Source of the DNA: Scytonema sp. UIC 10036
Lineage (GTDB): Bacteria > Cyanobacteriota > Cyanobacteriia > Cyanobacteriales > Nostocaceae
Assembly (NCBI RefSeq): GCF_009725235.1
Contig: NZ_WJFC01000067.1
Span: 1 to 61,015 of the forward strand
DNA length: 61,015 nt
Direction of reading: 5' to 3'
A model generated the notes under the pieces. It was given only the letters and a program-made list of their open reading frames with translations. It was not told the DNA's origin and searched no databases. Positions 1 to 61,015 of this stretch are shown in pieces (position 1 is the stretch's first letter; each line of letters opens with the position of its first letter). The position numbers and the translations under genes are program-made.

Positions 1-1
1 A

Positions 2-640
2 ATTGGAACAATTGATAATAGTAACTTCGATGCTATATTAGATTTTTTAAAAGAAGTTTTGCCTTTTTCCAGTGTTACAAAAATAGTATCAGAACTATCA
101 TCTAAAGTAAATAATGTTACGCTGAATGACTTGCAAGAAATTATAACAGCTATATTTTCTCTTTATTCTCTTCGCGATCGGGAGAATGTTTCTAAAGAAG
201 AAATAGTAGAGGGTATTGTTAATGCTGCATTGTTTAGTGATGAAATTCCAGAATTTTCTGGTGAAGAAATATCTCAATTTCAGAAACGACTAACTAGCCT
301 TTTAGAAATTGAAGGCTCAATTAGCATTACTAATAAGGCTGAAACCTTATTACAGGAATATGAGCGCGTATATTCAAATTCTCGTGTTATTACTGATGTA
401 AGACCTGTATTTAATGGCGAACCAGAAAAAGGTGTACTCGGTGTACTTATTACTCACACTCTAAAAATAGAATACAAAGATATAAATGGAACAAAGGAGA
501 TTTACATAAGTTTGGATTCGGAGGATTTAAAAAATTTGAGTAAGCAATTATCCAAAGCAGAAGAAAAATCGGAAGCTCTTCAGTCTATGTTAAATAAAGC
601 AAATATTATTTATTTAGACCCTTACTCTAATTTAGACTAA
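2..640 (+). CDS. Hypothetical protein, 5' end outside the window
   Basis: The reading frame is open from base 2, so the gene starts upstream of the window and about 212 residues are visible. I do not recognise the family. The product is acidic, mostly helical and has no membrane segment. Its last third has the pattern LxSEDLKNLSKQLSKAEEKSEALQ, which suggests a short coiled coil. The stop is 11 bases before the next start codon, and a third gene overlaps the second, so this is probably the first visible gene of a three-gene operon ending in a HEPN protein. A TTG at 59 is an unlikely start because the frame continues upstream without a stop. Confidence 0.7.
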   Translation: MGTIDNSNFDAILDFLKEVLPFSSVTKIVSELSSKVNNVTLNDLQEIITAIFSLYSLRDRENVSKEEIVEGIVNAALFSDEIPEFSGEEISQFQKRLTSLLEIEGSISITNKAETLLQEYERVYSNSRVITDVRPVFNGEPEKGVLGVLITHTLKIEYKDINGTKEIYISLDSEDLKNLSKQLSKAEEKSEALQSMLNKANIIYLDPYSNLD

Positions 641-651
641 AGGTGATGTGA

Positions 652-1158
652 ATGATAACTATAGAATTGATAGACTTTCAAGCTAAAAAACACCCAAAAC
701 TTAAATACTTTGAATCTAGTAAAAGTTCTCGGAAAAAGACGATTGTAGCCGAGTGGGTTTCCAAAGAAAGAGGGACTAGTCAAGCAAAGTATTTAATAGA
801 TGAGAAATCCCAAAAAAATGAGATAAATTTTGCTATATTGCAACGAATTTCAAAAATATTTACTCTAGAAAATCCTTTACAAATAGTTAAATTTATTAAC
901 AAAAAGCCGGAGACCCTCTCTTGGCTACTTGAGGCTTCTCAAGAAATTAGAAAATATTTTCCCATAGAGAAGCTACGTCTATCTTATTCTACCGATCCTG
1001 AAATTCCTCAATGGGAAAAGCTTGTGCTTTATATCTTGGTAAATCCAGAGTTCTCAGAAGACGCCTTCAAAAAATTAGATGCTTTTGACGAAAACTGGTG
1101 GCTTGATGCTTCATCCAAAGCCGATGTAAATTTGTGTATTGATGTGGATTTTGAATGA
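652..1158 (+). CDS. Hypothetical protein paired with a HEPN gene
   Basis: 168 residues, with a purine-rich ribosome site (aaaggtgatgtga) just before the ATG. I cannot name the family. The N-terminal part is basic; the C-terminal part ends with a conserved-looking block (KLDAFDENWWLDAS, then LCIDVDF). Its stop overlaps the ATG of the next gene (ATGA), so the two are translationally coupled. This is the usual arrangement of two-component modules such as HEPN-based toxin/antitoxin pairs. That functional reading is inference only. Confidence 0.7.
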   Translation: MITIELIDFQAKKHPKLKYFESSKSSRKKTIVAEWVSKERGTSQAKYLIDEKSQKNEINFAILQRISKIFTLENPLQIVKFINKKPETLSWLLEASQEIRKYFPIEKLRLSYSTDPEIPQWEKLVLYILVNPEFSEDAFKKLDAFDENWWLDASSKADVNLCIDVDFE

Positions 1159-1577
1159 AATTTGACTGGTCTACTTATTTAGATATTGCACAGAATCTTT
1201 TGGATGAGGTGAATAATTCTTTAGACCAGTCATCTACTCTAATCAACACTGAAGCTAAAATAAGGTGCTCAATTAGCAGAGCATATTATTCTGTTTTTTG
1301 CCTTGCAAGAAACTACTTAAGGGATGTTGAAGGAGACGTAAGTTTAATAAATTGGAAAGCTTACAATATTAACGTTCATCAATATGTAATAGAGGAGTTT
1401 AAAAAGAGTAAAAACAAAGATCAACAATTCATAGGAACGTGTTTAGAACGAATGCGTCTTGATAGGAATCAAGCTGATTACGATGATTCTGTCGATGCTA
1501 GAATCCTTTTACCTAAAGCAAAAAAAGCTTTAAATTCAGCTAAAAAAGTAGTTGATTTGTTAAATAAACTCAGCTAA
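1155..1577 (+). CDS. HEPN domain protein
   Basis: 140 residues, helical throughout. Two HEPN features are visible: an S-R-A-Y-Y-S-V-F helix (about residues 42-49) and a later helix with R-x-x-R-N-x-A-D-Y (about residues 102-112). HEPN proteins are often RNA-binding or RNA-cleaving toxins with an RxxxxH motif. Here the motif position reads R-N-Q-A-D-Y without the His, as in the non-catalytic or YADYD-type subgroup, so RNase activity is doubtful. It starts inside the stop of the preceding gene (4-base overlap). The role could be half of a toxin/antitoxin or defence module; the partner would be one of the two upstream genes. Confidence 0.7.
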   Translation: MKFDWSTYLDIAQNLLDEVNNSLDQSSTLINTEAKIRCSISRAYYSVFCLARNYLRDVEGDVSLINWKAYNINVHQYVIEEFKKSKNKDQQFIGTCLERMRLDRNQADYDDSVDARILLPKAKKALNSAKKVVDLLNKLS

Positions 1578-1928
1578 ACCAGCTTTTATGCTTTGAAAAA
1601 CATGATGTCTATCAATAGCATTCCAAAAAAAGAAGTACGAGCGCTTTGATATTTAACCCCAAGCGATCGCATAACAATATAACATCAAAATCTCTGTTTT
1701 AAATAACACTCATATTTTTAGTTTCACGTCAAGTACTTCTACTGGTAATATCCTATTCAGATGAACGCATACACTACGTTTGGAGTCGCGGTGCATGCGC
1801 TCTCAGCGCTACTACGAACGAATTATTTTATAAGTCATTAGCCAAACATGATATAGGAGGGCTAGGCTGGCATTCTTCACCATTCAATGTTGTGCGGCAT
1901 AGCCCTACCTACTAATATCTACTATCTA
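1578..1928. other. Intergenic region without a convincing gene
   Basis: About 350 bases between convergent genes. It holds one HIP1 octamer (near 1662) and an imperfect palindrome-like stretch at 1856-1915 (gggctaggctggc ... catagccctacc), related to the gggctaaagccc repeats seen at 49507 and 55206. No open frame with a ribosome site was found. Confidence 0.4.
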
Positions 1929-2792
1929 CTAACCATCAGAATTAATTGTCGAAAATAGCGCAGAGTAATCCGCATTAGAAAATGACATTTTCATTGCTCT
2001 TTCTATAACTTCCCGCACACCTTCAAGGCTGGCAACATTTAACCCAGCTGATTTTGCCTCTGAAAGAAAAAGCTCCGTGTCCTTCATCAAATGTTTTGTG
2101 GGAAAGTTTGGATTGTCATAATTTCCCTCAAGCATTCGTTGCAATTGTTTATCAAATATGGGTGCATAAAGGGCACTTTCCCGTAAAATTTCCATAAACA
2201 AATCAACGTTAACCCCTTGTGTTTGAACAAAACCAAGGCTGAGGGCAAAAGCAGTTGTTAGAGAAGCAATTAATTGGTTAAGTGCTAATTTAAGTGCAGC
2301 CGCACTTCCTACGGAACCAACAAGTACAGGTTCCGGACCAAAGTTTTTTAATAGATCTAAATGGCGATTGTACTGTTGTTGAAGTGCGCCCACCATAACA
2401 ATGAGTTTGCCAGCTTTTGCCTCTGGAATACTACCAAGAACGGGTGCTTCTATATATTCGCCACCTGCAGCAACGACTGCATCTCTAATTTCTCTACTTT
2501 CTGCGGGAGTAATAGTTCCCATCTGGATAACAGTGCGTCCTGCTACAGTTCGCCAAGATCTATCTGAAAGTAAAACACTGTATATAGCTGCAGCGTTACT
2601 CAACATTAAAATGACACTATCGGCAGAATTAATTGCTTGATAGGAGTGCGTTACAACTTGAGCACCTGCTGCTTTGAGTGGTTCTAACTTTTCTGGGGTA
2701 CGGTTATAGGCAATTACCTGTATTCCTGCGTCTAGAAGCTTTTGAGCCATAGGGAGTCCCATCAATCCAGTCCCCAGAAATGCTACCTTCAT
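1929..2792 (-). CDS. NAD(P)-dependent beta-hydroxyacid dehydrogenase (HIBADH family)
   Basis: 287 residues, the normal length for the 3-hydroxyisobutyrate dehydrogenase / tartronate semialdehyde reductase / glyoxylate reductase family. The N-terminus carries the Rossmann motif G-T-G-L-M-G-L-P-M-A (residues 7-16). The substrate-binding region A-P-V-L-G-S (about 116-121) and the catalytic-lysine helix L-K-L-A-L-N-Q (about 167-173) are present, followed by the all-helical C-terminal domain. The family oxidises or reduces small beta-hydroxy acids with NAD(P); the true substrate cannot be read from sequence. It stands alone, and heptamer repeats lie directly upstream of its start. Confidence 0.85.
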   Translation of the reverse strand: MKVAFLGTGLMGLPMAQKLLDAGIQVIAYNRTPEKLEPLKAAGAQVVTHSYQAINSADSVILMLSNAAAIYSVLLSDRSWRTVAGRTVIQMGTITPAESREIRDAVVAAGGEYIEAPVLGSIPEAKAGKLIVMVGALQQQYNRHLDLLKNFGPEPVLVGSVGSAAALKLALNQLIASLTTAFALSLGFVQTQGVNVDLFMEILRESALYAPIFDKQLQRMLEGNYDNPNFPTKHLMKDTELFLSEAKSAGLNVASLEGVREVIERAMKMSFSNADYSALFSTINSDG

Positions 2793-2823
2793 TTTTTACC
2801 GTCCGTTATTAGTTAATTTAGTC

Positions 2824-2914
2824 GTTAGTTGTTAGTTGTTAGTTGTTAGTTGTTAGTTGTTAGTTGTTAGTTGTTAGTTGTTTTCCACCAACCACTAACC
2901 ACTAACCACTAACA
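2824..2914. repeat. Short tandem heptamer repeats (TTAGTTG / ACTAACC)
   Basis: At 2824-2881 the heptamer TTAGTTG runs in about eight nearly perfect copies. At 2889-2914 the complementary-type heptamer CACTAAC is repeated three to four times, so the two arrays can pair as a large hairpin. Such STRR sequences are characteristic of heterocystous cyanobacteria. They lie between the dehydrogenase start and the end of the 31-residue gene. Confidence 0.9.
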
Positions 2915-2922
2915 ATTATCTA

Positions 2923-3018
2923 CTAACCTCCCGCAGCAAATGTCACCATAATCATGACTGAAAGTAAAATACCGGGGGTTAGCAGTACAACTAGCATTAA
3001 TAAATCGTGGGCAGACAT
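2923..3018 (-). CDS. Conserved-looking 31-residue single-span membrane protein
   Basis: A short frame of 31 codons beginning MSAHDLL and ending TFAAGG, with a strong Shine-Dalgarno (GGAGGG at 3027-3032 on the minus strand) eight bases before the ATG. The middle of the peptide (about residues 6-28) is one continuous hydrophobic helix with a central T-P-G. Size and shape match the small subunits of photosynthetic or NDH-1 complexes, but it does not match the PsbM, PetN, PetG or Psb30 sequences I know, so I leave it unnamed. The ribosome site and the uninterrupted helix argue for a real gene. Confidence 0.55.
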   Translation of the reverse strand: MSAHDLLMLVVLLTPGILLSVMIMVTFAAGG

Positions 3019-3152
3019 AAATATTACCCTCCTAATGTTTTCTGTTGCTTATGCAATCACTGCTATGTTAGACCAACTATCACCAATACAGTGTTAATAC
3101 AGTGGAATCTTCAGATTTGTATTTTTTCTGGTCATTTGTCATTGGTGACTGG

Positions 3153-4343
3153 TCACTGATTTTCTGGTAGCATCAATCCTTTCAACGGTTGTGCGGCTTC
3201 TGCTTCAGTCAATCCTTTGCTTTGAACTAAAACTCCAAAGCCACCCAATCCCAATGGATCTAACAGTTGATGGAGTGCATCTCGACGCTGTAGCAATTGT
3301 GATAGTGGTAGTTTTGTGTAGGAAAGATTGGCAATTCGGTCTCCCAATCCCAATGCCATTAAAAACAATGCTTGCTCTCTAAATCCAATTGTATCGAGTC
3401 CGCACTGTTCGCCCCACCTTTCTAAAGCAGTAAAATCTATGTGAGCTGTAATGTCTTGTTGCCCAATGTTGATATAAGGATTGTTGTGGCGGTGATGTTG
3501 ATAATAGCACTGTAGCGTTCCTTGCGATCGCCTTGGGTTGTAATAACGGTTAGCCGGATAGCCATAGTCAATTGTTAAGACATATCCGTGTTGTAAGCGA
3601 GTTGCTACTGCACTCAGCCAATCTAAAGCAGCTAAGTTAACTTCACTGCGATACCCATCAGGATAGCCATTTTTGATATTTATACCGATTAATTCAAAAT
3701 ATTCCACCAGTTGCTGGGTTGAAGGTGTATCGGCGACTTCAATAAAGGGGATTGGGGGATTGGGGGAAGTAGAAACAGAGAAATTAGGAGTTGTAACATA
3801 TACTTCTAACAATTGACCCTGTTCTAAAACAAACTGATAGACTGGGAAAGCATCTACCAATTCGTTAGAAAAGAAGCAGCCAGCGATAGAGTTGCTGGGT
3901 ATTTCTTCTAGATTGCACCAACGTACTGAAAATTCTTGCAGGCGTTGCTGTTGTTGTTGCTTCAGGGTTGAAGATTTTTCAACAATGACGTAATCCAGTG
4001 CTTTGAAAAAGTCTGGATATTCCTGTTGAATGTACTTGAGAATATCTACTGCTAGCAGTCCTTGACCCGCACCCATTTCTACTAAAGAAAATGATACTGG
4101 TTGCTGTAAAATTTCCCACATTTGAACAAATTGAACCGCAAGCAGTTCGCCAAAATCAGCCCCTAGGTGAACGTTGGTGAAAAAATCTCCTTGTTTTCCA
4201 ATATCGATCGCCTTTTTTGTATAGTAGCCATGGGTGGGGTGATAGAGCGCTAAGTCCATATACTCAGCGAAAGTTATGCGGTTTTGAGGGCTTGTCGCGA
4301 TTTGTTGTGCGATCGCATCACATAAAGCAGTATTAGAATGCAT
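3153..4343 (-). CDS. MidA/NDUFAF7-type SAM-dependent methyltransferase (DUF185)
   Basis: 396 residues, typical for the family. The N-terminus has the diagnostic block I-T-F-A-E-Y-M-D-L-A-L-Y-H-P-x-x-G-Y-Y (about residues 23-42), then G-D-F-F-T-N. The SAM-binding motif L-V-E-M-G-A-G-Q-G-L-L-A follows near 86-97. In eukaryotes NDUFAF7 dimethylates an arginine of the complex I subunit NDUFS2, the homologue of NdhH. An ndhH gene is encoded about 8 kb away, though not in the same operon. The role in cyanobacteria is not established; activity on NdhH is inference from family knowledge. Confidence 0.85.
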   Translation of the reverse strand: MHSNTALCDAIAQQIATSPQNRITFAEYMDLALYHPTHGYYTKKAIDIGKQGDFFTNVHLGADFGELLAVQFVQMWEILQQPVSFSLVEMGAGQGLLAVDILKYIQQEYPDFFKALDYVIVEKSSTLKQQQQQRLQEFSVRWCNLEEIPSNSIAGCFFSNELVDAFPVYQFVLEQGQLLEVYVTTPNFSVSTSPNPPIPFIEVADTPSTQQLVEYFELIGINIKNGYPDGYRSEVNLAALDWLSAVATRLQHGYVLTIDYGYPANRYYNPRRSQGTLQCYYQHHRHNNPYINIGQQDITAHIDFTALERWGEQCGLDTIGFREQALFLMALGLGDRIANLSYTKLPLSQLLQRRDALHQLLDPLGLGGFGVLVQSKGLTEAEAAQPLKGLMLPENQ

Positions 4344-4417
4344 AAAATAATAAAATAATGTTTAATTCCAGTCACATTCGGTTGAAAATATCATAAATTT
4401 GTGCTATCCAATCACCC

Positions 4418-4843
4418 ATGTTTCAAATAAATAGTTGGCTCATCTATACTTTACTTGCTCTTTTGTTATATGGTTTGTGGGGGTTTTTTAGTAAGTTAGC
4501 GACTAACTACATTGACCCAAAGAGCGCTCTCATTTATGAGGTTTTAGGTGCTCTTATAGTCAGTTTAGTATTGTTTGGCAATAATGGCTTCAGAGTCAGG
4601 GTAGATAGTCTCGGTATTTTTTATGCTGTTTTAGTTGGTGTTTCTGGAACCTTGGCAACATTTCTTTTCTTTATTGCTATTACTCAAGGAGCGAGTTCTA
4701 TTATTTTACCTCTAACTTCGTTATATCCCGTCATTACGATTCTACTGTCGGTTTTTCTTCTTAAGGAATCTCTGTCTTTCAAGCAGAGTCTTGGTATTTT
4801 ACTAGCTGTGGTTGCGATCGTACTGTGTTCTATGACAGATTAG
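4418..4843 (+). CDS. EamA-family half-size membrane protein
   Basis: 141 residues with four to five hydrophobic helices and one EamA repeat (G-L-W-G-F-F-S-K near the start; S-S-I-I-L-P-L-T-S-L-Y-P-V-I-T and L-K-E-S-L near the end). Full-length drug/metabolite transporters have two such repeats and ten helices; this protein has a single copy, like small EmrE-sized members, and probably works as a dimer. The ATG at 4418 follows directly after the divergent methyltransferase promoter region. The substrate is unknown. Confidence 0.8.
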   Translation: MFQINSWLIYTLLALLLYGLWGFFSKLATNYIDPKSALIYEVLGALIVSLVLFGNNGFRVRVDSLGIFYAVLVGVSGTLATFLFFIAITQGASSIILPLTSLYPVITILLSVFLLKESLSFKQSLGILLAVVAIVLCSMTD

Positions 4844-5046
4844 GGGTGTAGCCTGAAGGCTATAATCCTATTTGAGATCCAAACAAGGGAGACAAGGAAG
4901 ACAAGGAGGACACGGAAGAGGTGTTTGTAAATCATTTAGGACTGCTGTATAACAACAAAATTTTATTGAGATGCGATCGTAAACCTCTTGCATAAAGAAT
5001 ATTTTTTCTCATGCAAAGCCGCAAAGCCGCTAAGAAAAGAAAAAGT

Positions 5047-5508
5047 ATGCGTAAAAATTTTTGGCTGGTTTTAGTATTGGTAATACTTTCTGCATTGTTT
5101 ATTGGATGTTTTAACTTTGGCAATAACTACAATAATGAAGATGGGCAAAAGCCTCCATTAAAAGAAATAGGAAATTGGTTGGGTTTACCTCTACCTAATA
5201 ATTATTCGGATTTAAAATATAAAATTATTGCCGATACTCCCGATCCAAATGTTGAAATTGCTGTAAAGGTTCCAGAAGATTTTTTCCAAAGTCTAATTAA
5301 GAGTCAGAATTTAGTGAATTATGACAAATTTAAAGATAAGCTGTCTTACGATATAAAACCAAGAGAGTTATCAAATACTGATGCTTCTCACTCTATCATC
5401 AAAAAACCTCAGCCAAATACAACAATATGGATAACGCAAAATCAATATTATCCTAGATATCTATGGTATCAAGATTCAACTCTATATCTTGTATATTTTT
5501 CACAATAG
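5047..5508 (+). CDS. Putative lipoprotein of unknown function
   Basis: From the ATG at 5047 the product is 153 residues: a basic start (MRKN), a hydrophobic stretch and a lipobox-like F-I-G-C at about residues 19-22, so export and lipidation are likely. The frame is open to an ATG at 5011, but those 12 codons come from an interspersed repeat (cgcaaagccgc type, seen again near 26830 and 45543) and give an implausible extension in front of the signal peptide. The mature part has no domain I recognise. It stands alone. Confidence 0.65.
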   Translation: MRKNFWLVLVLVILSALFIGCFNFGNNYNNEDGQKPPLKEIGNWLGLPLPNNYSDLKYKIIADTPDPNVEIAVKVPEDFFQSLIKSQNLVNYDKFKDKLSYDIKPRELSNTDASHSIIKKPQPNTTIWITQNQYYPRYLWYQDSTLYLVYFSQ

Positions 5509-5537
5509 AGCAATCCAAATGTGAACTCAAAAAGTAA

Positions 5538-5741
5538 CTATTTTCCCTTTGCTAAGTCAGCGTAAATCACAATCTCAACACCTAAGACAAGCAGAAGTAA
5601 AAGTTCTACCACGCCCAGAAGATTTACAGCTAAAGGAGGCTTTGACACAAGTAACCAAAAGGCTATTAATGCAAATATACCAGAGCCAACAAAAGTGATG
5701 AGGTCAACAATTAATTGTTCGACTTTTTTGACGCTAACACA
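5538..5741 (-). pseudogene. Possible remnant of a two-helix membrane protein
   Basis: On the minus strand a frame of about 67 codons reads as a small membrane protein: a V-E-Q-L-I-V-D-L helix, a first hydrophobic span, a K-P-P loop, then a second span ending V-I-Y-A-D-L-A-K-G-K. The outline recalls DUF1622-type membrane proteins, but that is weak. No ATG, GTG or TTG is available upstream before an in-frame stop, so it is either truncated or uses an unusual start. The 90 bases on its right (5731-5823) are repeated upstream of the second PNP gene (32027-32118). Confidence 0.3.
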
Positions 5742-5823
5742 TTTTACAATAGATAATGGTTGCCAAATACTTATAAAAGCGGCAAAATATAAAGAAAATC
5801 AGTGAAATTTAGAGATTTAAGCT

Positions 5824-6771
5824 ATGGCTTTGCCTTGCGCCGTTATACTCACTGCTATTCGTGTGGAGTATAGAGCTGTTCGCGCCTATTTAAGCAACCT
5901 TCAAAGAGAAACACATCCTGATGGAACCATATACGAACGAGGAAACTTTTCATCTGATGGTAGTATATCCTGGCAAGTAGGAATTGTCGAAACTGGAGCT
6001 GGGAATACTGATGCTGCGGTGGAAACCAAACGGGCGATCGATTACTTCAAGCCGAATGTTGTATTTTTTGTCGGAGTCGCTGGAGGAATCAAGGATGTTA
6101 CCTTGGGCGATGTAGTCGCAGCAACAAAGGTTTATGGGTACGAATCAGGGAAAGCGATCGAAGAAACCTTTTTGACTAGACCTAACGTCAGCTCGGTAAG
6201 TTACCGTTTGGAACAGTTAGCTAAGGCTGAGGCGAGAGAAGATGATTGGGTAAAGCGCATTAAAGGAGACTCCCCCACAAAAATGCCATCAGCTTATATT
6301 GGAGCAATAGCTGCAGGCGATAAAGTTTTAGCTTCAAAAGATTCTGAAGTTTACAAACTTCTCCGCTCACATTACAATGATGCTTTAGCAGTAGAGATGG
6401 AAAGCCACGGTGTTCTCAAAGCAGTTCGTGCGAATCCAGAAATTGACGTATTGATCGTTCGTGGTATCTCTGATTTGATTAAGGATAAGGAAAAAGATGA
6501 TGAGACCGGCTCTCAGGAAACTGCAGCACGCCACGCTAGTGCTTTTGCTTTTGAGATTTTGGCAAAGCTAGAACTAAATGAGTTGAATTCTTCACTCAGT
6601 AGCGACACTCGCCCCATTATTGTTGAAGATGACGCTACTCTCCAACTTTTACAAGAAAAACTGGCTAAATTTCAGCGCGAGTACATCATTACTGCCGACC
6701 ATAAACGCAAGTTTGAACTCGAACACGATATTAAAGAAATTAAACGCCAAATTCAAGAATTAAACAATTAA
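5824..6771 (+). CDS. PNP-family nucleosidase effector with C-terminal adaptor helix
   Basis: 315 residues. Residues 1-245 form a nucleoside phosphorylase/nucleosidase domain of the MTA/SAH-nucleosidase type: G-V-A-G-G-I-K-D-V and G-D-V-V-A-A-T-K-V-Y-G-Y-E near 90-115, the substrate-binding A-V-E-M-E-S near 190, and the catalytic-Asp motif R-G-I-S-D near 215. A charged coiled-coil segment (about 273-315, L-Q-E-K-L-A-K-F-Q ... D-H-K-R-K-F-E-L-E-H-D-I) is shared almost exactly with the start of the next gene. PNP domains of this type act as effectors in bacterial immunity, for example cleaving ATP in Detocs. First gene of a four-gene operon; its stop is eight bases before the next start. The effector role is inferred from context. 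Confidence 0.8.
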   Translation: MALPCAVILTAIRVEYRAVRAYLSNLQRETHPDGTIYERGNFSSDGSISWQVGIVETGAGNTDAAVETKRAIDYFKPNVVFFVGVAGGIKDVTLGDVVAATKVYGYESGKAIEETFLTRPNVSSVSYRLEQLAKAEAREDDWVKRIKGDSPTKMPSAYIGAIAAGDKVLASKDSEVYKLLRSHYNDALAVEMESHGVLKAVRANPEIDVLIVRGISDLIKDKEKDDETGSQETAARHASAFAFEILAKLELNELNSSLSSDTRPIIVEDDATLQLLQEKLAKFQREYIITADHKRKFELEHDIKEIKRQIQELNN

Positions 6772-6778
6772 GTTTATT

Positions 6779-7708
6779 GTGTCAAATTTTCATTCAGACC
6801 CACTTGACGTATTACAGGAAAAGCTAGCTAAATTCCAGCACCAGTACATCAAGACTGCCGACCATAAACGCAAATTTGAACTCGAACATGATATTAACGA
6901 AATTAAAGAGCAAATCACTGAATTATCAAAAATTTATGAAGCATTACTAACGCTAAACTACAGTCAACAAAATGCTACATACAATGATTTTTGTGATAAT
7001 TATTCTTCAAAAAAAATAGGTTGTTTCTTGGTTCATGGAAAAAACAGAAGCCTACCAAGATGGTTAGTTCATCGATTAGTACATTGTGTGTTTCCTGCTG
7101 AAACTACTCATAAAAAACTTAAGGTTAGTCTTCCTAAAGAGGAAAGTTATATTGATACATTATGGAAAATACTTGCTCATCAATTACAGATAAACCCAGA
7201 TGCGCGTTCTGACGAAATAGTGGAACAAGTCTATCACTATTGGTGTACAAGCACAGTTATATTATTATTTGAAAATTTACATAACTTGTATCAACAAGAT
7301 TGTAAAAAGCTTATAGATGAATTTTGGAAACCTTTAACAGAAATGGGAAAGTCACGTCTAGAGCGAGAAGGGTCTTATTATCTGTTAATGTTTTTAGTAG
7401 ATAATACAGGTTGTTCTTCTACATGGGACATTGAGTTTAAGGAATTGAAAGACTGCGATCGCGCTCTTCCTCTACTTGAACCCATAAAGTTGCCGAAAAT
7501 TGAAGAATTTACTTTGGAAGCAATTAAAATTTGGGTGACTAAAAACCATAAACTTCCCAATTTCCCATCTGATAACAATTACGAGCTTGATAAGTTAGCT
7601 AAAAACTTTCATACAAAAAATAAGGGAATTCCTGAGGATGTAATGGAGGCTATTTGTGAAAAGTGTGATTATAACTGGTCAGATTTTATGAAACGTATAG
7701 ACTTATGA
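6779..7708 (+). CDS. iSTAND-like adaptor/switch protein
   Basis: 309 residues, starting at a GTG. Residues 1-50 repeat the charged coiled coil of the preceding PNP protein (L-Q-E-K-L-A-K-F-Q, then D-H-K-R-K-F-E-L-E-H-D-I). The body begins L-N-Y-S-Q-Q, then G-C-F-L-V-H-G-K near 83-90 and R-W-L-V-H-R-L-V-H. This is the outline of the inactive STAND (iSTAND) P-loop-like domain described in NTP-dependent conflict systems: the normal Walker A GxxGxGKS is replaced by VHGKNR. Its stop overlaps the ATG of the MoxR gene (ATGA). The iSTAND assignment rests on my memory of family patterns and has moderate certainty. Confidence 0.65.
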   Translation: MSNFHSDPLDVLQEKLAKFQHQYIKTADHKRKFELEHDINEIKEQITELSKIYEALLTLNYSQQNATYNDFCDNYSSKKIGCFLVHGKNRSLPRWLVHRLVHCVFPAETTHKKLKVSLPKEESYIDTLWKILAHQLQINPDARSDEIVEQVYHYWCTSTVILLFENLHNLYQQDCKKLIDEFWKPLTEMGKSRLEREGSYYLLMFLVDNTGCSSTWDIEFKELKDCDRALPLLEPIKLPKIEEFTLEAIKIWVTKNHKLPNFPSDNNYELDKLAKNFHTKNKGIPEDVMEAICEKCDYNWSDFMKRIDL

Positions 7709-8709
7709 ATAATAATATTTCCTCCCCGTACAATCTTGAGTATACAGGTACAATTAACCCTAAACCCGATGATATAGACTATCAACCTTACCTTCCCAGT
7801 GAGGAATTAAAAAAAAGTGTGGATTTAGCCATCAAACTCGAACGCCCTTTATTACTTATGGGTGAACCGGGTTCTGGAAAAACACAGTTAGCAAAAGCGA
7901 TCGCCTATGAATTTACTGTAAAGTATCAAAACCTTTTAAAGTCTTTAAAACTTGATAGTTATCCCTACGAAGCATGGTATGTCAAATCCACCAGTCGTGC
8001 TAGAGATGGACTATATATATATGATGCGATCGCACGCTTGCGGGATGCTCAACTTGCGGGAGTAAATCAACTGGATGAAGAAGGTCGAAAACGTCTTAAT
8101 GACTCAGAACAAAAAGGTTACATCAAATTTGGAGCCTTAGGGAAAGCTTTTCAAAATTCCCTAAGAACTATTGTTTTAATTGATGAAATTGATAAAGCTG
8201 ATATTGATTTTCCTAACGACCTTCTTTTAGAACTTGACGAAAAACGGTTTTTCATAGAAGAAACTCAAAAGTGGGTTCCCGATCGCAATCCTCAGAAAAA
8301 AGCACCATCCCCCATCATCATTATTACCAGCAATAATGAAAAAGACTTACCCGATGCTTTCTTGCGACGCTGTATTTTCTACTACCTAGAATTTCCTGAC
8401 AAAGATAAATTAATTGACATTGTTAAAGCTCATTTCAGGAAAAAGCTACCAGAATTCCTAACTGAAGAGCTTTTAGAAAAGATGGTTGACAGCTTTTTAA
8501 ACGTTCGCCCGTATACAGATAGCAGTGGCAAAAAGGTGAGCACCAGCGAACTGATTGACTGGGTTGCAGCACTGGTAGAATACTATAAGACACCAGAGCA
8601 AATTCGAGAACAACTCAAGCCAGGAGAGTTACCCTTCTTAGGGTTGCTGCTAAAGACCAGGGACGCCCAAATCCGCTATAAGGGACAGCGCCGTGAAACC
8701 ACTCAATGA
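7705..8709 (+). CDS. MoxR-family AAA+ ATPase
   Basis: 334 residues. Walker A G-E-P-G-S-G-K-T is at residues 53-60, Walker [10 protein letters not shown] near 158-166, and sensor 1 I-I-I-T-S-N-N-E near 208-215. The arginine finger region D-A-F-L-R-R-C lies near 220. MoxR ATPases remodel partners and commonly act with a vWA protein, which is exactly what follows. The gene overlaps the previous one by four bases and the next one by 17, so expression of the set is coupled. The N-terminus [10 protein letters not shown] matches that of the truncated second copy at 33705. Confidence 0.9.
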
Positions 8710-11521
8710 CCATCACCTGCTAGAACTGTTTCAGGGACTGCGGAAAGCTAGGTTGTCCCTGAGAATAGAAGATTACCAGTTGCTTTGCCAAGCTTGGGAG
8801 AAAGGTTTTCGTCCAAACAACATTCAAGAATTAGGCGAATTATGTCGGCGCTTGTGGGTAAAGTCCTTGAAAGAGCAACAGCTTTTTGATGGGTATTTTA
8901 AGAAATATCGTGACCAATGTTTAGAGCAACTGATACAGTCGGTATTCCAACCAGAAACGAACTCGTCTTCCGATGAAACTAACCCTTCGTCTTCCGATGA
9001 ATCTTCTGGGGAAGGAAGAAAACTAACCAAAGGCTCATCAAGAGTTGCTCAACCCGATATACTTCAAGAGAATCTCCAACACAAAGGAGACGAAACATCA
9101 CCACAAACAACGTCAACTGAGTCACCTCTACTTGAGACGGTAATTACAGAAGCGGCGCGAGTAGGTCAAGCAGTTCCCATACCCCGCTCAACAGACTTTA
9201 CCCTGACAAAAGAATATTTTCCCGTACACAGACGACAGATGCAACAAAGCTGGCGAAAACTGCGCCTTCCACTGCGAGAGGGTATGGGAACGGAATTAGA
9301 TATTCCCGCCACCATCAAACGCGTAAGCCAAAAGGGATTATTTCTCGATCCCGTGCTTATCCCCAGGCGCACCAATCAAACTGAATTGTTGCTATTACTC
9401 GACCAAAGTAATTCCATGATGCCTTTTGCGCCTCTAGCAGAGCAATTAGTTCAAACAGCTCGGAAGGACGGACGTTTGGGGGAAACAAAAACTTACTATT
9501 TTCGCAACACTCCAAAAGACTCTCTCTTCAGCGATCTCGACTTACTACAAAAGCAACCCCTAACCGACATCATTCCCCATTTACACAAAAACCGTACCGT
9601 TGTCCTTATCTTCAGTGATGGTGGTGCAGCACGTGGCGGTTACAATCAAGAGCGAGTGAAATTAACTGAGAAATTTCTCAAGCAGCTCAAACCAGAGGTG
9701 CGACAAGTAGTATGGTTGAATCCAATACCAAAATACCGTTGGTTTGGAACTACTGCTAGTCAGCTGTCGGAAAAAGTCTTCATGTACCCCTTTAGCGAAC
9801 AAGGGTGGCGGGTGATGATTGATGTCCTGCGGGGAAAACAGGAACCGCCACCAGCAGAAGATTATGAGTATCTCATCGACTGGTCAGAGTTAGTCGCAAA
9901 TCAGGAATCAGTTGAGCAGCTCTATAAACGTCTTGTGCGTTTGCAACCAGCTAACATTAAAAACAACCCAGATGAGTTGTATCGCTACGAAAACGCTTCT
10001 CTTTACATTGCTGATTTTGCCAGACGAGGTCAAGCATACCTAGATTTAGCCTGTCACGCGGCTTTTCCGCTTGCTATCACCCCAGATTTAGTTTACTACT
10101 TGCGGGAGAACTTTTCCTTCTTTGACCAAAAAGGGAAAAAGTTAAATATCCCTTGGATTGCTGTTCCAGACCTCTTGCTATCGAATCTTTGCTATCCCAT
10201 AGGATATCAGCTGTATGAAATGGATAGCGCCGTGCGGCATTTGTTGCTAAAACTATTACAACAAGAAGAACGATTTGGCAACAAAAGGCTTGATGAACTG
10301 TCTGACTGCTTGCTTTACTACCTGCAACAAGGATTAAACAATCCAAACTTAAAGAACCAAGATTTTGGCGAAAATCCACAATGGATTGCGTTGGCTTACA
10401 CTAAACCCACCGAAGTCGCTCGTCAACTGGCTCTCATGCTACGCCAAACTTATTCAGGAGACAAAGCCGAAAAAATCAAAAGTGTATCCCTAACCGCAAC
10501 ATTTACAGAACCCCTCGCTGAAGCTAACTTTCAACCCCTTCTCACTTTTGCTCGTGGTTGGGGACGTTTGGCTAGGGGGTATGAAGAAGACGCGAAAGAA
10601 GTATTTGAGCAATTGCCTAAAAAATCACCCCAACTGAATGTAGAAGGTGTTAAGCTCTGGATTCCAGGACGCAAACTCCTGCAATTTTCCTTTGATGTTG
10701 TGACACTCAACGCTTCAGGAGAAGTCATCAAACGAGAAACTCACCAAGCTAAGTACTTTCGGGAAGACCTTGGAAATCGCGTAACTCTGGACATGGTCTA
10801 TATTCCTGGTGGTCGCTTCCTCATGGGTTCGCCAGAAACTGAAGAGGGACGTGATGAAGATGAGGGTCCCCAGCATGAAGTGACCGTTCAACCTTTTTTT
10901 ATGGGTAAGTACCCCGTTACTCAAAAGCAGTGGCGAGTTGTTGCTGCTTTTCCCCAAGTCAACCGCGAACTCGATCCCGACCCATCAAATTTTAAAGGAG
11001 TTAATCGACCAGTTGAGCAAGTTTCATGGTATGATGCAATAGAGTTTTGCGATCGACTATCAAAGTACACGGGAAAAAACTACCGACTTCCAAGTGAAGC
11101 GGAGTGGGAGTATGCTTGCCGTGCAGGCACGACGACACCTTTCCACTTTGGCGAAACTATTACGCCAGAGTTTGTCAATTATGACGGCAACTACACTTAC
11201 GCTTCTAGTACCAAGGGAAAGTCTCATGAAAAGACAACAACAGTAGGCAGCTTTAAAGTAGCCAACAAATTTGGCTTGTTTGATATGCATGGCAACATCC
11301 GGGAATGGTGTACCGATTGTTGGCATGAAAATTATGAAAGCGCACCTTCTGACGGCAGTCCTTGGTTTGATGAAAATGATAATCTTCGGCTGCTGCGTGG
11401 CGGTTCGTGGAACTACAATCCGAGGCATTGCCGTTCGGCGTATCGTAACTGCGACGACCCGGACAACGTGTACGACATCTTCGGTTTTCGAGTTGTAGTC
11501 TCCGGTGCGAGGACTCAATAA
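8693..11521 (+). CDS. SAV_2336-type / vWA / FGE-sulfatase fusion protein
   Basis: 942 residues from a GTG start inside the end of the MoxR gene. In order: an N-terminal SAV_2336-like helical region (about 1-80), a Ser-rich linker, a vWA-like domain with metal site D-Q-S-N-S at residues 237-241 and I-F-S-D-G-G near 305, a long helical/winged middle region (about 390-640), and a C-terminal formylglycine-generating-enzyme (FGE/C-type lectin) fold from about 697 ([13 protein letters not shown]). FGE active enzymes need two cysteines in the last segment; only one (CRSAYR) is clear, so it is more likely a binding domain. Its final 36 codons form a variable region (see below). Last gene of the conflict-system operon. 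Confidence 0.85.
11396..11503 (+). other. DGR-like variable region 1 (FGE C-terminus)
   Basis: 36 codons from R-G-G-S-W to F-R-V-V-V-S. Compared codon by codon with 31398-31505 and 36180-36287, all three have the same length and 20 of 36 amino acids differ. Changed bases fall at about 16 first, 16 second and 13 third codon positions, and many of the thirds are synonymous. Islands such as TGCCGTTCGGC are invariant, and variable codons nearly all end in C or T, as if derived from AAC/AAT codons of a template. This is the signature of adenine-directed retromutagenesis of lectin-fold targets. No template repeat was found in the window. Confidence 0.6.
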
Positions 11522-11566
11522 TCCTTTACACTCTCCTCTCTAACCCTTTTCCTTCTTTCTTTTTTT

Positions 11567-11592
11567 GCTGCCTCTGGCAGCTCGATTTTTTT
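11567..11592 (+). terminator. Stem-loop with T-run after the vWA-FGE gene
   Basis: GCTGCC-TCT-GGCAGC is a perfect six-base-pair stem with a three-base loop, followed by a run of seven T (11586-11592). The same structure with one mismatch follows the third FGE gene (36342-36368), and a degraded one follows the second (31569-31580). It fits a Rho-independent terminator. Because it sits at a fixed distance behind three variable regions, a role in retrohoming is also possible but unsupported. Confidence 0.55.
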
Positions 11593-11816
11593 GAGATTTG
11601 CACGACTACCTATATTATCTATAAGCTCTCTAATCTTGTCAAGATCTGGCTTGAAGAATTAAGGAATTCTAGGAAATAGAATGTCCCATAGCATGGCACA
11701 GGCGGGGACTTCCGCACGACAAGAATTTTTCTATACTTTATCACAAGAAGTACGCGATCGCTTCACATAGAATCTATATTTTCTATAGAACCTAAATATT
11801 TTAAGGAAAATAAAAT

Positions 11817-12032
11817 GGTCAAGACGCCCACGTTCTTGAAGCGGCGATCGCTGGTGGAGCAAAAGTGTTAGTCACAGGTAACTTTAAGGACTTTATATCA
11901 AACAACGATACTCAGATTGTTGAGACGGGTAGGCACGCCATTCATAGTACACCAACTCATATTCTTCATATTGCACATCCAGAAAAGATGATGAATTGGC
12001 TACGGGTGGGAGAAATTCCCGACACAAATTAG
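11817..12032 (+). pseudogene. PIN toxin C-terminal remnant
   Basis: The frame from 11817 encodes about 71 residues nearly identical to the last third of the PIN protein at 37057-37599, including D-A-H-V-L-E-A-A, V-L-V-T-G-N-F-K-D-F and H-P-E-K-M-M-N-W-L, and stops at 12030-12032. There is no in-frame start. Immediately upstream (11765-11814), tagaatctat...ttctatagaacctaaat matches the promoter/operator of the intact antitoxin gene (36650-36686). A deletion of about 700 bases has therefore joined the promoter to the toxin 3' end, removing the whole antitoxin. Confidence 0.85.
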
Positions 12033-12037
12033 ATCTA

Positions 12038-12172
12038 CCCCCCTTAATCCCCCCTTATAAAGGGGGGAAACAAGAAATTCAGTGGCTTACCCCCCTTAAT
12101 CCCCCCTTATAAAGGGGGGAAACAAGAAATCCAGTTCCCTCCCCTTTCCAAGGGGAGGGTTAGGGTGGGGTT
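12038..12172. repeat. Tandem CCCCCTTAATCCCCCCTTATAAAGGGGGG palindromic repeats
   Basis: Two direct copies of a palindrome-bearing unit (cccttaatccccccttataaaggggggaaacaagaaat), about 55 bases apart, followed by a related ccctcccctttccaaggggaggg palindrome. The stems can fold as strong hairpins and lie 3' of ndhH, where they may act as terminators. Similar C/G-run palindromes appear near 58607. Confidence 0.75.
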
Positions 12173-12184
12173 AGTTGAAATATC

Positions 12185-13369
12185 TTAGCGGTCTACTGAC
12201 CCCATAATGATATCAATACTACCCAGAATAACTACAACGTCTGCTACTTTCATACCTCTGAGCAAAGAAGGCAGAATTTGCAGGTTGTTGAAATCAGCAG
12301 CGCGAATCTTCCAGCGCCACGGGAAGACGTTATCATCTCCAATGAGGTAAATTCCCAATTCACCTTTTCCGCTTTCTACACGGCTGTAGATTTCGCCTTT
12401 GGGAATTTTGAAGGTGGGGGCGATTTTCTTACTAATGTATTGATAATCAAAGCCATCCCACTCTGATTTCTTACCAGCCGCCAAGCGTTTGGCTTCTAAA
12501 TTCTCGTAGGGACCGCCAGGAAGTCCTTTGATAGCTTGCCTGAGAATTTTGACAGATTCGCGCATTTCTCGCATCCGTACCATGTAACGGGCTAAGCAAT
12601 CACCTGCTGTTTCCCACTGTACGTCCCAGTCAAAGTCGTCGTAACACTCGTAGTGGTCAACTTTCCGCAAGTCCCACTTCACTCCTGAAGCGCGTAACAT
12701 TGGACCGGAAAGTCCCCAGTTGATTGCTTCTTCACGAGTAATAGTGCCAATACCTTCAACACGACGGCGGAAAATGGGGTTATTGGTTACCAATCGCTCG
12801 TACTCATCAATTTTAGGTGTGAAGTAGTCGCAGAAGTCCAAGCACTTGTCTACCCAACCGTAAGGTAAATCTACAGCGACGCCACCAATCCGGAAGTAGT
12901 TGTTGTTGACCATCCGGTAACCAGTAGCAGCTTCCCACAAGTCGTAAATCAATTCTCGTTCCCGGAACTGGTAGAAGAAAGGAGTTTGAGCACCTACGTC
13001 AGCTAGGAAGGGACCGAACCACAGCAAGTGATTGGCAATGCGGTTCAACTCTAGCATGATAACGCGGATGTAGCTAGCGCGTTTGGGAACGGGAATATCT
13101 GCCAGTTTTTCTGGGGCGTTCACAGTAACGGCTTCGTTAAACATTCCCGCCGCATAGTCCCACCGACTGACATAGGGGACGTACATAATATTGGTGCGGT
13201 TCTCCGCAATTTTTTCCATTCCCCGGTGCAAGTAGCCAATGACTGGTTCACAATCAACGACGTCCTCGCCATCTAGAGTCACAATCAGTCGTAGTACCCC
13301 GTGCATTGAGGGGTGGTGGGGACCCATGTTTAGCACCATTGGTTCGGTGCGGGTTTCGATTCTTGCCAT
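12185..13369 (-). CDS. ndhH: NAD(P)H-quinone oxidoreductase (NDH-1) subunit H
   Basis: 394 residues, the standard cyanobacterial length. NdhH (49-kDa/NuoD type) sits in the peripheral arm of NDH-1 and forms part of the quinone-binding site. The start [25 protein letters not shown] and the blocks [20 protein letters not shown] and the C-terminal D-I-I-M-G-S-V-D-R are all present without interruption. It is transcribed alone and divergently from rsmH. The 296-base divergent spacer (13370-13665) holds no gene; a TATATAATTAAG stretch at 13640-13651 could be the rsmH -10 region. Confidence 0.97.
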
Positions 13370-13665
13370 AGATTTGGTGTGTTCTCCGGTCTTGGAAAAA
13401 TTTTAAAGAGAAGTCCGAGCAAGGATTTTAGCCTTTAGGGCGGAACTCAGAACTTTAGTTGAGCGCTCCACAAAGCTCGGTAGTTGGGGAGAGGTTGGCA
13501 GTAGGGGTTTTTACTTGATGTTTTATTTTGTTGCACTTCTTCATTAATTATATAAAGATGGGGCAAAAGGACGGGTTGTTGCAGGAATTTCTTTATCCAT
13601 AAAATTGTGAATTTGTAGCATAGATAAAAATAATCCAATCTATATAATTAAGGGAAAATGTTATC

Positions 13666-14565
13666 ATGAAAGACTGCGAACTACCGCTTGACATGGAAGA
13701 AAGTACATTCTCACACATTCCCGTCCTGAGTCGGGAAGTGGTTGAGGGTTTAGCAGTGCTTCCCAACGGTCATTATTTGGATGCGACTGTTGGCGGCGGA
13801 GGTCACAGTCGGCTCATTTTGGAATCTGCTCCTGATGTAAGATTAACAGCTCTTGACCAAGATGAAGATGCGCTAGCTGCAGCGAAAAAGGAATTAGCCG
13901 TGTTTGAGGGAAGGGTACAATTTATACACGGCAACTTTGCTGTCTGCGAATTTACTCAAAGCACTTTTCATGGTATACTTGCTGACTTGGGTGTTAGTTC
14001 TCACCATTTGGATACTCCAGAACGCGGTTTTAGTTTTCGTCGGGAGGCGCGTTTGGATATGCGAATGGATAGGAGACAATCTCTCACGGCGGCTGATGTG
14101 ATTAACGATTGGGATGAAGCCGAATTAGCAAATATTTTCTTTAAGTATGGAGAGGAACGTCTATCGCGACGTATCGCCAGACGTATTGTTGAAAAACGAC
14201 CCTTTCAAACGACGACAGAATTAGCTTCTGCGATCGCATCTTCTGTACCTGCTAAATACCGACATGGTAGAATTCACCCTGCAACCCGTGTATTTCAAGC
14301 TTTGCGAATTGCAGTGAATGATGAGTTAAGAGCCTTAGAAACTTTCTTAACAAAAGCGCCGAATGCTCTTGTACCTGGTGGTAGAATTGCCATTATTAGT
14401 TTTCACAGTTTGGAAGACCGGATAGTCAAGCACGGTTTGAGAGGGTCACCTTTGTTGCAGGTCTTAACGAAGAAGCCTATATTAGCACAAGAGAAGGAAA
14501 TTAGCAATAACCCCCGTGCGCGATCGGCAAAATTAAGAATAGCAGAACGGAAAACAGGTGTATGA
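13666..14565 (+). CDS. rsmH: 16S rRNA (cytosine1402-N4)-methyltransferase
   Basis: 299 residues, matching RsmH/MraW. The enzyme methylates N4 of C1402 in the 16S rRNA decoding centre. The SAM-binding motif [10 protein letters not shown] (about 38-47), [14 protein letters not shown] near 105, [15 protein letters not shown] and the C-terminal [12 protein letters not shown] are all visible. AAGGG lies eight bases before the ATG. In many bacteria rsmH belongs to the dcw cluster; here it is separate, which is usual in cyanobacteria. Confidence 0.96.
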
Positions 14566-15001
14566 ATCAGTTGTTCACACCAGCACCATGACTCGTTCAA
14601 ACTACTCTCTATTTAAGAAATGAAATTGAAAATATCAGTTCTCTCTTTCTACCCTCTGTGTTCTCTGCGTCCTCTGCGGTTTAAAAAGAGGATTTACATT
14701 ATAGAAAACAACATACGTAGATATAGCGATCGGGTGAGCACTGCACAAATAAAACTTAGGTTATTCTATGTATAATTAGGGAATTTTGAACTATGCCGAA
14801 AATTTCTAGACGGGAAGCGAGTCACATAAGTGGGAGTCTATGCAGACACGTTAAGACTAGGGTGAAGTCGGGTAAAATCGTTGCAGAACGGTGAGTCACT
14901 GGATAAAAGTGCGCTCAAAAATCTCGTCAACTTACGGAATTCACTCTCGAAAATAGCTGTATAATAACAGTAAGCTTAACAAGAAAGGAGGTAATTTAAG
15001 C
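14566..15001. other. Upstream region of the TnpB-type element; possible structured RNA
   Basis: The first half carries an interspersed ctctgtgttctctgcgtcctctgcggttt repeat (near 14651-14682). The second half (about 14800-14960) is non-coding and contains two cgagtcac/tgagtcac motifs (14818 and 14892) and several short inverted repeats. A TATAAT (14962-14967) stands about 35 bases before the TnpB start, and a strong AAAGGAGGTAA ribosome site is at 14984-14993. The stretch is a candidate for the left end of the element or an associated RNA; I cannot show folding. Confidence 0.35.
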
Positions 15002-16696
15002 TTGTCTATAATAACTATTCAAACCATAGCTCCCAATTCTCCTGACAATACAATAGCATTAGATTACTTGCGAGACTATGCTTTAGTTTTTGGACAAGCT
15101 ACTCGCACAGCTTTTTCAAAACGGAATCGGATTGGTCAAAACAAGACTAAAGAATCGGAGATAGAGAAACAAATCTGTAAAGAGCTAGAAACACGCTTTG
15201 GTTTATCCAATTCGGAAGCGAAGAATGTTTACAATAAAGCATCTGCCGCTTATGCTTCTCAAGCCGAGTTAGTAGACACTTATATAGATGAAGCGTTTGA
15301 CCGGATTAAGGGGATTAGCAAGACAATAAAGAAGTTAGAATTCAAGCTGAGTAAAGCTGTTGCCTCTGGACAAACTTCAACAGTTAAGAAATTTAAGAAG
15401 AAGATTCACTACAAACAGCAAAAAATCAACCAGCTTGAGGCCAAGATAGCACGTCTAAAAAAATCAAAATCTGATGGTACATTTAGCGTAACTTTTGGGT
15501 CATCCCAACTATTTGAAAAGCAGTACTCTTTAGAAAGAAACGGGTACAAATCTCATGAAGAATGGCTGGAAGATTGGCGTAATGCCCGTTCTAATCGTTC
15601 ATTTTTCATAGGTTCAAAGAACTTTCTTTCTGGCAACCAGTTAGTTAGGTATGATGCTCTTCAACATACGTTAACTATCACTTGTACTCCCGGACTACGG
15701 GCAAAGTATGGTGATAGTGTTACCCTGCATGATATCAGCTTTGCTCGTGGTGAAGAGTGGTTATTAGCAGCAATAGAACCAGTACGTCGCACCTCTACTC
15801 GTAATGGGAAAAATGGCGAGAAGATTGAAACTTATAGGAATGGCAGTAACCTACCATGTACCTGGGAGATAGTCAACAGAGATGGCAAGTTTTATATTAA
15901 TGCAACACTAGAAAGTCCCGACCCTCAGCTAAAGTCTTCGTTAGAAAATGGTGCATTAGGCATAGACTTTAATCCTGGTAGCATTGATTGGACATTAATA
16001 GACCGTCATGGCAATTTAAAACGCCACGGCTCTCTCAAGATAAATGTTCAGGATAAACGTTCCTTGCAGACTAAAGATATAATAGGTAAAGCTGTCGCAT
16101 TACTAGTAAGAATTGCACTTGAGTATGGCGTTCCTATAGTTATTGAAGATTTAGATTTTGCCAAAACGAAAGCATCTATGAAAGAAAAGGGCGCTAAATA
16201 CGCTCGGATGCTTTCTAATATGGCTTACTCTCAGTTCACCCAGATGATTAAGTCTAGATGCCTTAAAGAAGGTGTAGAATTGATAAAAGTTGATGCTGTC
16301 TATACTTCGGTAATTGGTACTACGAAATACATGGCAGTCTATGGGTTAAACTCTGGTTGCGCTGCTGCTTTGGTAATAGCTCGACGCGGTCAGGGTAGAA
16401 CTGAAAAGCTTCCTAACTCTTTGCATACTTATTTCAAGAAACCAGAGGATTTCTCGAAATCAGGAGCATGGAAGAAGGTTGCTAGGAAGATAAACATTTG
16501 TGGAGGTTATAACCGCCATAAATTTTATCATCCTAGTCACAAAAAACAGGTAAAGACTAACAGTCTTTTGTACGGCAAGCTACGGCAAACAAAAGTCTCT
16601 AGTAGGCGTGATACTGTACAGGTTTTAGTAACCCCTTATATCCATCAAAAACCCCGCGCTGTCGGTTGTCCTGACCTTAAGGGCGTGAATCCTTAA
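15002..16696 (+). CDS. TnpB-like protein (IS200/IS605 accessory family, stand-alone)
   Basis: 564 residues from a TTG chosen because a strong ribosome site (AAAGGAGGTAA) stands eight bases upstream. TnpB proteins are RNA-guided RuvC nucleases carried by IS200/IS605 and IS1341-type elements. RuvC-I Asp is D322 (G-I-D-F-N-P-G), and RuvC-II Glu is E382 (V-I-E-D-L-D-F). The expected third Asp is not seen: the matching segment reads G-L-N-S-G-C-A-A-A-L-V-I-A-R-R (N450). No CxxC zinc finger lies between motifs II and III. A basic coiled coil occupies about 105-160. No TnpA is nearby. It may be a divergent active branch or a nuclease-dead derivative. Confidence 0.8.
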   Translation: MSIITIQTIAPNSPDNTIALDYLRDYALVFGQATRTAFSKRNRIGQNKTKESEIEKQICKELETRFGLSNSEAKNVYNKASAAYASQAELVDTYIDEAFDRIKGISKTIKKLEFKLSKAVASGQTSTVKKFKKKIHYKQQKINQLEAKIARLKKSKSDGTFSVTFGSSQLFEKQYSLERNGYKSHEEWLEDWRNARSNRSFFIGSKNFLSGNQLVRYDALQHTLTITCTPGLRAKYGDSVTLHDISFARGEEWLLAAIEPVRRTSTRNGKNGEKIETYRNGSNLPCTWEIVNRDGKFYINATLESPDPQLKSSLENGALGIDFNPGSIDWTLIDRHGNLKRHGSLKINVQDKRSLQTKDIIGKAVALLVRIALEYGVPIVIEDLDFAKTKASMKEKGAKYARMLSNMAYSQFTQMIKSRCLKEGVELIKVDAVYTSVIGTTKYMAVYGLNSGCAAALVIARRGQGRTEKLPNSLHTYFKKPEDFSKSGAWKKVARKINICGGYNRHKFYHPSHKKQVKTNSLLYGKLRQTKVSSRRDTVQVLVTPYIHQKPRAVGCPDLKGVNP

Positions 16697-16697
16697 G
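16676..16697 (+). other. Right-end hairpin of the TnpB-type element
   Basis: CTTAAGG at 16676-16682 pairs perfectly with CCTTAAG at 16691-16697 around an eight-base loop (gcgtgaat). The hairpin overlaps the stop codon of the TnpB gene. IS200/IS605-type ends are marked by such subterminal hairpins, and TnpB guide RNAs come from this end. The exact boundary of the element is not determined. Confidence 0.5.
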
Positions 16698-16738
16698 TTT
16701 GCCCAGGTTTTAATCAGCGCCAACAATAGCAGAAAGAA

Positions 16739-19372
16739 TCAGCGAGGACAAGACACAGGGATGAACGAGGAGTTGTGAGCAGTGGATGCAGTCGCCACTA
16801 AGACAAGATCGCCCTGAGCATCTACCACCCAGTTGGAGGCTTCCACAATCTGAGTTGGCTGACTTGGCGTGGTAGTGCTCCAACTTTTCAACTCTCCACC
16901 TTTCAAGGAGCCGATTTCGGATGGAAGTACTACCCACTGAGCTAACACCGCATCATTCATTAATGGTTCAATGGGACTCTGAGCAACTCCTCCGCGTCCG
17001 ATAGTCGTGAATGAACTACTTACTGAATTGCTGTTAGAATTGCAATCAGTAGCGATTTGCCCTGAAGCATCAATTGGATTGGCTGGCAGTTCTACCAACG
17101 CATTGTTGGGATCTACGTCTAACTCCCTCACTATGACTTCGCCATTAATTCCAAATTCCGAACTGGCTGTGATATCACTGCGTACCGTCTCGCGCAATTG
17201 AGGCTGAATGCCAAAAATCCCTTTGGTTGTAATGTCAACTCTACCTCCAGAACCCGTGAAAGCATTGGCGCTGATATTGCTATCTTCATGAAGTACACCA
17301 ATGATAAAGGGAGAGTTTATAGTGATGTTGCCACCGTCTCCTCCTGCTTGTGCAGTACCAGCACTAGAGGAGATTTGACTGCCATAACGCATCAGTAGGA
17401 GGTCTGTGATTGATAGAGTGATGTCTCCCCCATTACCTGATGTTGTTTGCGAGGTGATATATCCTCGATTGAGACGGAGAGAACCTGCTAGCACTTTCAC
17501 ATCTCCTGCTCTTCCACCTCCGGTGCTGCTGCTGGTTATCTCTGCACCATCTTTAACGGTTAGCTGCCCGGTTTCAACTATCAAATTCCCACCGTCTCCT
17601 ACCCCTGTAGTTTCCGTTGTCAAGACACTAGGCTTACCGTCCGGTGAGAAACCTGCAATCTCTGTAAAGTTAGAGGCATTGACCACAATGCTTCCTCCCT
17701 GTCCCTTGCCATCAGTACGGGCAGATACAATTGCTCCATCCAAGACTTGGAACTTTTGAGTTCTAACTGTCAATTCTCCGGCAGATCCAACACCTGCTGT
17801 TCCCACAAGCAAACTACTTCTAAAACCATCTGCCGATGTTCCTATCAATTGGACTGAATCAGTTGCATTTACGGTCAATGTCCCTCCCAAAGGTGCCTCA
17901 CCTACATTGGAAGCTGTGATTCTTGCCCCATCCCTAACAGTTAACTGCTTTGTTTCAATCGTTAAGTCTCCAGGTTTGCCAGAGCTTTGAGACAAAGCAA
18001 ACAGACCACTTGGTTTGGTTCCACCCACTGGTGTTGAGGTTCCAATCAGTTCCACGGAATCAGAGGCTTTGACTAACAAAGTACCTCCTTGTCCCGAACT
18101 AGTTGTAGAGGTTGAGATGCGTGCGCCACCTCGAACAATCAGTTTTCCCGTTTCAATCTTCACCGAGCCAGCATTTCCAGCGCCATCAGTCTGAGTAATT
18201 ATACTACTGGGATTTTGACCATCGGCTGAGGTACCACTCAGTTCTACAAAATCAGAGGCTCGTACTGTCACGCTTCCTGCTTGACCGTTGTTAAAAGCAC
18301 CAGCTGCTATGAGCGCACCATCTCGGACAATCAGTTTTCCTGTTTCAATAATTAAGTCGCCACCAGCGTTGGTACTGTAATTCTCAGCTAACAAACTACT
18401 TCCAATGACTTCTACTGACTCGGAAGCAGTCACGGTCAATGTCCCTGGTTTCAATCCTCGGGTATCAGCTACAACCTTAGAACCGTCGGTAAATGTGACA
18501 CGCCTACCTGAAATCTGGATATTGCCACTGCCTTGTTGATAATTAACATCAACTGTAGCTCCATCAGTTAGGGATACCAAAGCTTGTTGCTCGTTCTGGG
18601 GAAAAGTTAGATTCAAGCTGTTTTCATTCATACTTAACGCCACTGTTCCAGATCCTGCCAATCCCCCCAACTCGATTCGACCACCAGGAACCAACAATCG
18701 CCCACCTTGTAAACTGATATCACCGCCTACTAACAGCAAACTCTGATTGGCAGGAAGTCGCAAACCAAGTGTAGATTGATTAATAATCGGCTGACTGGCA
18801 ATTTGATTGAATAGAAATGCTGTGGGATTAACCGTTAGGAGCGTGGGAGAATTAGGAGTCGAAGCACTCCAAAAACCTCGATCGCCAAACTTGATGGCAT
18901 TAGCTGTTGTTGCTACAAACGAACCTGCTATATTAAGTTGTGCATTTGGGCCAAAAACAATCCCATTGGGATTTAGGAAAAACAGGTTGGCAGTTCCTAA
19001 AACACCAAGCGTACCGAGAATTTCGGAGCGGCTGCTTCCCGTTACCCGACTGATAATGTTCTTAATACCAGGAGGGTTTATGAAAAAGGCTCGTTGTTGT
19101 GCGCTAACGTTGAACTTTTCAAAACTATGAAATAGATTGGCACCCTGTTGTAATCCGCCTTCTATCCTGTCAATAGGCGAGCGGGGAGAAGATAGGATAA
19201 CAGAATTTTTATCACCAAGGGTATTGTCTGGTACGATCTGGGCGAGAGCACAATTGTTAGCTGAGGCGATCGCTCCAACAAAAACCAACAAGCCAGCCAA
19301 CTCCAACCGCCACCACTGATAAAGTAAGTTTTGAAGGAACATGGAAAAAGTCGCCTCCTGAGTCGATATCAA
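16739..19372 (-). CDS. Two-partner-secretion exoprotein with haemagglutinin N-domain
   Basis: 877 residues. A signal peptide ending around A-N-N-C-A-L-A-Q precedes the TPS secretion domain (filamentous haemagglutinin N-terminal), with the hallmarks F-E-K-F-N-V, F-F-I-N-P-P-G-I, I-S-R-V-T-G, L-F-F-L-N-P-N-G-I-V-F-G-P-N-A and L-N-I-G/A-G-S-F-V-A-T-T-A. The remainder is a right-handed beta-helix of about 55-residue units (G-K-L-I-V-R-D-G-A ... S-V-E-L-I-G-T-S). Such proteins cross the outer membrane through a TpsB porin, which is not encoded here. A start at M11 (19342) is equally possible. A repeat-rich RTX gene lies just upstream on the same strand. Confidence 0.85.
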   Translation of the reverse strand: MISTQEATFSMFLQNLLYQWWRLELAGLLVFVGAIASANNCALAQIVPDNTLGDKNSVILSSPRSPIDRIEGGLQQGANLFHSFEKFNVSAQQRAFFINPPGIKNIISRVTGSSRSEILGTLGVLGTANLFFLNPNGIVFGPNAQLNIAGSFVATTANAIKFGDRGFWSASTPNSPTLLTVNPTAFLFNQIASQPIINQSTLGLRLPANQSLLLVGGDISLQGGRLLVPGGRIELGGLAGSGTVALSMNENSLNLTFPQNEQQALVSLTDGATVDVNYQQGSGNIQISGRRVTFTDGSKVVADTRGLKPGTLTVTASESVEVIGSSLLAENYSTNAGGDLIIETGKLIVRDGALIAAGAFNNGQAGSVTVRASDFVELSGTSADGQNPSSIITQTDGAGNAGSVKIETGKLIVRGGARISTSTTSSGQGGTLLVKASDSVELIGTSTPVGGTKPSGLFALSQSSGKPGDLTIETKQLTVRDGARITASNVGEAPLGGTLTVNATDSVQLIGTSADGFRSSLLVGTAGVGSAGELTVRTQKFQVLDGAIVSARTDGKGQGGSIVVNASNFTEIAGFSPDGKPSVLTTETTGVGDGGNLIVETGQLTVKDGAEITSSSTGGGRAGDVKVLAGSLRLNRGYITSQTTSGNGGDITLSITDLLLMRYGSQISSSAGTAQAGGDGGNITINSPFIIGVLHEDSNISANAFTGSGGRVDITTKGIFGIQPQLRETVRSDITASSEFGINGEVIVRELDVDPNNALVELPANPIDASGQIATDCNSNSNSVSSSFTTIGRGGVAQSPIEPLMNDAVLAQWVVLPSEIGSLKGGELKSWSTTTPSQPTQIVEASNWVVDAQGDLVLVATASTAHNSSFIPVSCPR

Positions 19373-19378
19373 TATGCT

Positions 19379-20578
19379 TTAGACAAGATCGATGTGAAAA
19401 TCGGGTATGAAATTAGGTTTGTTCTCAAGAGTTGCAAATTGAATCCCCTGGAAAAACAATGCACCAGTGAGATTGCTGTAGGAGAACTGATTGGTGGAAG
19501 TCGTACCAAACCCAGTTTTGGATATCTGAATTTTGTCATTCTCTTTAGGGTTGAAGTCCTTGATGGTGTCATTCCCATCAAATAGGAATTTGAAGACAAA
19601 CAGATCGGCACCAGCACCGCCTGCAAGTATATCTTTACCAAATCCCCCATTTAAAACGTCGTTACCAGAGCCTCCTTCTAGAAAGTCATTATCCGTACCA
19701 CCTTCGAGAGTATCGTTACCAGCCTCACCAGCCAAAATATCTTGGTTTCCATAGCCGTGCAAATGGTCGTTACCATTGCCACCAACCAAAAAGTTCTGAC
19801 CGACATTACCCTCAATTCGATTGTCCAAGTCGTTGCCCAAACCATTGATATTCTTGCTACCAGTAAGAAGCAAGTTTTCTAGATTGTTACCCAGTTTGTG
19901 ACTTACAGGAGACTGAACTGTATCTGTTCCTTGATTGAAGCCCTCAACAATGCGATCGCCTACAATGCCCTCAATGATAACAGCAAACTCATCCACAATA
20001 TAAATATCGTTGCCAGTCCCACCGATGAGAAGATCGCTAAAGAACCCACTACCATCTAGGATGTCATCGCCTGCGTCGCCATACAGTTGGTTCGTTCCAT
20101 CTCCTCCATGAAGATAATCATTGCCAAGACCACCATCAAGTATATCTCTGCCAAGACCGCCGTAAAGTTTGTCATTGCCTTCACCACCATACAACCTGTC
20201 GTTACTACCTTGACCGAAGACTACATCATTACCAGAAAAAACATACACGATATCATTTGCTGAAGTCCCAAGGATGATGTCAGAATCTGTAGTACCAAAA
20301 GTGTACTTAGTTATGTCTGAATCCGGTGAGTTTTCATTTGGGGAATTTTTACTTACGTATATCTCTATATGCGTAGAAGTTTGGAGTTGTGGGTCAATAC
20401 TAATAATGCGGTCTTCTTGCAGATGGTAGTTTTTAATAATGTCAAAACCATCAGTACTGTAAACATATACTTCAATATATGAATCACTCGCAGTAGGGAA
20501 ATAGAGAGGATTGCCAATTACGTTGTTGAAAACAAAGTCATCGTTACCCGGAGTACCATAGATAGTTGCCACGTCCAA
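19379..20578 (-). CDS. RTX-type calcium-binding repeat protein
   Basis: 399 residues. From about residue 90 the protein is made of GGxGxDxLx(G) nonapeptides (G-G-E-G-N-D-K-L-Y-G-G, G-G-L-G-N-D-Y-L-H-G-G and so on) in two blocks. The C-terminal segment G-A-D-L-F-V-F ... I-K-D-F-N-P-K-E-N-D-K-I-Q-I is typical of type I secretion substrates. These repeats form calcium-bound beta-rolls after export. The first 90 residues show no enzyme domain. The gene stops six bases before the start of the haemagglutinin-type exoprotein, so the two may be co-transcribed as surface proteins. Confidence 0.85.
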   Translation of the reverse strand: MDVATIYGTPGNDDFVFNNVIGNPLYFPTASDSYIEVYVYSTDGFDIIKNYHLQEDRIISIDPQLQTSTHIEIYVSKNSPNENSPDSDITKYTFGTTDSDIILGTSANDIVYVFSGNDVVFGQGSNDRLYGGEGNDKLYGGLGRDILDGGLGNDYLHGGDGTNQLYGDAGDDILDGSGFFSDLLIGGTGNDIYIVDEFAVIIEGIVGDRIVEGFNQGTDTVQSPVSHKLGNNLENLLLTGSKNINGLGNDLDNRIEGNVGQNFLVGGNGNDHLHGYGNQDILAGEAGNDTLEGGTDNDFLEGGSGNDVLNGGFGKDILAGGAGADLFVFKFLFDGNDTIKDFNPKENDKIQISKTGFGTTSTNQFSYSNLTGALFFQGIQFATLENKPNFIPDFHIDLV

Positions 20579-20933
20579 AACTCCTTATCAAACTATAATT
20601 GAGTGCATGAATTCAGTTAAGAAAAAGTAAATCTAAACTCAGCACCAAGTAGAGCCAAGAGTGCTATTAGATACACGCATATTTCGCATGAAAGCGAACG
20701 AGCTCCGCTTAACTTATCCACAAGGAGCAAAAGCTTTACGCCAAAAAATATTTATTTTTTACAAAAGTTATTGTTGTTATTCTTCAAGTAATAAGTAAGT
20801 CGTTGCAAATATTAGAGATGCATGGGAAGACTATAGATTTATCCGCGATCGTCCGCTACAGGCTGCGGTTCCATAACTTTTTTATGTATTGCACCCAATT
20901 GAAAAGTTGGGTTTCGTTCCTCAACCCAACCTA
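20579..20933. other. Intergenic region with a gtaggttgggttgagg repeat copy
   Basis: 355 bases without an open frame that I trust. The right edge (20897-20936) carries a copy of the interspersed repeat gttgggtttcgttcctcaac (complement of gttgaggaacgaaacccaac), also present at 28750, 56357 and 58454. A single DnaA-box-like ttatccaca is at 20714, and a HIP1-like gcgatcg is near 20845. Confidence 0.5.
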
Positions 20934-22769
20934 CTATTGATACCCCGCAGCCTGTAAAGAAAACAGAGTTGCGTAACGCCCGCCTAATTTTAACAACTCC
21001 TCGTGAGTTCCCTGTTCTACAATTTCCCCTGCTTCAACAACCATAATTTTGTCTGCCATCCGCACTGTCGAAAAACGGTGAGATATAAGAAAGACCATCT
21101 GATGAAGAGTGAGAGTGCGAAAGCGATTGAAAATCTCAAATTCGGCTTGAGGGTCTATGGCTGATGTTGGTTCATCTAAAACCAAAATATCCGCTTGAGT
21201 TCGCATAAAAGCACGAGAAAGGGCAATTTTTTGCCACTGACCTCCTGAAAGTTCGTATCCCTTCCTGAACCATTTACCCAGTTGAGTCTGAAAATTGTCA
21301 GGCAAATGTTCAATAAAAGGGAGTGACATACCTTTGTCTGCAGCCGTTATCCAGCGATCGCTATCTTCTATATTGTCCACATCTCCCACGCCAATATTCT
21401 CACCCACTGTAAACTGGTAGCGAACAAAGTTCTGAAAAATGACTCCAATCCGCCGCCGCAATACATCCACATTCCACTCTTGCAAATCCAAACCATCTAA
21501 CAAAATGCGCCCGGAATTGGGAGTATAAAGTCGGGTAAGCAGTTTGATAAGTGTTGTCTTACCAGAACCATTTTCACCAACAATGGCTAGTTTTTCTCCT
21601 GGCTTGAGGTGAAAGGAAATATTTTTCAGCGTCGGTTGCAAATTTCCAGGATATGTAAACGATACGTTCTCAAAACGAATACCATCTTTAGATTTCAGCC
21701 CTTTGGTTGCTTTGCCATTGGATTCTGGTATTCCCTCTTCTAAAAATTCATAGAGATTGGAAAGATATAAGTTATCTTCGTACATTCCTCCGATAGAGGT
21801 GAGCGCACTAGAAAATGTTGATTGTCCTTGACGAAAAACGGTGAGATACATTGTCATATCTCCTAGAGAAATTCTGCCTACAACCGTTTCCACCACAATC
21901 CAGGCATAAGCTATATAAAAAGCAGAAGTACTCAACAAACTGAGCAGGTAACCCCACAATCCTCGCCGCAGTGTTAAGTCCCGATCTTCTCCAAAGAGTC
22001 GATTGAAGACACTGTGGTAACGTTCGAGCAACATATCTCCTAGTTGGTAAAGCTTCACCTCTTTGGCAAAGTCTTCCCTAGCAAGAAGTGTTTCTAAATA
22101 ATGTTGCTGGCGAGCTTCTGGCGCACGCCAGCTAAAGAGGCGAAAGGCTTCTCCTGCAAATTTGGTTTCTGCAAAAAATGCTGGCATTGCGGCTACAACT
22201 AGCATTAGCAATGCCCAAACTGAGAATTTGATTAACAAAAGACCGTAAGTGACGAGTGATAGCGCACTTTGTACCAAGCCAAAGGTGCGAGTGACAAGAG
22301 AGAGGGGACGAACGGATGCTTCTCGTCTTGCATTGGTCATTTTGTCGTAGAATTCTGAATCCTCAAATTGAGTAAGTTCCAGTGAAAGTGCTTTTTCCAG
22401 GATAAGAACGTTTACTCGTTGACCGAGAAGCATTCTGAGTAGGGACTGGCAAACTGTTAGACCTCGTTGGCTTGCTGCTAGCAAAGCAACTGCAATTGCC
22501 TCCAGTCCCACATACATTAATGGATAATAAATGTTGACAAAATCGTTATTATGTGTATTTGCATAAGTGCGTGTTTCTATGACAGCATCGACAATTAACT
22601 TGCCGATATAGGCGACAGCAGCTGGTAAAAGACCTGCGATTAAAGTTAAACTCGCAAGAATAATGGTAAGAGAGCGGCTAGTCGTCCAGACTAAGCTTAC
22701 TGCTCGCCCACTGTACCGAAAGACTGCAAGGGATTGGCGCAGAGCGTTGCGTTTTTTACGTATCTTCAT
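20934..22769 (-). CDS. ABC exporter, fused permease and ATPase
   Basis: 611 residues with an N-terminal six-helix transmembrane domain (about 30-340) and a C-terminal nucleotide-binding domain. Walker A G-E-N-G-S-G-K-T-T, the signature L-S-G-G-Q-W-Q-K-I-A-L-S-R-A, Walker B I-L-V-L-D-E-P-T-S-A-I-D and the switch His (I-S-H-R-F-S-T) are all intact. It belongs to the type IV (MsbA/LmrA-like) exporters acting as homodimers in the plasma membrane; the substrate is unknown. A one-letter variant of the signature (Q after GG, then W) is unusual but tolerated in the family. It is transcribed alone. Confidence 0.9.
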   Translation of the reverse strand: MKIRKKRNALRQSLAVFRYSGRAVSLVWTTSRSLTIILASLTLIAGLLPAAVAYIGKLIVDAVIETRTYANTHNNDFVNIYYPLMYVGLEAIAVALLAASQRGLTVCQSLLRMLLGQRVNVLILEKALSLELTQFEDSEFYDKMTNARREASVRPLSLVTRTFGLVQSALSLVTYGLLLIKFSVWALLMLVVAAMPAFFAETKFAGEAFRLFSWRAPEARQQHYLETLLAREDFAKEVKLYQLGDMLLERYHSVFNRLFGEDRDLTLRRGLWGYLLSLLSTSAFYIAYAWIVVETVVGRISLGDMTMYLTVFRQGQSTFSSALTSIGGMYEDNLYLSNLYEFLEEGIPESNGKATKGLKSKDGIRFENVSFTYPGNLQPTLKNISFHLKPGEKLAIVGENGSGKTTLIKLLTRLYTPNSGRILLDGLDLQEWNVDVLRRRIGVIFQNFVRYQFTVGENIGVGDVDNIEDSDRWITAADKGMSLPFIEHLPDNFQTQLGKWFRKGYELSGGQWQKIALSRAFMRTQADILVLDEPTSAIDPQAEFEIFNRFRTLTLHQMVFLISHRFSTVRMADKIMVVEAGEIVEQGTHEELLKLGGRYATLFSLQAAGYQ

Positions 22770-22876
22770 TATTTCTTTATAGCGTAAAATTAGCTACGCC
22801 GACTGTACTTTGCAATCGCTTCTTTATCGCACCTAAACAATTGGTTACAGTCAGACCTTGACTTTAGTTCTGCAAC

Positions 22877-23044
22877 GTTAAACTTCGCGAAGGAACTTTT
22901 GAGTGTTTGGAGTTACCAGGAGGCTCAGATGCCTTGTTAGGTGTTATTCCTTTAGAAGCTTTGGGATTGGAAATTGACTTGCAAAATCAAACTTTGAAGG
23001 TATTACCCATAAGCCCCTCAGAAACTTACCTAACAATTTTGTAA
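22877..23044 (+). pseudogene. Clan AA aspartic protease, C-terminal fragment
   Basis: 55 residues reading R-E-G-T-F-E-C-L-E-L-P-G-G, then D-A-L-L-G-V-I-P-L-E-A-L-G-L-E-I-D, ending T-Y-L-T-I-L-stop. This is the end of the small retropepsin-like aspartic protease family common in cyanobacteria. The N-terminal half with the catalytic D-T/S-G is missing: an in-frame TAG lies just upstream and no start codon is available. It is a deletion remnant between the ABC exporter and the amidohydrolase. Confidence 0.75.
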
Positions 23045-23105
23045 AACGCAAGCTGCACAACAAATGAAGATTAAACGAATACGATATCACACTTAAGCGT
23101 TTTGG

Positions 23106-24617
23106 CTAATCCCATGTCGCATAAAAATCCCTAAGATAATTCGACAAAGCCCAAGCAGTTGTCGATCGTGTTGTTGAAAATTCTTGATTTTGCTGTAGTG
23201 CCAATTCTTCTTGTATTGCCTTGACTATTGCTCGAACATCTAGCGTTTGGCTTTGAGCGTTCCATACAACCCAACGTCCGTTAACCATTACGTGTTTGAC
23301 TTGACGGTATGTGGCTTGTCTCAGAACAACTTCAATTTTTGGTAAATTATCCCAATAAAAAGTAGGTAGAAAAGCTGAACAGTCAATCACAACCAAGTCC
23401 GCTAAATAACCAACTGCTAACTGACCAAGCGGTACATCCTTACGAAGCGTTATTGCTACTCCTGTTGTTGTTCCCATCTGCCAAATGGTTTGAGCGGTGA
23501 TACTTGGAGAACTTGCGCCCGGTTGGTTGCCTAAAGTCCAAGCCAATCTCATCTCTCGCAGGAAATCTTGGTCATCTTCTAGGGAGTGACCGTCTAAACC
23601 AATGCCTACATTAACACCAGCTGCTAACATCTTAGCTGTAGGAGCAATACCACTACGCAAGCGCAAGTTACTGCTAGGGTTGTGGGCAATACCGACTCCT
23701 TTTTCTGCTAGCAAATATAAATCTGTTTCATCTACCCATACCATGTGAGCGCAGGTGAGCCATTCTCCCAATGCTCCTATTTCCTCTAAATGTCGTACAA
23801 AGCTTTTACCCCACTTTCTGTAAGCATACTGTTGTTGATACCGGGTTTCTAGTAGGTGCATTTGTACCTTAGTATTGTGACGACAGGCAAAATCTACAGC
23901 CTCAAGAATCAACTCATCGCTGCACCACTGACCGCCTGCAGGACTGACTTGGATGTGGCTGGTGAATTGTTTGGTATCGTGGTATTTACTTAATAAATCA
24001 GTACACAATCCAAAATAATCTTTCCTATCTAAAGGCACGGGTGTCATGAGTTCTCGTGCTGTGGATTGAAGGTCATTGGGTAAGATAGCAAACAGGCGAT
24101 CGCGATCGTCATAGACGAGTGGGTTCTGGTCTACAATAGGTGGACTAAAGGCAACGCGGATACCAGCATCGCGATATCCGCGTATGGTGGCTGCCGTTTC
24201 ACCCTCCATATTTTTCCAAGACCGGGGATTGTGGCTGTGAGCAACTGTCCCCACCCCAGAACGCAATAAATGCAGCCCATCACAAGCAGCTGCTAGATAG
24301 GGGTCAATGTTTGGTAAAGATGATAGTTGCAAAAGCCAAATTTCTAGAAGGTTATCAGGTACGCCAAGAGAAGCCGTACCCAAACCGCGTCCGTGGTCGT
24401 GACTGTTAACAAAAGCGGGCGTCAGTAGAAATTGTTCGCTGCCAACAACTCGAGCATTGGGATAGCAAAACTGCAACTCATCACGCGTACCCGTTGCAAT
24501 AATGCGGTTGCCTTCTACACAAACACCAAAGTTGGATTTTGGTTTGATGTCAGTACTGACAATCGTGGTACCTGCCCAAATTATTTGTTTTGTATTGTTT
24601 GTGTTTTGGCAGTCCAT
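23106..24617 (-). CDS. Amidohydrolase (TrzA/AtzA/SsnA-like deaminase family)
   Basis: 503 residues with the metal-dependent hydrolase barrel. The first metal motif N-S-H-D-H-G is near 70, the second His in V-Q-M-H-L-L-E-T-R near 250, A-H-M-V-W-V near 292, and the final Asp region G-I-G-L-D-G-H-S-L-E-D-D near 343-354. The C-terminal D-L-V-V-I-D and H-V-M-V-N-G-R-W-V-V are typical of the composite small domain. Relatives deaminate or dechlorinate S-adenosylhomocysteine/methylthioadenosine, guanine or triazines; the substrate cannot be assigned here. The second H-x-H is D-H rather than x-H but the pair of His is kept. Confidence 0.85.
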   Translation of the reverse strand: MDCQNTNNTKQIIWAGTTIVSTDIKPKSNFGVCVEGNRIIATGTRDELQFCYPNARVVGSEQFLLTPAFVNSHDHGRGLGTASLGVPDNLLEIWLLQLSSLPNIDPYLAAACDGLHLLRSGVGTVAHSHNPRSWKNMEGETAATIRGYRDAGIRVAFSPPIVDQNPLVYDDRDRLFAILPNDLQSTARELMTPVPLDRKDYFGLCTDLLSKYHDTKQFTSHIQVSPAGGQWCSDELILEAVDFACRHNTKVQMHLLETRYQQQYAYRKWGKSFVRHLEEIGALGEWLTCAHMVWVDETDLYLLAEKGVGIAHNPSSNLRLRSGIAPTAKMLAAGVNVGIGLDGHSLEDDQDFLREMRLAWTLGNQPGASSPSITAQTIWQMGTTTGVAITLRKDVPLGQLAVGYLADLVVIDCSAFLPTFYWDNLPKIEVVLRQATYRQVKHVMVNGRWVVWNAQSQTLDVRAIVKAIQEELALQQNQEFSTTRSTTAWALSNYLRDFYATWD

Positions 24618-24648
24618 ATTTTGAACCTTTAGTCATAAAAATCTCAAA

Positions 24649-24846
24649 TCAATACAGACCAGCCTGCTGACCGCCGTCTATGGTAAAGATTTGTCCGGTA
24701 ATCATTTTGGCGGAATCAGAAGCCAAGTATACTGCCAAAGCTGCCACTTCTTCTGCTTGGATGACCCCAATACCAGAGCCACCACCTGTGATAACTGCTA
24801 CTTTATCTTTGAGAGATAAATACACTTTTTTGCTTTCATACAACAA
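24649..24846 (-). pseudogene. Short-chain dehydrogenase with internal deletion
   Basis: 65 residues combine the two ends of a classical SDR: the N-terminal L-K-D-K-V-A-V-I-T-G-G-G-S-G-I-G cofactor motif is joined directly to the C-terminal V-A-A-L-A-V-Y-L-A-S-D-S-A-K-M-I-T-G-Q and D-G-G-Q. The roughly 190 residues between them, including the catalytic Ser/Tyr/Lys, are gone. The junction is in frame (G-S-G-I-G-V-I-Q-A-E-E), so a peptide could be made, but it would lack activity. Confidence 0.8.
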
Positions 24847-24953
24847 CTCTACAAGGTTTTATCTTCTCAGAATATACTTCAGTTTGTCATTGCTAACTAG
24901 CTCTGTCTGGGTGGCAAAAAGTCGGGCAGTAGTGGTAATGCGATCGCTAGCTC

Positions 24954-25685
24954 TTATCGGTCTGGATTATCTTGGCTATTACCTTCAGGAGAAAGGCTGC
25001 TACTTGGTACTACAGTTTCATTTTCTACAGATGAAGTAGGTGTATTGGTATCGCTATTTGTTTCTGCTTCAGAAGTACTTGTGTTTGAGTTTGAGGGTGA
25101 TGTGGGTGCAGTTTCTGTTGTGGGAGGAGCTTGTTTGGTTACACCTTCTTGAGGTGGAACAGTTATGTTGACATTAGGTGTAGTCTTGGGTGATGGCTTT
25201 TGTTCGGGTATAAAAACTGGAACTGGAACTTCCTTGGTTCTTTCAATCACTGTTGGAACTTCTCTGGTTCTTTCAATAATCGTTGTTCGGGTTTGAGTAT
25301 TTTGAGTTCCTACAGGAGATGGACTTGGAGATGCACTGTTCGTTGTCGGAACTTCTGATGGTGTTGTAGTCTTCTCCACAGAAGAATCGCGTTGATTGAA
25401 ATACCAAACAGCGCCTACTGTTAGCCCTGTTAGTAGGGTTAGTAATAAGCCTAAGATGATTCCACGTGCAGTATTATCATTGTCCCGTTGTGTCATCTGG
25501 TCTTGATAAATGCGTTCTGATGATTGACCTTGGAGATAACCATTTTGATAAGACTCAACATCTGTCCTACCGTTATTGACTGTTTCAGTAGTTCGTGTCA
25601 CGTTCGTGTGAGTCTTTCCATTCCCATCGGTATAAATATCTTTGCGAATTTCCTCAGAGTTTTTGCGATCGTTTGAGTCGTTCAT
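24954..25685 (-). CDS. Single-span membrane protein with Pro/Thr-rich tail
   Basis: 243 residues: a polar N-terminal part rich in Asn, Thr and Glu (1-70), one transmembrane helix (about 74-95, G-I-I-L-G-L-L-L-T-L-L), then a long low-complexity Ser/Thr/Pro tail with repeated R-T-R/K-E-V-P blocks. No domain is recognisable. The topology suggests a cytoplasmic head and a periplasmic, disordered tail. It stands alone. Confidence 0.75.
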   Translation of the reverse strand: MNDSNDRKNSEEIRKDIYTDGNGKTHTNVTRTTETVNNGRTDVESYQNGYLQGQSSERIYQDQMTQRDNDNTARGIILGLLLTLLTGLTVGAVWYFNQRDSSVEKTTTPSEVPTTNSASPSPSPVGTQNTQTRTTIIERTREVPTVIERTKEVPVPVFIPEQKPSPKTTPNVNITVPPQEGVTKQAPPTTETAPTSPSNSNTSTSEAETNSDTNTPTSSVENETVVPSSSLSPEGNSQDNPDR

Positions 25686-25986
25686 ATGTGCTGTTTTTAT
25701 TATGTTAATAAGTTGAAATGTGAAAAATTATTAGAGATTGACAAATAATTTTCTGAACGCTAATCCCTATTTTTTAATTGGAAACTTTATTGGTAGACTT
25801 ACCTAATTTTACTGAAAAACTTTATTGAATGTAGTATTTAGAATACCCTGGAATCTTACAAAAAGATTTCTATCGAAAGAAGTGATATAAGCTTCTATCA
25901 AAGGAGTGATTATTTCCCTTTTACCAGATATAACAGAATATGAAGAAATGAAGAGAAATGCTGTCTCAAAGTGTGGTGAATTTGCC

Positions 25987-26826
25987 ATGAAACCTGTACG
26001 TCAAACTTTGTCAACGCGAGATATCCAACTTTCTTACTTGGAATGGAACCAAGGTCAAGAACCATTACTGCTGTTACACGGTTTAGCCGACCATGCCTTA
26101 GTTTGGTCTAGCTTGGGGGATGACCTAGCAGCAGATTACCATATCATCGCGCCAGATATGCGCGGTCATGGGGAAAGTAGCAAACCAGAACTTGACTACA
26201 GTTTTGAGAGTGCGATCGCGGACTTAGAAGCACTCATGGATAAACTAGGATGGTCATCTGCTCATATTGTAGGTCATTCTTGGTCGGGAAAACTGGCTGT
26301 TATTTGGGCAAGACTGAATCCCCAACGTGTACGAAGCATAGTTTTAATAGACCCAATTTTTATTTGGAAAATCCCCAGTATTTTCAAAGTTACTTTCCCG
26401 CTTCTGTACAATTCTTTATCTTTCCTTAAAGGTATGGGACCGTTTGCGAGTTACGAAGAAGCAGAACAGAAAGCGCGTCAGTTGTATGAATTCCAAGGAT
26501 GGAGTTCATTACAACAGCTGGTTTTTAAAGAAGGTATAGAACAAAAACCTGATGGTAGCTGGGGTAGTAAATTTACCATCGCCGCCCGTAATGGAATTTT
26601 TGAAGAAGTGATGCGAGTTCCTGGTTTTACAATGCCAATTCACACTCCTACCTTGTTTATACAACCAGAAAAAGGAGTTAACCGCAAAGATTGGCAGCTC
26701 AAACCCTACAAAACTTACCTGAAAAATTTACAGATAAGCACGGTTCCTGGCAATCATTGGCCTTTCTTGAGTCAGCCTGAGATATTTAATCAAACTGTAA
26801 AAGCGTTTTTACAGGGAGTTAGATAA
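25987..26826 (+). CDS. Alpha/beta-hydrolase fold protein
   Basis: From the ATG at 25987 the protein has 279 residues and begins MKPVRQTLSTRDIQLSYLEW, a typical start for the fold; the frame is open to a GTG at 25906 and another ATG at 25948. The oxyanion block L-L-L-H-G-L-A-D-H, the strand D-M-R-G-H-G-E-S, the nucleophile elbow G-H-S-W-S-G and the catalytic His in G-N-H-W-P-F are present. The family includes esterases, epoxide hydrolases and lactonases; the substrate is unknown. It is monocistronic, and a strong palindrome follows its stop. Confidence 0.85.
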   Translation: MKPVRQTLSTRDIQLSYLEWNQGQEPLLLLHGLADHALVWSSLGDDLAADYHIIAPDMRGHGESSKPELDYSFESAIADLEALMDKLGWSSAHIVGHSWSGKLAVIWARLNPQRVRSIVLIDPIFIWKIPSIFKVTFPLLYNSLSFLKGMGPFASYEEAEQKARQLYEFQGWSSLQQLVFKEGIEQKPDGSWGSKFTIAARNGIFEEVMRVPGFTMPIHTPTLFIQPEKGVNRKDWQLKPYKTYLKNLQISTVPGNHWPFLSQPEIFNQTVKAFLQGVR

Positions 26827-26829
26827 TTA

Positions 26830-26890
26830 TCTCACGCAAAGGCGCTAAGACGCTAAGAAACACTTTGCGACTTTGCGCCTTTGCGTGAGA
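26830..26890. repeat. Palindromic repeat tctcacgcaaaggcgc ... gcgcctttgcgtgaga
   Basis: A perfect 16-base inverted repeat (26830-26845 against 26875-26890) with a central spacer that also carries partial repeats. The same motif family (acgcaaagccgcaaaggcgcaaag) is found as single arms near 5012 and 45543. It lies right after the hydrolase stop and may work as a terminator. Confidence 0.7.
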
Positions 26891-26981
26891 CATTGCAACT
26901 TTAATTCCGTATATCTGTCATTAGTATTAGTAACTCCCAGTCGCTAGTATAAAGTACTGGTACGCTTATTCATTGTTTGCC

Positions 26982-28715
26982 ATGAGCCTGTGCATAAATC
27001 CCACCTGTCCGAAACCAAACCATCCAGATAATGATGAAAACCGTTTTTGTCAAAGCTGTGGTTCCCTCATGGAATTGCAGGGACGCTATCGGGTGATGCG
27101 GCTTTTAAGCGATAAAACTGGTTTTGGGAAAATTTATGAGGCTTATGAACGGGATACGCCTAAAATTCTGAAGGTTCTTAAAGAGGAGTTATCAGGGGAC
27201 GCTAAAGCAGTGGAACTTTTCCAGCAAGAGGTGTCTGTATTGGGACAACTGGAGCATTCTGGCATTCCCAATGAAGATAGCTACTTTCAGTATCAAACCA
27301 GACACGGTTTGAATTTACACTGTATTGTCATGGAAAAGATTGAGGGTCCTAACTTAGAACAGTGGTTGAGACAACAGCAAAATAGACCCATCTCTCAAGA
27401 GCAAGCTATTGCTTGGTTGAAACAATTGGCAGAAATTTTGGAACTCGTGCATGGAAAGCAGTATTTGCACCGAGATATTAAGCCATCTAATATTATGATT
27501 CGACCGGATGGGCAATTGGTACTCATCGATTTTGGCACTGCTAGGGAGGTGACGAGAACTTACTTAGCAAAACTACATGGTAGTGCGGGTGGTGTCACGG
27601 CAATTATGTCTTCCGGTTATAGCCCCCCAGAACAATTGCATGGATTGGCTGTACCTCAATCCGATTTTTTTGCTTTGGGACGTACTTTTGTATTTTTGCT
27701 GACAGGACAAAACCCAATAACATTGTGTGACGCTCATGACAATGTCTTGCACTGGCGCGATCGCACGGTTGGCATTTCACCACTCCTGTTAAATTGTATT
27801 GACTGGTTAATGGCAAGAGAAGTTGGTCAACGTCCAGCCAATGCTGAAGAAATCTTAAAACGCCTTGCTGCGATCGAACAACAGTTGGGTGGAAGCGCTG
27901 TAGCTACCGTCAATGCTGTGGGAAGTTTAGATACCCAACGCTTGTCACCACCAGATACGACAACGCTACCGCCACAACCCAATTACGTCCCACCACCACA
28001 AAAGCCATCCGAAAAAGTCCCATTACTTTCTTTGTTTGCAGCCCTGCTAGTGGTTTTGGGCTTTCTTGGTATAGTTGCATTAGCAACACGGTCTCCACAA
28101 TTTGCTTCGATTCCCAATTACGGACAAGCACCAGAAAGAAAAGGAAAAGTTGACTATTTTCCTTATGAAGAAGGTAGAGATAGCCAAGGCAGAATTGCAG
28201 AATTTAACGTAGCAGTTCTTTCAGTAGAATATAAATGGCTGTTGGGAAGCGATTTCCAAGTCAAATACAATGACCAAATCATCAATCTAGATGCTTTAAA
28301 ATCCAATTTAGAGCAAGAAGGTATACAGAGGATTATGGAAAATCCTACAGAGATTATTTCTGTAGGAACAGCTTCATGTGAAGGAGTCGTAGCAGTTGAA
28401 GAACGTAGAGCGCTTGAGCGTTCAAAGCAGATACAACTCTTAGCAAAAAAAATATTTAGTAACACAAATAGCGTCAAAGGATACCGCTTACTAAATTTAG
28501 GGCAATTTCGTCGAAACGACTGTCAGGCAAGCCAGGATCTAACTGCTTATCAAAGAAGTATTATTATCATTGGAGTCAGAAAACAATCAGAAGGCGTTAT
28601 TTTAGATGAAGCCCTTAGAAATAGGTTAGAGAAAAAACCATTTGCTGACTTCAAATTAGAAGATTATTCTCTAGGTTCTCCAGACAAATTTAAAACAACA
28701 CCCAGCAATTTATAG
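26982..28715 (+). CDS. 4-Cys-type serine/threonine protein kinase
   Basis: 577 residues from the ATG at 26982; a TTG three codons upstream is less likely. The N-terminus has the four-cysteine zinc-ribbon-like motif C-x4-C-P-x-P-N-H-P ... F-C-Q-S-C-G that marks cyanobacterial 4-Cys kinases. The kinase domain follows (about 30-300): catalytic H-R-D-I-K-P-S-N and D-F-G-T-A are intact, although the glycine loop is shortened (T-G-F-G-K-I). A single transmembrane helix near 350 separates it from an external C-terminal domain of about 200 residues with two Cys that I do not recognise. It is a membrane Hanks-type kinase; its substrate is not known. Confidence 0.88.
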   Translation: MSLCINPTCPKPNHPDNDENRFCQSCGSLMELQGRYRVMRLLSDKTGFGKIYEAYERDTPKILKVLKEELSGDAKAVELFQQEVSVLGQLEHSGIPNEDSYFQYQTRHGLNLHCIVMEKIEGPNLEQWLRQQQNRPISQEQAIAWLKQLAEILELVHGKQYLHRDIKPSNIMIRPDGQLVLIDFGTAREVTRTYLAKLHGSAGGVTAIMSSGYSPPEQLHGLAVPQSDFFALGRTFVFLLTGQNPITLCDAHDNVLHWRDRTVGISPLLLNCIDWLMAREVGQRPANAEEILKRLAAIEQQLGGSAVATVNAVGSLDTQRLSPPDTTTLPPQPNYVPPPQKPSEKVPLLSLFAALLVVLGFLGIVALATRSPQFASIPNYGQAPERKGKVDYFPYEEGRDSQGRIAEFNVAVLSVEYKWLLGSDFQVKYNDQIINLDALKSNLEQEGIQRIMENPTEIISVGTASCEGVVAVEERRALERSKQIQLLAKKIFSNTNSVKGYRLLNLGQFRRNDCQASQDLTAYQRSIIIIGVRKQSEGVILDEALRNRLEKKPFADFKLEDYSLGSPDKFKTTPSNL

Positions 28716-28747
28716 CTATACTCTTAAGCATAAAAAGTACGAAAACA

Positions 28748-28777
28748 CGTAGGTTGGGTTGAGGAACGAAACCCAAC
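28748..28777. repeat. Interspersed repeat cgtaggttgggttgaggaacg...
   Basis: A short copy of the repeat gtaggttgggttgaggaacgaaacccaaca, also found complete at 56357 and 58454 and partly at 20897. Its outer arm and inner arm can pair as ttgggtt/aacccaa. Confidence 0.75.
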
Positions 28778-28782
28778 ATTTA

Positions 28783-29087
28783 CTGCAAGAAAATTTGAGA
28801 GCGATCGAGATATCAGTAAAGACAACCGGGAGTTAATTATGCGATTAGAGCCACTTTATCAGCGCAATAGAGAACAAGCTAAAGAAGAAGGACGACTTGA
28901 AGGGCGACTTGAAGGAGAGCAACGTTTGATTATGCGTCTGCTAAATCGCCTGCTTTTAGTCTAAACTCCAGTAACTCAACAAATTAGAGAATTATCCCCC
29001 GAACAACTTGAAGCATTGGGAGAAGTTTTATTAGACTTTTCTGAAGTAGCTGATTTACAAGCTTGGTTAAATCAAACTCAAGCATAG
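28783..29087 (+). pseudogene. DUF4351 protein, C-terminal remnant
   Basis: About 300 bases match the end of the intact DUF4351 gene at 29288-30184, from L-Q-E-N-L-R to the final W-L-N-Q-T-Q-A-stop. It is broken by a frame change near 28800 and by a stop in the region that should read F-G-E-I-D-A-S. The left boundary falls exactly at the gtaggttggg repeat. It is the first of several DUF4351 pieces in this zone. Confidence 0.8.
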
Positions 29088-29096
29088 AAACCCTCA

Positions 29097-29132
29097 GATA
29101 CCCGCCTTCTTTAAAAAGTCGGGTATCTTTTT
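29097..29132 (+). terminator. Rho-independent terminator
   Basis: GATACCCG (29097-29104) pairs with CGGGTATC (29120-29127), followed by a T-run. Equivalent hairpins with changed stems but the same position follow every DUF4351 copy (30193, 31900, 38139, 39283). Confidence 0.75.
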
Positions 29133-29175
29133 GTTCAATTAACTGCACCTGTAATCAATGTAGGCAGATAAAAGT

Positions 29176-29192
29176 AACTTATGTCATAAGTT
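29176..29192. promoter_or_regulatory. Palindrome AACTTATGTCATAAGTT upstream of DUF4351 gene
   Basis: A 17-base perfect palindrome about 96 bases before the DUF4351 start. It is conserved, with a changed centre base, at 30273-30289 upstream of the broken copy at 30385, but absent before the copies at 38331 and 39475. It could be an operator; a TACAAT stands about 40 bases before the ATG. Confidence 0.35.
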
Positions 29193-29287
29193 TATTATCT
29201 TGAGAGTTTTCATTCTCAACTTTCTCTTGAAATAAAGTCTGATACAATAACCACTTAACAAATGCCAAAATCCCTGATTTAAATTCA

Positions 29288-30184
29288 ATGACCCGCTTTA
29301 TACATGATAAGTTTGCCAAAGATTACCTCGAAGAATTACTCAAAAACTATGGGGAGGTCAAAACCTCAGAAAAAGTTTCAGGAGAAATAAAAGAAATCGA
29401 TGTTTTATTCATCCCCACTCAACCCCAAACTGTCAATCTACAAACATTAGGGTTGCTGGGGAGATTCGCCGAATTTCCGATGATATTAGAACCATTCCGT
29501 AATGCAGCATCCGAAGATGAAATCTGCGACTGCTTGCTAAAATTATTGGAAGTCAGAGCGGATATGAGACGAGAAGCAAAAGCCAACAAAACTAAACTTT
29601 CAAAAGCGAAAATTCCCAAACTGTGGATTCTCACACCCACCGCCTCTGTCAATAGATTATCGAGTTTTAACATTAACCAAAGACTGGGATGGTTACCAGG
29701 AATTTACTTTTTGGGAGGTGCATTGAGAGCAGCAATTGTTGTCATACATCAGCTACCACCAACACCAGAGACGTTATGGTTAAGACTGTTGGGTAGGGGA
29801 AGAGTGCAACAGCAAGCAATTGCTGAACTCCTAGACTTACCAGAGAATCACCCATATCAGAAAGCAACGCTAGAATTAGTGTACAATCTGCAAGAAAATT
29901 TGAGAATCAATCAAGATATTAGTAAAGATGACCGGGAGTTAATTATGCGATTAGAACCACTTTATCAGCGTAATAGAGAACAAGCTAAAGAAGAAGGACG
30001 GCTCGAAGGAGAGCAACGTCTGATTATGCGTCTGCTAAATCGTCTCTTTGGTGAAATCGATGCATCATTAGCTCAGCAAATTAGAGCATTATCCACCGAA
30101 CAACTTGAAGCATTGGGAGAAGTTTTATTAGACTTTTCTGAGGTAGCTGATTTACAAGCTTGGTTAAATCAAACTCAAGCATAG
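29288..30184 (+). CDS. DUF4351 domain protein, copy 1
   Basis: 298 residues. The N-terminal 210 residues look like a PD-(D/E)xK-type nuclease-related fold (S-G-E-I-K-E-I-D-V-L-F near 31-41), followed by a charged E-E-G-R-L-E-G-E-Q-R helix and the C-terminal DUF4351 segment (R-L-L-N-R-L-F-G-E-I-D to D-L-Q-A-W-L-N-Q). Similar proteins are numerous in cyanobacteria and their role is not settled; links to Rpn-like recombination-promoting nucleases have been suggested. Two nearly identical relatives and four fragments lie downstream. A terminator hairpin follows the stop. Confidence 0.85.
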   Translation: MTRFIHDKFAKDYLEELLKNYGEVKTSEKVSGEIKEIDVLFIPTQPQTVNLQTLGLLGRFAEFPMILEPFRNAASEDEICDCLLKLLEVRADMRREAKANKTKLSKAKIPKLWILTPTASVNRLSSFNINQRLGWLPGIYFLGGALRAAIVVIHQLPPTPETLWLRLLGRGRVQQQAIAELLDLPENHPYQKATLELVYNLQENLRINQDISKDDRELIMRLEPLYQRNREQAKEEGRLEGEQRLIMRLLNRLFGEIDASLAQQIRALSTEQLEALGEVLLDFSEVADLQAWLNQTQA

Positions 30185-30192
30185 AAAACTTA

Positions 30193-30229
30193 AGAAGGCC
30201 GACTGCTTCAAGAAGTCAGCCTTCTTTTT
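30193..30229 (+). terminator. Rho-independent terminator of DUF4351 copy 1
   Basis: GAAGGC-CGACT (from 30194) pairs with AGTC-AGCCTTC (to 30224) across a short loop, followed by TTTTTG. Confidence 0.7.
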
Positions 30230-30384
30230 GTTCAATTAACCGCACCTGTAATCAATGTAGGTAGATAAAATAAACTTATGACATAAGTTGATTATCTTGA
30301 GAGTTTTCATGTTCAAGTTTCTCTTTAAATACAATCTGATCTAATGACCGTTTAACAAATGCCAAAATTCATGCTTCAAATTCA

Positions 30385-30537
30385 ATGACCCGCTTTATAT
30401 ATGATAAGTTTGCTAAAGATTACCTCGAAGAATTACTCAAAAACTACGGGGTGGTCAAAACCTCAGAAAAAGTTTCAGGAGAGATTAAAGAAATCTATGC
30501 GATTAGTCAGTTTTTGATAACGTGTATAAACCTCTAG
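30385..30537 (+). pseudogene. DUF4351 protein, N-terminal remnant
   Basis: The first 36 codons (M-T-R-F-I-Y-D-K-F-A-K-D-Y to E-I-K-E-I) match the start of the DUF4351 protein at 29288, and the upstream 200 bases match as well. Homology then stops, and the frame runs 14 more codons into unrelated sequence. The break leads directly into the 5'-truncated FGE gene, so one rearrangement probably created both ends. Confidence 0.8.
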
Positions 30538-30629
30538 AACAATTGAAGGATTAGCTGTAGCTAAAGGAGGCTTTGATACAAGCAATTGCCTAAAAAATTA
30601 CTATAACTTAATGTAGAAGGGGTTAAACT

Positions 30630-31514
30630 ATGGATTCCAGGGCGCTCCCGCAATTTTCCTTTGATGTTGTGACACTCAACGTTACAGGAGAAGTCATCAA
30701 ACGAGAAACCCACCAAGCTAAGTACTTTAAGGAAGACCTTGGCAATAGCGTGACTCTGGACATGGTCTCTATTCCTGGTGGTCGCTTCCTCATGGGTTCA
30801 CCAGAAACTGAAGAGGGACGTGATGAAAATGAGGGTCCCCAGCACGAAGTTACCGTTCAACCTTTTTTTATGGGTAAGTACCCGGTCACTCAAAAGCAGT
30901 GGCGGGTTGTTGCTGCTTTGCCGCGAGTCAACCGCGAACTCAAACCCGATCCATCTTATTTTAAAGGTGACAATCGACCAGTTGAGCAAGTTTCATGGTA
31001 TGAATGTCTAGAGTTTTGCGATCGACTATCAACCTACACAAAAAAAAACTACCGACTTCCAAGTGAAGCAGAGTGGGAGTATGCTTGCCGTGCAGGCACG
31101 AAGACACCTTTCCACTTTGGCAAGACTATCACGCCAGAGTTGGCAAATTATAACGGCGACGAAATTTACGCTTCTGGCTTCCAGGGAGAGTTTCGGGGCG
31201 AGACAACAACTGTAGGTAGCTTCAAAGTAGCTAATGCCTTCGGTTTATTTGATATGCACGGTAATGTCTGGGAATGGTGTGCAGATAGCTTGCATGGAAA
31301 CTATGAGGTCGCACCTTCTGACGGTAGTGCTTGGATAAACATATCTCTTGGTAAAAAAGATAATGACAATCAACGCCTGTTTCGTTACCGTTTGTTTCGT
31401 GGCGGTTCTTGGCACGACAGTCCGAGCGGTTGCCGTTCGGCGTATCGTAACGGCATCCGTCCGGTCTCCAGGGACGGTCACCTCGGGTATCGGGTTGTGG
31501 TTTCCGGGACGTGA
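30630..31514 (+). CDS. Stand-alone FGE-domain protein (5'-truncated vWA-FGE copy)
   Basis: 294 residues corresponding to about the last 280 of the 942-residue vWA-FGE protein. Homology at the DNA level starts already near 30582 (Q-L-P-K-K ... V-K-L-W-I-P-G-R), but a four-base deletion near 30648 and a diverged stretch break that frame, so the new ATG at 30630 starts just before L-P-Q-F-S-F. The FGE fold itself is complete: [19 protein letters not shown] and a variable C-terminus. It lacks the vWA and SAV_2336 parts. It may be a free recognition domain or a decaying copy; the intact fold and the different variable region favour some selection. Confidence 0.75.
   Translation: MDSRALPQFSFDVVTLNVTGEVIKRETHQAKYFKEDLGNSVTLDMVSIPGGRFLMGSPETEEGRDENEGPQHEVTVQPFFMGKYPVTQKQWRVVAALPRVNRELKPDPSYFKGDNRPVEQVSWYECLEFCDRLSTYTKKNYRLPSEAEWEYACRAGTKTPFHFGKTITPELANYNGDEIYASGFQGEFRGETTTVGSFKVANAFGLFDMHGNVWEWCADSLHGNYEVAPSDGSAWINISLGKKDNDNQRLFRYRLFRGGSWHDSPSGCRSAYRNGIRPVSRDGHLGYRVVVSGT
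31398..31505 (+). other. DGR-like variable region 2
   Basis: 36 codons colinear with 11396-11503 and 36180-36287, from R-G-G-S-W to F/Y-R-V-V-V-S without indels. Compared with the other two, substitutions cluster in the codons between the fixed W and CRSA and after it (S-P-S-G; G-I-R; V-S-R-D-G-H-L). This is the most divergent of the three sets although the gene is the shortest. Confidence 0.55.
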
Positions 31515-31582
31515 ATTAATAATTCTTCACACTTTTCTCTCTAACCCTTTTCCCTCTTCCTTTTTTTCGCTACCTCTAGCAA

Positions 31583-31885
31583 GGTTTGCTAAGTAGAGTT
31601 GCGGAATTTCCGATGATAGTGGAACCATTTTGCAATGCAGCATCGGAAGATGAAATCTGTGACTGCTTGCTAAAATGATTGGAAGTTAGACGAGAAGCAA
31701 AAGCCAACAAAACTAAACTTCCAAAATAGAAAATTCCCAAACTTTGGATTCTTACTCCTGATGCATCATTAACTCAACAAATTAGAGAATTATCTACCGA
31801 ACAACTTGAAGCATTGGGAGAAGTTTTATTAGACTTTTCTGAAGTAGCTGATTTGCAAACTTAGTTAAATCTAACTCAAGCATAG
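31583..31885 (+). pseudogene. DUF4351 protein, multiply broken remnant
   Basis: Two blocks of a DUF4351 gene are joined: an N-proximal part (L-L-x-R-V-A-E-F-P-M-I, E-D-E-I-C-D-C-L-L-K, then K-I-P-K-L-W-I-L-T-P) and the extreme C-terminal part (D-A-S-L-T-Q-Q-I-R to Q-A-stop). Internal stops (TAG, TGA) and an internal deletion of about 370 bases make it non-functional. A terminator-like hairpin (CCGACTT/AAGTCGG at 31900-31920) follows. Confidence 0.8.
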
Positions 31886-32026
31886 AAAGGCTCATAACTC
31901 CGACTTCTTTGAAAAGTCGGGCTTCTTTTTGTTTATAGGTATCTTAACTTTTTACGATCGCAACTTACTTCAAAAGTAATTTTTGCTCTAGTGGCATTTT
32001 TTTCAAGATATTTTTTCTCTAATTTG

Positions 32027-32118
32027 ACGCTAACACATTCTACAATAAACACTGGTTGCCAAATACTCATAAAAGCGGCAAAATATAAAGAAAATCGGTG
32101 AAATGAAAGATTTAACCT
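32027..32118. repeat. Duplicated 5' flank of the PNP genes
   Basis: tttgacgctaacacattc...gcggcaaaatataaagaaaatc is almost the same as 5731-5823. The two PNP loci are therefore copies of one larger segment that includes the control region. Confidence 0.8.
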
Positions 32119-32859
32119 ATGAATTTGCCTTGCGCCGTTATACTCACTGCTATTCCTTTAGAATACAAGGCAGTTCGCGCCTATTTGAGTGAGCTTAAAG
32201 AAGAGGTGCATCCCCAAGGGACAGTTTATGAACGAGGACAATTTACCGATAATGGCAAATCATGGGAAGTCGGAATTGTTGAGATAGATACAGGAAATAA
32301 GGGCGCGGCTATGGAAACAGAACGAGCGATCGCCCACTTTCAACCCAACGTGATACTTTTTGTTGGAGTAGCAGGTGGAATCAAGGATGTCGCTAAGGGT
32401 GATGTGGTAGTCGCAACAGAAGTTTATGGTTATGAGTCGGGAAAGATAAAGCCTTCCTCCTTTGAACCCAGACCTGATGTTGGACAATCTGCATACAAAC
32501 TGATTCAACGAGCTAGGGCTGAAGCAAGGAAAAAAGACTGGTTGCAAAGACTGAACCCCGCTCCCAATTCCTCACCCAAGGTCTTACTTAAACCCATTGC
32601 TGCAGGAGAAAAAGTCATTGCGTCAAAGCAGTCTAGTGTTTTTAAATTTCTCCAATCTCAATATAGTGATGCAGTCGCCGTGGAAATGGAGGGACGTGGT
32701 TTTCTCGAAGCCGCCCATGCTAATCAGGAAGTATTAGCGCTCATCATCCGTGGTATTTTAACCTCATTAGTGACAAAAGTCAAGCTGATAAAGCTGGTTT
32801 TCAGGAAATTGCTGCACGTCATGCGAGTGCTTTTGCTTTTGAAGTTTTGGCAAAGCTAG
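32119..32859 (+). pseudogene. PNP nucleosidase, copy 2, frameshifted at its 3' end
   Basis: The first 213 residues align along the whole length with the PNP protein at 5824 ([27 protein letters not shown]). After R-G-I the frame reads meaningless L-T-S-L-V-T-K-V. Shifting by one base near 32756 restores [23 protein letters not shown] in a frame that continues straight into the next gene. So a one-base loss (T-run GGTATTTTAACC) breaks a gene that once encoded a single PNP-iSTAND fusion. In the restored frame, the catalytic-Asp position (G-I-S-D in copy 1) is followed by N, which may also harm catalysis. Confidence 0.8.
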
Positions 32860-33689
32860 ATTTTGCCGATTCAAACACTATAACTTTCTCAGAGAAAGAT
32901 GAAAAAAAAGAAACTCAAATTTATCAAGCTTTGCTTTCTTTAAACTATCACCAACAGGTTCAAAAATTTGAGAATTTTTGGCGTTCTTCTCGAATTGGTT
33001 CTTTTGTAGTTCATGGCAAGGGAGGAAGATGTCAACGTTGGTTAGTAAATCGATTGATTCACAAAGAAAGTGAGTACTTCCCTGATGCGTCAAGAGCAAA
33101 AAAAATATCGATTGTTCTTCCTGAGGAGGGGGAAATTTTTATTAGCGAATTATGGCTGAAATTAAGTACAGTGCTTGGATTAAAATATGAAGCTTCACCT
33201 GAAGAACTAGCAAAGAAGATATTTGAAGAGTGGCGAACATCAACGGTCATTATGGTTTTTTATAACCTAAACGTAATGTATAAAAATGAACCCAAGAAGT
33301 TAATCGATTATTTCTGGCATCCTCTTATAAAAATGGTGGAGAATTGTGAGAAAAATGATGAATATAATTATCTTTTGATGATTTTAGTAGACAATGCTGG
33401 TGATGCTTATAATTGGGAGATCGCTTATTGCAGAAATTTAGAAGAATGGGAAAATCGAATTCCTTTTGATTTACAAGAAATTCAAACATTAAGTTTGATT
33501 GACATTAAGAGATGGATGGAGATTAAACGTCGCCAACTCCATTTTCCAGAAGATAATATGCAGCTTGCAAGATTAGCTGAAAACTGGTGGAGACAAAGCG
33601 ATCGCGGAATACCTGAATTGGTGGTCAATCAAATTTGTAAGTATTGTAAATCTAGTTGGCCAAAAATTGAAAAGCTCCTAGACTATTAA
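32847..33689 (+). CDS. iSTAND-like protein, copy 2 (3' part of a former PNP-iSTAND fusion)
   Basis: 280 residues from an internal ATG. It aligns with the iSTAND-like protein at 6779 ([49 protein letters not shown]). It lacks the N-terminal charged coiled coil of copy 1. The frame is open upstream into the end of the PNP domain ([12 protein letters not shown]), so translation from its own ATG would give a free iSTAND domain. Here the P-loop-like turn reads V-H-G-K-G-G-R. It ends 15 bases before the truncated MoxR gene. Confidence 0.65.
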
Positions 33690-33704
33690 GCAAGAACTAG
33701 ACCT

Positions 33705-34094
33705 ATGAATAATAGCAATTTTACATACAATCTAGAATATACAGGTCAAAATTTCCATCGAGAATCGCCATACATTCCGACTGAGGAATTAAAAGAGTCT
33801 GTGAGATTAGCGATCGCCCTCGAACGTCCCTTATTACTGATGGGCGCACCGGGATGTGGTAAAACTCGGCTAGCGAGTGCGATCGCCTATGAATTCACTG
33901 AAAAGAATCGTGAGATATTAAAAGGCGAGAGCTATCCTTACCAAACCTGGTACGTCAAATCCACCAGTCGCGCGAGAGATGGACTTTATATCTATGATGC
34001 TGTAGGTCGTTTGCGGGATGCACAACTAGCAGCAGCCAAGCAGTTGGACTCGCGAGGACTTGAAAATCTGGCTCTTGCGTACTTAGCGTGCTAA
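33705..34094 (+). CDS. MoxR ATPase, truncated copy
   Basis: 129 residues; the first 120 align with the MoxR protein at 7705 (Y-N-L-E-Y-T-G, Walker [23 protein letters not shown]). At Q-L-D-S-R-G-L-E-N the homology stops at a MITE-like element, which supplies the last few codons and the stop. Walker B, the sensors and the arginine finger are missing, so ATPase activity is excluded. Effectively a pseudogene. Confidence 0.85.
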   Translation: MNNSNFTYNLEYTGQNFHRESPYIPTEELKESVRLAIALERPLLLMGAPGCGKTRLASAIAYEFTEKNREILKGESYPYQTWYVKSTSRARDGLYIYDAVGRLRDAQLAAAKQLDSRGLENLALAYLAC

Positions 34095-34261
34095 AATTGT
34101 AGAAAAATAAGCTTAAAACTATTGCTGGGCTTAGCTTACAGCTATTATTAGTTTCAAAATGTTACTCCTTGTTAAAATTGAAATTATAAGTGCCTGTAAG
34201 CCTTGTAAATACAAGCATACTTGTAGATTTTAATGAAAATTTAGCACGCTATGTACGAAAG
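34074..34261. mobile_element. MITE-like element with about 24-base terminal inverted repeats
   Basis: Left end cttgcgtacttagcgtgctaa (34074-34094) is the imperfect inverse of the right end ttagcacgctatgtacgaaag (34241-34261): 19 of 21 positions pair. The 188-base element has no open frame of its own. It sits exactly where about 1.45 kb of the cassette (MoxR 3' two thirds and vWA-FGE 5' quarter) is missing, and it provides both the stop of the truncated MoxR gene and the ATG of the following gene. The parent IS is not in the window. Confidence 0.7.
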
Positions 34262-36317
34262 AACCACAAAAACTTACTACTTTCGCAACGCCCCAGGAGA
34301 TTTTCTCTTTTCCGACTTAGACTTGCTGCAAAAGCAACCTCTGACTGAGATTATCCCCCATCTCCATAAAAATCGAACGGTTGTTTTGATTTTCAGTGAT
34401 GGAGGAGCGGCGCGTGGCGGTTTTAATCAAGGGCGAGTTGATTTTACCGCCCAATTTCTCAGTCAAATTAGACCTGTAGTCAAAAACATAGCATGGCTGA
34501 ATCCGCTACCAGCAAACCGATGGCGCGGTACCACTGCAGCTGAGGTCGCAAAACACGTCTCCATGTACCCTTTTAGTAAACCGGATTGGCGGAGAATGAT
34601 GAACGAACTGCGGGGACGCCAAATACCGCCAGCCGTGTTTGACTACTCAACAGATAATTCAGAGGTAGCTGTCGATTGGGAGTTTGTTGAAGAAGTGCAA
34701 GAGCGTCTCAATCGGCTACAACCCGTACACACGTTTTCAGATGACGATGAGTTTAGCCGCTATGAAAGTGCAGCCGATCGCATTGTTGATTTTGCTATGT
34801 ATGGTCGGGTATACCTGGAATTTGCTTGTCATGCTGCCTTCCCCCTCGCCCTGACTCCCAATTTATTGTACTATCTACGAGAAAACTTTCCCTTTTTCAA
34901 TCAGCAAGGCAAACGATTGGATTTAGATTGGCTTGTTGTTCCAGATCTCTTGCTGTCTAATCTTTGCCATCCTGCGGGGTATCAGCTATACGAAATGCCA
35001 AGTGCTGTGCGTCACCTGTTACTGAAACTGTTGCAATCTGACGAACGATTTGGCGATCGACAACTAGAAAAGCTGTCTGAGTGCTTGCTCTTTTACTTAC
35101 AGCAGAAATTCAGAAATACACACTTAGATATCAAAGATTTTGGCGAAAACCCAGAATGGATTGCCCTTGCTTACACTAAACCCACCGAAGTCGCTCGTCA
35201 ACTGGCTCTCATGCTACTTCAAACTTATTCAGGAGATAAAGCCGAAAAAATCAAAAGTGTATCCCTAATCGCAACATTTACAGAACCCCTCGCTGAAGCT
35301 AAATTTCAACCCCTTCTCACTTTTGCTCGTGGTTGGGGTCGTTTGGCTAGGGGGTATAACGAAGACGCGAAAGAAGTATTTGAGCAATTGCCTAAAAAAT
35401 CACCCCAACTGAATGTAGAAGGAGTTAAACTCTGGATTCCAGGTCGCAAACTCCCGCAATTTTCCTTTAGTGTTGTAACTGTCAACGCTACAGGAGAAAT
35501 CATCAAACGAGAAACTCACCAAGCTAAGTACTTTCGGGAAGACCTTGGCGATGGCGTGACTTTGGACATGGTCTATATTCCTGGTGGTAGCTTCCTCATG
35601 GGTTCGCCGGAAACTGAAGAGGGACGTTACAAAGATGAGAGTCCCCAACACGAAGTGACCGTTCAACCTTTTTTTATGGGTAAGTACCCTGTCACTCAAA
35701 AGCAGTGGCGAGTTGTTGCTGCTTTAGCGCCAGTCAACCGCGAACTCGATCCCAACCCATCCCATTTTAAAGGAGTCAATCGACCAGTAGAGTCAATATC
35801 ATGGTATGATGCAGTAGAGTTTTGTGATAAACTATCAACATACACTGGAAAAAACTACCGACTTCCAAGTGAAGCGGAGTGGGAGTATGCTTGCCGCGCA
35901 CGCACGACTACACCTTTCCACTTTGGCGAAACTATTACGTCAGAGTTGGCAAATTATGACAGCGACGAAACTTACGCTTCTGGTTCTCAAGGAAAGTCTC
36001 GTGGAAAGACAACAACGGTAGGTAGCTTTAAAATAGCTAATGCCTTTGGTCTATTTGATATGCATGGCAACATCTGGGAATGGTGTGCCGATAGTTTGCA
36101 TGAAAACTATGAAAACGCACCTTCTGACGGCAATGCTTGGTTAAACAAATATTTAAAAGATAATGATAGTCGGATGCTTCGCGGCGGTTCCTGGAGCGCC
36201 TATCGGAGGCATTGCCGTTCGGCACGTCGCGACGACTTCCATCCGGACCTCAGGCTTAGCACTCTCGGGTTTCGGGTTGTGCTTTCCGGCGCGAGAATTG
36301 TACACTCTTCCCTCTAA
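34251..36317 (+). CDS. vWA-FGE protein, copy 3 (5'-truncated)
   Basis: 688 residues, aligned with residues from about 265 to the end of the 942-residue protein ([19 protein letters not shown] to the FGE fold). The SAV_2336-like region and the vWA metal motif D-x-S-x-S are gone. The ATG at 34251 lies inside the right inverted repeat of the MITE (M-Y-E-R-T). The FGE domain starts near residue 440 (M-V-Y-I-P-G-G-S-F-L-M-G-S), keeps G-N-I-W-E-W-C-A-D and ends in a variable region. Middle and C-terminal domains may still fold, but the protein has lost its partners (broken MoxR, frameshifted PNP). Confidence 0.75.
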   Translation: MYERTTKTYYFRNAPGDFLFSDLDLLQKQPLTEIIPHLHKNRTVVLIFSDGGAARGGFNQGRVDFTAQFLSQIRPVVKNIAWLNPLPANRWRGTTAAEVAKHVSMYPFSKPDWRRMMNELRGRQIPPAVFDYSTDNSEVAVDWEFVEEVQERLNRLQPVHTFSDDDEFSRYESAADRIVDFAMYGRVYLEFACHAAFPLALTPNLLYYLRENFPFFNQQGKRLDLDWLVVPDLLLSNLCHPAGYQLYEMPSAVRHLLLKLLQSDERFGDRQLEKLSECLLFYLQQKFRNTHLDIKDFGENPEWIALAYTKPTEVARQLALMLLQTYSGDKAEKIKSVSLIATFTEPLAEAKFQPLLTFARGWGRLARGYNEDAKEVFEQLPKKSPQLNVEGVKLWIPGRKLPQFSFSVVTVNATGEIIKRETHQAKYFREDLGDGVTLDMVYIPGGSFLMGSPETEEGRYKDESPQHEVTVQPFFMGKYPVTQKQWRVVAALAPVNRELDPNPSHFKGVNRPVESISWYDAVEFCDKLSTYTGKNYRLPSEAEWEYACRARTTTPFHFGETITSELANYDSDETYASGSQGKSRGKTTTVGSFKIANAFGLFDMHGNIWEWCADSLHENYENAPSDGNAWLNKYLKDNDSRMLRGGSWSAYRRHCRSARRDDFHPDLRLSTLGFRVVLSGARIVHSSL
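36180..36287 (+). other. DGR-like variable region 3
   Basis: 36 codons colinear with regions 1 and 2 (R-G-G-S-W-S-A-Y-R-R-H, C-R-S-A-R-R, then D-D-F-H-P-D-L-R-L-S-T-L-G-F-R-V-V-L-S). The surrounding FGE sequence is far better conserved between copies than this block, and most changes in the block are non-synonymous. Confidence 0.6.
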
Positions 36318-36341
36318 CCCTTTTCTTTTCTTCTATATTTT

Positions 36342-36368
36342 GCTGCCTCTGGCAACTCGTTTTTTTTT
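36342..36368 (+). terminator. Stem-loop with T-run after FGE copy 3
   Basis: GCTGCC-TCT-GGCAAC (one mismatch compared with 11567-11581), followed by nine T. Same position relative to the FGE stop as in copy 1. Confidence 0.5.
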
Positions 36369-36634
36369 GAGATTTGCACGACTCACTATATTATCTCTAT
36401 CCTTTTTAATCTTGTCAAGACCCGTTCTAATAAATGTAAATGGAGCGATCGCCGCCTTAAGTACAAAGAAGTTTGGGAAAAATATATGGTATACCACTAT
36501 ATATTAGCACGAATTCCAGAAAATTGGGCAACAAAGCAATTTGAGACTCAGTCTCATCTTGTTCAGACCTGAGTTTGAGAATTAGTAATCCACCACACGT
36601 GTTTATTGTATGCAGCAAAACACTTTATGTTTTC

Positions 36635-36673
36635 TTGCAGATACTCTTTATAGAATCTATAATTTCTATAGAA
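36635..36673 (+). promoter_or_regulatory. Promoter and putative operator of the antitoxin/PIN operon
   Basis: TTGCAG (36635-36640), a 17-base spacer and TATAAT (36658-36663) form a good sigma-70-type promoter, followed at once by the perfect palindrome TTCTATAGAA (36664-36673), a likely autoregulation site. The same arrangement is conserved, with changes, at 40459-40487 (TTGTCA/CATAAT) and around 11765-11800. The 369-base gap between the FGE stop and the antitoxin holds the terminator and this promoter; nothing else was seen. Confidence 0.65.
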
Positions 36674-36686
36674 CCTAAATGTTTTA

Positions 36687-37046
36687 ATGAAAATTAAAGT
36701 TCATATGGCTGGAAAAACGATTTCTGCCTACATTGATGCGAAGACGGCTAGTCGCGTTGATTATATCTCCAAGCTCGAGCAGCGCCCTACCTCCCAAGTG
36801 GCTGGTATGGCATTGAAGTTTTTTGTTGGGCTTCCTTCAGAAGCACGAGCTGCTTTGCTGCAAATTGAGGCGCTTGGTTCTCCTGAGGATATGGAGGAAG
36901 TTAACCGAGAAATTACGCGTACTCTATTGCACATTCAATATAAAGTTGTACACCGACAAGTTATAGACCACATGAAGGTTGAAAATCTAGAACAGCTAGA
37001 AACTGAAGAGGATATCTTGTCTGCAGCCGTCGATCTAACTTGCTAA
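36687..37046 (+). CDS. Putative antitoxin of a PIN toxin/antitoxin pair
   Basis: 119 residues, beginning M-K-I-K-V-H-M-A-G-K-T-I-S-A-Y-I-D-A-K-T-A-S-R-V-D-Y-I (in shorter form: a basic strand then helices), which is compatible with a ribbon-helix-helix DNA-binding start. The remainder is helical and acidic and would wrap the toxin. The stop lies ten bases before the PIN gene. No exact family name comes to mind. Two damaged relatives of its 5' end or promoter exist in the window (40609 and 11765). Confidence 0.7.
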   Translation: MKIKVHMAGKTISAYIDAKTASRVDYISKLEQRPTSQVAGMALKFFVGLPSEARAALLQIEALGSPEDMEEVNREITRTLLHIQYKVVHRQVIDHMKVENLEQLETEEDILSAAVDLTC

Positions 37047-37056
37047 GGTTGCTTTT

Positions 37057-37599
37057 ATGACTCCAGTGCTGCGGTTGTGTCTTGACCTTAATATTTGGTG
37101 TGCTGCTCTGCTTGCTGATAAGAAAGGTAGGCAGAATACAGCATCTCAATGTCTGGTTGAGATCGCCCGCCAAGGTAATTGTGTGCTTAGTCCGGTGCAA
37201 CTTGTGATATCTTGGGGTATGCTGAACCGTCTCCATTTAGTTTTAGAAAGAAGTTTTCATATTCCTCAATTAGTTGCTGATGGCTACATTGATACGATTA
37301 GAAAATATGCTGAGCTTGGTCCATCTGGTGTGGGACCTCATTTGACTTTGGGCGGAACTGGTCTAGTTACGCTACGCGATGGTGAAGACGCCCACGTTCT
37401 TGAAGCTGCGATCGCTGGTCGAGCAAAAGTTTTAGTTACAGGTAACTTTAAAGACTTTATATCAAACAACGATACTCAGATTGTTGAGATGGGTAGGCAC
37501 GCCATTCATACTACAGCAACCCATACTCTTCATATTGCACACCCAGAAAAGATGATGAATTGGCTGCGGATAAGAGAAATTCCCGATTTGCTTTTATAA
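37057..37599 (+). CDS. PIN-domain toxin (VapC-like)
   Basis: 180 residues. PIN hallmarks: an N-terminal strand with the first acid (C-L-D-L-N-I-W, D9), a later acidic helix start (G-E-D-A-H-V-L-E-A-A, about 109-118) and the strand L-V-T-G-N-F-K-D-F (about 126-134), which supplies the last acidic residue. PIN toxins are Mg-dependent endoribonucleases neutralised by the upstream antitoxin. The pair lies behind the third vWA-FGE gene, and a remnant of the same toxin lies behind the first, so the TA module belonged to the duplicated segment. Confidence 0.8.
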   Translation: MTPVLRLCLDLNIWCAALLADKKGRQNTASQCLVEIARQGNCVLSPVQLVISWGMLNRLHLVLERSFHIPQLVADGYIDTIRKYAELGPSGVGPHLTLGGTGLVTLRDGEDAHVLEAAIAGRAKVLVTGNFKDFISNNDTQIVEMGRHAIHTTATHTLHIAHPEKMMNWLRIREIPDLLL

Positions 37600-37624
37600 T
37601 TCAAAACTAATGGTATCAACCACG

Positions 37625-38072
37625 AGTTAGCAACTGCAACAGTTTCAGCAGAGTTGTCCATATTATCAAGCTCACGCTGAAAAACCTGCTCTTCTGACGC
37701 ATTCAACTCTAAGTAAGTATCCACAAATCCAGAAATTAACTTTGTTCGAGCCGGATCGAGCCGTAAAGTTGCCAGTAATCGCAAACACTCTGCTTTCACC
37801 TTCGCCCTATCTTCAGGTGCAATTCGCATTTTTGCCATTAACGCTGCGGCTACCGGATTTTTGTGTTGTAAGAAATCTCGCCAATTCAGCTGATTCAGTT
37901 GGATTGCTGTAAAGTTAAACTCCAGTACCTTTAAATTTGGAAACTCGACTTGATACTGTTTCCGTTCTTGCCGTTTTGGTTCATCAAAAGAAAATACAAC
38001 AACTGGATAAATAGGAAGCAAGTATTCTTGATGTCGCCAAGATTATCAGTCCAAGCGATCGCCACAGAATCA
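37625..38072 (-). pseudogene. osmC remnant with interior replaced by Rpn fragment
   Basis: The 30 bases at 37625-37654 are identical to the last codons and stop region of the intact osmC gene (40970-40999; S-A-E-T-V-A-V-A-N). At 38034-38072 the sequence resembles the osmC 5' end (41389-41430; V-A-I-A-W-T-G-N-L-G). The two ends are in the right order and orientation, but everything between is Rpn-derived. This is a mosaic left by recombination. Confidence 0.6.
37655..38021 (-). pseudogene. Rpn-type nuclease/transposase-like protein, internal fragment
   Basis: About 120 residues resemble the C-terminal half of the Rpn family (recombination-promoting nuclease) of cyanobacteria: F-P-N-L-K-V-L-E-F-N-F, L-N-Q-L-N-W-R-D-F-L, N-P-V-A-A-A-L-M-A-K-M, L-R-L-L-A-T-L-R-L-D-P-A and L-I-S-G-F-V-D-T-Y-L-E-L-N. 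The N-terminal nuclease core is missing, and the C-terminus runs into an osmC fragment (S-A-E-T-V-A-V-A-N) and then into the complement of the PIN gene. Confidence 0.75.
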
Positions 38073-38138
38073 CTGTAGACTTTTGTGAAGTCGCTGATTT
38101 ACAAGCTTGGTTAAATCAAACTCAAGCATAGAAAACTC

Positions 38139-38177
38139 CAGACACCCGATTTTTTCAGAAGTCGGGTGTCTGTTTGT
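38139..38177 (+). terminator. Rho-independent terminator
   Basis: CAGACACCCGA (38139-38149) pairs with TCGGGTGTCTG (38162-38172), followed by TTTG. It belongs to the DUF4351 remnant ending at 38131. Confidence 0.7.
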
Positions 38178-38330
38178 TCAATTCACTTTATCTGTAATAA
38201 ATCTCAGCAAAGAAAATTGACTTGTGCAAATAGTCACCGCTCTCGATAGTTCTCAATCGCCAATTTCTCTTGCTAGAAAATCTGATACAATGACCGCTTA
38301 ACAAATGCCCAAATTCACTCTTCAAATTTC

Positions 38331-39275
38331 ATGACCCGCTTTCTACATGACCAGTTTGCCAAAGATTACCTCAAAGAATTACTGAAAAACTATGGTTCGG
38401 TCAACACCTCAGAAAAAGTCTCAACAGAGATTAAAGAAATCGATGTCTTATTCATTCCCACTCAACCTCCTCAGGCTGAGATACAAGTCTTAGGTTTATT
38501 GAGCAGATTCGCCGAATTCCCGATGATATTGGAACCCTTCCGCAATCCTGCATCCGAAGATGAAATCTGCGACTGCTTGCTAAAATTATTAGAAGTCAGA
38601 GCATCCATGCGCCGAGAAGCGAAAGCCAAGAAAAGGAAATTGCCAAAACATCAAATCCCGAAACTGTGGATTCTCACTCCCACCGCATCTTCTGACAAAC
38701 TATCGAGTTTTAACATCAATCAAAAACCGGGATGGTTACCAAGAATTTACTTTTTAGGCGGTGCGTTGAGAGCCGCAATTGTCGTCATACACCAACTCCC
38801 AGCGACACCAGAGACATTATGGTTGAGACTTTTAGGTAGGGGACAAGTACAAGAGCAAGCAATTCTGGAGTTGGCTGGGTTACCCTCCGACCATCCCTAT
38901 CAGCAAGCAACGCTAGAATTAGTTTACGACCTGCGGGAAAATTTGAGAGTCAATCGCGATATCAATAAAGACGACCGGGAGTTAATTATGCGATTAGAGC
39001 CACTGTATCAGCGTCATCGAGAACAAGCCAAAGAAGAGGGACGAATTGAAGGACGACAAGAGGGACGAATTGAAGGACGACAAGAGGGACGAATTGAAGG
39101 CGAGCAACGTCTGGTGATGCGTCAGCTTAATCGACTTTTTGGTGAAATCGATGCATCATTAACTCAGCAAATTCGAGAATTATCCCCCGAACAACTCGAA
39201 GCTTTGGGAGAAGTTTTATTAGACTTTTGTGAAGTCGCTGATTTACAAGCTTGGTTAAATCAAACTCAAGCATAG
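38331..39275 (+). CDS. DUF4351 domain protein, copy 2
   Basis: 314 residues, clearly related to the protein at 29288 (same start M-T-R-F-x-H-D-x-F-A-K-D-Y and same DUF4351 end) and nearly identical to the following copy. Near residues 236-260 the octapeptide G-R-I-E-G-R-Q-E is repeated three times in a charged helix, one repeat more than in the next copy. The ATG is preceded by TACAAT about 40 bases upstream. N-terminal PD-(D/E)xK-like motifs (E-I-K-E-I-D-V-L-F) are intact. Confidence 0.85.
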   Translation: MTRFLHDQFAKDYLKELLKNYGSVNTSEKVSTEIKEIDVLFIPTQPPQAEIQVLGLLSRFAEFPMILEPFRNPASEDEICDCLLKLLEVRASMRREAKAKKRKLPKHQIPKLWILTPTASSDKLSSFNINQKPGWLPRIYFLGGALRAAIVVIHQLPATPETLWLRLLGRGQVQEQAILELAGLPSDHPYQQATLELVYDLRENLRVNRDINKDDRELIMRLEPLYQRHREQAKEEGRIEGRQEGRIEGRQEGRIEGEQRLVMRQLNRLFGEIDASLTQQIRELSPEQLEALGEVLLDFCEVADLQAWLNQTQA

Positions 39276-39282
39276 AAAACTC

Positions 39283-39321
39283 CAGACACCCGATTTTTTC
39301 AGAAGTCGGGTGTCTGTTTGT
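39283..39321 (+). terminator. Rho-independent terminator of DUF4351 copy 2
   Basis: Same 11-base-pair stem as at 38139-38172, shifted by the 1144-base duplication. Confidence 0.7.
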
Positions 39322-39474
39322 TCAATTCACTTTATCTGTAATAAATCTCAGCAAAGAAAATTGACTTGTGCAAATAGTCACCGCTCTCGATAGTTCTCAA
39401 TCGCCAATTTCTCTTGCTAGAAAATCTGATACAATGACCGCTTAACAAATGCCCAAATTCACTCTTCAAATTTC

Positions 39475-40395
39475 ATGACCCGCTTTCTACATGACCAGTT
39501 TGCCAAAGATTACCTCAAAGAATTACTGAAAAACTATGGTTCGGTCAACACCTCAGAAAAAGTCTCAACAGAGATTAAAGAAATCGATGTCTTATTCATT
39601 CCCACTCAACCTCCTCAGGCTGAGATACAAGTCTTAGGTTTATTGAGCAGATTCGCCGAATTCCCGATGATATTGGAACCCTTCCGCAATCCTGCATCCG
39701 AAGATGAAATCTGCGACTGCTTGCTAAAATTATTAGAAGTCAGAGCATCCATGCGCCGAGAAGCGAAAGCCAAGAAAAGGAAATTGCCAAAACATCAAAT
39801 CCCGAAACTGTGGATTCTCACTCCCACCGCATCTTCTGACAAACTATCGAGTTTTAACATCAATCAAAAACCGGGATGGTTACCAAGAATTTACTTTTTA
39901 GGCGGTGCGTTGAGAGCCGCAATTGTCGTCATACACCAACTCCCAGCGACACCAGAGACATTATGGTTGAGACTTTTAGGTAGGGGACAAGTACAAGAGC
40001 AAGCAATTCTGGAGTTGGCTGGGTTACCCTCCGACCATCCCTATCAGCAAGCAACGCTAGAATTAGTTTACGACCTGCGGGAAAATTTGAGAGTCAATCG
40101 CGATATCAATAAAGACGACCGGGAGTTAATTATGCGATTAGAGCCACTGTATCAGCGTCATCGAGAACAAGCCAAAGAAGAGGGACGAATTGAAGGACGA
40201 CAAGAGGGACGACTTGAAGGCGAGCAACGTCTGGTGATGCGTCAGCTTAATCGACTTTTTGGTGAAATCGATGCATCATTAACTCAGCAAATTCGAGAAT
40301 TATCCCCCGAACAACTCGAAGCTTTGGGAGAAGTTTTATTAGACTTTTGTGAAGTCGCTGATTTACAAACTTGGTTAAATCAAACTCAAGCATAG
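39475..40395 (+). CDS. DUF4351 domain protein, copy 3
   Basis: 306 residues, differing from copy 2 by the loss of one octapeptide repeat, one I-to-L change next to it and one A-to-T change near the C-terminus (L-Q-T-W-L). Upstream sequence, start and N-terminal domain are the same. The terminator hairpin after its stop is degenerate (ccgac/gtcgg near 40415), unlike those of the other copies. Confidence 0.85.
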   Translation: MTRFLHDQFAKDYLKELLKNYGSVNTSEKVSTEIKEIDVLFIPTQPPQAEIQVLGLLSRFAEFPMILEPFRNPASEDEICDCLLKLLEVRASMRREAKAKKRKLPKHQIPKLWILTPTASSDKLSSFNINQKPGWLPRIYFLGGALRAAIVVIHQLPATPETLWLRLLGRGQVQEQAILELAGLPSDHPYQQATLELVYDLRENLRVNRDINKDDRELIMRLEPLYQRHREQAKEEGRIEGRQEGRLEGEQRLVMRQLNRLFGEIDASLTQQIRELSPEQLEALGEVLLDFCEVADLQTWLNQTQA

Positions 40396-40511
40396 AACAC
40401 CTCAGCGGTCCGACAACTTCTGCGAAGTCGGGGATCTAACTAGCACAACGCTGTATGTTTTCTTGTCAATACACTTTATAGAATCCATAATTTCTCTATA
40501 ATCTAGAGATT

Positions 40512-40608
40512 TTACAGCAGTTTTCACCTAAATGAACCACACCGTTTGTAGGGGCGCAATGCCTTGCGCCCCTACGATTGTGGTCTATTTACCTGAAAAT
40601 GGCTGTAA
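40512..40608. mobile_element. 97-base palindromic MITE
   Basis: The ends TTACAGCAGTTTTCACC (from 40512) and GGCTGTAA (to 40608) are inverse of each other over about 22 positions with few mismatches. The centre is also palindromic (gtaggggcgcaa / ttgcgcccctac), so the whole element folds into one long hairpin. It is inserted between the promoter and the coding start of a broken antitoxin copy. The TA at both extreme ends fits a TA-target (IS630/Tc1-like) family. Confidence 0.8.
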
Positions 40609-40679
40609 GAAAAATCAAAGTTCATATGCTTGGAAAAACAATTTTTGCCTACACCGATGCGAAGACGGCTAGTCGCGAT
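40609..40679 (+). pseudogene. Antitoxin 5' remnant
   Basis: Encodes K-I-K-V-H-M-L-G-K-T-I-F-A-Y-T-D-A-K-T-A-S-R, matching residues 2-23 of the antitoxin at 36687, then runs into an interspersed accacagaggcgcagaggg repeat. Its promoter (40459-40487) is on the far side of the MITE. An ATG supplied by the MITE end (40600) is in frame. This is the third trace of the TA module. Confidence 0.8.
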
Positions 40680-40758
40680 AAAAAACCACAGAGGCGCAGA
40701 GGGCGCAGAGGAAGAGAAAGAGAGAATGAGTATTTCCATAACTTGTTTCTCCTGCGAC

Positions 40759-40815
40759 CCATACTATCAAGCTCACGCTGAAAAACCTTCTCTTCTGACG
40801 CATTCAACTCTATAG
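40759..40815 (-). pseudogene. Rpn fragment (second copy)
   Basis: Matches 37663-37714 of the first Rpn fragment (tatcaagctcacgctgaaaaacc...cttctgacgcattcaactct). Only about 17 codons remain. It lies between the antitoxin remnant and the intact osmC gene. The rest of 40816-40967 shows no gene. Confidence 0.65.
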
Positions 40816-40967
40816 ATAGTCATCCTAAATCATTTGTAAAATTCTCTCTTCTCTCTTTTCTCCCTTGCTCTTTGCGACGCCCGGAGCTTCAAGCTAGGAA
40901 ACCCGTCCAACGCACTGACTCCAAAATGCGGTTAATAATTTTAGTTCTTCAGTACTCGATATGAAGA

Positions 40968-41444
40968 CTAGTTAGCAACTGCAACAGTTTCAGCAGAGTG
41001 ACGAATTGGGAAATTGACAGAGTTAGCAATAAAACACATTTTGTGAGCTTCCTCATGCAAACGGGTTGCTCTTTCGATATCTGCACTATTAGCGATCGCC
41101 ACACGAGGTTTGAGTGTTACCTCAGTAAATCGTCCGCTTCCGTCACTTGTCTCTTCCATGACACCAACGGGATTATCGACGTAATCCGTCACGACAATTT
41201 TTGCACTTGCACACAGATGAAGATACCAGAGCATATGACAAGCAGAAATTGATCCTACCAGTAGTTCCTCAGGATTATACCGTGTTGGGTCACCACGAAA
41301 AGAGGGGTCGGACGAGCAATAAATAATGGGCTTGTCTTGACTTTGAATCTCGTGGTTCCGACTGTATGCTCGGTAATTTGCTGTTCCTTCCCCAAGATTA
41401 CCAGTCCAAGCGATCGCAACAGAGTAAGTGTGAGATTTTACCAT
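40968..41444 (-). CDS. OsmC-family peroxidase-like protein
   Basis: 158 residues. OsmC/Ohr proteins are small dimeric thiol peroxidases that reduce organic hydroperoxides. Two cysteines stand at the expected positions, C69 (S-I-S-A-C-H-M-L-W) and C137 (A-H-K-M-C-F-I-A-N-S-V-N-F-P-I). The block N-P-E-E-L-L-V-G-S-I is typical. The start is an ATG followed by V-K-S-H-T-Y. It is monocistronic. An osmC-derived mosaic at 37625-38072 shows that a second copy once existed. Confidence 0.88.
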   Translation of the reverse strand: MVKSHTYSVAIAWTGNLGEGTANYRAYSRNHEIQSQDKPIIYCSSDPSFRGDPTRYNPEELLVGSISACHMLWYLHLCASAKIVVTDYVDNPVGVMEETSDGSGRFTEVTLKPRVAIANSADIERATRLHEEAHKMCFIANSVNFPIRHSAETVAVAN

Positions 41445-41513
41445 AAAGATTAAGTGTAAACAGAATTCATTCTTCCTTGAGTCAGTACTTCTTTACATTA
41501 ACACGAGAGTTTT

Positions 41514-41723
41514 TTAGGCATGATTTTTTCTAGTCTCCAATTCTGCAATCTTTGCTCTTAGTATTTGTTCTGTTTTTTCGATACTTGCTAACTTATCCTG
41601 GAGTTCTTGCTTTTGCTTTAATACCTTAGCGAGATACTTCGCAAAGCAGCTACCATCAATAACAGATTGAAGTTGATGTTCATATTCTTCATCTGACATG
41701 GGTGTACCACACATTGCGGTCAC
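41514..41723 (-). CDS. Small coiled-coil protein
   Basis: 69 residues, mostly a heptad-patterned helix (Y-L-A-K-V-L-K-Q-K-Q-E-L-Q-D-K-L to I-L-R-A-K-I-A-E-L-E). Internal ATGs at residues 4 and 9 are also possible starts; the 41723 start abuts tandem ggtcact repeats (41719-41750). Nothing points to a function. It is divergent to the biosynthetic cluster that follows. Confidence 0.45.
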   Translation of the reverse strand: MTAMCGTPMSDEEYEHQLQSVIDGSCFAKYLAKVLKQKQELQDKLASIEKTEQILRAKIAELETRKNHA

Positions 41724-42168
41724 TGGTCACTGGTCACTGGTCACTGGTCAGAAAAAGTCAGAAAAGGTGTGAAATAGTCTTAATCTCCTTGTAGTTGCTG
41801 CAACATTTACGGAATATGAGAAACAACGATTGATGACAAGTACAGAGACACAACGGTAACCAATTGACTGTAAGCAAACAGTAAATAATACCTTATCTAA
41901 CAAAAGGAAATATTAATTTATGTTAATCAGTCAACACCACCTATTTTTCAAATCTAATTTTAAAATGACTAAAGCGATTAAAAACAAAATTTCTATAAAG
42001 AATACAACAAATAGTAACAATCTTGATGATTATATTAATAATTTGCCAAAATTTATCAAAATTCAAAATCTTTTAAATTTCAGCTTGAGCGGATTGGTAA
42101 GACAAACCAGGACATAAATATATTTCTTCCCTACCCCCTACCCCTTACCCCTAACCCCTTCAAAGAAT
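41724..42168. other. Region upstream of the tryptophan-dimer cluster
   Basis: It starts with four to five tandem ggtcact heptamers (41719-41750). A direct repeat cagaaaaagtcagaaaaggt (41749-41768) resembles the core of the control elements at 49571 and 53791. The middle holds a possible small gene (next entry), and the right end has ctaccccctaccccttacccctaacccc heptamer-like repeats (42131-42157). The cluster promoter should be here, but I cannot place it with certainty. Confidence 0.5.
41920..42117 (+). CDS. Possible 65-residue Lys/Asn-rich peptide
   Basis: The ATG follows AAAGGA with suitable spacing. The peptide is rich in Lys, Asn and Ile and has no recognisable domain or signal peptide. 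It lies 51 bases before the CPA-synthase start in the same direction. It could be a leader peptide or chance. Confidence 0.3.
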   Translation: MLISQHHLFFKSNFKMTKAIKNKISIKNTTNSNNLDDYINNLPKFIKIQNLLNFSLSGLVRQTRT

Positions 42169-42258
42169 ATGAGCATCTTAGACTTTCCACGCCTGCACTT
42201 TCAAGGTTTGCTCGCACCCACGCCCCCACGGGACATAAAAACGGTTTGGTCGATCTAA
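42169..42258 (+). other. Out-of-frame N-terminus of the chromopyrrolic acid synthase
   Basis: The ATG at 42169 reads M-S-I-L-D-F-P-R-L-H-F-Q-G-L-L-A-P-T-P-P, the typical start of VioB/RebD proteins, then stops shortly after. The conserved continuation (G-L-V-D-L-S-T-N-T-V) is in another frame from 42243. One additional C in the run of five at 42223-42227 would join both parts as ...A-P-T-P-P-T-G-H-K-N-G-L-V-D-L-S. This is a frameshift mutation, a sequencing error, or a switchable homopolymer. Confidence 0.8.
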
Positions 42259-45200
42259 GTACCAACACAGTTTATATGGAGGGCGAACGTTTTGACCACA
42301 GTCGTCCTTTATCGGAATACCACGAATATCTCCAAACCTTGGGACCTCGGTTTAATGCTCAAGGACAATGGGACGAAAGCGGTTCTTTCAGTATGGCAAA
42401 GGGTTGGGACTTTGGCGGAAACGGTCACTTTGCGATCGAAGCAAAAATTGTCAGTACTCAACGCGAACCAGGACAAGTTGACCAGCAAGACCCAGCAGTC
42501 GGACGCAGTATTGATATGTGGGGTCACTTCAATGATTACTTAGCCACAACTTTCAATCGCGCCCGTATCTTTGAGTGCGATCCTGCTTCCAATTGGACAA
42601 CCACAATTATGGTCGGTCAACTGACTTTTGGAAGACAGGGTGTATCCCATGAAGTTCCATATATGCTCTCAGCTCCTGTTGAAGGGATGCAACCTGCTCG
42701 TTGGCAAAACTTTAACTACATCCGAGAATTACCAGAACATGCCCTCAACAATGAGTTCAAACGTGCAGCAGTCTATCAATTCGTCATACCTAAACACGCT
42801 AAAGATTTGCTCTGGGGCGAAGAGACAGCACTTTCACCAACCGTTTCTCTACTGCGTTCTGCAATGGAACGGGAAGATGTGTTGGGCGTGGTTGTACAGT
42901 TCAGTTTAAGCAATATGTCGGCTCCGTTACAACCGGACTCACCAGTGTTTTGGCATTTACATGGAACTATCGGTTTGTGGTGTGAAGGTGAACTGACGAC
43001 TTACCCACAAGGTCGGTTGTTAACTCCCCGCCACGTCTTCCAAAATCCCGAAGACAGAACACTGTCTAACCTGACAGTTGAAATTACCCCTCAAGGTGCT
43101 AGCTTGAATATGGTAACAGCAGTTCCTTGCAAGGGACGCGCTACTCAAGCAGGACCGGGACCGACTCATGCGATCGCTTCCAAGCTTGACTTGGGTGACT
43201 TGGAACTGCGTACAGTTAACAGTCAGCGATTGGTAGCGCGAATTCCCAAGGAAGCATACCAACAACAAGCACATCAACTTACAAGTGGTATTGTAGACGT
43301 ACCTTTGGCAGAACCTTTTGAGCATCTGTCTCATGAGATCGAACAACAGGGTTTGTGCATTGTTGGAACACTTAACGGTCAGCGACAGATTTTAGTTCGG
43401 GAAGAGGAAATTAACCTCCAAGTTAACGACGCCTGTTTGTTTGTAGAATTTCCAGATGAAAAGCGTGGGTTAGACTATGCCATAGAATTAGAGGTGCGGT
43501 CTTTTGTTCGAGGTCGTCCCGCACCAGTTGAAATCTACTTGCGCCAATTTTACAATCCCAAAGGTTTGCCCCAGTTGCGTTATGACTTCGATCGCAATCC
43601 AGAAAATGCCGATAAAACTTTCTACTTTCCCCATAGTATAGATATCGTACATTTCAAACCCGGTAAGCAGTACGAGATGGGTGATTTTACGGCTACAACT
43701 GCGATCGCAACTGACAACCAAGGACGCGGTTGGGTAACTGTACGTGGAGTTCAATCGGGGACTGCACGAGTCCTCCTATCAACACGGGCTGACGAAATAC
43801 CGGGGGATGCTTCTCATCCCGACCAAGCCCTCATTAGCTACGATAACGAAGATCGCCTTGGCTTCTGGTCTGGGGCTGGTTCTTTCGCCGTTCGAGTTCT
43901 CCCCAACAATTGGCACTTAGAAGACATTCCAGATGAGTCAGTAGACTTTAACCTCATTTACGAGCATATCCTCGCTTTCTACGAACTTTCTTTTTCCTTT
44001 ATGAAAGCCGAGGTCTTCAGTTTAGCGGACAAATGCAAGGTAGAAACTTATGCTCGCCTCATGTGGCAAATGTGCGACCCTTGCAACAAAAACAAAACCT
44101 ACTATATGCCACCTACACGAGATATGTCCCAACCTCAAGCCATGCTTCTACGTAAATATTTGCAAAACCAACAGCGAGTGGGCTATGTTCCTGAAACCAA
44201 GCCAACGCCAAAGAGCACTCAGCGCACCATTCAAACTCGTGATGAACTGGTAGCTGCCCTGCGACACGCTGCAGAACTTGAGGTTGCAGTTATGTTGCAG
44301 TATGTTTACGCTGCATACTCCATTCCCAACTATGTCACAGGTGAAGAGTACGTGCGCCGGGGCTTGTGGACTCCCGAACAACTGCGTCTGGCTTGCGGTG
44401 ACAATCAGGAAGGACACGACTATGGAATGCGGGGTGTGTTGTTGGATATCTCTCGCGAAGAGATGGTTCATTTCTTGATGGTCAATAATATCTTAATGGC
44501 GATCGGCGAACCTTTCTATCCAGCTATACCCAATTGGAATGAAGCGAATCGACGCTTCCCTATCGAAGTCGATTTTGCTCTAGAACCCTTTGGTGCATCT
44601 AGCTTGCAGCGATTTTTACAATTTGAATTGCCTGACTTTTTGGTGGAAGATTTGGCTCATGAAACTGAACCAAACGACCCAAGTGTTGATAAGCTGCACG
44701 GTTATGGTTCCTTAAGCGAACTGTATCGTCAAATCCGGGCTGCGATCGAAAATATTCCAGATTTAATTGTTGTTAAAAAGGGTTGCGTGGGTGGCGAACA
44801 CCACTTATTCTTGCGTAAGGATACTAATAAATCTCACCCTGATTATCAGTTCCAAGTAGATGACGTGAAAAGCGCTCTCTTTGCCATTGACTTAATTGTC
44901 GAGCAGGGCGAAGGTTGTGAGGCAGAGTCATCTAAATTTGAAGAATCTCATTATCAAAAATTCCGGCGTGTTGCAGATGCATTGGCTCGGGAGCAAACGA
45001 TTGATGCGACTACCGGGCATAATTTACCTTGGAATCCAGCATATCCTGCACTGCGTAACCCCACGCTCTATCACAAAGATTACAACTCTACTGTTGTTAC
45101 TGTTCCCCAAACTAGGGCTGTCATGCAGATTTTTAATGAGTCTTACTATTTAATGATGCAACTGATGGTGCAGCATTTTGGGTTAATGCCTCATGGTAGT

Positions 45201-45515
45201 ATGCGGCGATCGAAACTGATGAATGCAGCTATTGATGTGATGACGGGTATGATGCGTCCTTTGGGTGAGTTGCTGATGACTATGCCTTCTGGGAAACGCG
45301 GGAAAACGGCTGGTCCTTCTTTTGAGATTGCTAACCCACCTGCGTATATTCCAGCACCAGAAATTGCGTATCGGGCGATCGCAAGTCGATTTGAACGGTT
45401 GAGTCATGAGGCTAGAGAGTGTGAAGTTATTCCTAGCATGGTTTACGAAATGTTTGATTTCTACGCGAGATATTTCGAGGATTTTGCAAAGAATCCCCAG
45501 CACATTTTGGGTTAA
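42246..45515 (+). CDS. rebD: Chromopyrrolic acid synthase / VioB-type tryptophan-dimer synthase
   Basis: 1089 residues as read from a TTG at 42246; about 1115 if the N-terminal frameshift is repaired. RebD, StaD and VioB are haem enzymes that couple two indole-3-pyruvate imines; RebD/StaD give chromopyrrolic acid. The match is long and strong: D-L-S-T-N-T-V-Y-M-x-G-E-R-F, W-G-H-F-N-D-Y-L-A-T-T-F-N-R-A-R-I-F, S-L-A-D-K-C-K-V-E-T-Y-A-R-L-M-W-Q-M-C-D-P, then the ferritin-like part (E-L-E-V-A-V-M-L-Q-Y-V-Y-A-A-Y-S-I-P and E-E-M-V-H-F-L-M-V-N-N-I-L-M-A). The C-terminal M-N-A-A-I-D-V-M-T-G-M-M-R-P-L is also typical. Details favour RebD/StaD over VioB. First gene of the cluster. Confidence 0.9.
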   Translation: MVDLSTNTVYMEGERFDHSRPLSEYHEYLQTLGPRFNAQGQWDESGSFSMAKGWDFGGNGHFAIEAKIVSTQREPGQVDQQDPAVGRSIDMWGHFNDYLATTFNRARIFECDPASNWTTTIMVGQLTFGRQGVSHEVPYMLSAPVEGMQPARWQNFNYIRELPEHALNNEFKRAAVYQFVIPKHAKDLLWGEETALSPTVSLLRSAMEREDVLGVVVQFSLSNMSAPLQPDSPVFWHLHGTIGLWCEGELTTYPQGRLLTPRHVFQNPEDRTLSNLTVEITPQGASLNMVTAVPCKGRATQAGPGPTHAIASKLDLGDLELRTVNSQRLVARIPKEAYQQQAHQLTSGIVDVPLAEPFEHLSHEIEQQGLCIVGTLNGQRQILVREEEINLQVNDACLFVEFPDEKRGLDYAIELEVRSFVRGRPAPVEIYLRQFYNPKGLPQLRYDFDRNPENADKTFYFPHSIDIVHFKPGKQYEMGDFTATTAIATDNQGRGWVTVRGVQSGTARVLLSTRADEIPGDASHPDQALISYDNEDRLGFWSGAGSFAVRVLPNNWHLEDIPDESVDFNLIYEHILAFYELSFSFMKAEVFSLADKCKVETYARLMWQMCDPCNKNKTYYMPPTRDMSQPQAMLLRKYLQNQQRVGYVPETKPTPKSTQRTIQTRDELVAALRHAAELEVAVMLQYVYAAYSIPNYVTGEEYVRRGLWTPEQLRLACGDNQEGHDYGMRGVLLDISREEMVHFLMVNNILMAIGEPFYPAIPNWNEANRRFPIEVDFALEPFGASSLQRFLQFELPDFLVEDLAHETEPNDPSVDKLHGYGSLSELYRQIRAAIENIPDLIVVKKGCVGGEHHLFLRKDTNKSHPDYQFQVDDVKSALFAIDLIVEQGEGCEAESSKFEESHYQKFRRVADALAREQTIDATTGHNLPWNPAYPALRNPTLYHKDYNSTVVTVPQTRAVMQIFNESYYLMMQLMVQHFGLMPHGSMRRSKLMNAAIDVMTGMMRPLGELLMTMPSGKRGKTAGPSFEIANPPAYIPAPEIAYRAIASRFERLSHEARECEVIPSMVYEMFDFYARYFEDFAKNPQHILG

Positions 45516-45624
45516 TCGACTTCTTGCGTAAATATTTTTTGTCTCACGCAAAGCCGCAAAGGCGCAAAGGAAAAGTACGCAAAAATTGACTTTGCAAGCA
45601 CTTTAATAAAGTTAGGGGGAAGTT

Positions 45625-47214
45625 ATGAAACTGGAAACAGATGTTCTCATTGTTGGTGGCGGACCGGTTGGTTTATCGACAGCACTAGAATTGCGTTACC
45701 AAGGTATTAATTGTATCCTGATAGAGCAATCGGATGGTGTGGTGACTGACCCCAAAGTCAGTACGGTTGGACCCCGCTCGATGGAGCTTTACCGCCGTTG
45801 GGGTATTTCTCAGCAAATACGCAATGCTGGATGGCCTGTTGACCATACTTTAGATGTTGCATGGGTAACGGCTGTTGGTGGTTATGAAATATACCGCATT
45901 CATTTTCCGTCTTATGCAGAGAGAACCTTACCTGAATATACGCCAGAACCAGAGCAAGTTTGCCCTCAAAATTGGGTTGCGCCCGTTCTAATGGATGCTT
46001 TGGGAGAATATCCATCAGGAGTTATTAAGCTTCTTTGTCGTTTGGACAGCTTTGAACAAACGGAGGAAGAAGTTGTCGCTAAGGTGACGAATATTGAATC
46101 GGGAAACACGGAATTTATCCACGCCAAGTACTTGGTGGCTTGTGATGGTGCTCGCAGTACAGTCCGTAAAGCTTGTAACGTTGAGACTCCATCATTCCAT
46201 CCCACTCAACTGTTTCAAAGCGTTGTGTTTAATGCACCAGAGTTACCAAGCCAGTTGGGATCGCGCAATGCTATGGTTTTCTTCCTGGTTAACCCTACGT
46301 TACAAGAACCGCTCCGGGCTGTGGATGGACGGGGATCGTACCGCTTGATTCTTAAACCAAAAGCAGATGGTGAGTTGCGTGACCCGGAAGAAGCTGTTCG
46401 AGAAGCGATCGCAATAGATACCCCTATTGAAATTGTTTCCAATCTTAAATGGTACCTTACCCATCGTGTTGCTGACCAATTCCGTCAAGGGCGCGTGTTC
46501 TTTGCAGGCGATTCTGCTCATACCCTCTCACCTTCTGGTGGTTTTGGTATGAATACGGGGATATGTGATGCACTCGATCTGGGTTGGAAACTGGCGGCAA
46601 CCCTCAAAGGTTGGGGCGGAGAAAAATTGCTCGATACTTATGAAATGGAAAGGCGTCCTATTGCAGTCAGAAACCTTGAAGAAGCGAATGCTAACCTCCA
46701 ACGCGGTCAAAAACGTGCTGTCCCTCCAGAAATTATGAGCGATTCTCCTGAAGGCGAAGCAATCCGAAATTCTATGGCTGAAGGTTTGGAGCGTAGTGGC
46801 GTTAAGCGTGAGTTCGACGCACCAGGAGTTCATTTTGGATTCCGTTATGAGTCAGCGATCGTTATCCCTGATGGTACGCCTCCTAACAGCGATCCTTTCC
46901 AATGGACTCAGAATAGTTATCCCGGATCGCGAGCACCCCATGCATGGTTAGAACCTGACAAATCTATATTGGATCTCTTTAGTCAAGGGTATGTGCTGCT
47001 GTGCTTTCAAGGACAACAAGGAACTGAAAATTTTGCCAAAGCTTGCTACGACAGACACGTTCCACTGACAATCAGCTTTATCGAAAAACCGGAGATTGCG
47101 AAACTTTATGAACGAGCATATGTACTTGTGCGTCCAGACGGACACGTTGCTTGGAGAGGCGATGCTTTACCTAGCGATCTAGGTACTCTTATCGATCGCG
47201 TGCGAGGTTGCTAA
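45625..47214 (+). CDS. rebC: RebC/StaC-type FAD-dependent oxygenase
   Basis: 529 residues, FAD-binding aromatic hydroxylase family. It has G-G-G-P-V-G-L (residues 11-17), the D-G motif C-D-G-A-R-S-T-V-R-K (about 173-182) and G-D-S-A-H-T-L-S-P-S-G-G-F-G-M-N-T-G. Long blocks coincide with RebC as I remember it: G-P-R-S-M-E-L-x-R-R-W-G, A-G-W-P-x-D-H, R-E-F-D-A-P-G and H-V-A-W-R-G-D. RebC and StaC act with the P450 to turn chromopyrrolic acid into arcyriaflavin or K252c. At known RebC substrate positions it has K44 (Arg46 in RebC), V218 (Phe216), R231 (Arg230) and R240 (Arg239), a mixture of RebC and StaC features. A GGGGGAAG ribosome site precedes the ATG. Confidence 0.9.
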   Translation: MKLETDVLIVGGGPVGLSTALELRYQGINCILIEQSDGVVTDPKVSTVGPRSMELYRRWGISQQIRNAGWPVDHTLDVAWVTAVGGYEIYRIHFPSYAERTLPEYTPEPEQVCPQNWVAPVLMDALGEYPSGVIKLLCRLDSFEQTEEEVVAKVTNIESGNTEFIHAKYLVACDGARSTVRKACNVETPSFHPTQLFQSVVFNAPELPSQLGSRNAMVFFLVNPTLQEPLRAVDGRGSYRLILKPKADGELRDPEEAVREAIAIDTPIEIVSNLKWYLTHRVADQFRQGRVFFAGDSAHTLSPSGGFGMNTGICDALDLGWKLAATLKGWGGEKLLDTYEMERRPIAVRNLEEANANLQRGQKRAVPPEIMSDSPEGEAIRNSMAEGLERSGVKREFDAPGVHFGFRYESAIVIPDGTPPNSDPFQWTQNSYPGSRAPHAWLEPDKSILDLFSQGYVLLCFQGQQGTENFAKACYDRHVPLTISFIEKPEIAKLYERAYVLVRPDGHVAWRGDALPSDLGTLIDRVRGC

Positions 47215-47231
47215 TTGTCATTAATTCAGTA

Positions 47232-47297
47232 AGTCAGTAGTTAGCAATTCACCGACTAACTCACCACTAACCACTAACCACTAACTACTAACCACTT
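47232..47297. repeat. Heptamer repeats (CTAACCA) before the GST gene
   Basis: About six imperfect copies of actaacc/actaact at 47260-47293, same family as at 2889 and 53598-53955. They fill the gap between two cluster genes. Confidence 0.7.
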
Positions 47298-47975
47298 ATG
47301 AAACTTTATTACGCCCCAGCCTCATCCTACTCCCAGCGAGTTCTCATCGCTCTTTATGAAAAAGACGCAGCTTTTACACCAATAGAAGTTAATCTTTTTG
47401 ATAAAGAAGAGCGATCGCTCTATACAAAAATTAATCCTTTTGCCAAAATTCCCACCCTAGAAACCGAATCCGGTAAAATACTTTTCGAGGCTTGCATCAT
47501 TATTGAATATCTCGATCAAAGGTTTCAAAACAAACCTCACTTAATCCCACAAGATCCAAAGCTAGCTTTAGAAGTCCGAATGCTTGAACGGATCGTTGAC
47601 GTGTACATTAACCGAGGACGTGAAGCGTTATTTTCAGACTCTCAGCGCCCGGTGGAAGAACAAGGGAGTAGTGAGGTAAAGAAAGCACATCGGTTACTAG
47701 AGACAGCGTGCTTGCAAATGGAAGAAAGATTGTCAGGTAGAACTTGGCTGGTTGGGGAAGAGTTCTCCCTTGCAGACTGTGCTGCTGCACCCACCTTAAG
47801 TTACCTACGTATGGTTTACAGCTACAAGCATTTCCCTCAATTAACAGATTATGTTCGGCGTTTGGAATCCAGACCATCTGTGGCAAAAGTTCAAAACTTC
47901 GGACGCGAGCAAATGATACAAATGCTGTCTGCGTTGAAAAACCCACTTGAATTAGTGTCGTTGGATAATTGTTAA
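47298..47975 (+). CDS. Glutathione S-transferase family protein
   Basis: 225 residues: an N-terminal thioredoxin-like domain (M-K-L-Y-Y-A-P-A-S-S-Y-S-Q-R-V, catalytic Ser in the S-x-x-S-Q-R region; N-P-F-A-K-I-P-T-L, cis-Pro) and a C-terminal helical domain (F-S-L-A-D-C-A-A-A-P-T). It resembles maleylacetoacetate isomerase/zeta-type and bacterial GSTs. GSTs are not part of the known reb or sta clusters, so its role here is open: conjugation, isomerisation of an intermediate, or protection. Same direction and short spacing imply co-regulation with the cluster. Confidence 0.8.
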   Translation: MKLYYAPASSYSQRVLIALYEKDAAFTPIEVNLFDKEERSLYTKINPFAKIPTLETESGKILFEACIIIEYLDQRFQNKPHLIPQDPKLALEVRMLERIVDVYINRGREALFSDSQRPVEEQGSSEVKKAHRLLETACLQMEERLSGRTWLVGEEFSLADCAAAPTLSYLRMVYSYKHFPQLTDYVRRLESRPSVAKVQNFGREQMIQMLSALKNPLELVSLDNC

Positions 47976-48155
47976 TGGCTAATTGCTCAATAATATCAAA
48001 TCCGTTTGTATCAGAATTATTTCTCTTTTCTCTTTCTCTACGCTCTCAGCGCCTCTGCGGTTTTTTAATCGTTCAGATGCTACCGGATTTGATATAACAT
48101 CTTTTCAATCCAAAATCCAAAATCTAAAATCCAAAATAATCATAACGGAGTAAAA

Positions 48156-49406
48156 ATGACCGTTTCTACAATTGAAAGACTCAACCCATTTATACCGGAA
48201 GTCATCGCAGATCCCTATACAGTGTATCGTCGCTATAGAGAAGAAGACCCCGTGCATTGGGGGATTTCTGCAAATCCCCAACTACCTGGTGCTTGGTATA
48301 TCTTCCGTTATAATGATGTCATGCAAGTGATGGAAGACCGTAGATTTGGTCGCGAAACCTTGAACGAACGAGAGGATGTTGAAACTACGCCAGTACCAAC
48401 AGCATATAATGCGTTCCTGTCTCTGGTAAGTAACTGGATAGTTTTCCGGGAACCACCCAATCATACACGGCTAAAATCGCTGGCTAGCAAGGCATTTACC
48501 CCAAAAATTGTCGAAAACATTCGTCCAGCCATCTACGAAATCGCAGACAGTCTGTTGGATAAAGTCCAGAACCGTGGAGAATTGGACTTAGTTGAGGATT
48601 TCGCTTTCCCTCTGCCAACCAAGGTAGTTGCTATTATGCTAGGTGCTGACCCAGAAGACCTTCCATTGTTTCGTCAATGGGCATTAGCCATGCAGCATGC
48701 CAGTGCTTCCCGTTTGAAACCACCACCAGAAGTTTACGAAAAGGCAAACCAGGGTGCTCAGTCATTTATCGACTATTTTACTCCTCTGATTACAGAGCGA
48801 CGTGCCAATCCACGAGAAGACTTAATCTCAGCTTTAGTTAAGGCGGCTGATGAAGGCGACAAATTGAGCGACTTTGAAATCGTGGCTACTTGTACTCACC
48901 TGTTGACAGCAGGACATGAGACCACAATCAATTTGATTGCGAAGGGAACTCTGGCGTTACTCTACCATCCAGAAGCACTCAAAAAGTTACGCTCCCATCC
49001 TGAACTTATTCCTTCAGCCGTAGAAGAGTTCGTCCGCTACGACACCCCAATCCAGATGGTAACGCGGTGGGCTTATGCAGATGTTGAAGTTGGTGGCAAG
49101 TTAATCCGGCGTGGAGATAGCGTAGGTATCATGCTTGGCTCAGCGAACCGAGATCCCGCTCAATTTAAAAATCCTGATGTTTTGGATATACAACGTCAAG
49201 AAAACAAACATAGTGCCTATGGCGGTGGTATCCATTACTGTCTTGGTTCGTCCTTAGCTCGTGCTGAGGGACAGATTGCAATCAATGTGTTGCTAAACCG
49301 TTTACCCGAACTTCGTTTGCTAGACGAGAAGATTGAGTGGGCAAATAACATCGTGTTTCACGGTCCCAATCATCTAAGGGTTGCTTTTAATAAACCTGTA
49401 GTTTAA
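48156..49406 (+). CDS. rebP: StaP/RebP-type cytochrome P450
   Basis: 416 residues, soluble bacterial P450. I-helix L-T-A-G-H-E-T-T (near 251-258), ExxR helix, and haem-binding G-G-G-I-H-Y-C-L-G with Cys362. Several blocks match StaP as I remember it: A-D-P-Y-x-V-Y-R-R-Y-R-E, H-L-L-T-A-G-H-E-T-T, V-T-R-W-A-Y, G-S-A-N-R-D-P-A-x-F, and V-F-H-G-P near the end. StaP/RebP catalyse aryl-aryl coupling of the two indoles of chromopyrrolic acid. ATG with GGAG six bases upstream. The upstream gap (47976-48155) holds interspersed ctcagcgcctctgcgg and aatccaaaatc repeats. Confidence 0.9.
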   Translation: MTVSTIERLNPFIPEVIADPYTVYRRYREEDPVHWGISANPQLPGAWYIFRYNDVMQVMEDRRFGRETLNEREDVETTPVPTAYNAFLSLVSNWIVFREPPNHTRLKSLASKAFTPKIVENIRPAIYEIADSLLDKVQNRGELDLVEDFAFPLPTKVVAIMLGADPEDLPLFRQWALAMQHASASRLKPPPEVYEKANQGAQSFIDYFTPLITERRANPREDLISALVKAADEGDKLSDFEIVATCTHLLTAGHETTINLIAKGTLALLYHPEALKKLRSHPELIPSAVEEFVRYDTPIQMVTRWAYADVEVGGKLIRRGDSVGIMLGSANRDPAQFKNPDVLDIQRQENKHSAYGGGIHYCLGSSLARAEGQIAINVLLNRLPELRLLDEKIEWANNIVFHGPNHLRVAFNKPVV

Positions 49407-49570
49407 AGATTTCCAAGAAATAAATTATCCATCTTGTGGTGTTAGCGTCCTCGCCCGTACCTTATTCATAGCGGGCAAGATGTCCGCACCATAAGAGTGA
49501 TAAAATACACATAGCCCACCACTAAGGCTTTTGGTGGGCTTTAGCCCTACCTACTACAGTCATAAAAAGA

Positions 49571-49670
49571 CAGAAAAGGTCAGAAAAGGTCTGTACTCAA
49601 GCTACAGAGCTATTCGGTTTCCGAAAATGCCTCAGTTCTTGATGGTAACTAGATATAGATGACATTCACT
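49571..49670 (+). promoter_or_regulatory. Cluster control element, copy A
   Basis: 100 bases that match 53791-53890 without gaps at 88 positions. It starts with the direct repeat cagaaaaggt cagaaaaggt and contains ctgtactcaa, ctacagagctatt and ccgaaaatgcctca, ending gacattcact 70 bases before the VOC start. No frame is conserved. The same distance to the start in the second copy suggests a promoter or operator unit. The preceding 49407-49560 holds only a ggtgggctttagccc-type palindromic repeat. Confidence 0.5.
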
Positions 49671-49740
49671 GAAGATGTTACCTTCCCACCACTGGTCACT
49701 GGTTCTCAAAGGCAGTCTAACTAATGAGGTAAAAAATAAC

Positions 49741-50112
49741 ATGAGTATTATACAAGGGTTGACAAAAGCGATTCTTTATGTAAGAGACATAGACACACAA
49801 ATAAAGTTTTACCGCGACCAATTGGGGCTTGAGGTCAAGTCGTTTATGAGTATAGATGGACGCAGCGACAAACAGTGGGTGGAGTTTGCAACTGGTGAAT
49901 GCACTTTGGTTCTGCACGGTAATATGGATAAGGACTTCGGTAAGGATAGACCTAAACTGGCATTTCGCGTTGATGATTTTGAAACAGCTTACAATACGTT
50001 AATTGAGCGTGGTGTTAAACTCGGTCCCGTTCGTTCACCTTCACCTGGTTTAAAAGTGGCTGAAGGTCTCGATCCAGAAGACAACCCGTTTACCATTGAT
50101 TGCCAAAAATAA
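49741..50112 (+). CDS. VOC (glyoxalase/bleomycin resistance) superfamily protein
   Basis: 123 residues from the ATG at 49741, chosen because GAGG lies ten bases upstream; an ATG at 49675 would add 22 residues that do not fit the fold. The VOC fold starts A-I-L-Y-V-R-D-I-D-T-Q-I-K-F-Y-R-D-Q-L-G-L. E/H metal ligands are not complete (a His is seen in L-V-L-H-G), so it may be a binding or resistance protein rather than a metalloenzyme. Position between two P450 genes suggests a tailoring or self-protection role. Confidence 0.8.
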   Translation: MSIIQGLTKAILYVRDIDTQIKFYRDQLGLEVKSFMSIDGRSDKQWVEFATGECTLVLHGNMDKDFGKDRPKLAFRVDDFETAYNTLIERGVKLGPVRSPSPGLKVAEGLDPEDNPFTIDCQK

Positions 50113-50263
50113 TGGTTTGTTGCACTAATTTTGATAAATTGAAAAAACCTTACTAGGCGCTGAAATCGCAGAGAAAAAGAAGGAGAGAATCAATCGAACA
50201 ACGTTTTTATTTATCAAAATTAGTTAAATCAATTGATGGAAAAATTTAATCATAGAAAAAGTC

Positions 50264-51658
50264 ATGTTAAAGTCAGATATAAACAAATCGAATAATCCAA
50301 CTTCTACAATTCCAGATGTCTTCTCTTTACCTGGTCCTAAAGGCAAGTTTTTACTGGGAAATTTGGTTGAATTTGAACAAAGTCCCCTTGGATTTCTGAC
50401 CCAATGCGCTCAACAATATGGTGGGATTGTTCCTTTCCGTTTGGGAGCGAATCCAACGATTTTGATAACTGAGCCTGAGTATATTGAGCAAGTCTTTAAA
50501 AACCGGGAGTTGTTTGGTACTCCAAAAATATTGAAAGTCCTTTTTCGCACTTTATTGGGACAGGGGCTTTTAACGAGTGATGGAGATACTTGGCTTCGCC
50601 AGCGCCGTTTATCTCAACCTGTCTTTCACCAAAAACGTATTGCTGGTTATGGTGAGGTGATGGTTGCCTATACTGAAAAAATGCTTGCTTCTTGGCAAAA
50701 TGGGGAAACAAAAGATATTCAAGCTGAGATGATGCATCTCACCTTTAACATTGTAATGAAGACTCTTTTTAGTCGGGATGCGACTGACAAAGAGGCTGAA
50801 GATGTAGCTTTAGCAATGGGTTTGGCGGCTCCTTGGTTTGTGGACAACCGTAAATCTCCTTTCCCTGCTTTGTCTAAGAGGCTCCCAACTCCGTCCAATC
50901 GTCGCTATAGATCTGCTGTCCGCCAATTGGATAAGTATATTTACAGTATTATCGAACAACGGCGCTCTAGTGGAGAAGATCCTGGGGATTTGCTGTCGAT
51001 GATGATGCAAGCACGGGATGAAAATGATGGCTCTCAAATGAGTGACAAGCAATTGCGCGATGCGATCGCCACTCTCATTTTCGCCGGACATGAAACGACT
51101 GCAAATAGTTTGGCTTGGACGTGGATGCTTTTATCTCAGCATCCTGAGGTGCAAACCAAGTTACAACAAGAACTCCAAGAAGTTTTGGGCGATCGCTCTC
51201 CGACTCTTGCAGACCTTGTTTCTTTACAATACACCAATATGGTGGTGAAAGAATCAATGCGGCTGTATCCAGTTGTGTGGAATAGAGTCAGTGAAGCTAG
51301 CCAGGACTGCGAACTTGGCGGTTATCGAGTCCCCGCAGGTTGTACGGTGATTATTAGCCAATGGGTTATGCATCGCTGCGATCGCTATTTTAACAATCCA
51401 GAAGCATTTTATCCAGAGCGTTGGGCTAACGACTTAGAAAAACAACTTCCTAGAGGTGTTTATGCACCCTTTGGCGATGGACCCCGTACTTGCATTGGTA
51501 GAAGCTTTGCATTGATGGAAGCCGTTTTATTATTAGCAACCATTGCCCAAAAATTTGAACTTAATCTTATTCCCAATCAGACAATTATTCCCGAACCAAC
51601 TATGACTTTACAACCTAAAAATGGGATTAAAGTTGTAGTCAGTAAACGAGACAATTGA
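50264..51658 (+). CDS. CYP110-like cytochrome P450
   Basis: 464 residues with the proline-rich start L-P-G-P-K-G-K-F-L-L-G-N-L, I-helix F-A-G-H-E-T-T-A-N (near 272), ExxR (E-S-M-R-L) and haem-binding F-G-D-G-P-R-T-C-I-G with Cys410. The type resembles the CYP110 family of cyanobacteria (fatty acid, terpene or other lipophilic substrates) and differs from StaN, the second P450 of staurosporine clusters. Within this cluster it could oxidise the indolocarbazole core; this is inference. No transmembrane anchor is visible. Confidence 0.88.
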   Translation: MLKSDINKSNNPTSTIPDVFSLPGPKGKFLLGNLVEFEQSPLGFLTQCAQQYGGIVPFRLGANPTILITEPEYIEQVFKNRELFGTPKILKVLFRTLLGQGLLTSDGDTWLRQRRLSQPVFHQKRIAGYGEVMVAYTEKMLASWQNGETKDIQAEMMHLTFNIVMKTLFSRDATDKEAEDVALAMGLAAPWFVDNRKSPFPALSKRLPTPSNRRYRSAVRQLDKYIYSIIEQRRSSGEDPGDLLSMMMQARDENDGSQMSDKQLRDAIATLIFAGHETTANSLAWTWMLLSQHPEVQTKLQQELQEVLGDRSPTLADLVSLQYTNMVVKESMRLYPVVWNRVSEASQDCELGGYRVPAGCTVIISQWVMHRCDRYFNNPEAFYPERWANDLEKQLPRGVYAPFGDGPRTCIGRSFALMEAVLLLATIAQKFELNLIPNQTIIPEPTMTLQPKNGIKVVVSKRDN

Positions 51659-51956
51659 GATGCTGATAACAAGGAAAATAGACTTATATGCTATTTTAAG
51701 TAAGTCGGCAAAATCCTTAATAGTTCGTAGTTGCTCTATTTTCGCCTGCATCGCAACTACGAACAGATAAATAAGATTTTACATGATTAATAAATTTTCA
51801 ATTACGAATTATACTAATTTCAACAAAGAATGCGACACATAGTTGCTTCAAATCCAGCATATACATGGTTTTCTCAATCCAAAATCTAAAATCTAAAATC
51901 CAAAATGGTATTATTTCGTCACTGTTACCGATAATTCTTAATAAGGAAACAATAAT
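51659..51956. other. Spacer before the MFS-FHA gene
   Basis: About 300 bases without a gene. Near the right end are hexa/heptamer repeats aatctaaaatctaaaatccaaaat (51883-51906), also found at 48110-48137. AAGGAA precedes the next ATG by nine bases. No copy of the 100-base control element is present. Confidence 0.5.
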
Positions 51957-53597
51957 ATGAGTCCCTCTACTATGAAAGCTAAACCAACGAGTCCCGGCAA
52001 TCTATCCCAGGATAAAAATTTTTACATCATTAATGCTTTAACACTTATAGCAATTTTAGGGGGGACAGTTTTTAACCCAGCGCTACCAACTATCTCGCAA
52101 GTTTTTAACGTTTCCAGCGAACAAGTAGCACTAGTAGCAACACTCTTTCAGTTACCTGGTGCAATTGTCACTCCAATATTCGGAGTTTTAGCTGACACTT
52201 TTGGTAGAAAGCAAATCCTAGTTCCTTCGCTGCTGCTATTTGCTCTAGGGGGAATGTTAAGCGGCTTTGCTCAAAACTTCCGCAGTCTTTTAGAGTGGAG
52301 AGTTGTGCAGGGTATTGGGACTGCAAGCCTAGAATCGTTGCAGCTGACTATCATTGGTGACCTCTATAGGGGAAGACAACTCGGCGCTGTAATGGCATTT
52401 AATGCTGGCTTGATTGGTATGAGTTCAGCACTCTTTCCTCTCATTGGCGGATTATTAACTGGATTTAGTTGGCGATTGCCGTTTATGATATCCTTTGTTG
52501 CTGTTCCGGTCGCATTATTGGTCTTATTCACCCTCAAGCTACCAAAGCAACAGACTAACCCCCAAAATTTTAAACTAAAACCATATCTGCAAAATACTTG
52601 GAGCAGCATTAACAATCGTCAGGTTTTAGGGTTGATGTTTGCGGTGATGATTCAATTCATGCTGCAAGTTGGAACCTGTTTAGTTTACATTCCACTCCTA
52701 GCAGGAGAACTAGGTGCATCTGCTGGTTTTAATGGCTTTCTACTTGCTAGCATATCGATATCTGTTGCCATAGTTGCTTCTCAACTAGGACGAATTACAC
52801 AGAAATTTTCTGAAATTAAACTCATCAAATTTTCTTTCATTTTAGCTGCTTTGGCATTCGCTATTATCCCGATAATTCATAACGTTTGGCTGCTTTTTAT
52901 CCCTATCTTGTTAATTGGTGCATCTCAAGGTCTGGCGTTTCCATCTACCCAAGCACTGCTAGCAGGACTTGCCGCACAAGAATCTCGCGCTGGCTTTATG
53001 GCGGTCAATTCAACAGTTCAATCGTGGGGACAAACACTTGGTCCATTTCTAGGAAGTCTCATTGATATAATATGGGGAACCCGAATTGTCTTTGCAAGCA
53101 GTGCTATTATTTCCCTCATCTCATTGGTCATTTTCCATGCTCTGCTCACAACTAAAAAACCAAGCCCCAGCCCCTCCCCAGATCATCCCTCAGTTGCTCT
53201 CAACTTTGTTAATGCAGAACAAGTCAATCTCGGAGAAAGCTTTGTTGAAGTTCCCACAGTTGCAGAAAAACCCATTGCTAGATTATTCCATATTCAGAGC
53301 AATAAAGTTATTGAACTACCGGAAAACTTCTCTCTCCTTCGGATAGGAAAACCTAACAGACGCAGTTTTCCTGATATCGATTTGTCTGCATTACCCAATT
53401 CCGATATCGTTTCTCGGATTCATGCGGAAATTAAGTTTGAAGGAGGAGAGTACTACATTCAAGATATGGGTAGTTCTAATGGAACTTATATTAACAAATA
53501 TCCTCTCTTACCTGGAATTTGGTATAAATTGAAGCCCGGTTTAACCTTCAGCATCGGTAGACGAGATGCAGTTTCTTTCAAATTTCAAATTGCTTAA
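51957..53597 (+). CDS. MFS exporter fused to a C-terminal FHA domain
   Basis: 546 residues. The first 400 form a 12-helix major facilitator (motif A: G-V-L-A-D-T-F-G-R-K near 75-84; typical of drug-efflux DHA families). Residues about 455-546 form an FHA domain: R-I-G-K-P-N-R-R, the phosphothreonine-binding S-R-I-H-A-E-I and S-S-N-G-T-Y-I-N are all intact. FHA domains bind phosphothreonine, so transport or location may be controlled by a Hanks-type kinase. I do not know another MFS-FHA fusion. It is probably the export or self-resistance gene of the cluster, like RebT in the rebeccamycin cluster. Confidence 0.85.
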   Translation: MSPSTMKAKPTSPGNLSQDKNFYIINALTLIAILGGTVFNPALPTISQVFNVSSEQVALVATLFQLPGAIVTPIFGVLADTFGRKQILVPSLLLFALGGMLSGFAQNFRSLLEWRVVQGIGTASLESLQLTIIGDLYRGRQLGAVMAFNAGLIGMSSALFPLIGGLLTGFSWRLPFMISFVAVPVALLVLFTLKLPKQQTNPQNFKLKPYLQNTWSSINNRQVLGLMFAVMIQFMLQVGTCLVYIPLLAGELGASAGFNGFLLASISISVAIVASQLGRITQKFSEIKLIKFSFILAALAFAIIPIIHNVWLLFIPILLIGASQGLAFPSTQALLAGLAAQESRAGFMAVNSTVQSWGQTLGPFLGSLIDIIWGTRIVFASSAIISLISLVIFHALLTTKKPSPSPSPDHPSVALNFVNAEQVNLGESFVEVPTVAEKPIARLFHIQSNKVIELPENFSLLRIGKPNRRSFPDIDLSALPNSDIVSRIHAEIKFEGGEYYIQDMGSSNGTYINKYPLLPGIWYKLKPGLTFSIGRRDAVSFKFQIA

Positions 53598-53708
53598 TTA
53601 GTTAGTGGATAGTGGTTAGTGGATAGTTGTTAGTTGTTAGTTGGCGATTACTAATGAAGTCAGACTGATAATGAATAATTAGCATTCCTTGCACTGTGTA
53701 GATTCCTG

Positions 53709-53745
53709 CAAGATTCCCGACTTCTTAGAGAAGTCGGGAATCTTG
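53709..53745. terminator. Strong bidirectional hairpin after the MFS-FHA gene
   Basis: CAAGATTCCCGACTTCT pairs with its complement AGAAGTCGGGAATCTTG across a few bases, 16-17 base pairs. Short T-tract only. The preceding 53600-53642 has gttagttgttag-type heptamers. Confidence 0.65.
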
Positions 53746-53790
53746 TAGAAAGTAACTTGATACCAAGAGTCATAAAAACTAGTAAAAAGA

Positions 53791-53890
53791 TGGAAAAGGT
53801 CAGAAAAAGTCTGTACTCAAACTACAGAGCTATTTGGTTTCCGAAAATGCCTCAATTCTAGATGATAGTTAAATATAGAAGACATTCACT
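53791..53890 (+). promoter_or_regulatory. Cluster control element, copy B
   Basis: Matches copy A (49571-49670) at 88 of 100 positions with no gap. It ends 66 bases before the second MFS gene (70 in copy A). Heptamer repeats (ccactatccactaacaac type, 53897-53955) fill the space to the start codon. Confidence 0.5.
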
Positions 53891-53956
53891 TAAAACCACT
53901 AACAACCAACCACTATCCACTAACAACTAACCACTATCCACTAACAACTAACCACT

Positions 53957-55198
53957 ATGAAACTTCAACAAGATAAATCAAATCTTACATACAAAGATAA
54001 CAATCTCAATATCATCATCAGTGTAACACTCACATCCGTGATGGGTGTGATGGCTATCAACCCTGCACTACCAGCCATTGGGGAAGCCTTTAAGGTTCCA
54101 AATGAACAAATTGGATTGGTTATGGCAAGCTTTTTGATACCAATTGCAATTGGAACTCCAATCTTTGGGGTTTTGGCTGACCGTATTGGCAGAAAGAAAA
54201 TTCTCATTCCTTCTTTACTACTGTTTGCACTTGGCGGAATTTTAAGTGCTTTTGCAAGGGATTTTCGCAGTTTATTAGAGTGGAGATTTTTGCAAGGCGT
54301 TGGCGCTGCTAGTTTAGAGTCTTTGTCTCTTACTGTAATTGCTGATGTTTACTCCGGGAAGATGTTGACTGCAGCTATGGCATTTAACGCCAGTATGATT
54401 GGTTTGAGTGCAACAGTTTATCCTCTTGTTGGCGGTGGATTGGCACAACTCAGCTGGCAATACCCATTTTTCCTCTCAGTTTTTGCTCTTCCAATTGCAT
54501 TATTAGTGTTGACACAGCTAAAACTACCAAAGACTCAAAGCCAAAGGTCTGTTGATGAGTTCAAGCTCAAAGCCTACTTGAGAAGTACTTGGAAGAGTAT
54601 TAACAACCGCTCTGTATTGGCGCTGTTGTTTGCGGTGTTGTCTTTATTTATCTTAGAATTTGGTTCTTGCTTTATCTGCATTCCACTTCTAGCGGCAAAT
54701 AATCTTGGTGCATCTGGTGCAGTCATTGGTATTATCCTTGCCAGTATGGAAATAACTCTTGCTTTGTTTGCTTCTCAATTGGGATGGTTTGCTCAGAAGT
54801 TCTCTGAAGTTACACTTATCAAAATCTCTTTCGTTGTTTGTGCGGTATCATTATTGATTGCTCCCTTAATGAGCAATGTGTGGCAGCTTTTTATCCCTGT
54901 TCTCATATTTGGTGCAGGTCTTGGTATTGCGCTACCATCCATCCAAACAGTATTTGCACGCCTTGCACCAGAGGACAATCGCGCTGGATTTATGGCTATG
55001 AATGTGACTCTCCAATCTTTGGGGAGAGCGCTAGGTCCCGCTTTAGTAGGCATTGCTTTTGGATTTGTAGGAATTCAAGGAGCCTTATATGCTAGCGCTA
55101 TTTTCGCCCTTGTCACATTCATAGTGCTGAATTCTTTCCTAGTAAGAACAACACAAAAACCTGAGTTTGTTGGGAAAAGTGAGCATTACATTGGGTAA
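53957..55198 (+). CDS. MFS exporter, paralogue without FHA domain
   Basis: 413 residues, 12 predicted helices, clearly homologous to the transporter part of the preceding gene (V-M-A-I-N-P-A-L-P-A-I-G, G-V-L-A-D-R-I-G-R-K-K-I, L-L-E-W-R-F-L-Q-G-V-G-A-A-S-L-E-S-L, R-S-T-W-K-S-I-N-N-R). The protein ends soon after the last helix. The pair arose by gene duplication with gain or loss of the FHA domain. A role in exporting the cluster product or a precursor is plausible. Confidence 0.88.
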   Translation: MKLQQDKSNLTYKDNNLNIIISVTLTSVMGVMAINPALPAIGEAFKVPNEQIGLVMASFLIPIAIGTPIFGVLADRIGRKKILIPSLLLFALGGILSAFARDFRSLLEWRFLQGVGAASLESLSLTVIADVYSGKMLTAAMAFNASMIGLSATVYPLVGGGLAQLSWQYPFFLSVFALPIALLVLTQLKLPKTQSQRSVDEFKLKAYLRSTWKSINNRSVLALLFAVLSLFILEFGSCFICIPLLAANNLGASGAVIGIILASMEITLALFASQLGWFAQKFSEVTLIKISFVVCAVSLLIAPLMSNVWQLFIPVLIFGAGLGIALPSIQTVFARLAPEDNRAGFMAMNVTLQSLGRALGPALVGIAFGFVGIQGALYASAIFALVTFIVLNSFLVRTTQKPEFVGKSEHYIG

Positions 55199-55205
55199 AT
55201 CATTC

Positions 55206-55315
55206 TGTAGGGTGGGCTAAAGCCCACCAAAAGGCGAATATAGTGAACAATACCTACCCTACTTAACAAACAACAAATGACAAATGACAAATGACAAATG
55301 ACAAATGACAAATAA
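55206..55315. repeat. gtagggtgggctaaagccc palindrome and AAATGAC heptamers
   Basis: 55206-55258 is an imperfect palindrome (gtagggtgggct ... cctaccctac), a relative of the sequences at 1856 and 49507. It is followed by seven copies of the heptamer aaatgac (55267-55313). Confidence 0.75.
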
Positions 55316-55320
55316 CCCTT

Positions 55321-56280
55321 ATGAATAGCTTAAAAAGAAGCTTATTAATTTTTAATAATTTAACTTTAGCTAAAAAACTGACTGCACTCCTGTTACTTAT
55401 ATTTATTGAAGGAATTGCTCTAAGCGGAATAGCTTTAGCTAGTGTTTTAAATTACAAAACACAATATGAAATTAGCTCAAGTGCATGGTTATTGCTTCAG
55501 ACTCTAAACTCCGTCCGCTCTTACACGACAACTGAAGTTGTTCCTCAATTACAATCTCGTTTAGATAATAATGAGTTTATACAGCAGGCTATACCAGCAT
55601 ATTCTTCACGAAAAGTCTTGGAAGATTTCCAAAAGAAAAATGATAAGTTTAAAGACTTTCTTTATAAGGAAGCAATGCTGAACCCTACTAATCTTCGAGA
55701 TAAAGCAGATACTTTTGAAACGACAATTGTTAAAGAATTTCAAAAGCAAAAAAGTCTCAATAGCTTATCAGGATTTCGTTCTATTTTTGGAAAAAACTTT
55801 TTTTACATTGCTCTCCCTCTATCTATAACTGAATCTAGTTGCTTGCAGTGTCACAGCACACCTGATGTCGCTCCTAAAACTATGATTGATATATATGGTG
55901 ATCGCAATGGTTTTGGCTGGAAATTAAATATGATTAATGGTGCTCAAATTGTTTCTATTCCCGCTCATGAAGTTTTGCAAAAAGCCAGACAATTCCTAGT
56001 TTTAGTTATGGGGGTTGTCACTCTAATTTTTGCCAGTGCTATATATATAGCTAATTTTTGGCTCAAACGTTATGTTGTTAAGCCTATTAAACAAGTTGTT
56101 CGGGTAACAGAAGCAGTAAGTACTGGTAATTTTGATGTTGAGTTTGAGAAGGTATCGAATGATGAAATAGGGAGCTTGATAGAAGCTTTTACACGTATGA
56201 AGTTGAGTTTGATTATGGCAATTAGAAGATACGAGCGTTACCGAATGGTAAATCGAGAAACTCATGATAAAAAAGCATGA
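55321..56280 (+). CDS. Tll0287-like haem-domain (DUF3365) sensor with HAMP
   Basis: 319 residues: transmembrane helix (about 20-42), an external domain of the DUF3365/Tll0287 type with a c-type haem motif C-L-Q-C-H (C174-H178), a second transmembrane helix (about 224-246) and a HAMP region (V-V-K-P-I-K-Q-V-V-R-V-T-E-A-V-S). The protein stops after HAMP without a kinase or methyl-accepting domain, so it must signal through a partner or has lost its output. Last co-directional gene after the cluster; redox or gas sensing is inferred from the haem motif. Confidence 0.8.
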   Translation: MNSLKRSLLIFNNLTLAKKLTALLLLIFIEGIALSGIALASVLNYKTQYEISSSAWLLLQTLNSVRSYTTTEVVPQLQSRLDNNEFIQQAIPAYSSRKVLEDFQKKNDKFKDFLYKEAMLNPTNLRDKADTFETTIVKEFQKQKSLNSLSGFRSIFGKNFFYIALPLSITESSCLQCHSTPDVAPKTMIDIYGDRNGFGWKLNMINGAQIVSIPAHEVLQKARQFLVLVMGVVTLIFASAIYIANFWLKRYVVKPIKQVVRVTEAVSTGNFDVEFEKVSNDEIGSLIEAFTRMKLSLIMAIRRYERYRMVNRETHDKKA

Positions 56281-56355
56281 TAGTAGAGCTTCTTAAATCA
56301 GCCGCCCGTCTTCCATATTAATTATCCGATGGCAAAGCTACAAGGGATAAGAATT

Positions 56356-56431
56356 TTTGTAGGTTGGGTTGAGGAACGAAACCCAACATTTACAGACATT
56401 TGTTGGGTTTCCCCACAGGTTTACCCAACCT
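56356..56431. repeat. 76-base cruciform repeat (gtaggttggg...cccaacctgc)
   Basis: The outer arms gtaggttgggt / acccaacctgc and the inner arms gaaacccaaca / tgttgggtttc can form a two-part hairpin. An almost identical copy is at 58454-58528, and half copies are at 20897 and 28748. Confidence 0.85.
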
Positions 56432-56494
56432 GCAATTTGCTCAGCCCTTGTAGTATTGAAGGTGGATTCATTTTCTGTCTCTATCTCCTTTTCA

Positions 56495-57478
56495 TCAAAC
56501 AATGGTCAAAAGATTATTTTTTATCAACCACTCTCGTACTTGCGCCATACCCTCACTCAAATTAATTCGCGGTTCGTAGCCCAGAACGCATCGTGCTTTT
56601 TCAATAGAGTAGCTATGAGTTCTGGTGATGAAATCAATCGTTTCGGGTAACACGTCAGCATTTTTCCCCTGCTGTCGCAAACGAGCTTTTGCCAACACAG
56701 CTGGTACTGAAAACATAGGTGGAGGGCAATCGCTAATTTTAGCCAGTTGCGTGTAATATTCTTTCCATGTAGTTTTACAACCATCGGTGATATTAAAAGC
56801 TTCACCATATGTCTCTTTCTCAATAGCTAGGAAAACCCCGTCTATAAGATTGTCCACAAATACATGGTTGCAAATACCCCGCCCTCCATTAATTAAAACA
56901 AACTTTTTCTTTTGCATCATTTTTAAAGGACGCAATATCCAAACATCCGCACCAGGACCATAAATATCCCCTGCTCGAATTAAAATCACCCCAAAATCCC
57001 TTGGATTGTTAAACTTTAATATTTCCTGTTCGCTTTCTATTTTTGTTTGGCAGAAAGGATTGTTCTCACCACACAAAGAACCTTCTTCCGTTACATTATC
57101 TGGAAAACGAAAACCGTAAACCAGAACGCTAGAGAGGTGAACAAAAGTTTTTGCACCTACTTTCTTAGCGACTGTAGCTGTCTTCACCGTTCCATCCACA
57201 TTCACTGTCCGAAAAGCGTCTATACAACCGCCCGCCTCGTTCATAGATGCTGTGTGAAAAACAATATCTGCACCCTCACAAGCTTTTTCCAATACCTCCT
57301 CATCGTTAGTACTACCTATAAAAACAGATACTCCAAGTTCTTGTGCCTTCTGAGCTTTTAAGGGTGAAGCTTCCAATCCGCGTACCTTCATCCCGTTCGC
57401 TATCGCTACTTGTGCTGCTCGCAGTGCTATAAAATTGCCGATTCCCGTAATGAAAAGAGTTTTATTGTTGAGGTTCAT
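56495..57478 (-). CDS. Extended SDR (3-beta-HSD/epimerase family) with altered catalytic Tyr
   Basis: 327 residues. Rossmann motif T-G-I-G-N-F-I-A (11-18; usual TGxxGFxG), N-V-D-G-T (93-97), H-L-S-S-V-L-V-Y-G (114-122) and D-N-L-I-D-G-V near 213. In extended SDRs the catalytic pair is Y-x3-K; here the segment reads P-F-C-Q-T-K, so Tyr is replaced by Phe142 while Lys146 stays. Either the enzyme is impaired or another residue acts. Divergent in direction from the cluster. Overlaps by 17 bases the remnant upstream of it on the same strand. Confidence 0.8.
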   Translation of the reverse strand: MNLNNKTLFITGIGNFIALRAAQVAIANGMKVRGLEASPLKAQKAQELGVSVFIGSTNDEEVLEKACEGADIVFHTASMNEAGGCIDAFRTVNVDGTVKTATVAKKVGAKTFVHLSSVLVYGFRFPDNVTEEGSLCGENNPFCQTKIESEQEILKFNNPRDFGVILIRAGDIYGPGADVWILRPLKMMQKKKFVLINGGRGICNHVFVDNLIDGVFLAIEKETYGEAFNITDGCKTTWKEYYTQLAKISDCPPPMFSVPAVLAKARLRQQGKNADVLPETIDFITRTHSYSIEKARCVLGYEPRINLSEGMAQVREWLIKNNLLTIV

Positions 57479-57662
57479 TGTTTGCGCTTCCTACCATTGT
57501 TAGACTGTCAAGACCAAACTCCAGTTCTATATACTGAAAAACTTTTGGTTCACCAGGATGCACGAACCAGTCAGAGATTCGATTGATTGACAGATTGTGC
57601 TTGGCAAGAAATGGGTCAATAAACGGTAGGTGTTCGCGTATTTCTGTTACGGCAACAAACAC
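57462..57662 (-). pseudogene. Type III polyketide synthase, C-terminal fragment
   Basis: 66 residues: E-I-R-E-H-L-P-F-I-D-P-F-L-A-K-H, then I-S-D-W-F-V-H-P-G-E-P-K-V, reminiscent of the catalytic-His region (H-P-G-G-P-K) of chalcone synthase-like type III PKSs. The Cys and Asn parts of the catalytic triad are absent, and G-G is changed to G-E. The frame overlaps the SDR start. A type III PKS with an SDR partner may once have stood here. Recognition rests on one motif and similarity in style. Confidence 0.5.
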
Positions 57663-57865
57663 TATATTGACGCTAAAATTTCATATTTAAAAAGAAAATT
57701 ATGCAATATTTAGACCCATAATTGAGAATTTCCGTAAAAATCCCATAGTGGAGCCTAAGTACCTTTTTGTATATTAATTTCAATAGGATTCTTGCAAAAG
57801 TTAATTTTTTCTGACTTTTCTTTTGCAACTTTGCCAAAGACACAAATACTTGTGCAAGAGGTCTA

Positions 57866-58456
57866 ATGAACAGACATCATACAAGAAGTAAATTGATGAA
57901 AAAACTGGATTTTTTATCTAACATGGATGTAACTGAAACTCAAATAGAGTACGATACCGTTTTAGATTCATATATAATTGTTTTCTGGAATTTATTTAAT
58001 ATATGGGACGAAATACCCGCTCGTCTCAAGATAGAAATCAACCAGTTGATAATTTTAAACTTTACAGAAGTACTTTATAACTATTATAAGTACGAACGGA
58101 AAATATTTAAATCATTAAAAATCAAGCATTTTGAAGAGTTTTGGATTGAGGATAGTTGGAGAAAATCGCCACTGTTACATAAATCTCTCAACCTACCTGC
58201 TATAAAAAATTCCCTAGCTATCGGTATTCAAGCCATTACATCACCTATTGCCATATCACTATTTGGATGTGACGATGCACAAGTCAAGACAGAAGAATTT
58301 AGTCAGGAACTGGCTAATTACGTTACAAGTTATGATACTATATCTACTTTAAGTAACAAGATAGGTAAGCCAGAGAAACGGGAAACTAAAGAAAAATTTG
58401 TAGTCAGAGCAAGTTGTGTACTTCGAGAAATGTTGAAAGAAAAATTAAATGTGTAG
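57866..58456 (+). CDS. Hypothetical protein
   Basis: 196 residues from 57866, or 186 from the ATG at 57896 (M-K-K-L-D-F-L-S). It is mainly helical, rich in Ile, Lys, Glu and Tyr, with two Cys in the last third (F-G-C-D-D, A-S-C-V-L-R) and no membrane helix. I do not recognise the family. It is followed immediately by the cruciform repeat, the first bases of which overlap its stop. Confidence 0.6.
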   Translation: MNRHHTRSKLMKKLDFLSNMDVTETQIEYDTVLDSYIIVFWNLFNIWDEIPARLKIEINQLIILNFTEVLYNYYKYERKIFKSLKIKHFEEFWIEDSWRKSPLLHKSLNLPAIKNSLAIGIQAITSPIAISLFGCDDAQVKTEEFSQELANYVTSYDTISTLSNKIGKPEKRETKEKFVVRASCVLREMLKEKLNV

Positions 58457-58528
58457 GTTGGGTTGAGGAACGAAACCCAACAATTACAGACATTTGTTGG
58501 GTTTCCCCACAGGTTTACCCAACCTGCA
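58454..58528. repeat. 75-base cruciform repeat, second complete copy
   Basis: Same sequence as 56356-56431 with a one-base length difference in the centre. Its first base pairs overlap the stop of the preceding gene, so it may act as its terminator. Confidence 0.85.
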
Positions 58529-58606
58529 AAAATTCTTATCCGAGCAGTATTGATAAGACTCCTATTTGATTTTTGAGATATACAGCGCTTTGCATCTAAA
58601 TGGAGT

Positions 58607-58660
58607 AAACCCCCCTCTGTCCCCCCGATGCTTTGGGGGGATGAAAGAAAGGGGGGTAAT
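58607..58660. repeat. C/G-run palindrome (cccccctctgtcccccc ... gggggg)
   Basis: Two C-runs (58607 and 58621) face two G-runs (58635 and 58651). The structure lies 15 bases after the gatD stop on the minus strand and may serve as terminator. Same style as 12038-12172. Confidence 0.6.
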
Positions 58661-58674
58661 TTCAAAAACAAGAT

Positions 58675-59487
58675 TTAAACTCTAGCAGCAGCAACAGTTG
58701 GCGGGTTTACCTTCAACCGCTTAAACATAGCTTCCCTCGCTTGCATTGCCAAGGTATCATCTAGAGGTGACAGTGTGATAGGCTGTTGATACTTCAACCG
58801 CAACGCAGTTTGAATCAACCAATCAGCAACAAAGGGATTTTTTGGTAACAAGGGACCGTGGGAATAAGTTGCGATCGCATTCTGATAAAAAGCCCCTTCT
58901 GTTCCATCTTCACCATTGTTACCCAATCCATAAACAACGCGTCCGAGTGCTTCCACCTTTCCAAGCTTAGTGCGCCCGCCGTGATTTTCAAAACCAATCA
59001 AATATGGCTTGCTACCTGTCATTTCCTCCAAGTCCCGTGCTAAACGAGTTGCACTGACTTCTATAACCAAATTGCCGATACAGCGACGGACATTTTCCCC
59101 TGGATGCACGGACACCATATCTAATATGCCCAATCCTTCAATACGTTGTCCAAACCCTGGTTCATAGTAATGTCCCAACAACTGAGGCGAACCACAAGTA
59201 AACACTCCAGGAGTACCATTTTCTATCTTCTCCCGCATGGCTTCTGCTTTCGCACCTTGTAAATCGCGCATGACAATTTCTTGTTGGCGATCCTGTGCGC
59301 CCCCACCCACGATGACATCAACCGAACGTATATCATCTGCAGTAGAATTTTGATCTAGAGGCAATATGCGAACATTATATCCCCGCCACTGACTGCGGCG
59401 TTCTATACAAATAACATTACCGCGATCGCCGTAAGTACTCATCAGTTTTGGATATAACCAACCAATTGTTAATTCATATTGTTTCAT
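58675..59487 (-). CDS. gatD: Lipid II isoglutaminyl synthase, glutamine amidotransferase subunit
   Basis: 270 residues, class I (CobB/CobQ-like) glutaminase. Catalytic C98 (G-V-F-T-C-G-S-P-Q-L-L-G) and H210 (A-T-Y-S-H-G-P-L-L) are intact, together with G-D-R-G-N near 20 and G-F-E-N-H-G-G near 165. GatD frees ammonia from glutamine for MurT, which amidates the D-Glu carboxylate of lipid II. The partner murT gene is directly upstream on the same strand. Confidence 0.9.
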   Translation of the reverse strand: MKQYELTIGWLYPKLMSTYGDRGNVICIERRSQWRGYNVRILPLDQNSTADDIRSVDVIVGGGAQDRQQEIVMRDLQGAKAEAMREKIENGTPGVFTCGSPQLLGHYYEPGFGQRIEGLGILDMVSVHPGENVRRCIGNLVIEVSATRLARDLEEMTGSKPYLIGFENHGGRTKLGKVEALGRVVYGLGNNGEDGTEGAFYQNAIATYSHGPLLPKNPFVADWLIQTALRLKYQQPITLSPLDDTLAMQAREAMFKRLKVNPPTVAAARV

Positions 59488-59498
59488 AAAAGTCCTTT

Positions 59499-59609
59499 TG
59501 CTAATTGCTAATTGCTAATTGCTAATTGCTAATTGCTAATTGCTAATTGCTAATTGCTAATTGCTAATTGTGTTTTGACCATTAACCATTAGCCATTAGC
59601 CATTAGCAT
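59499..59609. repeat. GCTAATT heptamers (about ten) and CCATTAG heptamers
   Basis: 59499-59570 is a nearly perfect array of ttgctaa units. 59580-59609 repeats ccattaacc/ccattag four times. They fill the murT-gatD gap, where 125 bases separate the genes. Confidence 0.9.
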
Positions 59610-59611
59610 AT

Positions 59612-60949
59612 TTATAATATCTTCCTGCCAGTGAGAACTTCTCTCACTTCTAGCATGGCGGAATAAGTAGGGAGAATGTGTAATGTTTCATTTTCTGGAG
59701 TGTTTTCCAGTGCAGTTGCGATCGCTTGGCGCAAATCTTCTTCTACAATAAGTTTAAAATGACTTTCAGGTGTCTTTTCGCTATAGCGCAGGCGTAGTGC
59801 CATGTCGTAAACGCGATCGCCACTGACAATTAAAGTCCCTCCTCGCTCTACTAATTTCTCTGTATCGACATCCCAAATCCAAGATACATCTGTACCATCT
59901 GGTATGCGGTCATTTAATACAAACAATGTTGTTTTGTCACTGCTTTGAGTGACAACCCGAATTGTTTCATTTGTTCCTACTGGATTTTTTGAAAGTAGAA
60001 TTCGGACTCGCTTACCGTTAATTTCTAACTCTTCTGCACGACCAAACGCAGCTTGGAAGTTATTAATTGTATCGCGAATAGTTGCTTCATCTATACCCAA
60101 TTCAATAGCAGCAGTCGCAGCAGCTAATGTATTGTATTTGTTGTACAAACCAACAAGGATTTGCGACCACTCATTGCTATTAAGCTTCGGTTGACTTCTT
60201 TGAAAGCCGCATTTGGGACAGAGAAAATCTCCCAAGTGAGACAAATAAACTCCTTGATAGTTGAGGGAATGCCCGCAACTAGGACAAAAGATCGAATCGA
60301 CAGCGTGAGGGATTTCCTCTAGATAATTCTCCGGTTCATTCAAGCCAAAGAATAACACTTTTTGGGGTAATTGCTGCCCGAGAAGCGATAGTGTGGGATC
60401 GTCAGCGTTGGGAATCACGACTGTTTCTAGTGGTAAGGTAGAAATCACTTTTGTCCACCGCTTGCTAATGGCATCGACTTCCCCATATCTATCTAATTGG
60501 TCGCGAAATAGGTTTAAGCAAAGAACAATCCGAGGCTGAATCGGTGCTAAGACCTTCGGTATAATATTCTCGTCTACTTCTAATATGGCATAATCAACAT
60601 CTAATGTACCTACTATGTTGGTTGATTCCAACATGGCAGTCATCAAACCATTTTCTAAGTTAGCGCCAGTGGAGTTGTGAGCAACCCGATATCCTTTGCG
60701 TTCCAGTATTGTGCGTAAAAGCAGCGATGTCGTAGTTTTGCCATTTGTTCCGGCAATGAGAATAACTCCATTTTTCACCTGGTTGCTTAATAATTGCAAG
60801 AGGCGGGGTTCGATGCGACGGGCGATGGAACCCGGTAAAACACTCGCTGCACCCAATCGCAGCGATCGCACCATAAAAGTTACACTTTTTGCTACTGAGA
60901 CAGCCAAACCCAGTCGCAGTCTATCTATAAGTTGAATTTTGTTTCCCAC
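59612..60949 (-). CDS. murT: Lipid II isoglutaminyl synthase, Mur-ligase-like subunit
   Basis: 445 residues. Mur ligase P-loop A-G-T-N-G-K-T-T-T (66-74), then a central insertion with a four-Cys zinc ribbon (C-P-S-C-G ... C-P-K-C-G-F, about 220-250) and a C-terminal DUF1727 domain, the exact layout of MurT. With GatD it converts the D-iGlu of lipid II into D-iGln using ATP and glutamine. First gene of the murT-gatD pair; the upstream 66 bases to the window end hold G-run repeats. Confidence 0.92.
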   Translation of the reverse strand: MGNKIQLIDRLRLGLAVSVAKSVTFMVRSLRLGAASVLPGSIARRIEPRLLQLLSNQVKNGVILIAGTNGKTTTSLLLRTILERKGYRVAHNSTGANLENGLMTAMLESTNIVGTLDVDYAILEVDENIIPKVLAPIQPRIVLCLNLFRDQLDRYGEVDAISKRWTKVISTLPLETVVIPNADDPTLSLLGQQLPQKVLFFGLNEPENYLEEIPHAVDSIFCPSCGHSLNYQGVYLSHLGDFLCPKCGFQRSQPKLNSNEWSQILVGLYNKYNTLAAATAAIELGIDEATIRDTINNFQAAFGRAEELEINGKRVRILLSKNPVGTNETIRVVTQSSDKTTLFVLNDRIPDGTDVSWIWDVDTEKLVERGGTLIVSGDRVYDMALRLRYSEKTPESHFKLIVEEDLRQAIATALENTPENETLHILPTYSAMLEVREVLTGRKIL

Positions 60950-61015
60950 ATCAGTATCCTAATTTTTTGGCAGTTAATAACTTATAACCCATGGAGGGGG
61001 AGTAGGGGGTAGGGG

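Follow-up and report, generated by a model that had tools for sequence, protein, structure and literature searches.

Nine co-directional genes on the forward strand of Scytonema sp. UIC 10036 (positions 42,169–56,280 of the window, i.e., of the whole 61,015-nucleotide stretch of DNA analysed) make up, with high confidence, a cluster for the biosynthesis of an indolocarbazole that belongs to the cyanobacterial (tjipanazole) lineage. The list of open reading frames (ORFs), combined with Pfam and NCBIfam scans, placed among them RebD-, RebC- and StaP-type enzymes, the trio that an earlier note made from the sequence alone had proposed, and the matches were far beyond chance (E = 2e-198 for RebC and E = 9e-114 for the best P450 chain). 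Very probably, the cluster joins two tryptophans into an indolocarbazole. Support for this product class came from the RebC match, the best P450 match, the family of the RebD-like protein, the phylogenetic trees, the gene order shared with related loci and a glutathione S-transferase (GST) of the Tjp3 type, as well as from genes for tryptophan supply and for an oxidase close to related clusters, purifying selection, and the lack of tryptophan-halogenase matches in most cluster-bearing genomes. Counted against it were the out-of-frame N-terminus of rebD, the lack of an oxidase in the window and a partial halogenase match in one of the two nearest relatives (genome G523).

A scan of genome contigs retrieved 29 loci, 11 of them cyanobacterial. 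The gene counts given below refer to 31 loci including the window (L082, a 39% relative, and the near-duplicate L062 were left out) and to presence thresholds that we set ourselves; absences in them give lower bounds, since no flank reaches beyond 10 kb and some stop earlier at a contig edge (in L006 and L074, at rebC). Gene order was common to many of the cyanobacterial loci.

The RebC/StaC-like FAD monooxygenase (45,625–47,214, forward strand) matched RebC end to end in the PDB with 663 bits, the next different enzyme scoring 184. It also scored 660 bits with 4eip, a sequence that differs from RebC at ten positions and is taken to be the RebC-10x variant of PMC10851217. In an unrooted tree, 31 cyanobacterial RebC-like proteins were placed on one side of a branch (support 96/94) separating them from 19 others, including RebC itself. 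Both the PDB match and the tree identify the protein as a RebC/StaC-type flavoenzyme. All 31 cyanobacterial proteins carried V216 and R239, as compared with F216/R239 in RebC and V216/N239 in the StaC-like RebC variant 4eip; 17 actinobacterial sequences had F or V together with R, and Burkholderia had A and T. On this reading, based on the PDB sequences of RebC and 4eip and on the accessible text of PMC10851217, V216 would be StaC-like, as in the engineered variant, and R239 RebC-like, a combination from which a RebC or a StaC outcome cannot be read. Matches to this protein also occurred in 188 plasmid records, all with less than 60% identity; the ten examined were all actinobacterial, and cyanobacteria were not among the ten largest genera of the tally, which comprises 33 more.

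The first P450 (48,156–49,406, forward strand), predicted to couple two indoles, had as best PDB chain 2z3t (384 bits, the next one 308), which is labelled only 'Cytochrome P450' and which we take to be StaP. In an unrooted tree, 18 cyanobacterial and 16 actinobacterial StaP-type P450s joined with support 100/98 against ten second P450s, the actinobacterial homologues in this group coming from rebC loci; the cyanobacterial sequences required two label changes, such that a single cyanobacterial clade is not shown. These results point to a StaP/RebP-type indole-coupling P450. A StaP homologue was found in 19 of the 31 loci. That some clusters do without StaP was ruled out by its presence in all 11 genomes searched (65–97% identity, one partial), nine of which came from loci without StaP in the covered sequence, with G518 and G521 on short contigs.

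The rebD-like gene (42,169–45,515, forward strand) encodes a RebD/StaD-type chromopyrrolic acid synthase with a disrupted N-terminal frame. Its product matched a ferritin-like Pfam domain (127 bits) and reached 940 bits in the VioB/RebD family model, under the VioB equivalog cut-off of 1250, which fits a relative of RebD rather than VioB; a PDB search gave no credible match (one chain, E = 0.25). Homologues occurred in 28 of the 31 loci, and 25 cyanobacterial RebD proteins formed one side of a branch with support 100/100 in an unrooted tree. The window resembles the reb and sta systems in its trio of core enzymes but differs from them in that its RebC- and RebD-like proteins belong to a separate cyanobacterial group. 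Since RebD and VioB share a family model, a bisindole outside the indolocarbazoles, for instance of the violacein or indolotryptoline type, could be considered, but the 940 bits against the VioB cut-off and the presence of RebC- and StaP-like genes make it very improbable. Comparison with a locus (L018) of Streptomyces uncialis, the cladoniamide producer species (PMC12842986), also argues against it: RebD (44% identity), RebC (50%) and the P450 (42%) are homologous, but L018 carries a second RebC-like gene, of which there is none in the window.

The long ORF of rebD extends from 42,246 to 45,515 (1089 aa), whereas the conserved N-terminus begins at the ATG at 42,169 in another frame. The first ~26 conserved residues are consequently out of frame with the rest, and all 25 relatives whose N-terminus was covered keep them in frame. 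This disruption near the start makes it uncertain whether this rebD copy works, and it is possible, albeit unlikely, that the window's copy of the cluster is decaying and yields no product in its host. However, the other 1089 codons form an open frame and show dN/dS of 0.08–0.09 against two relatives, so any loss would be recent, and an error in sequencing or assembly, or translation from the TTG at 42,246, could leave rebD working.

The GST (47,298–47,975, forward strand) ties the cluster to the tjipanazoles. A search for its relatives turned up Tjp3 of Symphyonema bifilamentata 97.28 (the organism that makes the tjipanazoles, formerly called Fischerella ambigua 108b), with 67% identity, and a quick tree placed Tjp3 among the cluster GSTs at the level of a fork of 20 sequences (SH-aLRT 100). 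A literature search on Tjp3 gave unrelated genes and peptides. The GST was present in 25 of the 31 loci; in 18 it directly follows rebC as the next ORF, and in 24 it is one of the first two ORFs after rebC. Its structural model had a GST fold (pLDDT 90). Residues S9, S10, R14, P52 and E64 were constant in 25 GSTs (24 from clusters plus Tjp3), and residue 65 was Ala in 24 of these 25, while the best PDB match has Ser there; the usual glutathione site of the cluster GSTs may thus be altered. The earlier note had set the GST apart from the reb/sta clusters known to it; for tjp, a reading of this gene as foreign does not hold, given Tjp3. Its interpretation was partly supported: the trio, and with it the indolocarbazole class, is present in a cyanobacterium, and the GST and VOC genes do set the window apart from actinobacterial loci, neither having a match in 18 non-cyanobacterial loci covered with flanks of up to 10 kb (E ≤ 1e-5). 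MFS matches in those loci were only weak (44–53 bits), in three of them. The note did not mention that the core set is common in some cyanobacteria, that the window lacks a tryptophan oxidase or that the frame of rebD is disrupted.

The cluster is tjipanazole-type: it shares with the tjp cluster a cyanobacterial indolo[2,3-a]carbazole pathway and the GST adjoining the core genes, in a comparison that covers Tjp3 alone of the tjp genes. Tjipanazoles include chlorinated and glycosidic members, and a halogenase and a glycosyltransferase might accordingly be expected, an expectation drawn from the compounds and not from the tjp gene list. Neither family was found among the 45 window ORFs of at least 130 aa (E ≤ 1e-5; one family scan at E ≤ 1e-3). 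A search of 20 genomes bearing such clusters for the tryptophan-halogenase family PF04820 (E ≤ 1e-30) was negative in 18; the two exceptions were G008, with the match on another contig than the cluster, and G523, with a partial match 7.5 Mb away from it. For these reasons we find it quite improbable that the cluster makes a classical tjipanazole, i.e., a chlorinated and/or N-glycosylated indolo[2,3-a]carbazole, despite the GST and core enzyme types common to the window and the tjipanazole producer and the possibility of an unlinked halogenase or glycosyltransferase. Judging from the linked genes, the product of this tjipanazole-type cluster is probably an oxidised indolocarbazole, non-chlorinated and not glycosylated by them.

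A further difference from the reb and sta systems is the lack of a RebO/StaO-like tryptophan oxidase: a tblastn search of the whole window gave no match to a cyanobacterial amine oxidase (E ≤ 1). This lowers the case for a complete cluster, not for one that works like reb or sta. An amino-acid oxidase was present in 15 of the 31 loci, and unlinked homologues (71–73% identity) were found elsewhere in the genomes of the two nearest relatives; likewise, Calothrix PCC 7103 and PCC 7716 have oxidase homologues (77–78%) away from their clusters. TrpEG, IGPS, TrpA, TrpB, TrpD and DAHP synthase genes also occurred near related clusters, each in 4 to 8 of the 31 loci. Together, these tryptophan-supply and oxidase genes fit a tryptophan-derived product.

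Purifying selection acts on the cluster genes. Eight of the nine have counterparts in at least one of two close relatives (locus L063 in genome G522 and locus L064 in G523), with dN/dS of 0.04–0.21, although the values for the VOC gene and for the StaP gene against L064 are limited by dS above 1.4, near saturation. For the second MFS gene only its paralogue matched in L063 (0.24). Three membrane proteins close the cluster, all encoded on the forward strand: an MFS exporter with a C-terminal FHA domain (51,957–53,597; MFS_1 205 bits, FHA 51 bits), a second MFS exporter (53,957–55,198; MFS_1 199 bits; 91% identity in L064) and a sensor-type protein that a family scan identified as Tll0287-like with a HAMP domain (55,321–56,280). 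Many of the first exporter's 120 listed relatives likewise combine MFS with FHA. The sensor-type protein has homologues in 8 of the 31 loci, including the window, and none of the family scans matched an output domain in it. Neither tRNAs nor Rfam families at gathering score were detected in the window.

The features of the window's own are the FHA-tailed exporter and a cassette formed by the VOC gene and the second P450. The VOC-fold (glyoxalase/VOC) protein is encoded at 49,741–50,112 (forward strand); its ORF runs from 49,675, but most of the listed relatives have ~123 aa, making 49,741 the probable start. It occurred in 12 of the 31 loci and belongs to a narrow family of 42 relatives. The second P450 (50,264–51,658, forward strand; Pfam p450 329 bits), a predicted tailoring oxidase that the earlier note called CYP110-like, is of a type found in only 3 of the 31 loci, with relatives of at least 60% identity (71%) in two other loci, both from Calothrix; a different second P450 was present in 10. 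Calothrix PCC 7103 and PCC 7716 (L002 and L003) share this gene pair and its order.

Comparison with the two close relatives suggests that this cassette has been exchanged. Synonymous divergence (dS) was 0.34–0.42 in rebD, rebC and the GST gene against both relatives and 0.34–0.35 in the genes of the second MFS exporter and the sensor-type protein against L064. It rose to 0.72–0.76 in the FHA exporter and to 1.5–2.4, near saturation, in the VOC gene (both against L063 and L064), and that of the StaP gene was 0.40 against L063 but 2.17 against L064. The second P450 had no counterpart in L063 or L064. DNA similarity to L063 breaks off at ~49.7 kb and is regained at 52.0 kb, and between these points only a 74% stretch in the VOC gene is left in L064. 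The VOC and second P450 genes thus apparently constitute a cassette swapped between conserved blocks. A 111-bp intergenic repeat lies upstream of the VOC gene (49,563–49,673) and again upstream of the second MFS gene (53,783–53,893), both copies on the forward strand and 88% identical; L063 and L064 also have copies like these in the gaps between their cluster genes. Short tandem GTCAGAAAA-type repeats related to it occur at 41,747–41,780 (forward strand), ~390 bp upstream of the ATG at 42,169. The pattern GTCAGAAAARGTCTG, chosen after the repeats had been seen, matched the window eight times with two mismatches allowed, against 0.32 expected, five of the eight matches lying in the three repeat-bearing intergenic stretches. 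Recombination through the repeat and shared regulation by it are both possible.

The structural model of the VOC protein resembles the antibiotic-binding proteins TnmS and TioX (12–24% sequence identity), but many other VOC proteins, including metalloenzymes, score nearly as high, within about 2 Z units, and the first two Foldseek matches are uncharacterised proteins. The positions that we take, by comparison with glyoxalase I, to be those of the four metal ligands of the glyoxalase fold read K9, V57, K72 and T118, unlike in a metal-dependent enzyme. A possible sequestering role is suggested by the fold similarity, even if not exclusive, together with the apparent loss of the metal positions and the narrowness of the family. 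A catalytic tailoring function, e.g., as a cyclising or ring-cleaving VOC enzyme, is a less likely alternative to binding.

From the gene content, kinship, conservation, selection and predicted folds, we infer the following reactions and product. An unlinked, trans-acting oxidase would convert tryptophan into indole-3-pyruvate imine, and the RebD-like enzyme would fuse two such imines to give chromopyrrolic acid. The StaP-type P450 would then couple the two indole C2 atoms, and the RebC-like flavoenzyme would steer the unstable dicarboxy intermediate towards a defined aglycone. These steps follow the known reb/sta chemistry (PMC10851217). The Tjp3-like GST may act on or protect an intermediate, the second P450 may add an oxidation, and the VOC protein may bind and sequester the planar product or an intermediate in self-protection, the two MFS pumps, including the one with the FHA domain, presumably exporting the product.

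Calothrixins come from Calothrix, the genus in which the VOC and second P450 cassette was also found. A more speculative proposal, to which we give little credence, is that this cassette converts an indolo[2,3-a]carbazole into a calothrixin-type ring-expanded quinone, the GST and P450 opening one indole ring. A biomimetic calothrixin synthesis does pass through an indolo[2,3-a]carbazole (PMC4728514). The literature searched described no calothrixin biosynthesis cluster of this family. If the proposal were true, the clusters bearing the VOC and P450 genes would represent the missing calothrixin-type pathway.

Indolocarbazoles inhibit kinases and topoisomerases and are of interest as drugs. In the literature searched, no cluster of the cyanobacterial indolocarbazole family besides tjp was described, nor any product of the related cyanobacterial clusters apart from the tjipanazoles. 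At order level, 5 of 388 sampled genomes had RebC-like genes (E ≤ 1e-60), among them one with no more than a 39% relative. According to PMC8065813, a 2021 cblaster screen found the tjp cluster in no organism except its producer; within the family to which Calothrix PCC 7103 belongs, however, 28 of 217 sampled genomes carry RebC-like genes of this kind (E ≤ 1e-100). Carriers include Calothrix PCC 7103, PCC 7716 and Brasilonema sp. CT11; for the latter, PMC7503407 reports a 'one indole' antiSMASH cluster, which may be its RebC-like locus. Within these clusters, the exchange of the VOC and P450 cassette amid otherwise conserved blocks amounts to a natural series from which the role of each tailoring gene could be learned.

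The StaP-type P450 of the cluster (48156-49406) is 91% identical to that of Brasilonema UFV-L1 (12469-13725 in the related locus L029), whereas the RebC proteins encoded by the two loci share only 73% identity; this disparity between sequences would be a sign that genes have been exchanged between the clusters. Aetokthonos hydrillicola Thurmond2011 may also harbour a related cluster: it contains homologues of the VOC, FHA-MFS and GST proteins (P0036, P0061 and P0225), for all three of which the longest contig given is 506,670 bases.

A 111-bp repeat containing tandem GTCAGAAAA-type motifs occupies two intergenic positions (49563-49673 and 53783-53893), and a short form of it, with motifs of the same type, is also present 5' of rebD. 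It is possibly a regulatory site in common or, alternatively, a point of recombination. On the 5' side of the cluster, three mutually similar ORFs carry DUF4351 (29288-30184, 38331-39275 and 39475-40395), and related copies are likewise found upstream of the cluster in the loci of the two close relatives (L063 and L064).

The HAMP/Tll0287-like protein (55321-56280), retained in 8 of the 31 related cyanobacterial loci (window included), has a CxxCH motif in its translation and showed no match to any output domain. The MFS exporter (51957-53597) is fused to an FHA domain, which reads phosphothreonine. Since a Ser/Thr kinase-family gene adjoins the gene for this fused exporter in three related loci (L002 and L003, from two Calothrix strains, and L005), the arrangement suggests that a possible kinase inhibitor is exported under the control of phosphorylation.
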